A stretch of 46,732 bases of DNA from a virus, in IMG/VR virus record IMGVR_UViG_3300027771_001300, positions 1 to 46,732 of that record, one strand, 5' to 3'. Under the pieces are notes generated by a model that was not told where the DNA came from, did not search any database, and saw nothing but the letters and a program-made list of their open reading frames with translations. A program made the position numbers and the translations under genes. Shown one piece after another: positions 1 to 46,732 of the stretch (positions are counted from its first letter, which is position 1; each line of letters opens with the position of its first letter).

Positions 1-27
1 GTGATTAAGTGTTTGTTTATAGAGGTG

Positions 28-51
28 TTTAAGTTTTAGTTTTAGTTTTAA
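28..51. repeat. Four imperfect TTTTAG-type hexamers
   Basis: Four tandem hexamers (TTTAAG, TTTTAG, TTTTAG, TTTTAA) lie in the non-coding stretch at the left edge. Read on the minus strand they fall just downstream of the host-type promoter at 67-94, so they would sit in the 5' leader of a leftward transcript leaving the window. They may only reflect A/T-rich leader composition; no function is claimed. Confidence 0.5.
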
Positions 52-66
52 TTTGTTTATGTTCTA

Positions 67-94
67 AGTATACATGATTTTAAGTTCCTGTCAA
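67..94 (-). promoter_or_regulatory. Host-type sigma70 promoter, leftward
   Basis: On the minus strand there is TTGACA (plus-strand 89-94), a 16-nt spacer and TATACT (67-72). It lies in the gap after the stop of the GIY-YIG-like gene (which ends at 103) and fires leftward out of the window. A perfect -35 box with a near-perfect -10 box in intergenic DNA suggests an early phage promoter read by host RNA polymerase. The downstream gene is not in this window. The first 102 bases hold no gene that I can see. Confidence 0.6.
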
Positions 95-102
95 GTATAA
101 TT

Positions 103-561
103 TCATTTGCCCGAGGATTTAGTTTCGTTTAGGTGTTCTTTAAGAACTTTTGAGCCGCCAACTCTAACATTTATGATTCCATTATAGTAATCATCTGTTT
201 CAAGTACTCTGCGTTCAAACTGTTCGCGTGCTTCTAGATAACTGGCGATGCCTCTTGTTGGGCACATATGAATAATTTCTCGTTTGAAACTATCTTTGCC
301 TAGTTCTTCAACGTCTGCATTAAGTCTATCACTGGAACCAAAATATTCTTTCCAATCACTTTCTTTAGTACCACGTCTTTTATTCTTTTTTCCTTTGAGT
401 GGTGGTTTGGTAGTTTTAAACTTTGCTAGTTTTTTACCTACATATAACATACCACTAACAGTATTTGTTATTAAATAAACAAATGCTTCACATCCTTCAG
501 GCAACTCATCTACTACATTACCTTCGTATGTCCATTGATATGTTACATTATCTTTTTCCAC
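103..561 (-). CDS. GIY-YIG-like nuclease domain protein
   Basis: This 152-residue protein has an N-terminal segment (residues 28-43, AFVYLITNTVSGMLYVGKK region) that fits the first strand and the Y...Y-x-G core of GIY-YIG nucleases. A basic stretch (K/R-rich, about 44-66) follows, then a W-K-E-Y-F-G-S-S motif and a later conserved-looking E (EAREQFER). GIY-YIG domains cut DNA in homing or repair enzymes, and small stand-alone members are common in T4-like phages. The start codon is GTG (559-561), overlapping the end of the upstream 68-aa gene by 14 nt. This is the last gene of the leftward gp55-gp47-gp46 operon. The domain call is moderately secure; whether it homes, repairs or regulates is unknown. 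Confidence 0.65.
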   Translation of the reverse strand: MEKDNVTYQWTYEGNVVDELPEGCEAFVYLITNTVSGMLYVGKKLAKFKTTKPPLKGKKNKRRGTKESDWKEYFGSSDRLNADVEELGKDSFKREIIHMCPTRGIASYLEAREQFERRVLETDDYYNGIINVRVGGSKVLKEHLNETKSSGK

Positions 562-754
562 TTGCTGCTCTTATTTTTTGTAGAATATCAGCACCAACAT
601 TTCGCATGATTTCTATACTATTGAAATCTGATTCGTAAACCCATATTGTATCAGTTTCATCGCCAACCAGATCAATATCAATCTGGTGAGCGTCATTTGC
701 ATTTTCCTTTGTTTCAGGTTCTTTATCAATGCCAATCTTTTTTTTATGTGTCAA
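548..754 (-). CDS. Small acidic protein, unknown function
   Basis: A 68-residue protein that I do not recognise. It has a lysine-rich start, an acidic middle (DIDLVGDETD) and a C-terminal helix-like segment ending in basic residues. Its start is TTG (752-754), inside the last codons of gp46 (11-nt overlap). A GGAAG purine stretch lies immediately upstream, so translational coupling to gp46 is likely. It overlaps the next gene by 14 nt. Its place in a tight operon supports its being real; nothing visible gives a function. Confidence 0.55.
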   Translation of the reverse strand: MTHKKKIGIDKEPETKENANDAHQIDIDLVGDETDTIWVYESDFNSIEIMRNVGADILQKIRAASGKR

Positions 755-2516
755 TTACTTCCATCTCTGTGTTAAATGTAGTGAATCCGTTCTCTTTCGT
801 AACTTGTAATACACTATTAACACGACCAATCAATTCATCCCTATGAGAGATAAGTAGAATATCTTTATTACGTTCACGTTCCATTTTCTTTAGAGCAGTT
901 AACGCACTTTCAACACCTACACTATCCATTCCCGAATCAATCAATTCGTCAATGCACATTAAGTTAATCGCAGAATTCATACTTTCGTATACATCTCTAA
1001 ACGCCCAACTCAAACCTAGAATTAAACGATTGCGTTCACCCCTAGATAGATTGTCAAAATCTAAATCTTGTCCTAATTGTACAATACTTACAGACAAGTC
1101 ACTCTGAAATTTAACTTCATGTGGTAGTCCTAGTTGTGTAATATAATGATCTAAGCGAACATTAAGGAACTGTAGATTTTGTTCAATGATACGCTTACGA
1201 ATAAACGAGTCTTTGTTTGTTAATAGTTTTAATAAAAAATCCTGATGATCTTTGATGTCGGTTAGACGATTAAGTTCTTCCCAATCAACTGACTGTAATC
1301 CAGTATCTTTTAGTGTATCAATTTGTTCTTGATAAGGATCTGATTCCGTTGTCTTACGTTCAATAGATGCAATCGCGTTAGACAACTTATTCTGATGTTC
1401 ATATGCTTCTTGTGCTGTATTATAAAACAATTTTGGTGCGATACCCAAATCACCGATGTTATTCAGTTCAATGGTGTATCTTTCAATAGTTGAAACATCT
1501 AATGTTATCTGTTCTTCATATTCTGCAACAGCCAATGTTTTAGTTGCAAGAATCTGTTCATGTTTTTCATCATGAATTTCTTGACCACATGCATAACATT
1601 TATGTTCTTTTGATGCTTCTAAATCTTCTACTGCTTTGTCGAGACGTTTGCTTTCACGATCAATAGTAGTTGTTAATTTAGCGATATCTTTAGTGTACGA
1701 ATTGAATTTATTTTTTCTTTCAGTGTATGCTTCAAACTCAACATGCGCTTCTAGTTCAGCCTCTACATCAATTTCATACAATTCTAATAAGTCTGTTTCA
1801 AGTCCTGCGATAGTTTGTTCATTAGTTTTATGCCATAGTTGTTGTCTACGTTCTAAATCTTTGATACTTTTATTAAATCTCTCATTCGCATCTTCAACCG
1901 CACGAACACGATAATTTTCTTCTTGTATTTTATCTTTACCAATTTTGATAAGGTCTTTAAGTAATTCGGCTTTATCAGATAATTGAGTGATACCTAGCAG
2001 TTGTTCTATCAACTCACGCTGATCATTTGCACGCATACTCAAGAATGGTTCAGTATATGTATTTAGGGCGATAATATGCTTGAACATTGTGTGGGTCATA
2101 CCAATGACTTTTTCAATCGCAACTTGTGTTAAACGACCTTCACCTTGTCCTTCATCTGTCATATCACTATTATCTATTTCATTCACATAGAATTTAAAAA
2201 CATTGGGACTGCGCCCACGTTCAATGCGATATTGCGCACCATTCTTTTCAAAATCAACAGTGCAAGTCATATGCTTGTTGTTGATCTTGTTGATAAGATT
2301 TGATTTTTTAATATTAAATAATGCACTACCAAATAGTGCATACGAGATTGCGTTAATAAGAGTAGTCTTACCTACTCCGTTACGAGAACCATCACCACCC
2401 ATATCAACATTATTGCCGAGTACGAGTGTTAGTCCAGTATCATTGATAGAAACGGCTTGAGTGACGTTTCCAACAGAAAGAAAGTTTTTAATAGTTACAT
2501 TTTTAATGGTTAGCAT
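744..2516 (-). CDS. 46: Recombination endonuclease subunit gp46 (Rad50/SbcC-like)
   Basis: A 590-residue SMC-type ATPase. The Walker A motif GSRNGVGKT is at residues 43-51 (Lys50). Long charged coiled-coil arms flank a zinc-hook CxxC (Cys307, Cys310). The ABC signature LSRGERNRL is at 490-498, a Walker B (LMCIDELID) at about 519-527, and an H-loop His at 558. In T4, gp46 partners gp47 to resect DNA ends for recombination-dependent replication. Its gene follows gp47 with a 3-nt gap, which fits stoichiometric expression. The length is close to T4 gp46 and all catalytic motifs are intact. Confidence 0.95.
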   Translation of the reverse strand: MLTIKNVTIKNFLSVGNVTQAVSINDTGLTLVLGNNVDMGGDGSRNGVGKTTLINAISYALFGSALFNIKKSNLINKINNKHMTCTVDFEKNGAQYRIERGRSPNVFKFYVNEIDNSDMTDEGQGEGRLTQVAIEKVIGMTHTMFKHIIALNTYTEPFLSMRANDQRELIEQLLGITQLSDKAELLKDLIKIGKDKIQEENYRVRAVEDANERFNKSIKDLERRQQLWHKTNEQTIAGLETDLLELYEIDVEAELEAHVEFEAYTERKNKFNSYTKDIAKLTTTIDRESKRLDKAVEDLEASKEHKCYACGQEIHDEKHEQILATKTLAVAEYEEQITLDVSTIERYTIELNNIGDLGIAPKLFYNTAQEAYEHQNKLSNAIASIERKTTESDPYQEQIDTLKDTGLQSVDWEELNRLTDIKDHQDFLLKLLTNKDSFIRKRIIEQNLQFLNVRLDHYITQLGLPHEVKFQSDLSVSIVQLGQDLDFDNLSRGERNRLILGLSWAFRDVYESMNSAINLMCIDELIDSGMDSVGVESALTALKKMERERNKDILLISHRDELIGRVNSVLQVTKENGFTTFNTEMEVIDT

Positions 2517-2519
2517 AGT

Positions 2520-3551
2520 TTATATGTGTAAGTCGTTATATATTGAAATTAAAGTTTCGTTACGAATAGAATTAGATGTTATCGCTTCAAGTTGACTAAG
2601 AACAATTGAGTCAACATTTTCTACTGATACATCACCATCCGTATCCCAGTCTTCGCCAGATACATTGTCCTTCTTAGAAGGCATTAGAGATATCTCGCGT
2701 AAATTATAATCAGTGGCAAATGTTTCTTTGATATAGTTTGCCTCTTCATATGAAATATTGATATCTAATATTATACGACAATGTGTGTTATTTGTCAAGA
2801 TACTACCAGCATCATCTAACAATTGACTCAAATTTGCCACACGATACTTAGGTGCATCGGGCCATGTTTCAAAGTCATATGTACCATTCCAGTTTAGGAA
2901 AGTAATACCACGATCATCATCCCATGCATCTGAATAGTTGTGTGGAAAACAGTTTCCCGGATAGATGATATTACCTTTATCTTGTCGTTTATGAAAATGA
3001 CCAGAAAATACTTTATCTGCTTTAGATAAGTCTGATGCTTTTAATCCACCATGATCTGGCATTTTAATCATAGCATTCAGATAAAAGTCTGGTAATTCAA
3101 AGTGACCGAAGATAAACTTAGACTTCAATTCCTTTAATCGTTTCCATTCATCATCAACTAACCATGGGACAAACGCAACACCATCTTCTTCAAATATTTC
3201 ATCATTGATGATGTTAATGTTGGGGTACTTATTTGCAAACGGCAGTGAGTTAATATCTCTTTTTTCACGATAGTATAGATCATGATTTCCCATGATCATT
3301 TGTACTTCATCAAAATTATCATTCAATAATTGTAATGCGTCAACTGTATAATTTAGAGTACTGACATTAATAGTCGCTCTATGGTGATGCCAATCACCTA
3401 AGAAAAAACACTTTTTAATGTTTCTCTTATGTGCTTGAACTATCATCCATTTAATAAAGTTAAGACAATCATTGTTATGCTGCTTGGAATTATTTTTAAG
3501 TCCGAAATGTATATCGGTAAAAATTACTGCATCATCAAAAAACTTGCTCAC
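2520..3551 (-). CDS. 47: Recombination endonuclease subunit gp47 (Mre11/SbcD-like)
   Basis: A 343-residue calcineurin-like phosphoesterase. The metal-binding motifs occur in order: D-x-H (Asp13, His15), GDWHHH (52-57), GNHD (88-91), GH (149-150) and SGHFH (183-187). With gp46 it forms the Mre11-Rad50-type nuclease that processes double-strand ends. The start is GTG (3549-3551), chosen because an AAAGGA ribosome-binding site lies about 7 nt upstream and the metal motifs begin soon after. It sits between gp55 and gp46 in a minus-strand operon. All expected catalytic residues are present. Confidence 0.95.
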   Translation of the reverse strand: MSKFFDDAVIFTDIHFGLKNNSKQHNNDCLNFIKWMIVQAHKRNIKKCFFLGDWHHHRATINVSTLNYTVDALQLLNDNFDEVQMIMGNHDLYYREKRDINSLPFANKYPNINIINDEIFEEDGVAFVPWLVDDEWKRLKELKSKFIFGHFELPDFYLNAMIKMPDHGGLKASDLSKADKVFSGHFHKRQDKGNIIYPGNCFPHNYSDAWDDDRGITFLNWNGTYDFETWPDAPKYRVANLSQLLDDAGSILTNNTHCRIILDINISYEEANYIKETFATDYNLREISLMPSKKDNVSGEDWDTDGDVSVENVDSIVLSQLEAITSNSIRNETLISIYNDLHI

Positions 3552-3564
3552 TGTTTATTCCTTT

Positions 3565-4569
3565 TTACTGTTCTACTGTTATATCTTCGGGTGTTGATTC
3601 TTCTTCTACTTCGCCAATCTCTGGGATATATTTGGTTTTCTGTACTTCCCATTCTGCGTTAAAGATACGAGTGTTACTTGGTTCAAGACCTTCTTCTTCT
3701 AATAAATCATCACGAATGTTTTGATTGCGCTTTTCTAAGTTTAATACACGAGTGAACGAGTTATTGATTACAGTGGTGAAATATGCAAATGGATTTTGTG
3801 ATTTAAGTTCATTGAATTGTAAACCGATCATTGTCAATTGTAAAATTGCTTGACCACGCATTTCATCTACATATGTGTATCCACGCCAGTTACCGCGCAT
3901 AGAGTATCGTTCACATAATTTCATATACATCATTGCTAGTCGTTCAGTTGTGTGACCACATGTAACACTAAACTTACCTGTTTCTAAGTCACCATCCCAA
4001 TGAGAACGAGCGACTTCTGTCCATTCATCATTAATCAATGCGATGTGCTTGTATGCTGGGAAATTGCAACGAGAATGATGATCTGCTACTGTTTTAGGTG
4101 TCTTCTTACGCTCTTCTAATGGAATATGATCATATCCCATAACGCGAAATACTATGTCGGTTGACTTAATAGAATCTATACTCACTGCAAACTCGGCTGC
4201 TTTTGGTTTAGTTTTCTTTGTTAATTCACCATTTTGCCACCGAACAACTTCTGCTTCGTGTGCAATCTTTTGTAATCGTGATGCTTGGTTACTGAGTGCA
4301 ATTTCGTATGCATTCATTGGTTCAACATCACGAACCATCTCACCATCTTCATTTGCGATCATTGCATCTGATTCAGATTCAGTTAATCGTAATTGCATCT
4401 TACGTTCTCTATCATTGTACGCATCTTTGATTTCATCTATTGACAAAACGATGTGATCGTATAGGAAGTATTGCTCATCTGCTAACCAACAGAATGTCAT
4501 TTTAGATTTATGAATCTCTTTAAGTATTTCTTTGTTCTTTAAGTAATGTGTAGAGGGATCTCTCGCCAT
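3565..4569 (-). CDS. 55: Late-transcription sigma factor gp55, long form
   Basis: A 334-residue protein. The region from about 205 to 290 (TTERLAMMYMKLCERYSM onward, then NWRGYTYVDEMRGQA and NPFAYFTTVINNSFTRVLN) matches the sigma region-2-like fold of T4 gp55, with the hallmark NPFAYFT and a following basic helix. gp55 replaces sigma70 on host RNA polymerase and reads TATAAATA-type late promoters, several of which occur in this window. It is much longer than T4 gp55 (about 185 aa); the N-terminal 200 residues, including a possible helix-rich segment at 40-120, are additional. It is the first gene after a consensus sigma70 promoter. The identity is strong; the role of the extension is unknown. 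Confidence 0.85.
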   Translation of the reverse strand: MARDPSTHYLKNKEILKEIHKSKMTFCWLADEQYFLYDHIVLSIDEIKDAYNDRERKMQLRLTESESDAMIANEDGEMVRDVEPMNAYEIALSNQASRLQKIAHEAEVVRWQNGELTKKTKPKAAEFAVSIDSIKSTDIVFRVMGYDHIPLEERKKTPKTVADHHSRCNFPAYKHIALINDEWTEVARSHWDGDLETGKFSVTCGHTTERLAMMYMKLCERYSMRGNWRGYTYVDEMRGQAILQLTMIGLQFNELKSQNPFAYFTTVINNSFTRVLNLEKRNQNIRDDLLEEEGLEPSNTRIFNAEWEVQKTKYIPEIGEVEEESTPEDITVEQ

Positions 4570-4600
4570 TAGGTTTATTGCTCCATTTAATATTATTACA

Positions 4601-4629
4601 ATTATATATCAGTTTGATCAGTTTGTCAA
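4601..4629 (-). promoter_or_regulatory. Consensus sigma70 promoter for gp55-gp47-gp46
   Basis: On the minus strand there is a perfect TTGACA (plus-strand 4624-4629), a 17-nt spacer and a perfect TATAAT (4601-4606). The predicted start is near 4594, about 25 nt before the gp55 ATG, with a GGAG ribosome-binding site between them. This is the strongest host-type promoter in the window. It implies that the late sigma factor and the recombination nuclease are made before the late phase. Confidence 0.85.
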
Positions 4630-4678
4630 GTCTTATTAGTTCTTTCAGTGAAATCATTAAGTACATAGTTTATCATGG

Positions 4679-4686
4679 GCTAAATA
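4679..4686 (+). promoter_or_regulatory. Late promoter GCTAAATA
   Basis: This octamer matches the T4-type late core TATAAATA in its last six bases. It lies 24 nt upstream of the ATG at 4711, with a TAGGAG ribosome-binding site between. The identical nonamer GCTAAATAC recurs upstream of 25049, which supports a real element. It is divergent from the gp55 promoter in a 141-nt gap. Confidence 0.65.
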
Positions 4687-4710
4687 CATGATAAGTAGGA
4701 GATTATTAAG

Positions 4711-5319
4711 ATGCGTATATCAGATATCATAACAGAAAGTATAGCAAAGCAGATCACAGTGTTTTATGGCGGACGCTTTCAGCCAATGCACTCAGGGCAC
4801 TTTGCGTTGTATAAAAAATTAGTTAACAAGTTTGGTGCTGATAATGTATTTATCGCGACCACATTTGGCAAGAAACAGCAATCAATGCATATGGCAGATG
4901 ATTTCTCAACTGACCCGTTCACATTTGAAGAAAAGACATCTATCATGTCTAAGATGTTTGGTGTACCAGCAAACCATATTGTTAATACACAACCATATCG
5001 TCCAGACGTGTCATTGGTAGGTAGAGATAAGAGTAATACAGCAACCGTATTGGTGTTCAGTGAAAAAGATGCGGGTCGTCTAAAGCCGGGCGGTGTGTTA
5101 GCACCATTGCCAGATGATATGCAAAATTTGCAGACAGAAGACGAAAATCGTGTATATTATTTCACAATGCCGATTGAAGAAGGTGGAATGAGTGCTAGTG
5201 ATTTTAGAGAAGTTATGCGAAGTGAAGCAGAGTTTGAAGAAAAGCAACAGACATTCACCAAGTTTTTTGGTAAATTTGATCAACAGATTTTTGACTTCAT
5301 TGAGAATAGGTTACGATAA
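4711..5319 (+). CDS. Cytidylyltransferase-like (NMNAT-type) protein
   Basis: A 202-residue protein with the nucleotidyltransferase signature GGRFQPMHSGH (residues 20-30; H27 and H30 form the HxGH motif) and a C-terminal SASDFR (161-166) corresponding to the family's ISxTxxR phosphate-binding motif. Such enzymes transfer AMP or CMP to a phosphorylated substrate. The N-terminal MRISDIITES segment resembles a short leader often seen on T4-like phage virion-associated proteins. It starts the rightward baseplate gene set and overlaps the next gene by 1 nt, so it may act in or near the virion rather than in metabolism. The substrate is unknown. Confidence 0.75.
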   Translation: MRISDIITESIAKQITVFYGGRFQPMHSGHFALYKKLVNKFGADNVFIATTFGKKQQSMHMADDFSTDPFTFEEKTSIMSKMFGVPANHIVNTQPYRPDVSLVGRDKSNTATVLVFSEKDAGRLKPGGVLAPLPDDMQNLQTEDENRVYYFTMPIEEGGMSASDFREVMRSEAEFEEKQQTFTKFFGKFDQQIFDFIENRLR

Positions 5320-5942
5320 TGGCTGGTATTCCAAGCAACAATAAACCAAAATTGGTACTACGTGATGCAAATGCAGCGTGGACGAGAAATCTATTCAGTT
5401 CTGGTATTTTAAAAGAATTGAAAAATGTTAATGGAATTATATTTGCGTATACCCCTGCAATGATGCAAGCAGCATTCTCAGCGAACTATGGTACGTATGA
5501 TACAACACACAGTGTTTATCAGCAACAATACTATGTGAATACACCTAATCCAACGATTAGCATGCAAGCATATTTTGTGTCAAATACAATTGAAGAAGCA
5601 AAGTACAACATTGCATGTTTACACTTTCTAAAGACAATGACAAAAATGGATTATGGTTCTACCGCAGGACTTGCTGGTACGCCACCACCTATCTTGCATT
5701 TTAGTGCATACGGAGAATATAATTATAAAAATGTTCCCGTGGTAGTATCGGGAGTTGATTATACATTCGCTGATGATGCAGACTTGGTAACAGTAGATGT
5801 TGACGGATCACCCATATCAATACCAACAAGTTTCGCAGTATCTATCACAATGCTGATGCAACAAAATCCTGCAAAGGTTAGTAGAGAATTCTCATTTGCT
5901 AATTATGCAAGTGGTGCTGCACTTAAAAATGGAATGATATAA
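5319..5942 (+). CDS. Baseplate/tail-tube junction protein (gp48/gp54-like)
   Basis: A 207-residue structural protein. Features typical of the T4 gp48/gp54 group are a segment with EEAKYNIACLHFLKTMTKMD (about 91-111), a PPPILHFSAYGEYNYKNVPV core (about 122-142) and a C-terminal IPTSFAVSITMLMQQNP segment. gp54 and gp48 cap the baseplate and start tail-tube polymerisation. The gene lies directly before gp53. It is shorter than the T4 proteins, so I cannot tell gp48 from gp54. Confidence 0.6.
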   Translation: MAGIPSNNKPKLVLRDANAAWTRNLFSSGILKELKNVNGIIFAYTPAMMQAAFSANYGTYDTTHSVYQQQYYVNTPNPTISMQAYFVSNTIEEAKYNIACLHFLKTMTKMDYGSTAGLAGTPPPILHFSAYGEYNYKNVPVVVSGVDYTFADDADLVTVDVDGSPISIPTSFAVSITMLMQQNPAKVSREFSFANYASGAALKNGMI

Positions 5943-5943
5943 C

Positions 5944-6231
5944 ATGAAAATACAATATGATACAGACAGTATATACAAAAATACAAACATTGTAGACAAC
6001 AAATATCTTGACGTAATGGAACCTATTATCGGTGATATTTCAGCATATGATGTATATTCAGTAACCTTGACAGCAAAGTACAATGAGCGCCCAGATATGT
6101 TAGCATATGATTTATTTTCAAATTCTAATCTATGGTGGGTGTTTGCAGAGTTTAACCAAGACATATTAAAAGATCCTATAATGGATTTCAAATCTGGTTT
6201 AACCATACAAGTTCCACTAAATTTTATATAA
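5944..6231 (+). CDS. 53: Baseplate wedge subunit gp53
   Basis: A 95-residue protein with the gp53 signature: YNERPDMLAYDLFSNSNLWW followed by a VFAEFNQD-like stretch and DPIMDFKSGLTIQVP at the C-terminus, which is a LysM-like core. gp53 links neighbouring wedges in the T4 baseplate. It is about half the length of T4 gp53 (196 aa), so it is a compact form holding mainly the conserved domain. The ATG is 1 nt past the previous stop. Confidence 0.85.
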   Translation: MKIQYDTDSIYKNTNIVDNKYLDVMEPIIGDISAYDVYSVTLTAKYNERPDMLAYDLFSNSNLWWVFAEFNQDILKDPIMDFKSGLTIQVPLNFI

Positions 6232-6240
6232 GGTAAATGC

Positions 6241-8151
6241 ATGACAGAAACAAAATCTAACTGGTGTTCAACAGTCGATAGTCCGACATATAAACTTACA
6301 TGGTATATCGTAAGTAATAAAGTATTTAATAATCCTAAACTATTAGACAATATACCAGATAAGTATACCAACAATGCCACTAGCAATGCAGCATCATCTT
6401 CGGGCGATGCTGTAGTCATTGCTGCATCTGGAGAAACATCGGAATATTCATTGGAAAACTTAGTACTACAGTCTATGATTTCTCCTGGATCTAGTACAGG
6501 TAATACGACAACTGGTGCATTTCAATTTGATATATATGAGCCGGGTGGATTTTTGCTAATGAACCGAATATTAACATTGAGTCATGCATTCAATTTTGGT
6601 AATATTCAATCAGCAAAATATGTACTAAAAGTTCAATTTGTTGGTAGAACAGTAGAAAGTTCAACACCTGTCGCATTTCCAGGCACATTCTATTACCCAA
6701 TGATGTTGGCTACAATCAATGCAAGTTCAGGTGCAGAAGGTTCACAATATAATATTGTGGCAGCAAATCAACATAAGATTGCGGTTACAGCATCAAAAAT
6801 TGTAACTGACATAAAGGTAACTGGTGTTAAAGATGTAGAATCATTATTAAAAAATCTAGAGACAGCATTAAATGCACATGAGATAAACATAAGAAAACTA
6901 CAAGTAACTGAGGCTGATTTAGAAAATTCAAAGTGTTGGAAAATCGAATACTCTGATGATTTTAAAACGTATCTAAAGTCATATGTAAAACCATCACAGA
7001 CCGACATGTCGGGAACTGGACTTAAGGCTAGTACATACGATGCCAATTCAGCACAATATATACTTCATAAGCATACAAATGTAGTGACATATCTCACTAA
7101 TATATTGACAAAGCAAGTACCTGATTTTTATAATACATTTAGTACTACGACTGACAAGAATACTGCCATAAATGAAAAAAAGGTTGCTACTTTAAAAAAC
7201 ACATTAAAGGCAGATCAAGGATTACAAAAACATGCAAGAGGCATAGTTAATAGCACTAATGAATACAAAAATGAATTCATAAAAATAACACCATCTGTAA
7301 AATACAAAGATGAGATAGATACTTATACAAATACAAGTCAAGAAGAAATTATACTGTATATAGAGTTACATACATCGCACACAAACCCACAGCCAGATGT
7401 ACATAAACAACAAGAGGCTACGATTAATGCATCATATCAATCTAGAAGATTTGAGTTATTGCCTATCTATAAGGCTTATAATTATTTATTCTCAGGGTCT
7501 AATACTGAGGTGCTAGACTTTAATTTAAATTTCAATCAGATGTTCTATTTAACACGTGACCCATCTGATGGTGTAAACTTACCAAACAGTGACAACGGAA
7601 ATTCAGGCAATGCGGGCGAAGTAACCAAGGTAACAAAAACTGTTGCTGTACCTAAGTATTTAAGTAATACAACGATAAGTAGTGCAACTATCGTAACACA
7701 ACTTGAAAATATAGCATACGTGATAAAGGTACCAGATTCAAAAAGTCAATCTAATGCCGATGAACCAAATGCAGTAGTCGCAGTAGATCAAGCAGAAATA
7801 AATGCAGCAAGTCATGATTTTATTATGTTTGACATTACTATTAAAGGTGATCCCTATTGGTTGGGCACGCCTGGATCAACTGTTACATCATCTAAAGGTA
7901 GTACTTTGGTTGATAACTTAGATGAAGATTCATTAATAGCGTTCATCAATTATTTACCAGATAATGGAAAGTCTAATGGTGCACGTAAACTTGATATTGC
8001 AGCAAGTGGTATATATAAAATATTAGAAGTAGAGAGCAAGTTTCAACTAGGAAAGTTTACTCAATCATTAAAAGGTATGCGTGATAGAAACTCCTCTACT
8101 GATTTAATCAAAACTAAGTTACTACAAATGGGAAATAAGAATGGGAATTAA
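6241..8151 (+). CDS. Putative baseplate hub protein (gp27 position)
   Basis: A 636-residue protein between gp53 and the gp5-like spike, overlapping the latter by 11 nt. An N-terminal region of Ser/Thr/Ala-rich sequence is followed by FDIYEPGGFLLMNRILTLS and AKYVLKVQFVGR (about 98-140). A long helical middle follows, then a C-terminal domain with FDITIKGDPYWLG (about 528-540), a phrase typical of phage hub and tail-associated proteins. Position next to the spike suggests the gp27 role, but I see no direct motif that proves it. An AAGG ribosome-binding site precedes the ATG. Confidence 0.5.
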   Translation: MTETKSNWCSTVDSPTYKLTWYIVSNKVFNNPKLLDNIPDKYTNNATSNAASSSGDAVVIAASGETSEYSLENLVLQSMISPGSSTGNTTTGAFQFDIYEPGGFLLMNRILTLSHAFNFGNIQSAKYVLKVQFVGRTVESSTPVAFPGTFYYPMMLATINASSGAEGSQYNIVAANQHKIAVTASKIVTDIKVTGVKDVESLLKNLETALNAHEINIRKLQVTEADLENSKCWKIEYSDDFKTYLKSYVKPSQTDMSGTGLKASTYDANSAQYILHKHTNVVTYLTNILTKQVPDFYNTFSTTTDKNTAINEKKVATLKNTLKADQGLQKHARGIVNSTNEYKNEFIKITPSVKYKDEIDTYTNTSQEEIILYIELHTSHTNPQPDVHKQQEATINASYQSRRFELLPIYKAYNYLFSGSNTEVLDFNLNFNQMFYLTRDPSDGVNLPNSDNGNSGNAGEVTKVTKTVAVPKYLSNTTISSATIVTQLENIAYVIKVPDSKSQSNADEPNAVVAVDQAEINAASHDFIMFDITIKGDPYWLGTPGSTVTSSKGSTLVDNLDEDSLIAFINYLPDNGKSNGARKLDIAASGIYKILEVESKFQLGKFTQSLKGMRDRNSSTDLIKTKLLQMGNKNGN

Positions 8152-9271
8152 TATTAAGACAGTAAGTGGAAAAGCATTCCCTGCTGGACAATATGTAGGA
8201 ATAGTAACAGACACTACCGATAGTATGTTTACTGGTCGTGTATCAGTACGCTTTGGTGAATTTGGTTCTTTGATAGGAAGTGAAGTTGACCACATGTGCT
8301 TGTTGTGTACTCCATATGGTGGATACACTAGCATTGATGCTGGTACGGTAACTGATGATGAAAAAGCATATGGTGAAGATGGTACGAGTGAAAGCGGCAC
8401 ACCAAAAAGTTATGGTATGTGGCCCCAACCACCTACTGTTGGTACATCGGTGTTGGTTGCATTTGTTGAGTTGATAGACCAAGGTATAATAGTTGGTTCG
8501 TTGATATCTCGTAACAGAAACCATATGATGGGAGGTCGTGCAAGTGCAGAATCACATGATGGTACTATTCAACCAGTAGGTGAAAAAAACCCAACTGATA
8601 CAGGTGATGAAGTAAAGAAACCCGTTGACCCTACCGCAAAAGCATGGTTGAAAGAACAAGGACTACAAGATGATTACGCACGTGGTCATAGTTTGTCTAG
8701 CGCAAGACGAGAATCACCAAGTCACGTATTCGGGTTAACCACATTAAATGGACATGTGTTCACAATGGATGATGGAGATGAGAATGGTGATAGTACGAAT
8801 GTTCGTATGCGTAGCAGAGGTGGTGCACAAATATTATTAGATGATACTAATAAATTTGTTTATATTACAAACCATAATGGCAATGCTTGGATAGAGATGG
8901 ACGAAGCAGGAAACATAGATGTGTATAGTAAAAAGAGCGTAAATATACATTCAGAAGAAGATTTAAATTTTCATGCAGATGGTAACATCAATATGGAAGC
9001 AAAGAAGAATATCAATATGAAAAGTGGTACTGATGTAATAGTACAAGCATTGAACGATATTCATAACAAGGCTGGTGGCAATCGTGTCACCACCACATCT
9101 GGTAAGGTTTATATGAATAGTTCAGTGAGTGCATTAGCACCGACAGTAAACAAGTTGACTCCCAATGAAACAGTTAAAGAAAGTGTATCTGCTAGAGTAC
9201 CAGAGCATCATCCGTGGAAAGGTGCGAGTAAGATACAAGAAACAATTAAACCAGCGAAGGGAAAAACATAA
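8141..9271 (+). CDS. 5: gp5-like central spike without lysozyme domain
   Basis: A 376-residue protein. Residues about 14-125 form an OB-fold like the gp5 N-terminus (GQYVGIVTDTTD, TGRVSVRFGEFG, VGTSVLVAFVE, QGIIVGSLIS). The C-terminal part (about 195-330) has a spike-type beta-helix: short repeats such as VNIHSEEDLNFHADGNINME. T4 gp5 carries a lysozyme domain between these parts; here only about 70 linker residues (125-195) are present. The following gene encodes a lysozyme-like protein instead. This protein should form the membrane-piercing needle at the tail tip. Confidence 0.8.
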   Translation: MGINIKTVSGKAFPAGQYVGIVTDTTDSMFTGRVSVRFGEFGSLIGSEVDHMCLLCTPYGGYTSIDAGTVTDDEKAYGEDGTSESGTPKSYGMWPQPPTVGTSVLVAFVELIDQGIIVGSLISRNRNHMMGGRASAESHDGTIQPVGEKNPTDTGDEVKKPVDPTAKAWLKEQGLQDDYARGHSLSSARRESPSHVFGLTTLNGHVFTMDDGDENGDSTNVRMRSRGGAQILLDDTNKFVYITNHNGNAWIEMDEAGNIDVYSKKSVNIHSEEDLNFHADGNINMEAKKNINMKSGTDVIVQALNDIHNKAGGNRVTTTSGKVYMNSSVSALAPTVNKLTPNETVKESVSARVPEHHPWKGASKIQETIKPAKGKT

Positions 9272-9990
9272 TGGTTATATTACCTAACACTATAACACCA
9301 TCTACAGTGATAGATTTTTCTAGTTGGACAATTGACAATAGTGATGTCGTTGCGACTGAAAAAGAACTACGGGTGTTTGAAGCAAGTAGTGATATTATTA
9401 ATTTTGCATTAAGACGATTTGAGTGGAGATGTTACAAAACAACCCTTGACAATACTACGCAAATAGGTTACAATACTATCAACGACAAGATTAATGGTGT
9501 AGGTTTGCGTGAAAGCGAAGCGTATAGTGAATGGCTAGAAGACTTTAAAACAAAAGAACGAAAGTTTAAGAGACTACTCTCAATTAAAACATTGAGTCAA
9601 TCACAATACGATGCACTACTATGTCTATACTATTTCACTGGTGACTTTACTAAGGTGGGCACTACTGCGAGAACATTTGATTTATCACAGTTGATTGTTG
9701 ATAAGAAATGGGATTACATAGCAACGGCTTTAATTGATAGTGGGTACAATAGATTGTTAACTCAACCACTTGCAACGATAATGATGCTAGGTGATTACGG
9801 TAGTAGAACAGAACGAACATTATTACGAGAACGTGGTTTACAGATATTACGCAAAGAATACCCTACACTGACAGATAAAGTAGCGCGCCAGCAAGCAGAA
9901 TATGTTTACTATGTTGAAACAAAAAGATTTTTACCTAATTTAACGCAGACAAGAATGCGACAAATTGTTACTACTGCGAATACACCATAA
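9271..9990 (+). CDS. GH24-like lysozyme, separate from the spike
   Basis: A 239-residue protein resembling phage lysozymes. The segment ALRRFEWRCYKTTLDNTTQIG (46-66) places Glu51 and Asp60 with the E-x8-D spacing of T4 lysozyme (Glu11/Asp20). It is followed by GVGLRESEAYSEWLEDF and LSQSQYDALLCLYYFTGDF, which match the 'Lt..Q.dALvsf.fN.G' part of GH24. The catalytic Thr region and the G-x-G-H are degenerate. The N-terminal 40 residues are extra. The gene overlaps the spike gene by 1 nt, suggesting that the T4 gp5 lysozyme has become its own protein. Whether it is active or structural is open. Confidence 0.65.
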   Translation: MVILPNTITPSTVIDFSSWTIDNSDVVATEKELRVFEASSDIINFALRRFEWRCYKTTLDNTTQIGYNTINDKINGVGLRESEAYSEWLEDFKTKERKFKRLLSIKTLSQSQYDALLCLYYFTGDFTKVGTTARTFDLSQLIVDKKWDYIATALIDSGYNRLLTQPLATIMMLGDYGSRTERTLLRERGLQILRKEYPTLTDKVARQQAEYVYYVETKRFLPNLTQTRMRQIVTTANTP

Positions 9991-10002
9991 AAGGAATTCA
10001 CC

Positions 10003-10659
10003 ATCAAAACAAGAATACTAGTCGGATGCAGTCTCAGTGAGGCTTGGCAATATTATTTTACCGAATCTGTAAATTCAGAGAACACTATCATAGAAACGTA
10101 TTGCTATGGTGGCGGCGGTAATAGTAATGGCATTCATACATTGTTGAATTCATATTTAGACAAAGATTGTAATATGAAAGATGTTGAGATCATCGTGCAA
10201 TATACGGGAATAGATCGTATAGGAATCGTACTATCATCTCCATATGCCAAAGGCATTCTAGTTAAGAATGCTATAACAGATAAGTTTGAAACTGTAACCG
10301 TACAAGGTGCAGTTAATGCACCCTTAATTGGTGAAGTATGTGATGCTCAAATAATGAAAGAGTTTAGCAGCGATTACCAAGCAAGTGATCTAACTGCTAT
10401 CTTGTGTATGTTATCCAATTTAGGTGCTAACGTATATGCATTTATAGGATGGGAAGGCGCGATGAAAATGCCACATTGGGATAGAGTTAAGAACATATTA
10501 AGAAGTAATGGTGTTATTTGCACCGACATAGTGTACATGACTACTGCTATAAAAATGTCAAAATCTGACGATGAATGGTTTGATGAATTCCATCCAGGAA
10601 CAAATTTAGCAATCAGTACAGTTGAAATACTATGGAATGATATGCAGCAACAAATATAA
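10003..10659 (+). CDS. SGNH-hydrolase-like protein with ATC start
   Basis: The open frame extends left of the first ordinary start codon (TTG 10141) to the stop at 9988-9990. The extension contains the family's block I, RILVGCSLSEAW, and block II-like GGGGNSNGI; a C-terminal DEFHPG supplies the expected D-x-x-H. An intact protein therefore needs a start before 10018. The only well-placed candidate is ATC at 10003, 6 nt after AAGGAA (9991-9996). That gives 218 residues. SGNH enzymes are esterases or lipases that often de-acetylate glycans. The frame is the same as the upstream lysozyme gene, so readthrough of its TAA would fuse the two. A sequencing error in an ATG is also possible. Confidence 0.65.
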   Translation: MKTRILVGCSLSEAWQYYFTESVNSENTIIETYCYGGGGNSNGIHTLLNSYLDKDCNMKDVEIIVQYTGIDRIGIVLSSPYAKGILVKNAITDKFETVTVQGAVNAPLIGEVCDAQIMKEFSSDYQASDLTAILCMLSNLGANVYAFIGWEGAMKMPHWDRVKNILRSNGVICTDIVYMTTAIKMSKSDDEWFDEFHPGTNLAISTVEILWNDMQQQI

Positions 10660-10691
10660 ATTATAGAACAAACACAGGGAAGTATCACACA

Positions 10692-11246
10692 ATGATAGAT
10701 CGTAGAGTACTGCTATTGAATGCAGACGCACAACCGTTATCTATGCTACCACTGAGTACTATCAGTTGGCAGAATGCAGTAAAAGCACATTTTCAAAATA
10801 AAGTCGTAATACTAGATAGTTATGAAACTGTATTACATTCGGCTAATTTTGAGATGTTCATGCCTTCTGTTGTAATATTGAATCGTTATCATCGTCTGCC
10901 AAAATTGGCAAAGTTTTCTCGTAAGAATTTATTTCTACGAGATCAGCATGAGTGTCAGTATTGCAGCAAGCAATTTGCTAATGATAAACTAACCATTGAT
11001 CACGTTATACCAAGATCACTTGGTGGTGGAACTAGTTGGACTAACTGTGTCGCATCATGTAAGAAGTGCAATTCATCTAAGGGAAGCAGATTGATGAAGC
11101 CTATTCGCGAACCAGTGAAGCCCACGTGGCACGCGCTTGCATATTCATCTAAGACATTTGGTATTACAGTACCACGTGTTGAGTGGTTGGATTATGTAGA
11201 CTGGCCCGCAGAACATGTAAGAATAGCAGAAATGTCGGTTCTATAG
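10692..11246 (+). CDS. HNH endonuclease
   Basis: A 184-residue protein with an N-terminal domain (RRVLLLNADAQPLSMLPLS) seen in free-standing bacterial HNH proteins. The HNH core follows: CxxC (Cys88, Cys91), DH (103-104, IDHVIPRSLGGG), Asn118 and CKKC (Cys123, Cys126), the zinc-ribbon type. It could be a homing nuclease or a host-type nuclease. No neighbouring gene is interrupted, so there is no sign of an intron. It is followed by a terminator, isolating it from gp25. Confidence 0.85.
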   Translation: MIDRRVLLLNADAQPLSMLPLSTISWQNAVKAHFQNKVVILDSYETVLHSANFEMFMPSVVILNRYHRLPKLAKFSRKNLFLRDQHECQYCSKQFANDKLTIDHVIPRSLGGGTSWTNCVASCKKCNSSKGSRLMKPIREPVKPTWHALAYSSKTFGITVPRVEWLDYVDWPAEHVRIAEMSVL

Positions 11247-11280
11247 TAACATTTAGAACTTGCTTATATTAATATCATAT

Positions 11281-11305
11281 AACCGCCTCACATGGCGGTT
11301 TTTTT
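11281..11305 (+). terminator. Intrinsic terminator after the HNH gene
   Basis: A perfect 7-bp inverted repeat (AACCGCC/GGCGGTT) with a 6-nt loop (TCACAT) is followed directly by five further T residues. It is GC-rich against a low-GC background, lies 34 nt after the HNH stop and precedes a new late promoter. It separates the spike block from the gp25-gp6 block. Confidence 0.9.
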
Positions 11306-11337
11306 GTATCTATGATTATAGTAGTAGTTAATTTTTG

Positions 11338-11345
11338 CATAAATA
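11338..11345 (+). promoter_or_regulatory. Late promoter CATAAATA, gp25
   Basis: This octamer differs from the T4 late core only in its first base. It lies 33 nt past the terminator, where a new promoter is needed. By T4 geometry (+1 six bases after the last A) transcription would begin at 11351, exactly the ATG of gp25, giving a leaderless message. Confidence 0.6.
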
Positions 11346-11350
11346 CTTGT

Positions 11351-11725
11351 ATGAATAAAATAATAGGCTACACCACCATTGGTGAAAAAAATACAAGTAA
11401 ACAACTGTCTGATCTTGATCTTGCGAAGCAAGACTTGAGTAATCATTTTTCAATCCGTAAAGGGGAGAAATGGACGAACCCAGAGTTTGGTAGTAACTTA
11501 CCATACTATGTATTTCAGCCGCTAGATGATATCACGGTTGATTTAATTCAACAAGAAGTATCAAATATTGTAAATTATGACCCACGATTCAATTTATTAA
11601 GTGAAATCGTTAGGGTAGAAGAAGATAAGAATACGGTAACAATATTAATAGAATTATTGTATTTACCGACAACTACGGCAACCGAACTTGAAATAAAGTT
11701 TGATCGTGAATCAGGCGAGTTATAA
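11351..11725 (+). CDS. 25: Baseplate wedge subunit gp25
   Basis: A 124-residue protein from ATG 11351. It shows the gp25 family core: SDLDLAKQDLSNHFSIRKGE then WTNPEFGSNLPYYVF (about 22-59), which includes the family's conserved P-x-F-G-S. gp25 nucleates sheath assembly at the top of the wedge. The frame is open from ATG 11312, but homology starts at MNKIIGYTTIG, and the late promoter at 11338-11345 lies inside any longer reading frame, so I chose 11351. Neither start has a ribosome-binding site. Its gene precedes gp6, as in other T4-like phages. Confidence 0.85.
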   Translation: MNKIIGYTTIGEKNTSKQLSDLDLAKQDLSNHFSIRKGEKWTNPEFGSNLPYYVFQPLDDITVDLIQQEVSNIVNYDPRFNLLSEIVRVEEDKNTVTILIELLYLPTTTATELEIKFDRESGEL

Positions 11726-11728
11726 ATT

Positions 11729-14700
11729 ATGACACAATCAATAAGACAATCAAAATTATTTGCAGCGGAAGATTACACCGTTGTATATGATTCGTATATT
11801 AATGCGAATTTTCAAGCGTATGACTATGCTACCATTCGTAGCACGATGGTCGATTATGTACAAGCAAAATATCCAGAGAATTATAATGACTGGGTTGAAT
11901 CAAGTGAATTCGTTGCTCTACTGGATCTCATTGCGCAGTTCGGTCATAACTTAGCATTCCGTGCAGATTTGAATACTCGTAATAACTTCTTGAGTACAGC
12001 AGAGAGACAAGATGCTGTATTTAAATTGGCAGAATTCGTAGGTTATCAACCAAGACGTAATGTAACAGCATTCGGTGAATTAAAAGTAGTTAGTGTTAAA
12101 ACTAATGAAACAGTACTTGGTAGTGATGGTACTACGCTGTCTGGTAAAGAAATCAGATATGAAAGTACATCTAATATCAATAACCTAGATGACTTTGTCA
12201 CGGTTATGAATGCAATGTTTTCTGGTGGTAATCAATTTGGTACACCTAGAATTAATACTAATATCGCAGGGAAAAAAGTTGAATACTATAATTTGAATAC
12301 AACGACTGATCAGATCAAGTTCGCGATTCAAGGAACCGCAGCAGGTTCAAGTTCATCATTTGATGTTATCGGATTAGATTACGATGCACAAGCACTGAGT
12401 ATTATAGAGACAATACCAAATCCTACATCAGCATTTACCATGATATACAAGAACGATGGTAAAGGTGTTGGTAGCAACGCATCAGGATTCTTCTGTGGAT
12501 TCAAGCAGGGAACATTACAGTACAAAGATTTTGTAATAGATAGTCCCATCAGCAATCTTTCACTTGACGTGGATATTCCAAACATTAATAATTCAGATGT
12601 ATGGGTTCAGTCAATTGATACAAATGGTGTTGTATCGCAACAATGGACTAAAGTTGATAACGTGTACGGACAAAATGAAATATTCAACGACATCGCATCT
12701 GGTACAAATCATATCTTTGCAGTTAAAACACGAGCAAATAACCAGATAAGTGTTATGTTCACTGATGAAAATTTTGGAACAATACCGAAGAATATCATTC
12801 GTGTATGGTATCGTGTAAGTGAAAACGTATCTTATACATTACGCCCAGATGATCTATCAAACAAAACTATCAATATCAACTATAGTGGTGCTGACGGCAA
12901 CACATATACCATGATAATTGGATTACAATTAAAGTCATCAGTCTCTAACGCAAGCAGTGCAGAATCATTAGATACAATTAAAACAAATGCACCTCGCAAT
13001 TATGTGACACAAGACAGAATGATAACCGCAGATGATTACAATAATTATCTATTGAATCAAAGTGAGAATATTTTAAAAATAAAAAGTGTTAATAGAACAC
13101 ACAGTGGACATAGTCGTTATGCTAAATTATATGATCCTACTGGTACATATTCTAATCTACATTTGTTTGGAACAGATGGGGTACTTTCAGTCGCTACCGC
13201 AAAACCAACTAAGGTAGAACATACTGATGACATAGTTGTCAACAGCGTATTTGAAAATTATATAAAGCCAGCGATACAAAATCATGAGTTATTGAACTTA
13301 TATTACTCTGACTTCAAAACATCATTTGAGGCATTAAGAACTGCATTGCCTGCTAATGATGTTATATTCACATGGCAGACAAATGATAAGACTACTGGTT
13401 ATTTCAATGATAGTGCAAGTGTGATACAGGGCGTTGGTTCAGCGCAGACTCATTACTTGAAATATATAACTGTCGGTGCATTAGTTAAATTTACAGCATC
13501 AGATGGTGTATATTGGGCGAAAGTATCAAGCATATTTGCCAACGGAAGAGGAATAGACGACTCAGTGGGACAACCATCTGGTTTAACTGTTACTGGAATT
13601 GGTGCAGTGGCATTCGATATTGAAATACCTTCTGGTGCTACATTAGACATGATCTATCCAGCATTTGCAAAACAGTTTACAACAGTAGAACAAACAAGTA
13701 TTTTAGATGCACTAACTAGTGCAACACAATTCCAACTAAAATACCATTACGAAGCGACACCAGCATATTGGGAAGTACTTACTACTCCCGTGGTTGATGC
13801 AAGTTCATTGGCTTACTTGATTGATGTAACTCCTACTATTGTGGGATCTGGTGCAGTGCATAATAGTTACGATGTTACTACTCGTATAACTAGATATGAA
13901 ATAGCAACGAACCAAGTTGAATTCACCAATCTAACAAGTGAATACAATATCAATGAATTCACTAAAAAGAGAAATCGTGATATCATTGAACTATATGACA
14001 CAACAACTGCTAAGTTTATTAAATTTTATGTATGGGGATATAATATAGATTCAAATGGATTATATCAGTCAAACAAAGTTATTGTCGCACTACAAGATAG
14101 TTCAACTGATTCTCGTGCAGATAATCCAGATGCATATTTTGATCTAGTGGGACTCGCTGAATCAAAGAGTGCATTACGATTTGAGTGGACACATATACCA
14201 GCAGAGAATGAAATCGTAGATCCTAGTTTGTCAAACATCATTGATATATTTACATTGACAAAAGAGTATGACACTTCATTCAAGACTTGGTTATTGGAAT
14301 CTCGTTTATCCACTAGCAGACCTACACCGCCTACTATTGATGAACTAAACAGACAATTCAATCAATCTAGTGTTGTTGATAAAAAGAAAGCAATGAGTGA
14401 TACTATTATCTATCGCCCAGTTAAATACAAGGTATTATTTGGTGCAGTAGCAGAACCAGAAACAAGAGCAAGATTTAATGTAATCAAAGTGCCGGGTGTG
14501 AATTTTACAGATAACGATATTAAAGCGAAAGTTATTGTCGCAATCAATAACTTCTTTGATATATCACTTTGGGATTTTGGAGAGACATTCTATTTCACTG
14601 AGTTAGCAGCATATGTACATAACGAATTGATCGGTGTTATAAGTTCATTCGTGATAGTACCAGAAAGTTCTACTAGTGTATTTGGTTCATTATTTCAAAT

Positions 14701-14800
14701 AACACCATTGACAGATGAGTTGTTTATACCAGACGCAACCGTCATAGATATAGATATCGTAACGAGCATTACACAGGCAAACATTAAGGCAACAAGGTAA
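11729..14800 (+). CDS. 6: Baseplate wedge subunit gp6
   Basis: A 1023-residue protein. Its N-terminus (YDATIRSTMVDYV-like segment, YPENYNDWVESSEFVALLDL, then LNTRNNFLSTAERQDAVFKLAEFVGYQPRRN) is the characteristic gp6/gpJ-like wedge domain. Other recognisable parts are APRNYVTQDRMITADDYNNYLL (about 425-447) and a C-terminal dimerising region. gp6 forms the ring that holds the baseplate wedges together. It is longer than T4 gp6 (660 aa) owing to an inserted central part (about 480-800). It follows gp25 by 3 nt. Confidence 0.9.
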   Translation: MTQSIRQSKLFAAEDYTVVYDSYINANFQAYDYATIRSTMVDYVQAKYPENYNDWVESSEFVALLDLIAQFGHNLAFRADLNTRNNFLSTAERQDAVFKLAEFVGYQPRRNVTAFGELKVVSVKTNETVLGSDGTTLSGKEIRYESTSNINNLDDFVTVMNAMFSGGNQFGTPRINTNIAGKKVEYYNLNTTTDQIKFAIQGTAAGSSSSFDVIGLDYDAQALSIIETIPNPTSAFTMIYKNDGKGVGSNASGFFCGFKQGTLQYKDFVIDSPISNLSLDVDIPNINNSDVWVQSIDTNGVVSQQWTKVDNVYGQNEIFNDIASGTNHIFAVKTRANNQISVMFTDENFGTIPKNIIRVWYRVSENVSYTLRPDDLSNKTININYSGADGNTYTMIIGLQLKSSVSNASSAESLDTIKTNAPRNYVTQDRMITADDYNNYLLNQSENILKIKSVNRTHSGHSRYAKLYDPTGTYSNLHLFGTDGVLSVATAKPTKVEHTDDIVVNSVFENYIKPAIQNHELLNLYYSDFKTSFEALRTALPANDVIFTWQTNDKTTGYFNDSASVIQGVGSAQTHYLKYITVGALVKFTASDGVYWAKVSSIFANGRGIDDSVGQPSGLTVTGIGAVAFDIEIPSGATLDMIYPAFAKQFTTVEQTSILDALTSATQFQLKYHYEATPAYWEVLTTPVVDASSLAYLIDVTPTIVGSGAVHNSYDVTTRITRYEIATNQVEFTNLTSEYNINEFTKKRNRDIIELYDTTTAKFIKFYVWGYNIDSNGLYQSNKVIVALQDSSTDSRADNPDAYFDLVGLAESKSALRFEWTHIPAENEIVDPSLSNIIDIFTLTKEYDTSFKTWLLESRLSTSRPTPPTIDELNRQFNQSSVVDKKKAMSDTIIYRPVKYKVLFGAVAEPETRARFNVIKVPGVNFTDNDIKAKVIVAINNFFDISLWDFGETFYFTELAAYVHNELIGVISSFVIVPESSTSVFGSLFQITPLTDELFIPDATVIDIDIVTSITQANIKATR

Positions 14801-14803
14801 CAT

Positions 14804-17800
14804 ATGGAAAATTATAAATCTACAAAACAACAACTAGCAGACGCAAAGAAGCGTGCTGGTAATTACCCAGTAAATGAAATCAAATCTGTAGACAAGTTAC
14901 CTACGCCATTTAAGACTGATCTTAACAAGAAATGGCTGGACGCAACATTTGATCAGATGATATCAAAAGGTGATATGGAACATGTTGATGCCTATGTTGG
15001 AAATACTTCGGGTAAATCATTAACACGATATGATGACAATTACTTGAATACAAATAGTACAGCACAACAATTAGAGCCAGGAATTGTCACTACAGACGAG
15101 TTGGGTAATGTTACCCATACAATCGCGATCAGCGATGTTGCAAACAATGTTGCAATGAACTTTGATCAATATGGTTATAATGCAGCATATAATTCCAATG
15201 CATATGTGTATGCTCCGCCTATCAACATAGACAAATTTGTAAATTTTGTTTCTTATTATTGGGCATCTGATCTTCCAGTATACAACTCAACTTTTTTAGT
15301 TGCAAATGATACTAATCCAATAACAACCATTACTGGTGCACCATTGGGAACAATTACAGATAGTGTGAACACTGTTGAGTTGTTCAATGGATTGAAAATA
15401 AAATTCATTGGTTACGATGCTGCTATTGCAGATAGCACATATTTAGTGACAGGTGTTGGTACTCGTATTAGTTTTAAATTACTAACAGATTCTACTGGGC
15501 GAACATTTTTCACAGATACTACACCATATAGTTATTCCATAGATTCGGTAGCACAACCACATGACATTAAAGATTATATTGTAATTGATACATCTGATAA
15601 TATTGCAAGTTCATGGTCGCGTGCAAACCATTGGATACACAAAGACAGTGTGTTATATTTACAAACATTAGATACTTCGTTTGTTGCAACTACTGTTATT
15701 ACAACACCTAACAGAGCAAAGCGACCTATTATACAATTTGATGCATTGATGCATATGACTGATCATGGTCATGCACATTATGCATCTGACAGTGTATTTA
15801 AAGGACAAGTAGATTATGTAGTATCATCACTAGTTACAGCCGCAGATGTTGCAATTGGTTCACGCATTGCATATGGCAACGGAATATACATCAAAGGTGC
15901 ATCTGATACATTGACAGAAGCAGAGCGAACAGATACATTCACAGTGGGCGATACTTTTGTTACAATTAATGATTCATTGTCTGGAACTAGTGCATATGCA
16001 AAGAGAGACATGTATTACGATGGTGAAATAAAATTAGCACAGAATAAAAAATTACCAAACGTAGCACCATTATTTAAGTTATGCGATAACCAAGGTACGT
16101 TATTGAGTAGTTTCAATGGAAGTACGTTTGTTAGTAGTAAAATATTTTCATATAAAGTCGGTACTGGCGCAGTTGATAGCGAACTAACATTTGCGTTATC
16201 ATACAAAGATACTGGTATGGGCGCAAACATTGTGTTTGAGAATAACCTATTTACAGAACGTTACAATTATTCACGAGACATGGGACACGCAGCGATTGAA
16301 ATCCCAGGATATTATTTCTTTACAAAAGGAATGAATAATGCAAGTACATATATACCTAGTGCGTATTCAGTTGGTGCAAAGGATAGTATTCAAGCATTTG
16401 CAGATTCTACTACTATTACTCTGCCAATTGGATATTCTAATTGGAGAGTAGACAAAGAGTTCTTGGTATTTGAACGAGATGGTAATATAACAACCACCGA
16501 AGTTCAAGACGAGGGAGTATACAATAGAAGCAGAGAGAATCAGCCTGAATTGATATTAGGAAAAAATGCATCTTATGTATTCCATGATATTACTCCTGCA
16601 AAGGATTTGACATTTTATAATACCGATGGTACTACATTTACACCTACATCAGTTGTTAGTGACAAGATTACGATCACATTACCAGATACAGTATCATTTG
16701 TACTTGAATTTGGTTCAGCATCAGATGTGGTAACTAATCGCGGTCGTATTATAACAAACGCATCACAAGATGAGTTTTTCCATACTGTGATGGTTGATGG
16801 TAAAAAATTACCAGCATCAAAATATACTATAAATGAAAAATCTATAGTGATTAATGATGTTGAACTTACGACACAAGGTGACAATATTTCTATAATAGAT
16901 GTAGAATATTACAATAACGATACTGCGATTAGTAGTGCAACACCTATACAGATACCAGATGTTCATCAACATAATGCACACAATGCATTCATAAAAGAAT
17001 TTACAATCGCAGAAACATTATCTCATTGGTTAAGTATCATAGAAAGCACACCCGGATTTGTTGGTGAAGCATTCGGTGATAACAACCATCACAAGAGTAT
17101 TATAATTAACTCATATGCTGGTGAAATATTCATGCATGATGACATTAGTGTAATGCATGACTTGTGTTATGGTGTTGACGAAATGAATATTGCTGCCGCA
17201 CTATCTGAGCAGGGAAGAGATTGGTGGTCATTTAAGCAATTAGTAATGTCACAAACAAAGAGACTATATAAAACAAAAGGATATCTAGATGTCCGCACAC
17301 TTTCGCAAGATGTAATTGAAGCGATTATTCAATCTCGTAAGGGAACGAATCTTCATAAGCAATCTAACATGTTATATTCATTACAATCACAATATGTAGA
17401 AGTAGCATATGTGCATGGTACTGCTAACTATCATCTTGGACTTACTATTAATAATGATGATTTTAGAAAAGATCATATGTATTTGTATACAACAGATAAC
17501 AGAGATGGTGATAATCTAGCAGTTACTCGGTTATTAACATTGGGTAAAGATTATACGATGTCTGGTAGTGAGATTAATTTGATTACTATTCCAGTAGCAT
17601 TTACTGATAGTCAAGTTGCTTCTGTGAGAGCGTATTATTATAAAATGGACGAAGACAGTAATGTACCAGCGAGTATGGCTAAACTTGGATTATCACATAC
17701 CTATGTTCCACAAGTTCTTTCTAATGAATTGATAGGACACGATGGAAGTGTGTACGCATTGAAAGAAAATGCAGAGTTAGAAAAAATCAATGACATTAAT

Positions 17801-20800
17801 TTTGATCCAGTTGCAGCAGTATTGTACGATATAGAGACTCGTGTATATAATGGAATGCGTAAGCAAGATTCACATTATGTCAATAGTTTTACCAAATATT
17901 TACCATCACAGCATCGTGGTACTTGGTACACATTAAATAAGATGGACAACTATGTAGACAAATATTTTAAAGATTGGTATTCAAAGTCAGCACACACTAC
18001 ATTAACTCCAGCAGGATATTTTGACGCAGCAGATTCGTCTACGTGGAATTACTCATCTATTGTATTAGCAGATGGTCATTTAACATCTAATCTTCCTGGA
18101 CATTGGAAAGGTGCGTACAATGTATTATTTGGTACAGCAACACCACATATCACGCCTTGGCATATGCTAGGTTATAGTGACAAGCCTACATGGTGGGATG
18201 CGAGTTACAGTTGGACAGATGCAGCCAAGCGAACAGCAATGATAAGCGCATTCAATACTGGTTTAATCAGTGATCCTGCAAGCGCAAAAGTGAAGCATGA
18301 TTTGTATTACGCAAGATATTACTGGGACTTTTCAAATAAGAGTCCAGTAACCATCGCTGGCGTATTAGAAGATCGTTCAGTTGTACTAGGTACGACTGCA
18401 TCGTATATTGAAAGATCAACCGCATTTGTATTTGGAGATTGGGGTCCAGTAGAAATTGAATGGCGTAATAGTTCATTAGGTCATGCAGCAATGATAGACG
18501 CAGTCGTTAAGTTAAATCCAGCGAAAGCATGGACTGACTTCTTTCAGACAAGTGTATATGAATCATTTACGAATGTAACTGGTATGTCACTTAGCAGATT
18601 CACTAAAGACTTGATCTCTACTAATGTCATTTATGATAATGTAGATGACTCGGTAAATGCATATATAGATTCAATCAAAGTTGTATCAAGTGGTACTACG
18701 TTTGAAGATGATGTGGAAATATATATTAGCGGAGATGCTGGTACTAATCCTGCGACTGCGACATTGGATTTATCCTCTGGAAGCATAATTGGTGTTACAT
18801 TAACATCACGTGGAAGTAACTACCAAACTACACCTACTATAGAATTACGTTCAGCAACAGCAGCAGCGAAACTTGCAGATAGTGTTACCTATCCAGGATA
18901 TGTAGCAGCAAAGGCAACATTCCATGTGAATATAAACCGCGTGGGATCTCAGTATCGCGTTGGAATCAACCAAGCACAAACATCGTACATTCAGAGAAAC
19001 TTCTTTGAAAACAACATCATACGTAATTATGAGCGTAGTGATACACAATTGATACAACAGTTGGGTGGATTCACCGCATCTCATGTAATGAAAGTTGAAA
19101 CTGAATCTGGTACTAATGGCAAGTTTACATTAAACCAAATAGATGCGCCGTTGACAATGTACACTAGTTCACCATCAGATGTTCATGTTGCATGTAATAT
19201 TACTATTACAAAAAATGCAACGAGTTTCACTATTGATGGAATCAGTAATCATAAGCAACAATTTAAATTCCTTGAACCATTAAAGACGAATGTAAACGAT
19301 CACATCAATATTAATTTGAATGATTCGGTGACTATAAAGAAATACAAGCAGTTTTATAATACAGTATCTATTGCGGAATATGAATCTCAGTTTTCTCGCG
19401 TACAAGATGTATATAATTTCATTCGTGGAAACTATGCATACTTAGATAGCGTTGGTTATCAATTCGGAGCAACTGGAGATGGTAAAGCATATAGTTTCGC
19501 ACAATGGGCGCTAACTGCAACCGTGGGTGCTGCATTTATTATACCACTTGATAGAAAAATAACATTCGCTAATACATCGCATGTTGTACTAGAATATAAC
19601 ACATTGCCTGGGAAGTTGAATTCCATATTGAATAGTGACCGATATACAATTGAATCATCTGATTTACTTATAAATCGTGATACCAATTCATTGACAGTTG
19701 AAACAAAGCCTGGCATAGCAGCGATGTCTAGTATTGGTACTGCTATGGTAACATATGAACATGCATTATTGTTACAGAATGTAACACAGTTTAATGACAC
19801 TATATTTGATGATGTGACAAACGTTAGACAGCAACGATTAAAGTTGGTTGGTCAGCGCACACGTAACTGGACCGGCGCTAAACAAGCACCCGGATTCTTA
19901 GTTAGAGAAAATACAATAATTCAGAACTTTGATTCAAGCGTTGAAGAGATTTCTAATTTCTACGACTTTAATGTAGACAAGTTTAACAAGCAAGTTACTA
20001 AAGCAGAGAACTTGATGATTAACAATGTTACTAGAGAATGGCTTTCTAAGTTGAATTTATCAGATACCGTATCTAGTAAATGGTTACAAGGTGTGATCAA
20101 GGCGAAAGGTACAAAATCTGTAATACAGCGTGTTGCAGGCAGCAAAATTATAAATGATGGAAGAAGTACAATTAACATAGATGAAGAATATATGTTTAGA
20201 CAAGCAAATTTTGGTGATACTAAGATAAACGAATCAACCGAAATAGAAATTGCGCAAGCAGACGTTGCTATAAATCCATCTGTTATTGATTTCAGTAGCA
20301 GTGACATTGTGTTTGTTAATAACGTTAGTACTCCTGTATTTGAGTCATTGTCGTACACTGCGAACAAAACAGCGTTATTAACCGCTGGAGATTTACTTGA
20401 AGATGAATCAGACAATGTTATATTTAATATAGATGAGTTAGAAACGTTATACGATTCAACTAGTGATTATGCTAATATAGGTACGTGGGACAACACAACA
20501 TCGTACAAGTTTGGTGAAGAAGTAAGACGTGACGGCAAATTATGGAATTGTAATGTAGATTATATAGGATACAATGCAACACCATCAGACTTAGCATTCG
20601 TTGGTACGGTTGTTATTGATCCGCCAACTACCTCTGGCTTTACGCATCGTAATGTAACAGATCACCCAACTATACCATCTGCATCGATTGATGGTGTTGA
20701 TATTTGGTTTAATAAAACACAGTTTGTTTATGGTTCGGTAATTGCAACTAGTACTGCAAATCCATCTATTCTATCACCAAGTTCGGTAGTTGTTGATGGT

Positions 20801-23800
20801 AATGCTATCGCACTTGTTAGTGATGCAATCGGTACAATTATTGACACATCTGCCAATCATGAAGGTAATCCTTACGCAGTGTCAGTGGTTAATCCATCGT
20901 CAGCCGATGTAACTGGTATGACATTGGACATCAATTCGGTCATAGTTAATCTAGCAACGTATGGTACTCCAATTGTGACAGACACTCCTGCAACAGATAC
21001 GACAGAGTCATTTAGTGCAACTTCTGCACCAGTAGCAAGTGTAACACTAGTTAGTAATATGGCAGCACATAATGTTGGTGATATTCTAGTAGTGCCAGGC
21101 GGTGGTACTGCATCATATACACTTACGTCATCTGATTATACATATGATACTGGTACTCAGGCAATTACATTTAATACATCTATTTTAGATGGCACAGATG
21201 CCAATGGTGTAGTGGATATAACAGTTGACTTATTAGGATTCTCTTCTGTTGTAACAATGGATAAAGACCAATTAAAAACAGCAATTAATACAGTAACCAA
21301 TGTAACTGGTATTAACAATGTACAAGACACTACACGAGTATCAGTTGTGCTTGACGCAAATAATGATATAAGCGCACAATTAACTATCAATTATACACTT
21401 GGTGCAGTTGAGTTCGGTATCGCAACTGGTACATATAATACTGTGACTACTCAAGTACTACAGAGTCAATTGATGGATGAAGTATATATAGCAGCAGCGA
21501 TAGATGCTGCATTAACTAATGAGTATAACGTATCAGTTGTTTCTAATGCAGTTAGAATAGAAAAAGTAGCGACTACTGCATTCACTCAGTTTACTACATT
21601 GGAAATAAATGGTACAGCGAATTCTACTTTGTCATTTCCTACAACCACTGGTGCAACAGGATCGACTGTGAATGTAGTTAGTGATGCACAAGATGCGGCT
21701 GATTTTATAAACACCGCATTGCTTGCAGCATCAATATCTAATGTAACCGCATCTGTTGTTGGTAAGCGAGTAAGCATTGTATCAACTAATACAGAAATTA
21801 ATTTAGGAAATAGAGAATTCAATACGCAATCTGGCTTAACAACAGGTGTTCATGTATCATCAACTGAGGCAATTGTCAATGTGTTTAATGATGTTCCCGG
21901 ACAAGATTGGAATGATATTTCTGATAAAGATGAAGCATTATTTAATGTATGGATGCCTAATGACAACGAATTGGTTAACGATAATACTGGTTCTATAGCA
22001 AGTAAATTCTTCGGTTGGAACGTTTTACAAGTTCAGCAGTTCGGTTACTACGCGACTAGCATAGTCGCTGGCACTGATACCGATGATGGAAATGACGCAA
22101 TGGTTATATTGAACATACCACATAATGTGGAAGTTGGTGATTATGTGATGTTAGTTAACACAACTACCACACCAAGCGTTGATGGTATTCATCGTGTTAC
22201 TAAATTAGGTAATATAGCACAACCTAATACATTCTACATTGATAGATTTATTGAAACAGATGGTACAAGTCAATCTGCATTTGTATTACGATCAGCAAGA
22301 TTTAATCAACTTACTGATATTACTGCATCAGTAGCGGCTACCACTTTATATAAATGGAACACTGGTGACTTGGTTTGGTCTACAACTGACAGTGTGAGTG
22401 GTCTTGCAGCAACACAGGTGTACAAATACAATGGAACTGAATTTACATTACTCAGAGAGAATAGTACTCGTGTCACTAATGCAAATATTGCTAATGTATT
22501 AATTTACGATGGTGATACCGATCAAACTATTAGTGAAATGGAAATATTCGATCCGTTGCGAGGAATCATACCCGGCGTTGCAGACAAGGAACTTGATTTA
22601 AAAGCGTCAGTAGACTTTGCAGTATACAATACATCTACTGATATTGCATACAACATAGATGAACATAACTCATGGGGCAAAGCAGAGATAGGTAGAACTT
22701 GGTGGGATACCAGTAAGGTAAGATATTATGACTATGAACAAGGTGATAATGCATATCGTGCGAGAATGTGGGGCAAGCAATTCCCTGCTTCAAGTATTGA
22801 TGTATACGAATGGACAAAGAGTTCAGTGCATCCAGAAGATTGGGCAGATGCAGTTAAGTCTAGCACAGAACAATATGGTGTAGTAGCAACTGGTGAAGTA
22901 TACAGTGTGTTTGATAAATCAATCAATGAAAGTTTATATTATTATGTTACATTGAATGAATGGAATGATATACTTAAAAAGTACGATGTGGTATATTATT
23001 TCTGGGTTCAGAACAAAACCAATACAGAAGATAATCGTTCATTGACAGTAACACAGATTGCAAGTATCATATCTAATCCAACTGATAATGGTATCACATG
23101 GTGCGCTGCTATTGATAGTAATGCTATGATTGTTAACAATGTAAAATATATGATTGGTGACAAGGGAAGTGTGCTGCAAGTAAATATGAAACCTACTGTT
23201 GTAGACGCTACACCTCATAGTGAATCATCACATAGTATTTGGACATCAATCAAAGAAAATGTTGACAGCATTCCTGATTACTGGTATATTGGTATGCGCG
23301 ATAACTTAACAGAAGAAGTAGTTAAAACATCAAACTTTGTTTTGGGTGAGTTACCAGCAGATGAATTAACAGTGGGACAAGCATTGCCTTCTATTAATTT
23401 ACACGAATACAATCGCTATGGTGATGATCGTAAACTACGATTTAATAATAAGACATATTCACAAGGTTGGTTTAAAGATACATGGACTGCTCGTAGAGAA
23501 GCAATCGTTGCTATCAACAGTCTATTAAAATCACAGAACTTAATTCAAGAGTTGGATGGTAGATGGGATAGAACAATTGGTTCAGTCGTAGATTCATCTG
23601 GTATTAATTTGGATATGACAACTCTTTGGGATTATACAGATTTTGTTCATGCAGATAGAACAGTAGGTACAGTACCTACGATTCATGTTACTTCGTATGA
23701 TGCATTAGCGGCTATTGATACTAACAGTCATACAATCGCATTGTTCAATATTGAAGGTGACATAACTCAGTTAGACAAGAGTGAGATATTTGAATGGAAT

Positions 23801-25018
23801 ACCAATCTAAGAATCTGGGTTCTTGTTGAAAAGAAAAATGCAACAATCGCATTTAATGACTTCTTATATAATAAGAATTTATTCAACGGGTGGGATGGTG
23901 ACAAAGGTTGGACAGGAACCAATTGGGATAGCAATCCAGCAGCATTTATGCAGCATGTAATATACGCTTGTCGTTATGATTTGTTCGTAGAAGAATATAT
24001 TAATAACTTCAATAAACTGTTCTTTGCAATAGTGAAATACGCAGTATCAGAACATGATATGGTTGATTGGGTTTATAAGACAACCTATGTACATCTTAAT
24101 ATTGTTACAGATATTGAAACTGGTAAGAATAAAACCACAAAATATAATCGTTCAGTTCTTAATGAGGTATCTGGTTATATAAATACTGTGAAGCCATTCC
24201 ATACCAAAGTCAAGACAGTACTAGAATCTTATAAGTCTAATGATAAGTTATCTGCGAAAGTAGAGGAACTTAGTAGGACTATGAAAATCACAATGGATAC
24301 TGGTGATTATTTAGATCATACTAAGTATGATACTGAAAATACTGTTATCTCTTCTAGTTTCACTGATACACCATCAGATATAATTGAAAGTACATTTACT
24401 GACACACTAACTGATGAGATACATAGTGTACCATTCATCAGTCTTAGTAATTTAAATAATGTGTATAATGAATACAGACGTTCTAATGTAACACCTCAGT
24501 TCAATGAACAAGTATCTTTTAAAGTTATAACAAATACAACAGGTAGTGTGGTTGATGCAAATACTCGCACATATGCATACATACAAGATAACTGGTTGAA
24601 CACAGCAGCATTTAGTCTAAGAGAAGATCGTGAATCTACTATTGATACTGAGATGTCGTATACTGATACTACTATCGCATTACCAACAGGTCATGGTGTT
24701 AACTTTAACGCATTAGGTGGATTTGCGTATATTGATGGTGAAATAATTCAGTACACACAAGTCAGTGGTGACAAATTAAATAACATCACACGCGCAATGT
24801 TTGGTACTATAAATAGAACACATAGTGCTGGTACATTAATCGTAGATGTAACAAACGAACAATTAGACATATTCAAGACATTGAAGACTTATAACATCAA
24901 TGGACAATATGGAACTAGTCAACGATTTGCTTATAACACAAGTAAAACAATACTTGATACTACTGTCGTACATAGTGATGTACACGAATTGCAAGCAAGC
25001 GGAAAGGGCGTAAGTTAA
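14804..25018 (+). CDS. Giant virion protein at the gp7 position
   Basis: One uninterrupted 3404-residue frame (very roughly 370 kDa) starting with an AAGG ribosome-binding site, 3 nt after gp6. The N-terminus (to about 170) contains NIDKFVNFVSYYWASDLPVY, a phrase found in large proteins after gp6 in marine T4-like phages. Other visible parts are a beta domain with GVTLTSRGSNYQTTPTIEL (about 1325-1345), a W-x-x-x-x-x-Y-x-x-G-x-x-V aromatic motif like a type-5/12 carbohydrate-binding module (about 1894-1925), Thr/Val-rich repetitive beta regions (about 2000-2370), Trp-rich segments (about 2600-2900) and a fibre-type C-terminus (GGFAYIDGEIIQYTQVSGD, about 3305). T4 gp7 is about 1030 aa. The likely site is the outer baseplate wedge or fibre attachment; I cannot assign it to gp7 by motif. 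Confidence 0.7.
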   Translation: MENYKSTKQQLADAKKRAGNYPVNEIKSVDKLPTPFKTDLNKKWLDATFDQMISKGDMEHVDAYVGNTSGKSLTRYDDNYLNTNSTAQQLEPGIVTTDELGNVTHTIAISDVANNVAMNFDQYGYNAAYNSNAYVYAPPINIDKFVNFVSYYWASDLPVYNSTFLVANDTNPITTITGAPLGTITDSVNTVELFNGLKIKFIGYDAAIADSTYLVTGVGTRISFKLLTDSTGRTFFTDTTPYSYSIDSVAQPHDIKDYIVIDTSDNIASSWSRANHWIHKDSVLYLQTLDTSFVATTVITTPNRAKRPIIQFDALMHMTDHGHAHYASDSVFKGQVDYVVSSLVTAADVAIGSRIAYGNGIYIKGASDTLTEAERTDTFTVGDTFVTINDSLSGTSAYAKRDMYYDGEIKLAQNKKLPNVAPLFKLCDNQGTLLSSFNGSTFVSSKIFSYKVGTGAVDSELTFALSYKDTGMGANIVFENNLFTERYNYSRDMGHAAIEIPGYYFFTKGMNNASTYIPSAYSVGAKDSIQAFADSTTITLPIGYSNWRVDKEFLVFERDGNITTTEVQDEGVYNRSRENQPELILGKNASYVFHDITPAKDLTFYNTDGTTFTPTSVVSDKITITLPDTVSFVLEFGSASDVVTNRGRIITNASQDEFFHTVMVDGKKLPASKYTINEKSIVINDVELTTQGDNISIIDVEYYNNDTAISSATPIQIPDVHQHNAHNAFIKEFTIAETLSHWLSIIESTPGFVGEAFGDNNHHKSIIINSYAGEIFMHDDISVMHDLCYGVDEMNIAAALSEQGRDWWSFKQLVMSQTKRLYKTKGYLDVRTLSQDVIEAIIQSRKGTNLHKQSNMLYSLQSQYVEVAYVHGTANYHLGLTINNDDFRKDHMYLYTTDNRDGDNLAVTRLLTLGKDYTMSGSEINLITIPVAFTDSQVASVRAYYYKMDEDSNVPASMAKLGLSHTYVPQVLSNELIGHDGSVYALKENAELEKINDINFDPVAAVLYDIETRVYNGMRKQDSHYVNSFTKYLPSQHRGTWYTLNKMDNYVDKYFKDWYSKSAHTTLTPAGYFDAADSSTWNYSSIVLADGHLTSNLPGHWKGAYNVLFGTATPHITPWHMLGYSDKPTWWDASYSWTDAAKRTAMISAFNTGLISDPASAKVKHDLYYARYYWDFSNKSPVTIAGVLEDRSVVLGTTASYIERSTAFVFGDWGPVEIEWRNSSLGHAAMIDAVVKLNPAKAWTDFFQTSVYESFTNVTGMSLSRFTKDLISTNVIYDNVDDSVNAYIDSIKVVSSGTTFEDDVEIYISGDAGTNPATATLDLSSGSIIGVTLTSRGSNYQTTPTIELRSATAAAKLADSVTYPGYVAAKATFHVNINRVGSQYRVGINQAQTSYIQRNFFENNIIRNYERSDTQLIQQLGGFTASHVMKVETESGTNGKFTLNQIDAPLTMYTSSPSDVHVACNITITKNATSFTIDGISNHKQQFKFLEPLKTNVNDHININLNDSVTIKKYKQFYNTVSIAEYESQFSRVQDVYNFIRGNYAYLDSVGYQFGATGDGKAYSFAQWALTATVGAAFIIPLDRKITFANTSHVVLEYNTLPGKLNSILNSDRYTIESSDLLINRDTNSLTVETKPGIAAMSSIGTAMVTYEHALLLQNVTQFNDTIFDDVTNVRQQRLKLVGQRTRNWTGAKQAPGFLVRENTIIQNFDSSVEEISNFYDFNVDKFNKQVTKAENLMINNVTREWLSKLNLSDTVSSKWLQGVIKAKGTKSVIQRVAGSKIINDGRSTINIDEEYMFRQANFGDTKINESTEIEIAQADVAINPSVIDFSSSDIVFVNNVSTPVFESLSYTANKTALLTAGDLLEDESDNVIFNIDELETLYDSTSDYANIGTWDNTTSYKFGEEVRRDGKLWNCNVDYIGYNATPSDLAFVGTVVIDPPTTSGFTHRNVTDHPTIPSASIDGVDIWFNKTQFVYGSVIATSTANPSILSPSSVVVDGNAIALVSDAIGTIIDTSANHEGNPYAVSVVNPSSADVTGMTLDINSVIVNLATYGTPIVTDTPATDTTESFSATSAPVASVTLVSNMAAHNVGDILVVPGGGTASYTLTSSDYTYDTGTQAITFNTSILDGTDANGVVDITVDLLGFSSVVTMDKDQLKTAINTVTNVTGINNVQDTTRVSVVLDANNDISAQLTINYTLGAVEFGIATGTYNTVTTQVLQSQLMDEVYIAAAIDAALTNEYNVSVVSNAVRIEKVATTAFTQFTTLEINGTANSTLSFPTTTGATGSTVNVVSDAQDAADFINTALLAASISNVTASVVGKRVSIVSTNTEINLGNREFNTQSGLTTGVHVSSTEAIVNVFNDVPGQDWNDISDKDEALFNVWMPNDNELVNDNTGSIASKFFGWNVLQVQQFGYYATSIVAGTDTDDGNDAMVILNIPHNVEVGDYVMLVNTTTTPSVDGIHRVTKLGNIAQPNTFYIDRFIETDGTSQSAFVLRSARFNQLTDITASVAATTLYKWNTGDLVWSTTDSVSGLAATQVYKYNGTEFTLLRENSTRVTNANIANVLIYDGDTDQTISEMEIFDPLRGIIPGVADKELDLKASVDFAVYNTSTDIAYNIDEHNSWGKAEIGRTWWDTSKVRYYDYEQGDNAYRARMWGKQFPASSIDVYEWTKSSVHPEDWADAVKSSTEQYGVVATGEVYSVFDKSINESLYYYVTLNEWNDILKKYDVVYYFWVQNKTNTEDNRSLTVTQIASIISNPTDNGITWCAAIDSNAMIVNNVKYMIGDKGSVLQVNMKPTVVDATPHSESSHSIWTSIKENVDSIPDYWYIGMRDNLTEEVVKTSNFVLGELPADELTVGQALPSINLHEYNRYGDDRKLRFNNKTYSQGWFKDTWTARREAIVAINSLLKSQNLIQELDGRWDRTIGSVVDSSGINLDMTTLWDYTDFVHADRTVGTVPTIHVTSYDALAAIDTNSHTIALFNIEGDITQLDKSEIFEWNTNLRIWVLVEKKNATIAFNDFLYNKNLFNGWDGDKGWTGTNWDSNPAAFMQHVIYACRYDLFVEEYINNFNKLFFAIVKYAVSEHDMVDWVYKTTYVHLNIVTDIETGKNKTTKYNRSVLNEVSGYINTVKPFHTKVKTVLESYKSNDKLSAKVEELSRTMKITMDTGDYLDHTKYDTENTVISSSFTDTPSDIIESTFTDTLTDEIHSVPFISLSNLNNVYNEYRRSNVTPQFNEQVSFKVITNTTGSVVDANTRTYAYIQDNWLNTAAFSLREDRESTIDTEMSYTDTTIALPTGHGVNFNALGGFAYIDGEIIQYTQVSGDKLNNITRAMFGTINRTHSAGTLIVDVTNEQLDIFKTLKTYNINGQYGTSQRFAYNTSKTILDTTVVHSDVHELQASGKGVS

Positions 25019-25022
25019 TTAT

Positions 25023-25030
25023 GCTAAATA
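25023..25030 (+). promoter_or_regulatory. Late promoter GCTAAATA
   Basis: The same GCTAAATAC nonamer as at 4679 occurs 18 nt before the ATG at 25049, between the giant gene's stop and an ACGGAG ribosome-binding site. It would start a message for the three fibre/structural genes that follow. Confidence 0.65.
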
Positions 25031-25048
25031 CAGTAACGGAGAATTTTA

Positions 25049-25636
25049 ATGAAACAAATTGTTGATGACAACTCAATGCTAGGAATGGACGGACACGTTC
25101 TGATTAGAGACATTGATACAGGCGAAGTATTATTAAACAAGCACAACGCGATTAACTTTTATAATATGTCAATTGCATTGTCAAGTTTATTAGCAAAGAA
25201 AGAAGATGATGCATTGGGCGCGTTTAATATCGCAACGTTGGAACTGGGAAATGGCGGTACAACGATAGACGGAAGCGGTAATGTATTCTACAAAACGCCT
25301 AATGTTGCAACTACAAATAGTACATTGTACGCACAAACTTATTCTAAAAATGTAGTGCCAGCAGTTGCAGATGTACAGAACAAGATTGATGTAACTACAC
25401 ATGCTGGTCAAGTATATAGTGACACTGTTGTAACAGCAACATTACTTTATGCAGAACCAGCAGCACAGGGTGCAATTGATAATGACAATGGTGCTGGATC
25501 TTATGTATTTGATGAAATGGCATTACAAACTGCGTCTGGCAAGTGCTTAACGCATTTGATATTTCATCCAATTGAAAAATCAGCAAATAGACAGTTAGAA
25601 ATTATATACACCATTCGTATCACGGCGGGGGCTTAA
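25049..25636 (+). CDS. Virion structural protein, family not recognised
   Basis: A 195-residue protein with the look of a phage baseplate or fibre component. It has an N-terminal MDGHVLIRDIDTGEVLLNKHN beta-hairpin, an NAINFYNMSIALSSLLA helix, Thr/Val-rich strands, and a C-terminal stretch SYVFDEMALQTASGKCLTHL followed by IFHPIEKSANR and a terminal beta strand. It sits between the giant protein and two fibre-like genes and has its own late promoter. It could occupy the gp8 position of the T4 order, but I see no gp8 motif. Confidence 0.6.
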   Translation: MKQIVDDNSMLGMDGHVLIRDIDTGEVLLNKHNAINFYNMSIALSSLLAKKEDDALGAFNIATLELGNGGTTIDGSGNVFYKTPNVATTNSTLYAQTYSKNVVPAVADVQNKIDVTTHAGQVYSDTVVTATLLYAEPAAQGAIDNDNGAGSYVFDEMALQTASGKCLTHLIFHPIEKSANRQLEIIYTIRITAGA

Positions 25637-25638
25637 TC

Positions 25639-26523
25639 ATGTCATATCCAGTAAACAACTTTGGTAACACAAGTGTAATCACTGTAGATGATGGTGCTGT
25701 TAATACAGAAACACATATGCAATTAATAGGAAAAAACTATTACGGGTATGGCGAAGCAATTGCAGAAAATTTTGTACACTTAACAGAACACTTCGCTGGT
25801 GAAACAGCACCATTGATATCTAAATCAATCGCAGGACAACTGTGGTATAAGCCCTCCGAGGAAAGATTCTACAAATTTAATGGTACGAATTGGTCAGCAT
25901 TGGCAGGCGCATCTACTCGTATAGAAACTGTATTAGACTCATCTGATGGTTCACATACTGTTACCGTAATGTATGATGACGCAATCGCTATTTCAGTTCT
26001 TAGTTCAGAATTATTCACAGTGAAAACAGGACAGACGTTACAGACAGCATTTCCGATCATAAACATAGGTATCACAATGAATAGTGGTACTGGTTACAAG
26101 TTTCATGGTACAGCGACAACAGCACAATATGCTGACTTGGCTGAGTTATATGTTAGTGATGCATCATATGAACCTGGCACTGTTGTTAAAATTGGTGGCG
26201 AAGCAGAAGTTACACAAACAACTGAATTATTCTGTGCTAATGTATTTGGTATCGTATCAACTGATCCAGCATACTTAATGAATAGTATGTGCGAAGGTAC
26301 TACTGTTGCAGTAGCATTAACGGGTCGTGTTCCTTGTAAAGTAATAGGTCTTGTTAAAAAAGGCGACCGTATCTTAGCAAGTGAAGAACCTGGCGTTGCT
26401 CGTGTACCAACTGACTATGAGATGAGAGATGTTAAAGATTGGTATCGTATTGTCGGTAGAGCATTGGAAGACAAGACGACCGAAGGTATAGGTTTAGTAG
26501 AAGTCGTTGTAGGAGCGAAGTAA
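25639..26523 (+). CDS. Tail-fibre-like structural protein
   Basis: A 294-residue protein. The N-terminal part (about 27-95) has NYYGYGEAIAENFVHLTEHF and SIAGQLWYKPSEERFYKFNG, a repeat unit found in T4-like marine phage fibre proteins. The C-terminal part (about 170-290) has ADLAELYVSDASYEPGTVVK, EVTQTTE, TDPAYLMN, VALTGRVPCKVIGLVKKGDR, a conserved terminal fibre/chaperone-like domain. It follows the previous gene by 2 nt with a strong G-rich ribosome-binding site. Host receptor contact is plausible. Confidence 0.7.
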   Translation: MSYPVNNFGNTSVITVDDGAVNTETHMQLIGKNYYGYGEAIAENFVHLTEHFAGETAPLISKSIAGQLWYKPSEERFYKFNGTNWSALAGASTRIETVLDSSDGSHTVTVMYDDAIAISVLSSELFTVKTGQTLQTAFPIINIGITMNSGTGYKFHGTATTAQYADLAELYVSDASYEPGTVVKIGGEAEVTQTTELFCANVFGIVSTDPAYLMNSMCEGTTVAVALTGRVPCKVIGLVKKGDRILASEEPGVARVPTDYEMRDVKDWYRIVGRALEDKTTEGIGLVEVVVGAK

Positions 26524-26525
26524 CA

Positions 26526-27539
26526 ATGCCACCTATTTCAACTGGTGATCTGATAACAGCAGTTCAATTCAATGAACTGGTAACTTCATATAATAAATTA
26601 TGGGGAGACAATGTGGTATCTGCATTATTTACAGACATCACTACTAAATTTGAAGAGCATTCATGTGGATGGGGACAAGCAAGTGCTGAACCAACTGTAG
26701 CGATAACTGACATTATCACAACTGAACATACCAATCAATTATTATCACAAATGAATGCAGGACTGTATCACTACGATGAGACTTCTGCATTGATACCACA
26801 TTTTAGTACAACGGTGATTGATGCTTCTTATATCACAAGCACCATCGAAGATAAAATTACAGACATGAGTTTAGCGACAAATCGTTTTAAAGCACTAGAT
26901 GATGCATTTACTCGTACAGAAAAGGTAATCATAGTTTCTGATATTGCCACACCAACATGGACTAATACCATTAATTCAATTGGAAAGGCAGAGTTCGCAA
27001 ATTATAATGAAGCAAGATATTTTTTCAACGCTGGTGGTAAAATATATATCACGTTAGATCAAGACGGTGTTAATTCAGATGCCAGAAGTTGGGATAGTAT
27101 GTTTGACACAACTGGTGTGATTAATGTAAGAGCAGTCGATACAGTTAACGAAGGTAGCAACGTGGTTGCTGTAACTAAAGGATTCTATGACATTACTCCA
27201 AATGGTGCATACACTGAGGTTTTTTCTGTAAGTGGATATGTAGCGGCTGGTGAGTACTCAGGTAGTGCATACTCTAACAGAAGTATTAAGGTATCGCTGA
27301 AAGCAGACGAGGTGGGTGGAAAATTTAATGTTTACATTAAAGTAACACTAACTGACGATGTGACATCTGGTACAATCAATGCAGAACTGACTTGTGATTT
27401 TGGATATGTAAATCAACATACAACACCTGTGCTACTTGGTGACAGTAATGACGCACCTTATACAGCGGGCGCTCATGTATATCAGTTTATTACAAGAACA
27501 ATACCTACATTAACAGTTGACACATCCTGGACAGTGTAG
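26526..27539 (+). CDS. Virion structural protein, possible fibre/baseplate
   Basis: A 337-residue protein. The N-terminus (MPPISTGDLITAVQFNELVT) resembles fibre-associated phage proteins. The centre has NYNEARYFFNAGGKIYIT and DARSWDSMFDTTGVINVRAV, phrases shared by structural proteins that follow fibre genes in marine T4-like phages. The C-terminal half is beta-rich with strands suited to a receptor-binding or jelly-roll domain. A GGAG ribosome-binding site overlaps the previous stop. No enzymatic motif is seen. Confidence 0.6.
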   Translation: MPPISTGDLITAVQFNELVTSYNKLWGDNVVSALFTDITTKFEEHSCGWGQASAEPTVAITDIITTEHTNQLLSQMNAGLYHYDETSALIPHFSTTVIDASYITSTIEDKITDMSLATNRFKALDDAFTRTEKVIIVSDIATPTWTNTINSIGKAEFANYNEARYFFNAGGKIYITLDQDGVNSDARSWDSMFDTTGVINVRAVDTVNEGSNVVAVTKGFYDITPNGAYTEVFSVSGYVAAGEYSGSAYSNRSIKVSLKADEVGGKFNVYIKVTLTDDVTSGTINAELTCDFGYVNQHTTPVLLGDSNDAPYTAGAHVYQFITRTIPTLTVDTSWTV

Positions 27540-27544
27540 TATAA

Positions 27545-27552
27545 TATAAATA
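27545..27552 (+). promoter_or_regulatory. Perfect late promoter TATAAATA
   Basis: An exact match to the T4 late core lies in the 41-nt gap after the fibre genes. A predicted start near 27558 leaves room for the AAAGGAG ribosome-binding site (27564-27570) before ATG 27581. This is the best late promoter in the window. Confidence 0.8.
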
Positions 27553-27580
27553 ACTTTAACTACAAAGGAGTTATACTACA

Positions 27581-27925
27581 ATGGATGATCGCTTACAGAA
27601 AGCATTAGACTTCTCTAATTATTCACTCACGATATCAAATCAAAAGAAAAACCTAAAGAACCGATTAAATCAAATGCTATTAGTACATCATAACAATGGT
27701 GTATTTGTTGCAGATCATACTACCATAAATTTTGTATCATATATGATGACACAACAACAAGGAATGTATATTCTAGACACAAAAGAAAATCCTATCCGTA
27801 TCCAAGACCTTCCTGCATTTTGTCAGAAATTGGAAGACGCATATGATACTGCTATGAGAGAATATTCAGAGGAATTTGATAAAATCAAAAAACTTCGTAA
27901 CCTTAATAAATTGCTGGAAGATTAA
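27581..27925 (+). CDS. Small coiled-coil protein, unknown function
   Basis: A 114-residue protein. It has a helical N-terminus, a middle segment with NGVFVADHTTINFVSYMM and LDTKENPIRIQDLPAFCQKL, and a charged C-terminal helix (EEFDKIKKLRNLNKLLED) suited to coiled coil. It looks like a small conserved protein of marine T4-like phages; I know no function. It has the window's best late promoter and ribosome-binding site, so high late expression is likely, as for a virion or assembly protein. It overlaps the next ATG by 1 nt. Confidence 0.6.
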   Translation: MDDRLQKALDFSNYSLTISNQKKNLKNRLNQMLLVHHNNGVFVADHTTINFVSYMMTQQQGMYILDTKENPIRIQDLPAFCQKLEDAYDTAMREYSEEFDKIKKLRNLNKLLED

Positions 27926-28803
27926 TGACAGAAGGAATTTGTTTCTTTGCTTACAATAATGAGCAAATAGATTACGTTAAGTTAGCAACCATTGCTGCAT
28001 CATACGCAAAACTAAAATTAAACAAACCAGTATGCTTAATAACTGACGCTGGATCATATTCATGGTTACAACAATCGCAACCTAAAAGTCTAATAGATTC
28101 ATGCTTTGATCATATCGTATTGACCGATGATGAAATGAAGAAGAATATTCGTACTCACAATGATAGTCCTTGGACGAACTTTCATGCACAATTTAATAAC
28201 AGTAACAAGCATAAAGTATTTGAGTACACACCATTTGACAAAACTATTCTACTTGATATTGATTACATTCTAAAGACTGATTTTCTAAATATGGCATTCA
28301 ATTATGAAGGTGTTGCAATGTATAGCAATGCAATCAATATACGCAATGATGTACCTAATTTGTTTGAACGACAATTGTATGATGTGGGTATTCCTATGTG
28401 GTGGTCTACTGTAGTATATTTTGACAAGTCAGAAGAAAGCAAAATCTTTTTTGATACTTGGGCACATGTTGCAGACAATTATGACTTCTATCAATATCTT
28501 TATAACTTCCCAGGCAAACTATTCAGAACTGATTACTGTACTAGTATAGCAATACACATTATGAATGGTATGATGTCTGGTGATGTAGTACACGACTTTG
28601 GTGGATTACCTATGCAGAACATGTCACAGAATGATGATATTACACAAGTAATAAACTTGAATGAATGGGTGTGCTTGGCGACTGATACGATAGAAGATTG
28701 GAAGCAAATCGTAGTACGACATAGCAATCAAGATGTACATGTCATGAACAAACGAGCATTAGATAGAGTAGGTGATAGATTATTGGAGTTGTTATATGAG
28801 TAA
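27925..28803 (+). CDS. GT-A-type glycosyltransferase-like protein
   Basis: A 292-residue protein. KTILLDIDYILKTDF (106-120) contains a D-x-D (Asp111, Asp113), the metal and sugar-nucleotide site of GT-A enzymes of the GT8 type. It is preceded by an N-terminal Rossmann-like strand (ICFFAYNN) and KLNKPVCLITDA. A central GIPMWWSTVVYFDKS and a C-terminal H-rich region follow. It would transfer a sugar from a nucleotide donor. It is followed by a paralogue. The target is unknown. Confidence 0.6.
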   Translation: MTEGICFFAYNNEQIDYVKLATIAASYAKLKLNKPVCLITDAGSYSWLQQSQPKSLIDSCFDHIVLTDDEMKKNIRTHNDSPWTNFHAQFNNSNKHKVFEYTPFDKTILLDIDYILKTDFLNMAFNYEGVAMYSNAINIRNDVPNLFERQLYDVGIPMWWSTVVYFDKSEESKIFFDTWAHVADNYDFYQYLYNFPGKLFRTDYCTSIAIHIMNGMMSGDVVHDFGGLPMQNMSQNDDITQVINLNEWVCLATDTIEDWKQIVVRHSNQDVHVMNKRALDRVGDRLLELLYE

Positions 28804-29647
28804 CGGATATGTAATATTAGCATTCACTGCACAAGAACAAAAGGCTGCATCTGCATGTGCGTACAGTATAAAGATTCAGAATCCCAGTGCACATGTGAGT
28901 ATGATAATTGATTCACTTGATAATTCAAATGATGCATATGAAGAACCATTTGATAACATTATTGAATTGCCGTTTGATGTCGTAAGTGACATTCGTGCAA
29001 ATGATTGGCAATTAAAATACGTAACACCTTATGATAATACCATTGCTATTGATTGTTACTCCCTCGTAAAAGAAACGCACGATAATCTTTGGGAATATCT
29101 TTATAATTATGAAATGTGTTTTAGTATTAAGACAATGGATTTCAAGACTAATATTTCCGATGATGTACCAGAATGGTATGAATCACATGGCATACAGAAA
29201 GTATCATCTGACTTGTTTTATTGGAAAAAAGATACACATAAGTCGGATCAATTCTTTTCATTATCTAAGATGTATATGACAGAATGGAAAGATGTATTGA
29301 GAGAATTTATACAGTTTCAATATATACCAACTGACTATGATTCACATTTAATGCACTCATTTATTATTTCACATCTTGGGTTGTATAATGATGTGACACC
29401 ACACCATGCAAATATCCTTGAGATTATTGACATGAAATTAATGACTAAATATTTAAAAGAGAGTGATAGAATAGAAAACAATTGGTCGGACTATATCAAT
29501 GTATGGATTAGTGCAGACGCGAAGTTGAAGATACAGAACTACGCAATCAATAATACTATTTTTTATAAAGACACAACATTCATAACAGACGAGATATATG
29601 ACGAACACCGAAAGCATTACAATACCCAAAACACCTTGGTGGATTAA
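28796..29647 (+). CDS. GT-A-like paralogue, DxD lost
   Basis: A 283-residue protein from ATG 28796, which overlaps the previous stop and has a TTGGAG ribosome-binding site upstream (the frame is open 24 nt further). Its fold pattern parallels the preceding protein: YVILAFTAQEQKAASACAYS at the N-terminus and DNTIAIDCYSLVKE (80-93), which aligns with the D-x-D of its neighbour. The second Asp is replaced by Tyr (Asp86-Cys87-Tyr88). This suggests an inactive or altered partner of the preceding glycosyltransferase. It overlaps the next gene by 50 nt. Confidence 0.55.
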   Translation: MSNGYVILAFTAQEQKAASACAYSIKIQNPSAHVSMIIDSLDNSNDAYEEPFDNIIELPFDVVSDIRANDWQLKYVTPYDNTIAIDCYSLVKETHDNLWEYLYNYEMCFSIKTMDFKTNISDDVPEWYESHGIQKVSSDLFYWKKDTHKSDQFFSLSKMYMTEWKDVLREFIQFQYIPTDYDSHLMHSFIISHLGLYNDVTPHHANILEIIDMKLMTKYLKESDRIENNWSDYINVWISADAKLKIQNYAINNTIFYKDTTFITDEIYDEHRKHYNTQNTLVD

Positions 29648-30572
29648 ATACCAAACCGATACTGGTAAGGTAATTGGATTGTCGTCTAATGAATTAAAAT
29701 CTACCAGCAAGAAGCATGGTGTCACCACTACGTATAATGAATTATGTCGCAAATTGATAAGGGGAACTGTACCTTTCAAAGCGTGTAGTGTTGTCTGGGA
29801 TGTAGAAAGCGAAGCATGGGATATTGATCTAAAGCAAGATGTACTATCTATAAATCAATCAAATACAAATTTTCTATATCAAATTCAAGAAAAACCAGCA
29901 ACTAAATCTGATGTATTGATTCGTGTATACAAGAAAGAACATATCGTGGAAGTGTCAGTTAATATTGAAAACATAAAGAAGTCAATGAACTTAACTGCTA
30001 TTAATGATATTGCTAATAAAGAAAACGCATTGCTCAATTTATATTTCACAAAGAAGAATGATCCCGATTATCTGATTCAATCAGTTGAAGTTGACCCGTT
30101 ATTGTTATTCAAACGAAAGTCAGCACAGTTTAAATTACCAACAGATTGGGATGATGTATCATTGTTCACACGACCTATATTTAAAAATTACAGTCTTGAA
30201 ATATTTGAAAGATACATTCCAACAAGATTGACTGAGAATAAGAGTACATTGTTACAGCATTCAGTTACAAGCGACAAAGATGCACACTTATTAATTACAG
30301 CAGCAGATAATACAATTCATATACATAGTAACCTAGATGCAAAGCAAAGTTACTTATTGGATACACATAAATTTACAGATTCAATGTTACAATTTTTAGT
30401 GTGTGATGAATCAATAGATAACTTTGTAGGTGCGTTTGAAGTACCAGCAAAGCATATAATAAACGAAGATGATATAAGCATTGATGTAGATTTTGACATT
30501 CCGTTGAAACCATTATTCATTTTCAAGAACAAACATATAGCAGTTAATTTTACAGGAGATAGTAATGACTAA
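29598..30572 (+). CDS. Unknown protein, possible structural partner
   Basis: A 324-residue protein that I do not recognise. The N-terminus begins with a T-P-W-W-I-K-Y segment and continues as mixed alpha/beta sequence. The C-terminal third is rich in alternating hydrophobic strands (LLITAADNTIHIHSN and FIFKNKHIAVNF). There is no catalytic motif. It lies between glycosyltransferase-like genes and overlaps them by 50 nt and 8 nt, so it is probably co-expressed. The start ATG 29598 lies well inside the previous gene; a later start is possible. Confidence 0.5.
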   Translation: MTNTESITIPKTPWWIKYQTDTGKVIGLSSNELKSTSKKHGVTTTYNELCRKLIRGTVPFKACSVVWDVESEAWDIDLKQDVLSINQSNTNFLYQIQEKPATKSDVLIRVYKKEHIVEVSVNIENIKKSMNLTAINDIANKENALLNLYFTKKNDPDYLIQSVEVDPLLLFKRKSAQFKLPTDWDDVSLFTRPIFKNYSLEIFERYIPTRLTENKSTLLQHSVTSDKDAHLLITAADNTIHIHSNLDAKQSYLLDTHKFTDSMLQFLVCDESIDNFVGAFEVPAKHIINEDDISIDVDFDIPLKPLFIFKNKHIAVNFTGDSND

Positions 30573-31548
30573 TATGGTAAGCGTGAATGATTTTGATATC
30601 ATTTACATAAGTTATGATGAACCAAACGCAGATGAAAACTTTGCAGACTTGTTAGACAAGTGTCCATGGGCACTACGTAGTCATGGTGTATGGGGAAGTG
30701 ATGCAGCACATAAAGCAGCAGCCGCATTATCTGACACAGATCGTTTCATCACAATAGATGCTGACAATATCGTAGACCCAAACTTCTTTAATGTTGAATT
30801 GGATATGGATAAGATAGGTAACACTGATGTTGTTAGTTGGGCTGGTAAGAATGAAATCAATGGTTTGATTTATGGCAATGGTGGAATTAAGTGTTGGCCC
30901 AAACCAGTTGTAGAACAGATGCGTACACATGAAGCAGCACCCGAAGGTGATAAGCGTGCACAGGTAGACTTCTGTTGGAACATCAATTATGTGCAAATGA
31001 ACAATGTATATTGTAATGTAATGAACAATGCAAGTCCTCTACAAGCATGGCGTGCAGGATTCCGTGAAGGTGTTAAGATGGGACTAGTTGATGGTGACAT
31101 AGTAGACCCATCAAAGTTGAAAGAATCAGTACATAAGAAAAACTATCAACGATTACTTACATGGATGTCTGTAGGTGAAGACTCACTGAATGGATTGTGG
31201 GCAGTCTATGGTGCACGATTAGGTTGTCATATGACCAATGTACTCAGAAAAGATTGGGATTGGAAAAATGTACGAGACTTTGATTGGTTGACTAATTATT
31301 TCAATGATGAGATTTTCCCACAGTTCGAAGGTGGTGATCAGTTGTGTTCGCGTACTGGTGGTAAGTGGGATCTAGATAAATTGAAAACCGAAACAATTAG
31401 ATTAGGTATTGAGTTACAGCGTGAATTGCAATTAGAAATAGCAGACTTAGACGTGAATGGTTCTAAGTTTTTCAAGACTGTTCAGATCAATCCTAGTCGG
31501 TTGGGTGCACAGATCAGAGAGGATCAAGTGACTGACACAATTGAATAA
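30565..31548 (+). CDS. GT2-like glycosyltransferase domain protein
   Basis: A 327-residue protein. SDTDRFITIDADNIVDPNFF (56-75) contains D-A-D (Asp65, Asp67), the metal site of GT-A enzymes. The first strand is FDIIYISYDEPNADENF, as in family-2-like phage glycosyltransferases, and GNGGIKCWPKPVV follows. The C-terminal half (about 155-327) has LQAWRAGFREGVKMGL and a GGDQLCSRTGGKW segment and does not look like a second glycosyltransferase domain. An ACAGGAG ribosome-binding site precedes ATG 30565. Its substrate is unknown. Confidence 0.6.
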   Translation: MTNMVSVNDFDIIYISYDEPNADENFADLLDKCPWALRSHGVWGSDAAHKAAAALSDTDRFITIDADNIVDPNFFNVELDMDKIGNTDVVSWAGKNEINGLIYGNGGIKCWPKPVVEQMRTHEAAPEGDKRAQVDFCWNINYVQMNNVYCNVMNNASPLQAWRAGFREGVKMGLVDGDIVDPSKLKESVHKKNYQRLLTWMSVGEDSLNGLWAVYGARLGCHMTNVLRKDWDWKNVRDFDWLTNYFNDEIFPQFEGGDQLCSRTGGKWDLDKLKTETIRLGIELQRELQLEIADLDVNGSKFFKTVQINPSRLGAQIREDQVTDTIE

Positions 31549-32224
31549 TCAATTCAATGATGATATAGTGCAGATGTGGTCCTCGCCTCATCAAGTTAAT
31601 GTAATATACTCGCCTGGTATGGGAGGGTATTTCTTTCACGATTTAGTTAGTGCAATTATAGGATTAATTAAATTTGAAGTAACTCCGTTGCCTAGCAACG
31701 AATATACTTATGCATTGAAAATGCATGACATTATAGAGCGTCATCATCCACATGATATATATGATATAGATACATTCAAAGGACGAGTTAATTTATTCAT
31801 AAATTCAAATGATATTAAGATGATATATTATGCTCGCGCCTTAAAAGAAATGAAAATAGCATATGAACAAGACACCCTTGATTCATTGCATGTACGATTT
31901 AATATTGACCTTGTACCTAATAAAATACGAACAGATGGAGATTATTATGAAGGCACCCTTTGTAATTCATATTACGAAACACTGTTATCTGATACGTCTA
32001 ATATTATAATGATGAATTATGAAAGTCTATTTTTAAAACAAGATGTTGATGTTATTAATCAATTATTAATTACGATTCGTGAATTTATAAAACAAGATAC
32101 ATTATCGGTAGTAGAAATTCAACAAATCATAAGACGGTATTCAGCGAGAAACTTTGAATTGCTTGCAAAGACTGATTTTGATTTTGACGAAATGGGATAC
32201 AGTGTGGATTACTTCAAGGAATAA
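31541..32224 (+). CDS. Possible P-loop (sulfotransferase-like) protein
   Basis: A 227-residue protein. VNVIYSPGMGGYFFHDLVSA (19-38) resembles the P-loop-like phosphosulfate-binding segment of sulfotransferase-fold proteins. The rest is helical, with a C-terminal RRYSARNFELLAKTDF. The frame has no ATG near the start: TTG 31541 overlaps the previous stop, and CTG 31532 lies 9 nt after a GAGAGG site (31517-31522). The first in-frame ATG is at 31571. The family call is weak; an unrelated Gly-rich loop is possible. Confidence 0.45.
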   Translation: MNNQFNDDIVQMWSSPHQVNVIYSPGMGGYFFHDLVSAIIGLIKFEVTPLPSNEYTYALKMHDIIERHHPHDIYDIDTFKGRVNLFINSNDIKMIYYARALKEMKIAYEQDTLDSLHVRFNIDLVPNKIRTDGDYYEGTLCNSYYETLLSDTSNIIMMNYESLFLKQDVDVINQLLITIREFIKQDTLSVVEIQQIIRRYSARNFELLAKTDFDFDEMGYSVDYFKE

Positions 32225-32227
32225 TAT

Positions 32228-32722
32228 ATGATGAAAGCAATACTAGCAGCAGACAGAAATTGGGGCATTGGAAAAGATGGTACAATGCCTTGGCCCCATA
32301 ATTCAGATGATCTTGCATGGTTCAAAGAGTGTACCATAAATTCTAATGTGATCATGGGAAGAAAGACGTGGGATTCATTACCTTTCAAACCATTACCTGA
32401 TCGTCAGAATATTATCGTATCAAGAAATTTAAATGTTGACGCATACTATAACTGTGCTATAATGGGTATTGATGTATTAAAAGATATTAGTAATACATTA
32501 AAAGAACTAGGACAGCGATCATCTGATCCTTCTTGGATTATAGGTGGTGCACAACTTTTAGAAACAATGATACCTTTCATAGATGAAATATGGATTAGTA
32601 GGATAGATCATGTATATTCATGTGACACCTTTTTACCATATAAAGAAATTCAAAAATGGTATAGAAGAGTTGATATGCCACACTCAACATTAACACTGGA
32701 AAAATGGGTTAAGATAAGATAA
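32228..32722 (+). CDS. folA: Dihydrofolate reductase
   Basis: A 164-residue protein with the DHFR signature: AILAADRNWGIGKDGTMPWP (4-23), an acidic residue in NSDDLAWFKECT, VIMGRKTWDSLPFKPLPDRQ and IIVSRN, and WIIGGAQLLE near the C-terminus. It reduces dihydrofolate to tetrahydrofolate, which thymidylate synthase consumes. It pairs with thyA one gene downstream, as T4 pairs frd with td. An AAGGA site precedes two adjacent ATG codons (32228 and 32231); either could be used. The length fits single-domain bacterial or phage enzymes. Confidence 0.95.
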   Translation: MMKAILAADRNWGIGKDGTMPWPHNSDDLAWFKECTINSNVIMGRKTWDSLPFKPLPDRQNIIVSRNLNVDAYYNCAIMGIDVLKDISNTLKELGQRSSDPSWIIGGAQLLETMIPFIDEIWISRIDHVYSCDTFLPYKEIQKWYRRVDMPHSTLTLEKWVKIR

Positions 32723-32723
32723 A

Positions 32724-32975
32724 ATGAAATACAAAGTTGGTGATTGGGTTGAAGTTAACCGTCCGTCTATTCACGCACATAATCCAAATTCAATAGTAAA
32801 AGGCGTTATCACTGGTGGACATGATAGGAAAGACAGCAGTAATTTATATTTCATTGACTGTATCGCGGTTAACGGAAGATTGCATATGAAAGTGTATGAA
32901 AAATACATTACATTATTACCAGAAAAAGATGCAATGTTATGCAAACTAGGACATACATACAAACTAGGAAATTAA
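32724..32975 (+). CDS. Small SH3-like protein, unknown function
   Basis: An 83-residue protein. The start YKVGDWVEVNRPS and later KGVITGG and YFIDC strands look like a small beta-barrel (SH3 or KOW-like) fold. It sits between folA and thyA with a 1-nt gap on the left and none on the right. A regulatory or binding role for the nucleotide pathway is possible, but nothing shows it. Confidence 0.6.
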   Translation: MKYKVGDWVEVNRPSIHAHNPNSIVKGVITGGHDRKDSSNLYFIDCIAVNGRLHMKVYEKYITLLPEKDAMLCKLGHTYKLGN

Positions 32976-33824
32976 ATGAAACAATATTTACAATCGTTAC
33001 GTGACGTTGCTGAACAAGGCGAAGCACGTGATGATAGAACAGGCACAGGAACAATAAGTTTATTTGGTCATCAATCCAAATATAATCTACAAGATGGATT
33101 TCCAGCAGTGACTACAAAAAAGTTAGCATGGAAATCAGTCGTGAGCGAACTGTTATGGTTCCTTGAAGGATCAACAGATGAACGTAGACTTGCTGAGATA
33201 CTTTACGGCACATGGGATATTAACAAAAAAACAATCTGGACAGCGAATGCAGACAATCAAGGTGTAGCATTAGGTTATACTAATACAGATGATGTCAAAG
33301 AACTAGGACCTGTATATGGTAAGCAATGGGTAGATTTCGGTGGTGTAAATCAGATTGAATGGGCGATCAATGAGATCAAGACTAATCCTGACAGTAGACG
33401 TATTATAGTTTCAGCATGGAATCCACCTGAGATTGAAAAGATGGCGCTACCACCATGTCATACGTTGTTCCAATTTTATGTAATGAATGGTAAGTTGAGT
33501 TGTCAAATGTATCAGCGCAGTGCTGATATGTTTCTTGGTGTTCCATTTAATATAGCAAGTTATTCATTATTGATTCACATCATAGCAAACATTTGTGATT
33601 TAGAAGTGGGAACATTCGTACATACAATCGGTGATGCACATATATATCAAAACCATACTGAGCAAGTAGCCGAGCAATTGACACGAGCGCCGATGGAATC
33701 ACCGACACTAAATATCAGTAAGAACTTTGAATCATTGGGTGATGTATTAAAATCATCAGTAGATGATTATCAATTATTGGATTACAATCCGATGACGAGT
33801 ATAAAGGCACCAATGGCGGTATAA
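32976..33824 (+). CDS. thyA: Thymidylate synthase (ThyA)
   Basis: A 282-residue protein. The family motifs include DDRTGTGTISLFGHQ (19-33), WKSVVSELLWFLEGSTD, GPVYGKQWVDFG, DSRRIIVSAWNP, the catalytic Cys161 in LPPCHTLFQFYV, QRSADMFLGVPFNIASY and HIYQNHTEQ. It converts dUMP and methylene-tetrahydrofolate to dTMP, supplying phage DNA synthesis. All key residues are present. An AGGAA site precedes the ATG. The gene overlaps the next by 1 nt. Confidence 0.97.
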   Translation: MKQYLQSLRDVAEQGEARDDRTGTGTISLFGHQSKYNLQDGFPAVTTKKLAWKSVVSELLWFLEGSTDERRLAEILYGTWDINKKTIWTANADNQGVALGYTNTDDVKELGPVYGKQWVDFGGVNQIEWAINEIKTNPDSRRIIVSAWNPPEIEKMALPPCHTLFQFYVMNGKLSCQMYQRSADMFLGVPFNIASYSLLIHIIANICDLEVGTFVHTIGDAHIYQNHTEQVAEQLTRAPMESPTLNISKNFESLGDVLKSSVDDYQLLDYNPMTSIKAPMAV

Positions 33825-34573
33825 TGAAACAATCAAAAGTAGTAATTGTGACAGGTGGGTTTGACCCATTGCATAGCGGTCACGTTGCGTACTTCAAAGC
33901 AGCCAAGACACTTGGGAATATTCTTATCGTAGGATTAAATTCTGACGAATGGTTAGAACGTAAAAAGGGTAAAGCATTCATGGCATGGAATGAACGACTA
34001 TGTATAGTTAATAATTTATCTATGGTAGACGAAGTATTCACGTTCATGGATGATGACGATTCTGCTATAAACGTTATTAAGCAAGTCAAAGCACATTATC
34101 CGACAAGTGAAATTATTTTTGCGAACGGTGGTGACAGGACTATAACTAACATACCAGAAATGGAAATTGAAGGTATTGAGTTTGTATTCGGCGTAGGTGG
34201 TGAAGACAAAAAGAATAGTTCTAGTTGGATACTTGATGAGTGGAAAACACAGAAGACAGATCGCCAGTGGGGTTATTGGAGAGTGTTAGATGACAAGGGT
34301 ACTGTAAAGGTTAAAGAACTTGTTATCATGCCGGGAAAGAGTTTAAGTAATCAGCGTCATTTATTGCGTAACGAAACATGGCATGTTGTACAGGGTGAGT
34401 GTAAAATTCAATTTGACGATAATGGGATGACTACTCATGCAATAGTAGGTGGTATAACTGTTATACCTAAAATGGCATGGCACATGGCATATAACGATAC
34501 TGATGAACCATGTCATGTGATTGAAATACAATCTGGCGAAAAATGCATTGAAGAAGATATAGAGCGTAAATAA
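33824..34573 (+). CDS. Cytidylyltransferase-cupin fusion protein
   Basis: A 249-residue two-domain protein. The N-terminus (1-135) is an RfaE/TagD-like nucleotidyltransferase: VTGGFDPLHSGH (9-20; H17/H20), then ILIVGLNSDEWLERKKGKAF. The C-terminus (about 148-245) is a cupin like that of mannose-6-phosphate isomerase type II: WGYWRVLDDKGTVKVKELVI, PGKSLSNQRHLLRNETWHVV. One would activate a phosphorylated sugar as a CDP or ADP derivative, the other bind or isomerise a sugar phosphate. The joining of these domains is unusual to me. It lies between thyA and the radical SAM gene, with 1-nt overlaps. Confidence 0.75.
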   Translation: MKQSKVVIVTGGFDPLHSGHVAYFKAAKTLGNILIVGLNSDEWLERKKGKAFMAWNERLCIVNNLSMVDEVFTFMDDDDSAINVIKQVKAHYPTSEIIFANGGDRTITNIPEMEIEGIEFVFGVGGEDKKNSSSWILDEWKTQKTDRQWGYWRVLDDKGTVKVKELVIMPGKSLSNQRHLLRNETWHVVQGECKIQFDDNGMTTHAIVGGITVIPKMAWHMAYNDTDEPCHVIEIQSGEKCIEEDIERK

Positions 34574-36135
34574 TGAAGAAAAAAGCATCCGAGTACGAAT
34601 GGGATAGAAATTATAGTAACCATGTGATTAATTCATCTGATAATTTAAAAATTGTAGACGATATGCTTTCTGATAAAGGAAAAGGGTTTTGCTTGGCAAA
34701 ATTCAAGCAAGGTACAATACATTTAGGAACGGGTATGACGCATGCGTGTCACCACCCATCTCCACATAAAATACCATTAGTTGAAATAGAATCTAATCCC
34801 GCCTCATTATTTAACACTGAGCATCTTAAAACTGCACGAACAGAAATGCTCAATGATAAGAAACCATCAGAGTGTGACTATTGTTGGCGAGTAGAAGAAC
34901 GTGGTGGTCTTAGTGATCGCCATTCTAAAAGCATAGAACCTTGGGCATTGGAACATTTTGATGCGGTAACTGAATATAAAGGTGACGAGGATATATATCC
35001 TAGTTACCTAGAAGTTAGTTTCAGTAATGCATGTAATCTCAAATGCACATATTGCGGACCAGAATTCAGTAGTAAATGGGTCGAAGAATTAAAAACGAAC
35101 GGTCCTCTGAAAGTATTAGAAGGAGAATTAGATGAACAATGGGTACAAGGTTGGCAGGATCTAGATTCATTGCAATATAAAAATAGAGAGTTCAATCCTT
35201 ATATCGATGCCTTTTGGAAATGGTTCCCAGAGGCTTTTAAGCACTTGTCTCATTATCGCATAACGGGTGGTGAACCATTGCTTAGTAAAGAAACATTTAA
35301 AAGTATGGATTGGCTAATTGAAAATCCTAATCCTGAATTAGAATTCAGTGTTAACAGTAATTTTAGTGTACCAGAAAAAGTATGGCAACTGTTTGTAGGT
35401 AAACTAGAGAAACTAAAAACTGACAATAGAGTTAAGAAAATAACAATATACACAAGCGTAGAAGGATGGGAAGAAAGAGCAGAGTATGCACGAACTGGTT
35501 TAGATTTTAAATTATTCAAAAAGCGCACAGAGCAAATTGCTGCAATGGGTAATGTTAGATGTGTTGTCATGGCAGCATTTAATATATTCAGCGTTACCAG
35601 TTTCATGCCTCTTCTAGAATGGATACTAGAATTAAAAAAGTTACACAATCCAAGTGAGTCTATGCAAAAATTAGAAGTAACCAATTTTAAGGTACCTCCA
35701 GTTGGTGAATCAGCCGTTCATAGATCAGAAAAAAATCCTGATCAATCAATCGTTATTGGAATAGATATTCCATACTTGAGACATCCAGAATTACTAGATG
35801 TTCAATTTTGTTCACACGAATTGGTTGATGAATATTTATTGCCATTGATGAATTTTATGGCAGACAATATGACTTGTGATATATGGACAGAACACTCAGG
35901 CTTTGAAAAATACGAGATTGAAAAATTAAAAAGGATTGTAGTTAACCGATTGCACTTCAACCCTAAAAATGAAAAAGGTCCAGAACATCTAATAATACAT
36001 AGAGCAAAGTTTTATGATTATATTAAAGCGCATGATAGACGAAATGCTACATCATTTTTAAAAACATTCCCTGAGATGACAGCGCATTATAATCTATGTG
36101 AAGAAGCACATACATTATATCATAGTGATAAGTAA
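34573..36135 (+). CDS. Twitch-domain radical SAM protein
   Basis: A 520-residue protein. The core cluster motif is Cys154-x3-Cys158-x2-Cys161 in SNACNLKCTYCGPEFSSKW, followed by the SAM-binding YRITGGEPLLSKET (about 228-241). Upstream cysteines (Cys59; Cys101 and Cys104 in SECDYCWR) fit an extra metal site. This architecture, an N-terminal Cys-containing lead-in plus a radical SAM core, matches the twitch-containing radical SAM group found in many marine phages. Radical SAM enzymes start difficult reactions such as C-C bond formation or epimerisation. The substrate is unknown. The location in a sugar gene block suggests a sugar or virion substrate. Confidence 0.8.
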   Translation: MKKKASEYEWDRNYSNHVINSSDNLKIVDDMLSDKGKGFCLAKFKQGTIHLGTGMTHACHHPSPHKIPLVEIESNPASLFNTEHLKTARTEMLNDKKPSECDYCWRVEERGGLSDRHSKSIEPWALEHFDAVTEYKGDEDIYPSYLEVSFSNACNLKCTYCGPEFSSKWVEELKTNGPLKVLEGELDEQWVQGWQDLDSLQYKNREFNPYIDAFWKWFPEAFKHLSHYRITGGEPLLSKETFKSMDWLIENPNPELEFSVNSNFSVPEKVWQLFVGKLEKLKTDNRVKKITIYTSVEGWEERAEYARTGLDFKLFKKRTEQIAAMGNVRCVVMAAFNIFSVTSFMPLLEWILELKKLHNPSESMQKLEVTNFKVPPVGESAVHRSEKNPDQSIVIGIDIPYLRHPELLDVQFCSHELVDEYLLPLMNFMADNMTCDIWTEHSGFEKYEIEKLKRIVVNRLHFNPKNEKGPEHLIIHRAKFYDYIKAHDRRNATSFLKTFPEMTAHYNLCEEAHTLYHSDK

Positions 36136-36138
36136 AAA

Positions 36139-37443
36139 ATGAAAATAACATCATCTGATTGTAATAAAAAACTGTATATACTAAAACCTCCAATAGATGA
36201 CTGGCCTCAAATAGTCTTCAATAATGTTTTGCATAGTTTTAGGTTTATCACAAATGCGGTATCTATATCAACTCCGATTAAAAATTCACAGTCAACACAG
36301 ATATTATGGTTTCATAACACTGGTGACTATAGATCCCATCCATTTTGTAATATGTATGATGGAACTGTGCTAGATTCAATTCCATCAGATTGGTATGAAG
36401 ATATAAATGAAGGTCGCATTCACATCATAATTAATACATCAGAAGAAAGTTGGGGACCAGTATATGAAGGTAAGATAAATCATGTTGAGTCAGTAGACGT
36501 ACATCTAAACTTAGCAAATGCCGCGAACCGACTTGGGTTAAATCCAAAGTGCATAACATGGATTACAGGTGATCTCAATGCAGAAGCACATTGTGTCGAC
36601 AGTGAAATAAATGTAAAAAGTGTATGTTGGTTTAAGCATAGTTTTGTTAGAATGATTGCAGATGAAACAGATAGTCATATAACTAAATTTAAAAATAAAA
36701 ACAAAAACCCATCTAACTGGATGATATTTCTTAACAGGTGGCCCAAGGTACACCGTAGTTATGTAAGCGCAAGATTTTGGCAACTAGGCAAAGATGAACA
36801 ATATTGGAAAATTAATGACATGTTATGGAGTTTACCAAAAGATTTGCATGGAAAGAATGTGTGCAATGCATACTGTGATTTGAAATATAAAAAAGATACA
36901 TATGATGACACATTTGATAAAAAGAACTTAATTGATTGGGGTAAATTTAGAGATAGTTCATTAGATTTGTATTATCATCTACCATTCAAAGTAGATAATA
37001 TTAATAAAGATACAAATGATTGCGCTAGTATAGACGCAGTTGATAGTATACAGGAATTGTATCAATCTTCTAAGTTTAGTTTGATTAGCGAAACATGGGC
37101 AGAAGGAGGAAAAGCATTTATAAGCGAAGCAATATTCATGGCAATTGCGTTTGGTGTTCCATTTATAGTATTGGCAAATGCTGGAGTATTGAATAAGTTG
37201 AAAGAGTTTGGGTTTAAAACATATGATACAATATTTGATGAAAGTTATGATCTGATAGAAGATGACATTGAAAGATGGGAGGCGGTTATATCAGAAGTAG
37301 CACGTATAAGTAGATTATCAGATGATGATCATGTAGACATGCGTGATTCAGTTAATAACATCGTAGATTTTAATTACAACAAAATGTATGAAATCGCAGA
37401 CTTAGCAGAACTTGAATTTTATAATTGGTTAAATACATTATAG
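36139..37443 (+). CDS. Putative glycosyltransferase-like protein A
   Basis: A 434-residue protein whose C-terminal part (about 315-385) contains SLISETWAEGGKAFISEAIF, MAIAFGVPFIVLANAGVLNK, LKEFGFKTYDTIFDESYDLI and then R-W. This block (ET...F.SE, PFI, GF.TY, ESYD) recurs in the 439-aa protein at 39402-40721. In marine phages such proteins occur in sugar gene clusters and look like GT-B-like transferases, but I have no catalytic proof. The N-terminal half is unassigned. Only a weak ribosome-binding site precedes the ATG. Confidence 0.5.
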   Translation: MKITSSDCNKKLYILKPPIDDWPQIVFNNVLHSFRFITNAVSISTPIKNSQSTQILWFHNTGDYRSHPFCNMYDGTVLDSIPSDWYEDINEGRIHIIINTSEESWGPVYEGKINHVESVDVHLNLANAANRLGLNPKCITWITGDLNAEAHCVDSEINVKSVCWFKHSFVRMIADETDSHITKFKNKNKNPSNWMIFLNRWPKVHRSYVSARFWQLGKDEQYWKINDMLWSLPKDLHGKNVCNAYCDLKYKKDTYDDTFDKKNLIDWGKFRDSSLDLYYHLPFKVDNINKDTNDCASIDAVDSIQELYQSSKFSLISETWAEGGKAFISEAIFMAIAFGVPFIVLANAGVLNKLKEFGFKTYDTIFDESYDLIEDDIERWEAVISEVARISRLSDDDHVDMRDSVNNIVDFNYNKMYEIADLAELEFYNWLNTL

Positions 37444-37462
37444 AAAAAAAGGATTTAATATA

Positions 37463-38164
37463 ATGAAATTATTAGTTGCTGGTTGTAGTTTTAGTGATCG
37501 CACACACGTGATAAAATCATATGGAGACTACCTATCTGAAATCATGGGTGCAACATATATACACGAGGGCGCTGGTTGTGGTAGCAATGCTAGGATGTGG
37601 CGCGTAGTAACAAATGCTATCATGAATGGTTCACTTACAAGCAATGATCTATTGATTGTGCAATACACTCAAATAACTAGAAATGAATTTTGGACAACAT
37701 CAGAAGATCCATCACTATCACAAATACCAATCGTACCTAACAAAATACGAGCAATTAATCCTAGAGATTCATTTAGCGATGATGGTGATATATTACGCTA
37801 TAAACCTGGATCGCATGCATGGCAAAAAAATAAGAATGAAAGGGATTTTTTTAAAATGAAAGAAGAACACCATACATCTAATTTATTTTCATTTGAACAA
37901 AGTAAAATACAGAATTTTAATTTCCAACACATGTTAAAAATTAATAATATACCTGTTATCTTTTTGAAAGCATTGAATTATGGTTACGAGATACACAATG
38001 ATAACTATTTTGAATTTATTGAATATAGTTACACTGATCAAATGCTTGCAGAAAAAAATCATGATCTGACTGACAGTGATCCTTATCATGTCAATCAAAG
38101 AGGTCATGAGTTTATCGCAGACGAGTTATATAAAATATATACAAATAGTTTAGAGAAGATATAG
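37463..38164 (+). CDS. SGNH-hydrolase-like protein
   Basis: A 233-residue protein. Block I is LLVAGCSFSDRTH (3-15; Ser9 likely nucleophile), then EGAGCGSNARMWRVV (about 36-50, Gly/Asn oxyanion residues), and a C-terminal D-x-Y-H in SDPYHVNQRGHEFIADEL. This is the pattern of SGNH esterases, often deacetylases of sugars or acyl donors. It is a second such protein in the window; the other is at 10003-10659. It has an AAGGA ribosome-binding site (AAAAAAAGGA) and lies between glycan genes, so deacetylation of a glycan is plausible. Confidence 0.65.
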   Translation: MKLLVAGCSFSDRTHVIKSYGDYLSEIMGATYIHEGAGCGSNARMWRVVTNAIMNGSLTSNDLLIVQYTQITRNEFWTTSEDPSLSQIPIVPNKIRAINPRDSFSDDGDILRYKPGSHAWQKNKNERDFFKMKEEHHTSNLFSFEQSKIQNFNFQHMLKINNIPVIFLKALNYGYEIHNDNYFEFIEYSYTDQMLAEKNHDLTDSDPYHVNQRGHEFIADELYKIYTNSLEKI

Positions 38165-38168
38165 TTTT

Positions 38169-38176
38169 AATAAATA
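38169..38176 (+). promoter_or_regulatory. Late promoter AATAAATA
   Basis: A one-mismatch version of TATAAATA in the 36-nt gap before the dehydrogenase gene. The predicted start is near 38182, with an AGAGG ribosome-binding site between it and ATG 38201. It would begin the transcript of the nucleotide-sugar genes. Confidence 0.6.
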
Positions 38177-38200
38177 ATAATAAGTAGAGGACATCTGATA

Positions 38201-39424
38201 ATGAATATATGTTTCATCGGCACAGGAAAGCTAGGAATGCCATGTGCCGAATCAATAGCAAGAACAGGACATAACGTAACAGGGTATGATGTGATAGATC
38301 ACACTAGCACCCTTGTAAATATGCACCCCACAATATATAGCGCAGTGAAAGACAGTGACATAGTGTTTGTGGCTGTGCCGACACCACATGATTTAGATTA
38401 TGATGGTAGAACACCAACCGCACATCTAGAACCAAAAGACTTTGATTATGATATAGTAAAGAGTGTGCTAACAGAAGCAAACAATCATATGACAAAGGAT
38501 CAGTTGCTAGTTCTTATCAGTACGGTGTTGCCGGGAACGGTACGTAGGCAATTCGTTGATCTTATTCCGAATACTAGATTTATATATAACCCTTACTTGA
38601 TTGCTATGGGAAGTGTTGCATGGGATATGGTTAACCCTGAGATGGTTATGATTGGAACAGAAGACGGTAGTGAAACTGGTGACGCTAGTATGTTAGTTGA
38701 ATTTTATAAGACTATCATGGAAAATGATCCTCGCTATGAGATCGGTACTTGGGACGAATGTGAATGTATTAAAGTATTTTACAATACATTCATTAGTGCT
38801 AAAATAGGACTTGTTAATATGATACAAGATGTAGCACAAAAGCAAGGAAACATTAATGTAGACGTTGTGACTGATGCGCTTGCAGCAAGTACTATGCGTA
38901 TCATGGGACCGCAATATATGAAAGCAGGTATGGGTGATGGTGGTGGTTGTCATCCTCGTGACAATATCGCACTTCGTTATATGGCAGAAGAATTAAATTT
39001 AGGTTATGATTTGTTTGACAGTATAATGGGAGCGAGAGAAATACAAGCGAAAAATATTGCGTTAGAATTAGTAAAACATTCCATACAAAATGGTATGCAG
39101 ATTGTCATACATGGCAAAGCATACAAGCCACACGTGGAGTATTGTGATGGTAGTTATAGTTTGCTAATTGGACATTACTGTAAAGCAGCAGGACATGACG
39201 TAATCTACGTAGACCCGTTAACTGGTGATGATTATTCTCCTACTGAACCTTGTGTGTTCTTATTAGCACATAGTGCGAGTACTACCTACAAATATATCAG
39301 TTCTACTAACGAAGATACAATGTATTGCAGTATACCTATGGGAAGTATTGTGATTGATCCTTGGCGTTCGTATGTTAATAATGATTGCCAAGTAATACAC
39401 TATGGCAATACTAGAAATGTATAA
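38201..39424 (+). CDS. UDP-glucose/GDP-mannose 6-dehydrogenase
   Basis: A 407-residue protein with the nucleotide-sugar dehydrogenase layout. There is an N-terminal NAD Rossmann fold (CFIGTGKLGMP, 4-14), VFVAVPTPHDLD, the STVLPGT segment and the catalytic cysteine region GDGGGCHPRD (Cys250), then a C-terminal domain (HGKAYKPHVEYCDGS...) that binds the sugar nucleotide. It oxidises a hexose 6-OH to a carboxylate to give a uronic acid donor. The length is near the usual 390-440. It is the first gene after the late promoter at 38169. A second, shorter dehydrogenase follows at 42077. Whether the substrate is UDP-glucose or another sugar is open. Confidence 0.85.
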   Translation: MNICFIGTGKLGMPCAESIARTGHNVTGYDVIDHTSTLVNMHPTIYSAVKDSDIVFVAVPTPHDLDYDGRTPTAHLEPKDFDYDIVKSVLTEANNHMTKDQLLVLISTVLPGTVRRQFVDLIPNTRFIYNPYLIAMGSVAWDMVNPEMVMIGTEDGSETGDASMLVEFYKTIMENDPRYEIGTWDECECIKVFYNTFISAKIGLVNMIQDVAQKQGNINVDVVTDALAASTMRIMGPQYMKAGMGDGGGCHPRDNIALRYMAEELNLGYDLFDSIMGAREIQAKNIALELVKHSIQNGMQIVIHGKAYKPHVEYCDGSYSLLIGHYCKAAGHDVIYVDPLTGDDYSPTEPCVFLLAHSASTTYKYISSTNEDTMYCSIPMGSIVIDPWRSYVNNDCQVIHYGNTRNV

Positions 39425-40721
39425 TGATAAATTTATAATATTGGGAAATGATTCTGCTGACCAAGATTACATTCGTCTAGGCATACCAGACTCATACCAC
39501 AGTGGCATGACCCATTGGCAACAACAAGAATTTGAAATAAAGTTCAATGAAAAAAATATATTTGAAATTAAAGAAATTAACAATATACCGCTTGGTAGCA
39601 AATATATTATATACTGTTCTGTATATAGTCATTTAATTAATTTAATACGACCTGGCGATGACACCAAATACAAATACGATTTTGTAAATCACGTGGGTGG
39701 CTCATGTGGTAATATTGCGGTAGAGTGTATTCTACCAGAAAGGATTTTAAAAGACTCATTAGATGGGAATGTTTTATGGATAATAAACCATGACACCGAA
39801 TCAGAAATAGCAACATTATTTCATTACGACATTCTATATAAATCATTGGGTTGTAGTAGACACCCTGATAATATTGTATTACTTACTGGTGCTTCGTTGG
39901 ACTATATGTATGAAGATCAATCTCTAATGGATATAACAAGAATACAATTTAATAGTTTGCTTACTTTTTTAAAAATAGGCAATACTGATAATTTTATCGC
40001 AAACAAATTAAATGATATTAATAATAAAAAGATTGTAAAATACAAGAGTTTATGTTATAATAGAGTTCCTAAGAAACATCGTATGATAATTTTATCTCAT
40101 ATGCTACAGCGAGAATACATAACTGATTGTATTCATAGCCTGGGTTTGACGATCTATGGTGAAATATCAAGATTATTCATATCAGATGAACCTAGTAAAT
40201 ATGGATACTTACAAGAATCATTTAATAAAATATGTGATCTAAATGAAAATATTGTCGCAGTAATGGAAGAAGATATTGATCTAACTATAAACCATGCTGG
40301 TACCATGAATTATACACACCCACTGAATTCTAGTTTCCATGTAGTCACTGAATCTTGCACTACCGATTACACGTTCATAACTGAAAAATCGTACAAGCCA
40401 TTTGTAATGATGCAACCATTCATACAATTCGGTAGCGTAAACAATATTCAACAATTGCGACAAATGGGATTTAGAGTATTTGACAAATGGATAAACCATA
40501 GTTACGATGGAATACGAGATGATCATGGCAGAATGCAAAGATTCCTAATTGAACTGGATAGATTACATGGCATTGATCATGAAGAATGGGCGAATATGCT
40601 ATATGATATGAGAGAAGATTTATATTTTAATTTTAATTTAATAAACAAAATGAGACTAGATAATCCACCACTGCGATTAATTACAATATTATACGATTTT
40701 GCAAATGAGAACTATACATGA
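39402..40721 (+). CDS. Putative glycosyltransferase-like protein B
   Basis: A 439-residue paralogue of the protein at 36139-37443. The shared block is VTESCTTDYTFITEKSYKPF, then MMQPFIQFGSVNNIQQLRQM, GFRVFDKWINHSYDGI and D-x-x-G-R-M, giving the pattern TE...FITEK, PFI, GF..FD, SYD. Here the second half keeps the FITEK signature that protein A lacks (it has FISEA). The ATG at 39402 overlaps the dehydrogenase gene by 23 nt; an alternative ATG is at 39417. The function is inferred from pattern and context only. Confidence 0.5.
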   Translation: MAILEMYNDKFIILGNDSADQDYIRLGIPDSYHSGMTHWQQQEFEIKFNEKNIFEIKEINNIPLGSKYIIYCSVYSHLINLIRPGDDTKYKYDFVNHVGGSCGNIAVECILPERILKDSLDGNVLWIINHDTESEIATLFHYDILYKSLGCSRHPDNIVLLTGASLDYMYEDQSLMDITRIQFNSLLTFLKIGNTDNFIANKLNDINNKKIVKYKSLCYNRVPKKHRMIILSHMLQREYITDCIHSLGLTIYGEISRLFISDEPSKYGYLQESFNKICDLNENIVAVMEEDIDLTINHAGTMNYTHPLNSSFHVVTESCTTDYTFITEKSYKPFVMMQPFIQFGSVNNIQQLRQMGFRVFDKWINHSYDGIRDDHGRMQRFLIELDRLHGIDHEEWANMLYDMREDLYFNFNLINKMRLDNPPLRLITILYDFANENYT

Positions 40722-41563
40722 TTTTAATAACTGGTGCTAACGGATTTATAGGAAAGCGACTACGCGATTACGTAGACTGTGTTACAGTTGATTACAATAA
40801 CTGTGACTACAATGGAGACTTAACTGACATGAACTTTGTTAATAGTTTACCCGATGTTGACACTGTCATACACTTAGCAGCATTCAATAGCACAAAGAAC
40901 TTTTACAGCACACCGTTTAGTGTCATTGATAGTATCGTGACTCCAACTATGAACTTACTCAAGCGTTATCCAACTGCTCACTTCGTGTATGCAAGTAGCA
41001 GCGAAGGATATGCTAGCACAGTAAATCAAGGTTGGGCATCTGTACCAACACCAGAAAATGTTGCTCTCACAATAGAAGACATTACTAATCCACGATGGTG
41101 CTATGCTAGTGGCAAGATTGCAATGGAAAGCGCAGTCATCAGTAACAGCATAGAGAACAAAGGTACTTATACTATAATACGTTTTCATAATATTTACGGT
41201 CCCGGACAATTGAATCACTTTATACCTGAGTTTATAGATAGATTAAATAATGGCGACAATGTATTGTATGGTCATAGTGACACAAGAAGTTTTTGCTACA
41301 TAGACGATGCATGTGAACTTATTAAGAGAGTACATCAAACTGAGAATGAAATAATTAATATTGGGTCAGACACAGAAACAACTATACTAGATGTAGCACA
41401 TCAGATAATGCACCTAATGAATATAGATACATCAACACTGAAAATTGAAGACGGACAAGTAGGTAGCACACCTCGCAGAGCCGCAGACATTACCAAATTA
41501 CAAACCCTAGTACCTAAATTTAAATACACTACCCTGTCAGAAGGATTATCAAAATGCTTGTAA
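40718..41563 (+). CDS. NAD-dependent epimerase/dehydratase (SDR)
   Basis: A 281-residue extended SDR. There is a glycine-rich NAD motif ITGANGFIGKRL (4-15), the HLAA segment (52-55), a Ser-rich YASSSEGYAS strand, the catalytic Tyr129-x3-Lys133 (YASGK), and RFHNIYGPG. The C-terminal part (SFCYIDDACELIKR, INIGSD) is typical of sugar epimerases or dehydratases. It acts on a nucleotide-activated sugar. It overlaps the preceding gene by 4 nt and the redoxin gene by 10 nt. The exact reaction (4-epimerase or 4,6-dehydratase) cannot be told from sequence alone. Confidence 0.8.
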   Translation: MILITGANGFIGKRLRDYVDCVTVDYNNCDYNGDLTDMNFVNSLPDVDTVIHLAAFNSTKNFYSTPFSVIDSIVTPTMNLLKRYPTAHFVYASSSEGYASTVNQGWASVPTPENVALTIEDITNPRWCYASGKIAMESAVISNSIENKGTYTIIRFHNIYGPGQLNHFIPEFIDRLNNGDNVLYGHSDTRSFCYIDDACELIKRVHQTENEIINIGSDTETTILDVAHQIMHLMNIDTSTLKIEDGQVGSTPRRAADITKLQTLVPKFKYTTLSEGLSKCL

Positions 41564-42075
41564 CAAGTGATAGCATGATTGGAACTAGACCAACACAATT
41601 AATTATACCTAACAAGGTTAACCTAGTAATGATAATTTGCAATCATTGTCCTTATGTATTGTTTAGAATGGACGCTATCAGTCAGTTAGTTAAAGATTAC
41701 AGAGACACAGTTAGAATTGTAGCAGTGAACAGCAATGACCCAAGTCCAGACACAGATGATAGCAGTCCAGAAGACTCGGTAGAGTTTATGCCAGCATTTG
41801 TAGAACGATGGGATCTAGGGTGCGCATACGTACATGACAACGATCAAAGCATTGCACGAGAGTATGGTGCAGTGTGTACTCCTGAATTTTATGTGGTTGA
41901 CACCAATGGTATAATTGTTTATCATGGCGAACTAGATCCCAGTCATACCTCAAATAAATTAATGCCAACTGGTAGTAGTGTTAGGCATGCATTAGATTTA
42001 ACCTTGGTTGATAAACCAATTAATTGGGAACCTATACCAAGTTTCGGATGTAGTGTGAAATGGAAAAAAGATTGA
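41554..42075 (+). CDS. Thioredoxin-fold redoxin
   Basis: A 173-residue protein with a redox C-x-x-C (Cys29, Cys32; MIICNHCPYV) at the start of helix 1, as in AhpC/TSA-like thioredoxin-fold proteins. VRIVAVNSNDP follows, then AVCTPEFYVVDTNGIIVYHG with the cis-Pro, and a C-terminal PSFGCSVKWKKD that is a hallmark of this redoxin group. It would reduce or oxidise disulfides or act as a peroxidase. An AAGGA site lies before the ATG inside the SDR gene. Its place amid sugar enzymes is unexplained. Confidence 0.8.
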   Translation: MLVTSDSMIGTRPTQLIIPNKVNLVMIICNHCPYVLFRMDAISQLVKDYRDTVRIVAVNSNDPSPDTDDSSPEDSVEFMPAFVERWDLGCAYVHDNDQSIAREYGAVCTPEFYVVDTNGIIVYHGELDPSHTSNKLMPTGSSVRHALDLTLVDKPINWEPIPSFGCSVKWKKD

Positions 42076-42076
42076 T

Positions 42077-42871
42077 ATGAATATAGGTATCATAGGTAGC
42101 AACGGGATTGTAGGCGCAGCATTGAATGCAGGCTTTACTCGTCTTGGATTCACAGTGACTTGTCACGATACTATCATGGATACCCGACTAGAAGATGTGG
42201 TAACAACTGAGATAGTATACATATGTGTTCCCACCCCATCTAATGAAGATGGTAGTTGTAACACAAGTATAGTAGAATCAGTAGTAGACGAATTGTATGA
42301 ATTAGAATACAAAGGTGTCATTGCAATTAAAAGCACGATAGAACCAGGAACTACACAACGACTAATAACCAAGCATAATGATCAGATAGTTTTTGTTCCT
42401 GAATTTCTAAAAGAACGTAGTGCAGAATATGATTTCGTTTTTAATCATCGGTTGTTATTGGTTGGCACTAATAATGTTAATCACTATTATCTAGTGCAAT
42501 GCACACATGGCAATTATCCTCAAGACTCTATGAGAGTAACACCAGTTGAAGCAGAGATGATGAAATATTATTGGAATACATTTAATGCAACACGTATAAC
42601 ATTTGCCAATGTATTCTATGAAATATGCCAATCAACTGGGGCAGAATACGATAGAGTAAAAGAAGCATTTATACGATGCAGTGATATGCCAGATGAATAC
42701 TTAGATGTAAAACCAGAGTTACGTGGTTACGGTGGTGCATGTTTGCCAAAAGATGTAACTGCGACACAGCAATTATGTGACCAACATAAACTACCTTTAA
42801 GTTTTTTTAAAAGTGTAGATGAAACAAATGCCCTATTCCAAGTCACCGTGTTTAAAGGTATGAGAAAATAA
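42077..42871 (+). CDS. Short UDP-sugar dehydrogenase, C-terminal domain absent
   Basis: A 264-residue protein with the N-terminal NAD domain (MNIGIIGSNGIVG, 1-13), ICVPTPSNEDGS, STIEPGT, the central helix and the catalytic-cysteine region RGYGGACLPKDVTA (Cys222). Family members are about 390-440 residues with a C-terminal sugar-nucleotide domain; here the frame stops soon after the Cys region. It may act with a partner domain, with a smaller substrate, or as a remnant. It differs from the full-length enzyme at 38201, so it is not a simple recent duplicate. It abuts the isochorismatase-like gene with a 1-nt overlap. Confidence 0.75.
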   Translation: MNIGIIGSNGIVGAALNAGFTRLGFTVTCHDTIMDTRLEDVVTTEIVYICVPTPSNEDGSCNTSIVESVVDELYELEYKGVIAIKSTIEPGTTQRLITKHNDQIVFVPEFLKERSAEYDFVFNHRLLLVGTNNVNHYYLVQCTHGNYPQDSMRVTPVEAEMMKYYWNTFNATRITFANVFYEICQSTGAEYDRVKEAFIRCSDMPDEYLDVKPELRGYGGACLPKDVTATQQLCDQHKLPLSFFKSVDETNALFQVTVFKGMRK

Positions 42872-43413
42872 TGACACATTGCATAAATGGATATCTAACA
42901 GATAACCATATAGAATATCTACTTGAACCTACCAAGACATCAATGGTAATCAGTGATATAACACAATTAGGATATTGGGACAACGTAGAATTCGATAAAC
43001 ATATAACCCAATGCTTAGTAGCGTTTACTAATATAATAAATGATAACCCTGCTATAATAACTTGCATGCAATCATCTCGTGTAATATTCAGTAGTCTTGG
43101 TCCCATACACCCCGAACTTGATTCATTATTGAAAGAGAATGACGTATCATATGAAATAGTATCACCTAATCATATTAATTATGGAAGTTCATACGCACCA
43201 CCAAGAAACATACTTGTGTGGGGTATACATGCAGACTTATGTATTCTTGATCATAGTATGGCGATAACTAGATACAGTAACATAACTCGCGCTATTATTT
43301 TAGAAGATGCAACACAATCATTGCGTCTTGATAGACACGATGGTATGCTTTTATTATCACGACATTTGCCCAACATAGATGTAGTATCAAAGAACGCGAG
43401 GTTCGTAATATGA
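42871..43413 (+). CDS. Isochorismatase-like cysteine hydrolase, divergent
   Basis: A 180-residue protein. The C-terminal core VWGIHADLCILDHSMAITR (116-134) and AIILEDATQSL resemble the isochorismatase fold, with Cys124 as the likely nucleophile and a possible first Asp at 29 (SDI). The expected lysine of the D-K-C triad is not clear (an arginine sits near that point, SSRVIF). Such enzymes hydrolyse amides or vinyl ethers. It lies between a dehydrogenase and a sugar cupin; a role in the same pathway is inferred only from position. It overlaps the next gene by 4 nt. Confidence 0.5.
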   Translation: MTHCINGYLTDNHIEYLLEPTKTSMVISDITQLGYWDNVEFDKHITQCLVAFTNIINDNPAIITCMQSSRVIFSSLGPIHPELDSLLKENDVSYEIVSPNHINYGSSYAPPRNILVWGIHADLCILDHSMAITRYSNITRAIILEDATQSLRLDRHDGMLLLSRHLPNIDVVSKNARFVI

Positions 43414-43790
43414 AAAATGTAACCGTAATGAAACCAGATGTGTTCACAGATCATAGAGGCACTATTCGAAGTTTCTTCCCTGATGAAAACATTGTTGAAT
43501 ACAATCTAATGATCACCAAGAAAGGTGATGAGCGAGGCTATCATTTTCACCCACACTTCATTGAATATATGCTAGTAGTAGAAGGAGTTGGTAAGTTCAG
43601 AGAATATGGTGATGAGGTGCATGAAGTATTATTGCATGTAGGTGATAGTATTAGAATACCTAAAGATACTGCACATACATTCATTGCATTGACTGACTTC
43701 AAGTTTGTCAGTATGCTCACAAAACGATGGAACGATAGTAACCCCCCAATAATAAAGGTAGATGAAAATGGAAATGAAATTACATCTTAA
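43410..43790 (+). CDS. Cupin, dTDP-sugar isomerase/epimerase-like
   Basis: A 126-residue cupin. The segment FTDHRGTIRSFF (12-23) matches sugar-epimerase cupins. The double-stranded beta-helix has GYHFHPHFIEYMLVVEG (43-59, His45, His47, His49 and Glu52), GDSIRIPKDTAHTF. This resembles the WxcM/FdtA group that isomerises dTDP-4-keto-sugars, or RmlC-like 3,5-epimerases. It lacks the extra C-terminus of full RmlC. A DegT aminotransferase two genes away would fit a 3-keto-sugar made by this enzyme. Confidence 0.7.
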   Translation: MKNVTVMKPDVFTDHRGTIRSFFPDENIVEYNLMITKKGDERGYHFHPHFIEYMLVVEGVGKFREYGDEVHEVLLHVGDSIRIPKDTAHTFIALTDFKFVSMLTKRWNDSNPPIIKVDENGNEITS

Positions 43791-44586
43791 CTCTAGCAAC
43801 ACAATAATAATACAATTAGTTGATAGTCATTTGATTCATCAGTGGGTTAGAGAATTCTGCTCACATGAACTAGAAGAAACAGAAACAATTATGTCATTTC
43901 AGAATAGACTACATACATTTGATAAAACTAAATTTGATTATCTATATGAAAAATTGCAAAATGGTATAGCAGCATACAATGGTCCCGTGTATAACACTGG
44001 AGATAAACAACACATATTAAATAAATTACATCATTGGTGTGTTGAATATGTGAATTCCATACACGACAGTCCTGACAGAAGTCAAATGTATCACACCAAC
44101 GTCAGTAATCTAAATATCCTAAACGATCTTTGTCATCAATGCGAATCAACATTGGCAGACGGTAATAGAATATTACCAACTACATGTAGCAATCCAATAT
44201 GGGATCAACAACTATTACCAGCAAAGTATATACCATTAACTAACGAATGGTTGGATTTATTAACAACCAACAAGTATGATGTTTATATCGCCAAGCGACT
44301 ATTAGGAAAAGATTATCGTGAAGCATATAGAGACAACGATGACCCAACATATAATGAGGTGCAAGCATTTGGTGATCAAGTCCCACTTGCATTTGAATTT
44401 GATCCTATCAACTGTTGGAATGATTTATACAATAGTAAATCGTTTATAGATTTCTTACCAGTTGATAATACACATACGAACTTAGGAAGAATACCAATTG
44501 GTAATATCGTTAACGATATTGATAACATACATAATTTAATACAACACGATAGAATAGACAAAGTGACATACAATGAATCCATTTAA
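43768..44586 (+). CDS. Unknown phage protein in sugar block
   Basis: A 272-residue protein that I do not recognise. The frame is open from ATG 43762, but an AAAGG site at 43754-43758 is 9 nt before ATG 43768, so I chose that. Visible blocks are MEMKLHLNSSNTII, HLIHQWVREFCSHE, DVYIAKRLLGKDYREAYRDN (about 181-200) and DDPTYNEVQAFGDQVPLAFE. The KRLLGKDYREAY phrase resembles conserved uncharacterised phage proteins. No catalytic motif is clear. It overlaps the next gene by 14 nt and the previous by 23 nt. Confidence 0.55.
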   Translation: MEMKLHLNSSNTIIIQLVDSHLIHQWVREFCSHELEETETIMSFQNRLHTFDKTKFDYLYEKLQNGIAAYNGPVYNTGDKQHILNKLHHWCVEYVNSIHDSPDRSQMYHTNVSNLNILNDLCHQCESTLADGNRILPTTCSNPIWDQQLLPAKYIPLTNEWLDLLTTNKYDVYIAKRLLGKDYREAYRDNDDPTYNEVQAFGDQVPLAFEFDPINCWNDLYNSKSFIDFLPVDNTHTNLGRIPIGNIVNDIDNIHNLIQHDRIDKVTYNESI

Positions 44587-45178
44587 TTACGTAACCGAAT
44601 TTGAAAAACAAATAGCAACATACACTGGTGCGAAATATGCAATAGCAACTGACTGTTGCACACACGCATTGTTTCTTAGTTTGTATTACTATAAGCAACA
44701 GAACAATATAACCAATGTTGTGTTACCAAATAATACCTATGTCAGTGTGGCAATGCAATGTAAGCATTTAGGATTAGATGTAGATTTTGTTGACAAAGAA
44801 TGGATAGGGTGTTATACTATAGAGAACACAAATGTAGTTGATGCTGCACCAAGGTTACATCGTGGGCAATATGAACATGGTACAAGTACCTGCATCAGTT
44901 TTCAGTTTAAGAAAATACTTAGCACAACACGCGGAGGTATGATTCTCACGGACGATTTAGACTTCTACCATTGGGCGCAACGCGCTACTCATGATGGACG
45001 AGATATGAATATTCCATATGAACAAGATAACATTACATTTATTGGGTGGCATTATTTTATGACACCAGAGATTGCACAAGTCGGATTAGCAAAGTTACAA
45101 ATACTACCAGACTACAATGAAGATTGTGCTGGCAGTCATACTTATCCTGACATAAGTTACACAAAGGGATTAATATGA
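44573..45178 (+). CDS. Half-length DegT/DnrJ/EryC1-type aminotransferase
   Basis: A 201-residue protein with the N-terminal and PLP core of sugar aminotransferases: an FEKQIATYTGAKYAIATDCC start, THALFLSLYYY, LPNNTYVSVAMQCKHLGL, VVDAAPRLH (Asp90 for the PLP nitrogen), and CISFQFKKILSTTRGGMILT, where Lys114 is the expected Schiff-base lysine by alignment to the family spacing. Usual members are about 370-400 aa; the C-terminal small domain is absent and the frame ends cleanly at 45178. It may be a compact working enzyme or dead. It would transfer an amino group to a keto-sugar. Confidence 0.75.
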   Translation: MNPFNYVTEFEKQIATYTGAKYAIATDCCTHALFLSLYYYKQQNNITNVVLPNNTYVSVAMQCKHLGLDVDFVDKEWIGCYTIENTNVVDAAPRLHRGQYEHGTSTCISFQFKKILSTTRGGMILTDDLDFYHWAQRATHDGRDMNIPYEQDNITFIGWHYFMTPEIAQVGLAKLQILPDYNEDCAGSHTYPDISYTKGLI

Positions 45179-46368
45179 GACAAGTAAAAAAAGTAACAGA
45201 GTGTCGTAGTTGCGGCACAGATAACATGGACACCGTGTTTGATATAGGTGAACTAAAAATAAATGCTTTTACTGTAGAACCAAATACAGATGTAGGAAGC
45301 GCACCACTCACATTGGTACATTGCACCGAATGTGATTTAATTCAATTAGATCACACAGTACGTGAGCAAGAACTGTATGAGAACTATTGGTACTTGTCAC
45401 GTCTAAATCAAAAGATTGTTGATAACCTTCACAGTATTGTAGATGACATTAGTAGCGAAGTGGGATTAGGTAAAGGCGACATCGTACTTGATATTGGTGC
45501 TAACGATGGAACACTGCTTAGTAAATATGACAGCAAAGAAGTTGTGCGTGTTGGGTGTGATCCTGCAAAGAATATTCACCTTGAACTAGTAAAGCATACA
45601 GATATTATGATAGGTGATTTTTTCAACTATGATAACTGGGTAAGTCGTGTAGGTAACAAGACAGCACGTGCTATCACAACGGTTGCTATGTTCTATGACT
45701 TAGATGACCCAAATAGTTTCGTAGCAGATATAAAGAAAGTATTAGCGAATGATGGTGTATGGTTATGTCAGTTAATGACAGCAGCACCTATGCTTAATAG
45801 CAATGACTTAGGCAATGTGATACATGAACATATAGAGTATTATAGTTTCAAGAGCCTTGTCATATTAATGGAACGTCACGGATTAGAAATATATAAAGTT
45901 CTAGAGAATGATATTAATGGCGGTAGTTACCAGTTGTATATTAGACATTACTCAAGTGGCAGTATTGAATATGCAGAAGATATTACACCAGAACGTATCT
46001 CACAATGGGCTGATGATATTGCAAAGAATCGTGATGATACTGTAGAGTTTTTGCGGGATGTAGTTGCTGATGGTAAGAAAGTTTATATCATGGGCGCAAG
46101 TACAAAAGGCAATACCATAATGCAATACTATGGATTAGACAGTAAATTAATATCTGGTGCAGCAGAAATACATCCTGATAAAATTGGAAAATATCTAGTA
46201 GGAAGTAGCATACCTATTGTTCACGAAGATGATGCAAAGAACGATGCTGATTATTTCCTAGTGTTTCCATTCCACTTCAAAGACTTATTCGTTAATCGTA
46301 TTATGAAAGATTGGATCTCACAAGGAGGAAAGTTAATATTTTGTACACCAACGTTTGAAGTAATATAA
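45175..46368 (+). CDS. TylCIII-type sugar C-methyltransferase
   Basis: A 397-residue protein with the three-part layout of NDP-hexose C-methyltransferases. There is an N-terminal zinc-binding part (Cys10, Cys13; Cys50, Cys53), a SAM Rossmann fold with DIVLDIGANDGTLLS (102-116), and a C-terminal domain with VYIMGASTKGNTIMQYYGL and HPDKIGKYLVGSSIPIVHED. Such enzymes put a methyl group on C-3 of a keto-sugar, giving branched sugars. All visible motifs are intact. It overlaps the aminotransferase gene by 4 nt, so both likely serve one pathway. Confidence 0.85.
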   Translation: MRQVKKVTECRSCGTDNMDTVFDIGELKINAFTVEPNTDVGSAPLTLVHCTECDLIQLDHTVREQELYENYWYLSRLNQKIVDNLHSIVDDISSEVGLGKGDIVLDIGANDGTLLSKYDSKEVVRVGCDPAKNIHLELVKHTDIMIGDFFNYDNWVSRVGNKTARAITTVAMFYDLDDPNSFVADIKKVLANDGVWLCQLMTAAPMLNSNDLGNVIHEHIEYYSFKSLVILMERHGLEIYKVLENDINGGSYQLYIRHYSSGSIEYAEDITPERISQWADDIAKNRDDTVEFLRDVVADGKKVYIMGASTKGNTIMQYYGLDSKLISGAAEIHPDKIGKYLVGSSIPIVHEDDAKNDADYFLVFPFHFKDLFVNRIMKDWISQGGKLIFCTPTFEVI

Positions 46369-46371
46369 ATA
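46364..46371 (+). promoter_or_regulatory. Perfect late promoter TATAAATA, leaderless HAD fragment
   Basis: An exact late core overlaps the stop of the methyltransferase gene (TAA 46366-46368). By T4 geometry the start would be at 46377, the A of the next ATG. It is the second case here in which five bases separate TAAATA from ATG. Confidence 0.7.
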
Positions 46372-46376
46372 ATATC

Positions 46377-46490
46377 ATGTCCATATTAATCATATTTGAC
46401 TTTGACGGAACACTCATTGACTGTAAAGAATTACACCAATCTGGATTCAATCAAGCAGATACCATACAATACATTAAGACGTTACTATAA
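46377..46490 (+). pseudogene. HAD-phosphatase N-terminal fragment
   Basis: A 37-residue reading frame begins MSILIIFDFDGTLIDCKELH, which is motif I (DxDGT, Asp8 and Asp10) of HAD hydrolases. After about 27 residues it diverges and stops at 46488-46490. HAD phosphatases are about 200 residues, so motifs II to IV are missing. It is most likely the remnant of a sugar-phosphate phosphatase, perhaps cut by a deletion, or a short peptide of unknown use. A perfect late promoter still precedes it. Confidence 0.6.
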
Positions 46491-46501
46491 CTGGATATAT
46501 T

Positions 46502-46732
46502 ATGAAACTAATAATGCCAATGGCGGGACTAGGCAGCCGCTTTGAAGAACAAATTAAACCATTAATCAATGTCAATGGCGTACCTATGTTCGTTAATAGC
46601 GAGAGATGCCTAAAGATGCAATTCGATGAATATATCTTCATCACTCGTATAGAACATAATCTAAAAGAAATAATACATCAGTACTACCCACATGCTCATG
46701 TAATCGAAATAGACTATACCACCGAAGGCACC
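46502..46732 (+). CDS. Sugar nucleotidyltransferase, partial
   Basis: The first 77 residues of a protein that runs off the window. MKLIMPMAGLGSRFEEQIKP with LINVNGVPMFV matches the N-terminus of RmlA/GlmU-like nucleotidyltransferases (a G-x-G-x-R loop with G9, G11, R13, then K19-P20). Such enzymes make NDP-sugars from a sugar 1-phosphate. The ATG follows the HAD fragment by 11 nt, with no clear ribosome-binding site. It would supply the activated sugar for the genes to the left. Confidence 0.75.
   Translation, partial: MKLIMPMAGLGSRFEEQIKPLINVNGVPMFVNSERCLKMQFDEYIFITRIEHNLKEIIHQYYPHAHVIEIDYTTEGT

Follow-up and report, generated by a model that had tools for sequence, protein, structure and literature searches.

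Does a dense run of sugar genes at the end of a viral contig encode one glycan pathway, and where would its product go? We asked this of a window of 46,732 nucleotides, the whole stretch of DNA analysed (IMG/VR record IMGVR_UViG_3300027771_001300). An earlier note had read everything from position 33824 to the window end as one compact block, possibly for an undescribed glycan pathway.

Organization of the gene run

All the open reading frames (ORFs) named in that note are present, on the + strand, with a spacing of -29 to +36 bases at 14 of 15 junctions; the remaining junction is a 133-base gap before the last gene. Sigma-70-like promoters and terminators were no more numerous than expected by chance. 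The run is two units, modules A and B, and not one block. The reading of the whole 13-kb stretch as a single pathway is ruled out, as the modules come apart in relatives: the radical SAM and glycosyltransferase (GT)-like genes form a module of their own that is widespread without sugar genes.

Module A consists of an hldE-like nucleotidyltransferase-cupin fusion, a twitch-domain radical SAM protein and a GT-like protein. It is part of a phage region close to the tail genes, and dozens of viral contigs have this region but lack the sugar genes. The features of module A and its neighbours are as follows.

27925-33824, + strand: upstream part of module A (proteins without family, DHFR, ThyA); same order in relatives L018/L021, partly in L022-L074
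33824-34573, + strand: HldE-C-like nucleotidyltransferase fused to an MPI-type cupin (PF01467, PF01050 MannoseP_isomer; phrog_7878, 2.6e-28)
34573-36135, + strand: twitch-domain radical SAM protein (NF033640, 297 bits against a cut-off of 170)
36139-37443, + strand: GT-like paralogue a, module A, same family as b
37463-38164, + strand: SGNH-like hydrolase (DUF6071, 22 bits, under the cut-off of 27)
38201-39424, + strand: UGDH-like dehydrogenase (UGDH1, 407 aa), a mobile partner gene (PF03721, PF00984; phrog_9148, 5.8e-99)
39402-40721, + strand: GT-like paralogue b, same family as a

The radical SAM protein has 99 relatives in viral contigs, the majority of which lack module B, and in L018/L021 module A is divergently oriented. 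Most assignments in the note were borne out by family scans, namely the cytidylyltransferase-cupin fusion, radical SAM protein, two sugar dehydrogenases, SDR, redoxin, cupin, DegT aminotransferase and C-methyltransferase. Others stood in part. The two GT-like proteins are genuinely paralogous, but neither matched a glycosyltransferase family or a solved structure, so that they are at best putative glycosyltransferases; most carriers have a member of this family immediately upstream of module B. The proposed SGNH esterase is a real ORF with a subthreshold family match.

The six core genes of module B

Module B, from 40718 to 46368, holds six core genes.

40718-41563, + strand: SDR of the Epimerase family, core gene 1 (PF01370, 1.8e-28)
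41554-42075, + strand: redoxin (AhpC/TSA) with a CNHCPY (CxxC) motif, core gene 2 (PF00578, 8.2e-10)
42077-42871, + strand: short UDP-glucose/GDP-mannose dehydrogenase-like protein (UGDH2, 264 aa), core gene 3 (PF03721, PF00984)
43410-43790, + strand: small cupin, candidate sugar ketoisomerase/epimerase, core gene 4 (PF07883 Cupin_2, 1.1e-10)
44573-45178, + strand: compact DegT-type aminotransferase (201 aa), core gene 5 (PF01041, 2.5e-20)
45175-46368, + strand: sugar 3-C-methyltransferase (CMT), core gene 6 (PF08421, PF13489 and PF08484, Methyltransf_13/23/14, above cut-offs)

The SDR is closest among solved structures to UDP-glucuronic acid decarboxylase (4lk3, 3.9e-13), and its residues E96, Y129 and K133 are invariant across 12 relatives; it could act as a dehydratase, decarboxylase or epimerase. 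The redoxin, for which 2ywi is the nearest solved structure (1.3e-42), has invariant C29, C32, C90 and C108 and had 0 matches in 50,697 phage records. The small cupin is conserved across 12 relatives and scored 26.7 against a cut-off of 27 with the RmlC model PF00908, and 20.7 against 155.75 with TIGR01221.

CMT is predicted, from its domains and key residues, to be a sugar 3-C-methyltransferase acting at C3 of an NDP-4-keto sugar. Its nearest solved structure is D-mycarose 3-C-methyltransferase (4rv9, 4.2e-45), and the zinc-binding Cys4 set (C10, C13, C50, C53), the SAM motif DIGANDGTLL and the HEH motif are invariant. In three-domain architecture and key residues it resembles the deoxysugar 3-C-methyltransferases TylC3, TcaB9 and KijD1. 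However, its gene partners are unlike those of antibiotic deoxysugar clusters, and no 4,6-dehydratase could be assigned with certainty in the window.

The note had called several enzymes shortened, and DegT and UGDH2 are indeed below family length. DegT shares with GDP-perosamine synthase and ArnB-type enzymes the large-domain fold (structure model matching 3dr4, E 1.3e-8) and the PLP-lysine region, where K113/K114 are invariant and align with perosamine synthase, K114 at the PLP lysine. Unlike them, it is missing both an internal segment and the small C-terminal domain, and in all carriers it is 201-204 aa long and not the family's ~370 aa. UGDH2 has NAD-binding and central domains, with the catalytic-Cys stretch GGACLPKD invariant in relatives of 263-264 aa, but stops at position 301 of 413 of the TIGR03026 profile, without the C-terminal nucleotide-sugar-binding domain. 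With these domains missing, the substrates of both enzymes, and even their activity, are uncertain. Cassette genes are under strong purifying selection (dN/dS about 0.04-0.11). Because dN/dS is low and the catalytic residues are invariant, we infer that the two proteins are conserved compact forms and not products of decay. That they are binding or regulatory remnants instead of catalysts, as their missing domains and their lengths (201 aa where about 370 is usual for DegT, 264 aa where UGDH exceeds 400) might suggest, seems to us quite improbable in the face of those same observations (dN/dS about 0.05-0.1 here) and of the spread of compact DegT proteins of similar length through viruses (229 stretches).

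Accessory genes

42871-43413, + strand: isochorismatase-like accessory protein, a variable insert (motif only)
43762-44586, + strand: conserved protein of 274 aa, from a paralogous family in carriers, between cupin and DegT (AF2 pLDDT 88.5)
46502-46732, + strand: sugar nucleotidyltransferase cut by the window end (PF12804/PF00483 via a full-length relative)

The isochorismatase-like ORF is present as claimed, and its identity is based on motifs with no library match. Relatives occur in L003-5, L018, L019 and L021, and the protein returned none when used as a scan query; few carriers have one, which rules it out as a core enzyme. The 274-aa ORF had been overlooked in the note; its family has 32 members across 22 loci, and a PDB fold search gave no significant match. 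The contig stops inside the glycan cluster, truncating the last gene, whose assignment as a sugar nucleotidyltransferase was confirmed through a 92% identical relative (L003:14582-15271) that is a full-length, 230-aa NTP_transferase.

Distribution and exchange of the six-gene set

A scan with the redoxin found 24 viral contigs, and every one carries all six core genes, in two gene orders; scans begun from DegT, UGDH2 and CMT reached the same contigs. Thus the genes are not scattered among relatives, the outcome that the note had named as speaking against its proposal. Among close relatives we saw no partial sets except two cut at contig ends. The carriers are related, uncultured T4-like phages (gp6 identity 34-85%); judged by gp6, the isolates closest to them are PA5oct-like phages (38%). 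The distance from gp6 down to the cassette is usually 28-31 kb, and the stretch that holds it, downstream of the baseplate and tail genes, is hypervariable.

The relatedness of the carriers would suit passenger or host-derived surface-polysaccharide genes that have no single dedicated product and co-occur through shared carrier ancestry only, as would the sub-pairs found elsewhere (SDR with short UGDH in L273-L287, SDR with CMT in L290-L298). We consider this unlikely, since all 24 contigs keep the six genes despite strong turnover of the surrounding genes and changed order. In addition, neither the UGDH2 tree nor the DegT tree agrees with the gp47 clades (p-AU 9e-6 and 2e-7, respectively); simple shared descent therefore does not explain the co-occurrence, and genes of the cassette have passed from phage to phage. 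An in-frame TGA in gp47 of three contigs proved to be just the terminal stop.

In one scan of genome contigs for a cellular origin, we found one bacterial metagenome-assembled genome (MAG), at 39%. CMT relatives occur in 20 of 192 genomes of its phylum, with a GDP-mannose-dehydratase-like gene close by in 4 of 8 examined; the six-gene set was not seen in the short flanks examined in bacterial genomes.

Proposed pathway and target

Taken together, we find it reasonably likely that 40718-46368 is a phage-borne nucleotide-sugar cassette whose six-gene set serves a glycan on the host envelope or the virion. The predicted product is probably a 3-C-methylated amino nucleotide-sugar; the branched, aminated sugar foreseen in the note is thus well supported for the SDR-to-CMT part. 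A nucleotidyltransferase (at 46502, or the fusion at 33824) would activate a sugar phosphate, the dehydrogenase and SDR would oxidise it to a keto sugar, and the cupin would shift or epimerise the keto group. DegT would then aminate the sugar, CMT would add a C-methyl branch, probably at C3, and the GT-like proteins would pass the sugar to a host envelope glycan or virion protein. The likely benefit would be altered phage-cell recognition, through a superinfection block or virion shielding. In support, both cyanophage DSL-LC02 and bacterial MAGs have CMT relatives next to GDP-mannose 4,6-dehydratase (GMD), and relatives of the window carry inserted glycan-decoration genes. Counting against it, the redoxin has no obvious step and neither of the GT-like proteins fits a glycosyltransferase family.

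We offer only tentatively the stronger proposal that the six genes are a complete recipe for an undescribed nucleotide sugar, with the domain-reduced aminotransferase and dehydrogenase joined by a thiol-redox partner (possibly for a sulfur or redox step), forming an exchangeable surface-coat module that evolved within aquatic phages.

The note had also listed phage DNA as a possible target. Phage glycosyltransferases can modify DNA. PMC12619734 also cites such modification. A sugar on a hypermodified base is very improbable here, as no base hydroxylase was seen within the window and the inserts near the cassette in relatives are glycan-decoration enzymes (TylF and FkbM methyltransferases, a carbamoyltransferase). 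Moreover, the window ThyA reads GVPFNIASYS, whose Asn we take to mark a dUMP-specific thymidylate synthase, where Asp would mark a dCMP hydroxymethylase.

Decoration of the virion (tail fibres or capsid) in place of the host envelope is a lesser but real possibility. Module B adjoins tail genes and travels with the tail-proximal module in all checkable carriers, and mycobacteriophage virions are reported to be glycosylated (Freeman 2023, as cited in PMC12619734). However, the published reading of a similar pelagimyophage cluster favours host O-chain modification (PMC7029224), and the sequence itself does not point to an acceptor.

Comparison with known clusters

As a rule, glycan clusters of phages are interpreted as loose assemblages of surface genes. 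A six-gene set that is obligate and exchanged between phages would be a defined, testable pathway; it would supply biochemistry with two domain-reduced enzyme families and mark a module likely to alter phage-host mutual recognition. The note's 'possibly undescribed' stands for the exact set, which was absent from the cultured phages searched, and we found nothing in the literature on a phage C-methyl-sugar pathway. The general kind of cluster is not new: in T4-like marine phages, namely pelagimyophages and cyanomyophages, the host recognition cluster (HRC) is a hypervariable region close to the baseplate and tail genes (in a SAR11 phage it lies between VrlC and gp14), with glycosyltransferases, rfaE-like and UDP-glucose dehydrogenase genes and added radical SAM cassettes (PMC7029224). 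The main text of that paper never uses the words aminotransferase or methyltransferase. In the window, too, a T4-like phage has glycan and radical SAM genes that vary and lie next to its tail genes, but the carriers belong to a different T4-like lineage.

Cultured phages, cyanophages included, have such clusters, although the six-gene set is absent from the stretches examined in the following five. Synechococcus phage Bellamy and Pelagibacter phage HTVC008M have glycan clusters with UGDH1 relatives (60% and 49% identity, respectively). S-SCSM2R and Flavobacterium phage immuto have compact DegT relatives (43% and 37%), and in DSL-LC02 a CMT relative (30%) lies beside GMD and GDP-fucose synthase.

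Gene layout

The window carries 46,732 bases of an IMG/VR virus, with T4-like phage genes upstream of the sugar stretch: Rad50/Mre11-like recombination proteins (gp46/gp47 type), a gp25 baseplate wedge and a gp6-like baseplate wedge protein. From 27925 onward, family-less proteins, DHFR and ThyA precede the sugar stretch, whose genes are densely packed on a single strand (14 of 15 junctions measure -29 to +36 bases, the last 133). The features discussed here are as follows.

14804-25018, structural protein of 3404 aa, upstream of the sugar stretch
40718-41563, +, short-chain dehydrogenase (SDR)
41554-42075, +, redoxin
42077-42871, +, short UGDH-like dehydrogenase (UGDH2)
43410-43790, +, cupin
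44573-45178, +, compact DegT aminotransferase
45175-46368, +, sugar 3-C-methyltransferase (CMT)

PA5oct-like phages and Salicola phage SCTP-2 encode virion structural proteins that this 3404-aa protein distantly resembles (25-28%). Family scans bore out most gene assignments of an earlier note; its two glycosyltransferase-like genes (36139-37443 and 39402-40721) are paralogous to each other, but neither Pfam nor solved structures identified them as glycosyltransferases. Overlooked was an ORF at 43762-44586 (274 aa), one of a paralogous family with an LGK...D-D/N-P type motif and 32 members in 22 loci, at most three per phage stretch (among them the window and related loci L002, L003, L006, L009, L012, L014, L017, L019, L067 and L068). 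Its AF2 model is confident (pLDDT 88.5), yet a PDB search gave no significant match; the modeled N- and C-terminal strands weakly hint at a cyclophilin-like fold.

Two modules and a six-gene cassette

The earlier note took the sugar stretch as a single block, and comparison with relatives divides it into two modules. Scanning with the radical SAM protein found 99 viral relatives. The 80 kept for comparison share recurring tail-proximal proteins, radical SAM proteins, frequently in tandem, and the GT-like family, and lack the DegT/CMT/redoxin/cupin set. A CMT scan found 20 contigs with a second recurring set, comprising SDR, redoxin, short UGDH, cupin, compact DegT and CMT. The two modules are oppositely oriented in L018 and L021.

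Phage contigs L062, L065, L087, L099 and L101 hold 8-10 divergent radical SAM genes in tandem within ~20 kb. The family-less tail-proximal proteins (27925-32224), including paralogues at 29598 and 30565, keep their order in dozens of phages (L018, L022-L074, L265), with up to 93% identity for 30565-31548.

So that loci were not picked via one gene, separate scans used the alignments of redoxin, UGDH2 and DegT. The relatives do conserve a gene set: all six genes occur in 24 of 24 contigs found with redoxin. Two more contigs hold cupin, DegT and CMT before the sequence is cut at the contig end. The contigs are fragments and many are near-duplicates; judged by similarity, they represent ~17 distinct carriers plus the window. 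The six-gene set is thus obligate. Its order is not fixed (cupin, DegT, CMT, redoxin, UGDH2, SDR in L014-L017), and variable inserts among its genes include TylF and FkbM methyltransferases and, farther along, a carbamoyltransferase and a B12-binding radical SAM protein. Compared with 50,697 phage records, the redoxin matched none.

Exchange between phages

Wherever a carrier's contig extends to the capsid or baseplate, the phage is T4-like: of the 20 CMT contigs, 13 have Gp23, and of 20 contigs tested, 17 have a gp6 with 34-85% identity to that of the window. By coordinates, gp6 lies ~28-31 kb upstream of CMT in most carriers; in carrier G020 CMT is ~22 kb away and inverted. In the gp47 tree, the window clusters with G001 and G002 (94-98% identity among the three), whereas G001 UGDH2 has 63% identity to that of the window versus 81-87% to those of G005, G006, G016, G020 and G033. 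For groups chosen from the gp47 tree, UGDH2 rejects keeping the window, G001 and G002 together (p-AU 9e-6), and DegT likewise rejects the corresponding clade (2e-7). Single cassette genes have thus been exchanged among related phages without the set losing its completeness, as would be expected if selection holds it together.

Compact enzymes

Several enzymes had been described as shortened. DegT is indeed only 201-204 aa in all close carriers, and UGDH2 retains its GGACLPKD stretch and stops before the C-terminal domain. However, many DegT columns are invariant, among them K113/K114, aligned with the part of perosamine synthase around its PLP lysine, and cassette dN/dS is ~0.04-0.11 where estimable, with synonymous sites close to saturation. 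Both proteins are therefore compact forms rather than decayed ones. Against GDP-perosamine synthase, the DegT model (pLDDT 79) scores E 1.3e-8, with the match covering the large domain only. Many viral contigs also have compact DegT aminotransferases outside the cassette (229 matching stretches, e.g., L133-L187, L103, L104), among them those of the cultured phages Synechococcus S-SCSM2R (195 aa) and Flavobacterium immuto (214 aa).

Product and acceptor

CMT is nearest to D-mycarose 3-C-methyltransferase and TcaB9, with every key residue retained, and the enzymes closest to DegT use GDP- or UDP-4-keto sugars as substrates. SDR retains Ser-Glu/Tyr/Lys, residues also found in UDP-glucuronate decarboxylases, GDP-mannose dehydratases and some epimerases. 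In Synechococcus phage DSL-LC02 and in bacterial genomes, CMT relatives have GDP-mannose 4,6-dehydratase as a neighbor. Together with the gene neighbors of SDR, these features make a 3-C-methyl amino sugar on a GDP or UDP carrier the most likely product.

The earlier note saw in the set a possibly undescribed pathway; this kind of cluster is already known. Near their tail genes, pelagimyophages have a host recognition cluster that is hypervariable; it combines glycosyltransferases with rfaE-like and UDP-glucose dehydrogenase genes, and radical SAM cassettes have been added to it (PMC7029224). Cell-wall synthesis genes are reported in S-SCSM1 (PMC9602691). Related clusters occur in cultured phages Bellamy, HTVC008M, DSL-LC02, S-SCSM2R and Flavobacterium immuto. 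The obligate six-gene set itself did not turn up in the papers or isolate records searched.

The neighborhood and the way similar regions have been interpreted in print favor an envelope glycan as the candidate acceptor, but the virion is also a strong contender. Phage DNA, also proposed earlier, is an unlikely target, since the Asn in ThyA is that of a genuine thymidylate synthase and the window showed no enzyme for base modification.

In bacterial MAGs L102 (1255-11320), L257 and L261-L263, a CMT relative lies near GDP-mannose-4,6-dehydratase-like genes, and L102 also has an SDR of the phage type and a short UGDH of 286 aa; these loci are a possible cellular source. In other viral contigs (L273-L287), SDR and short UGDH stand side by side as a pair of their own, in several of them with an hldE-cupin fusion nearby; this pair is a smaller sub-module of the same kind as the cassette.
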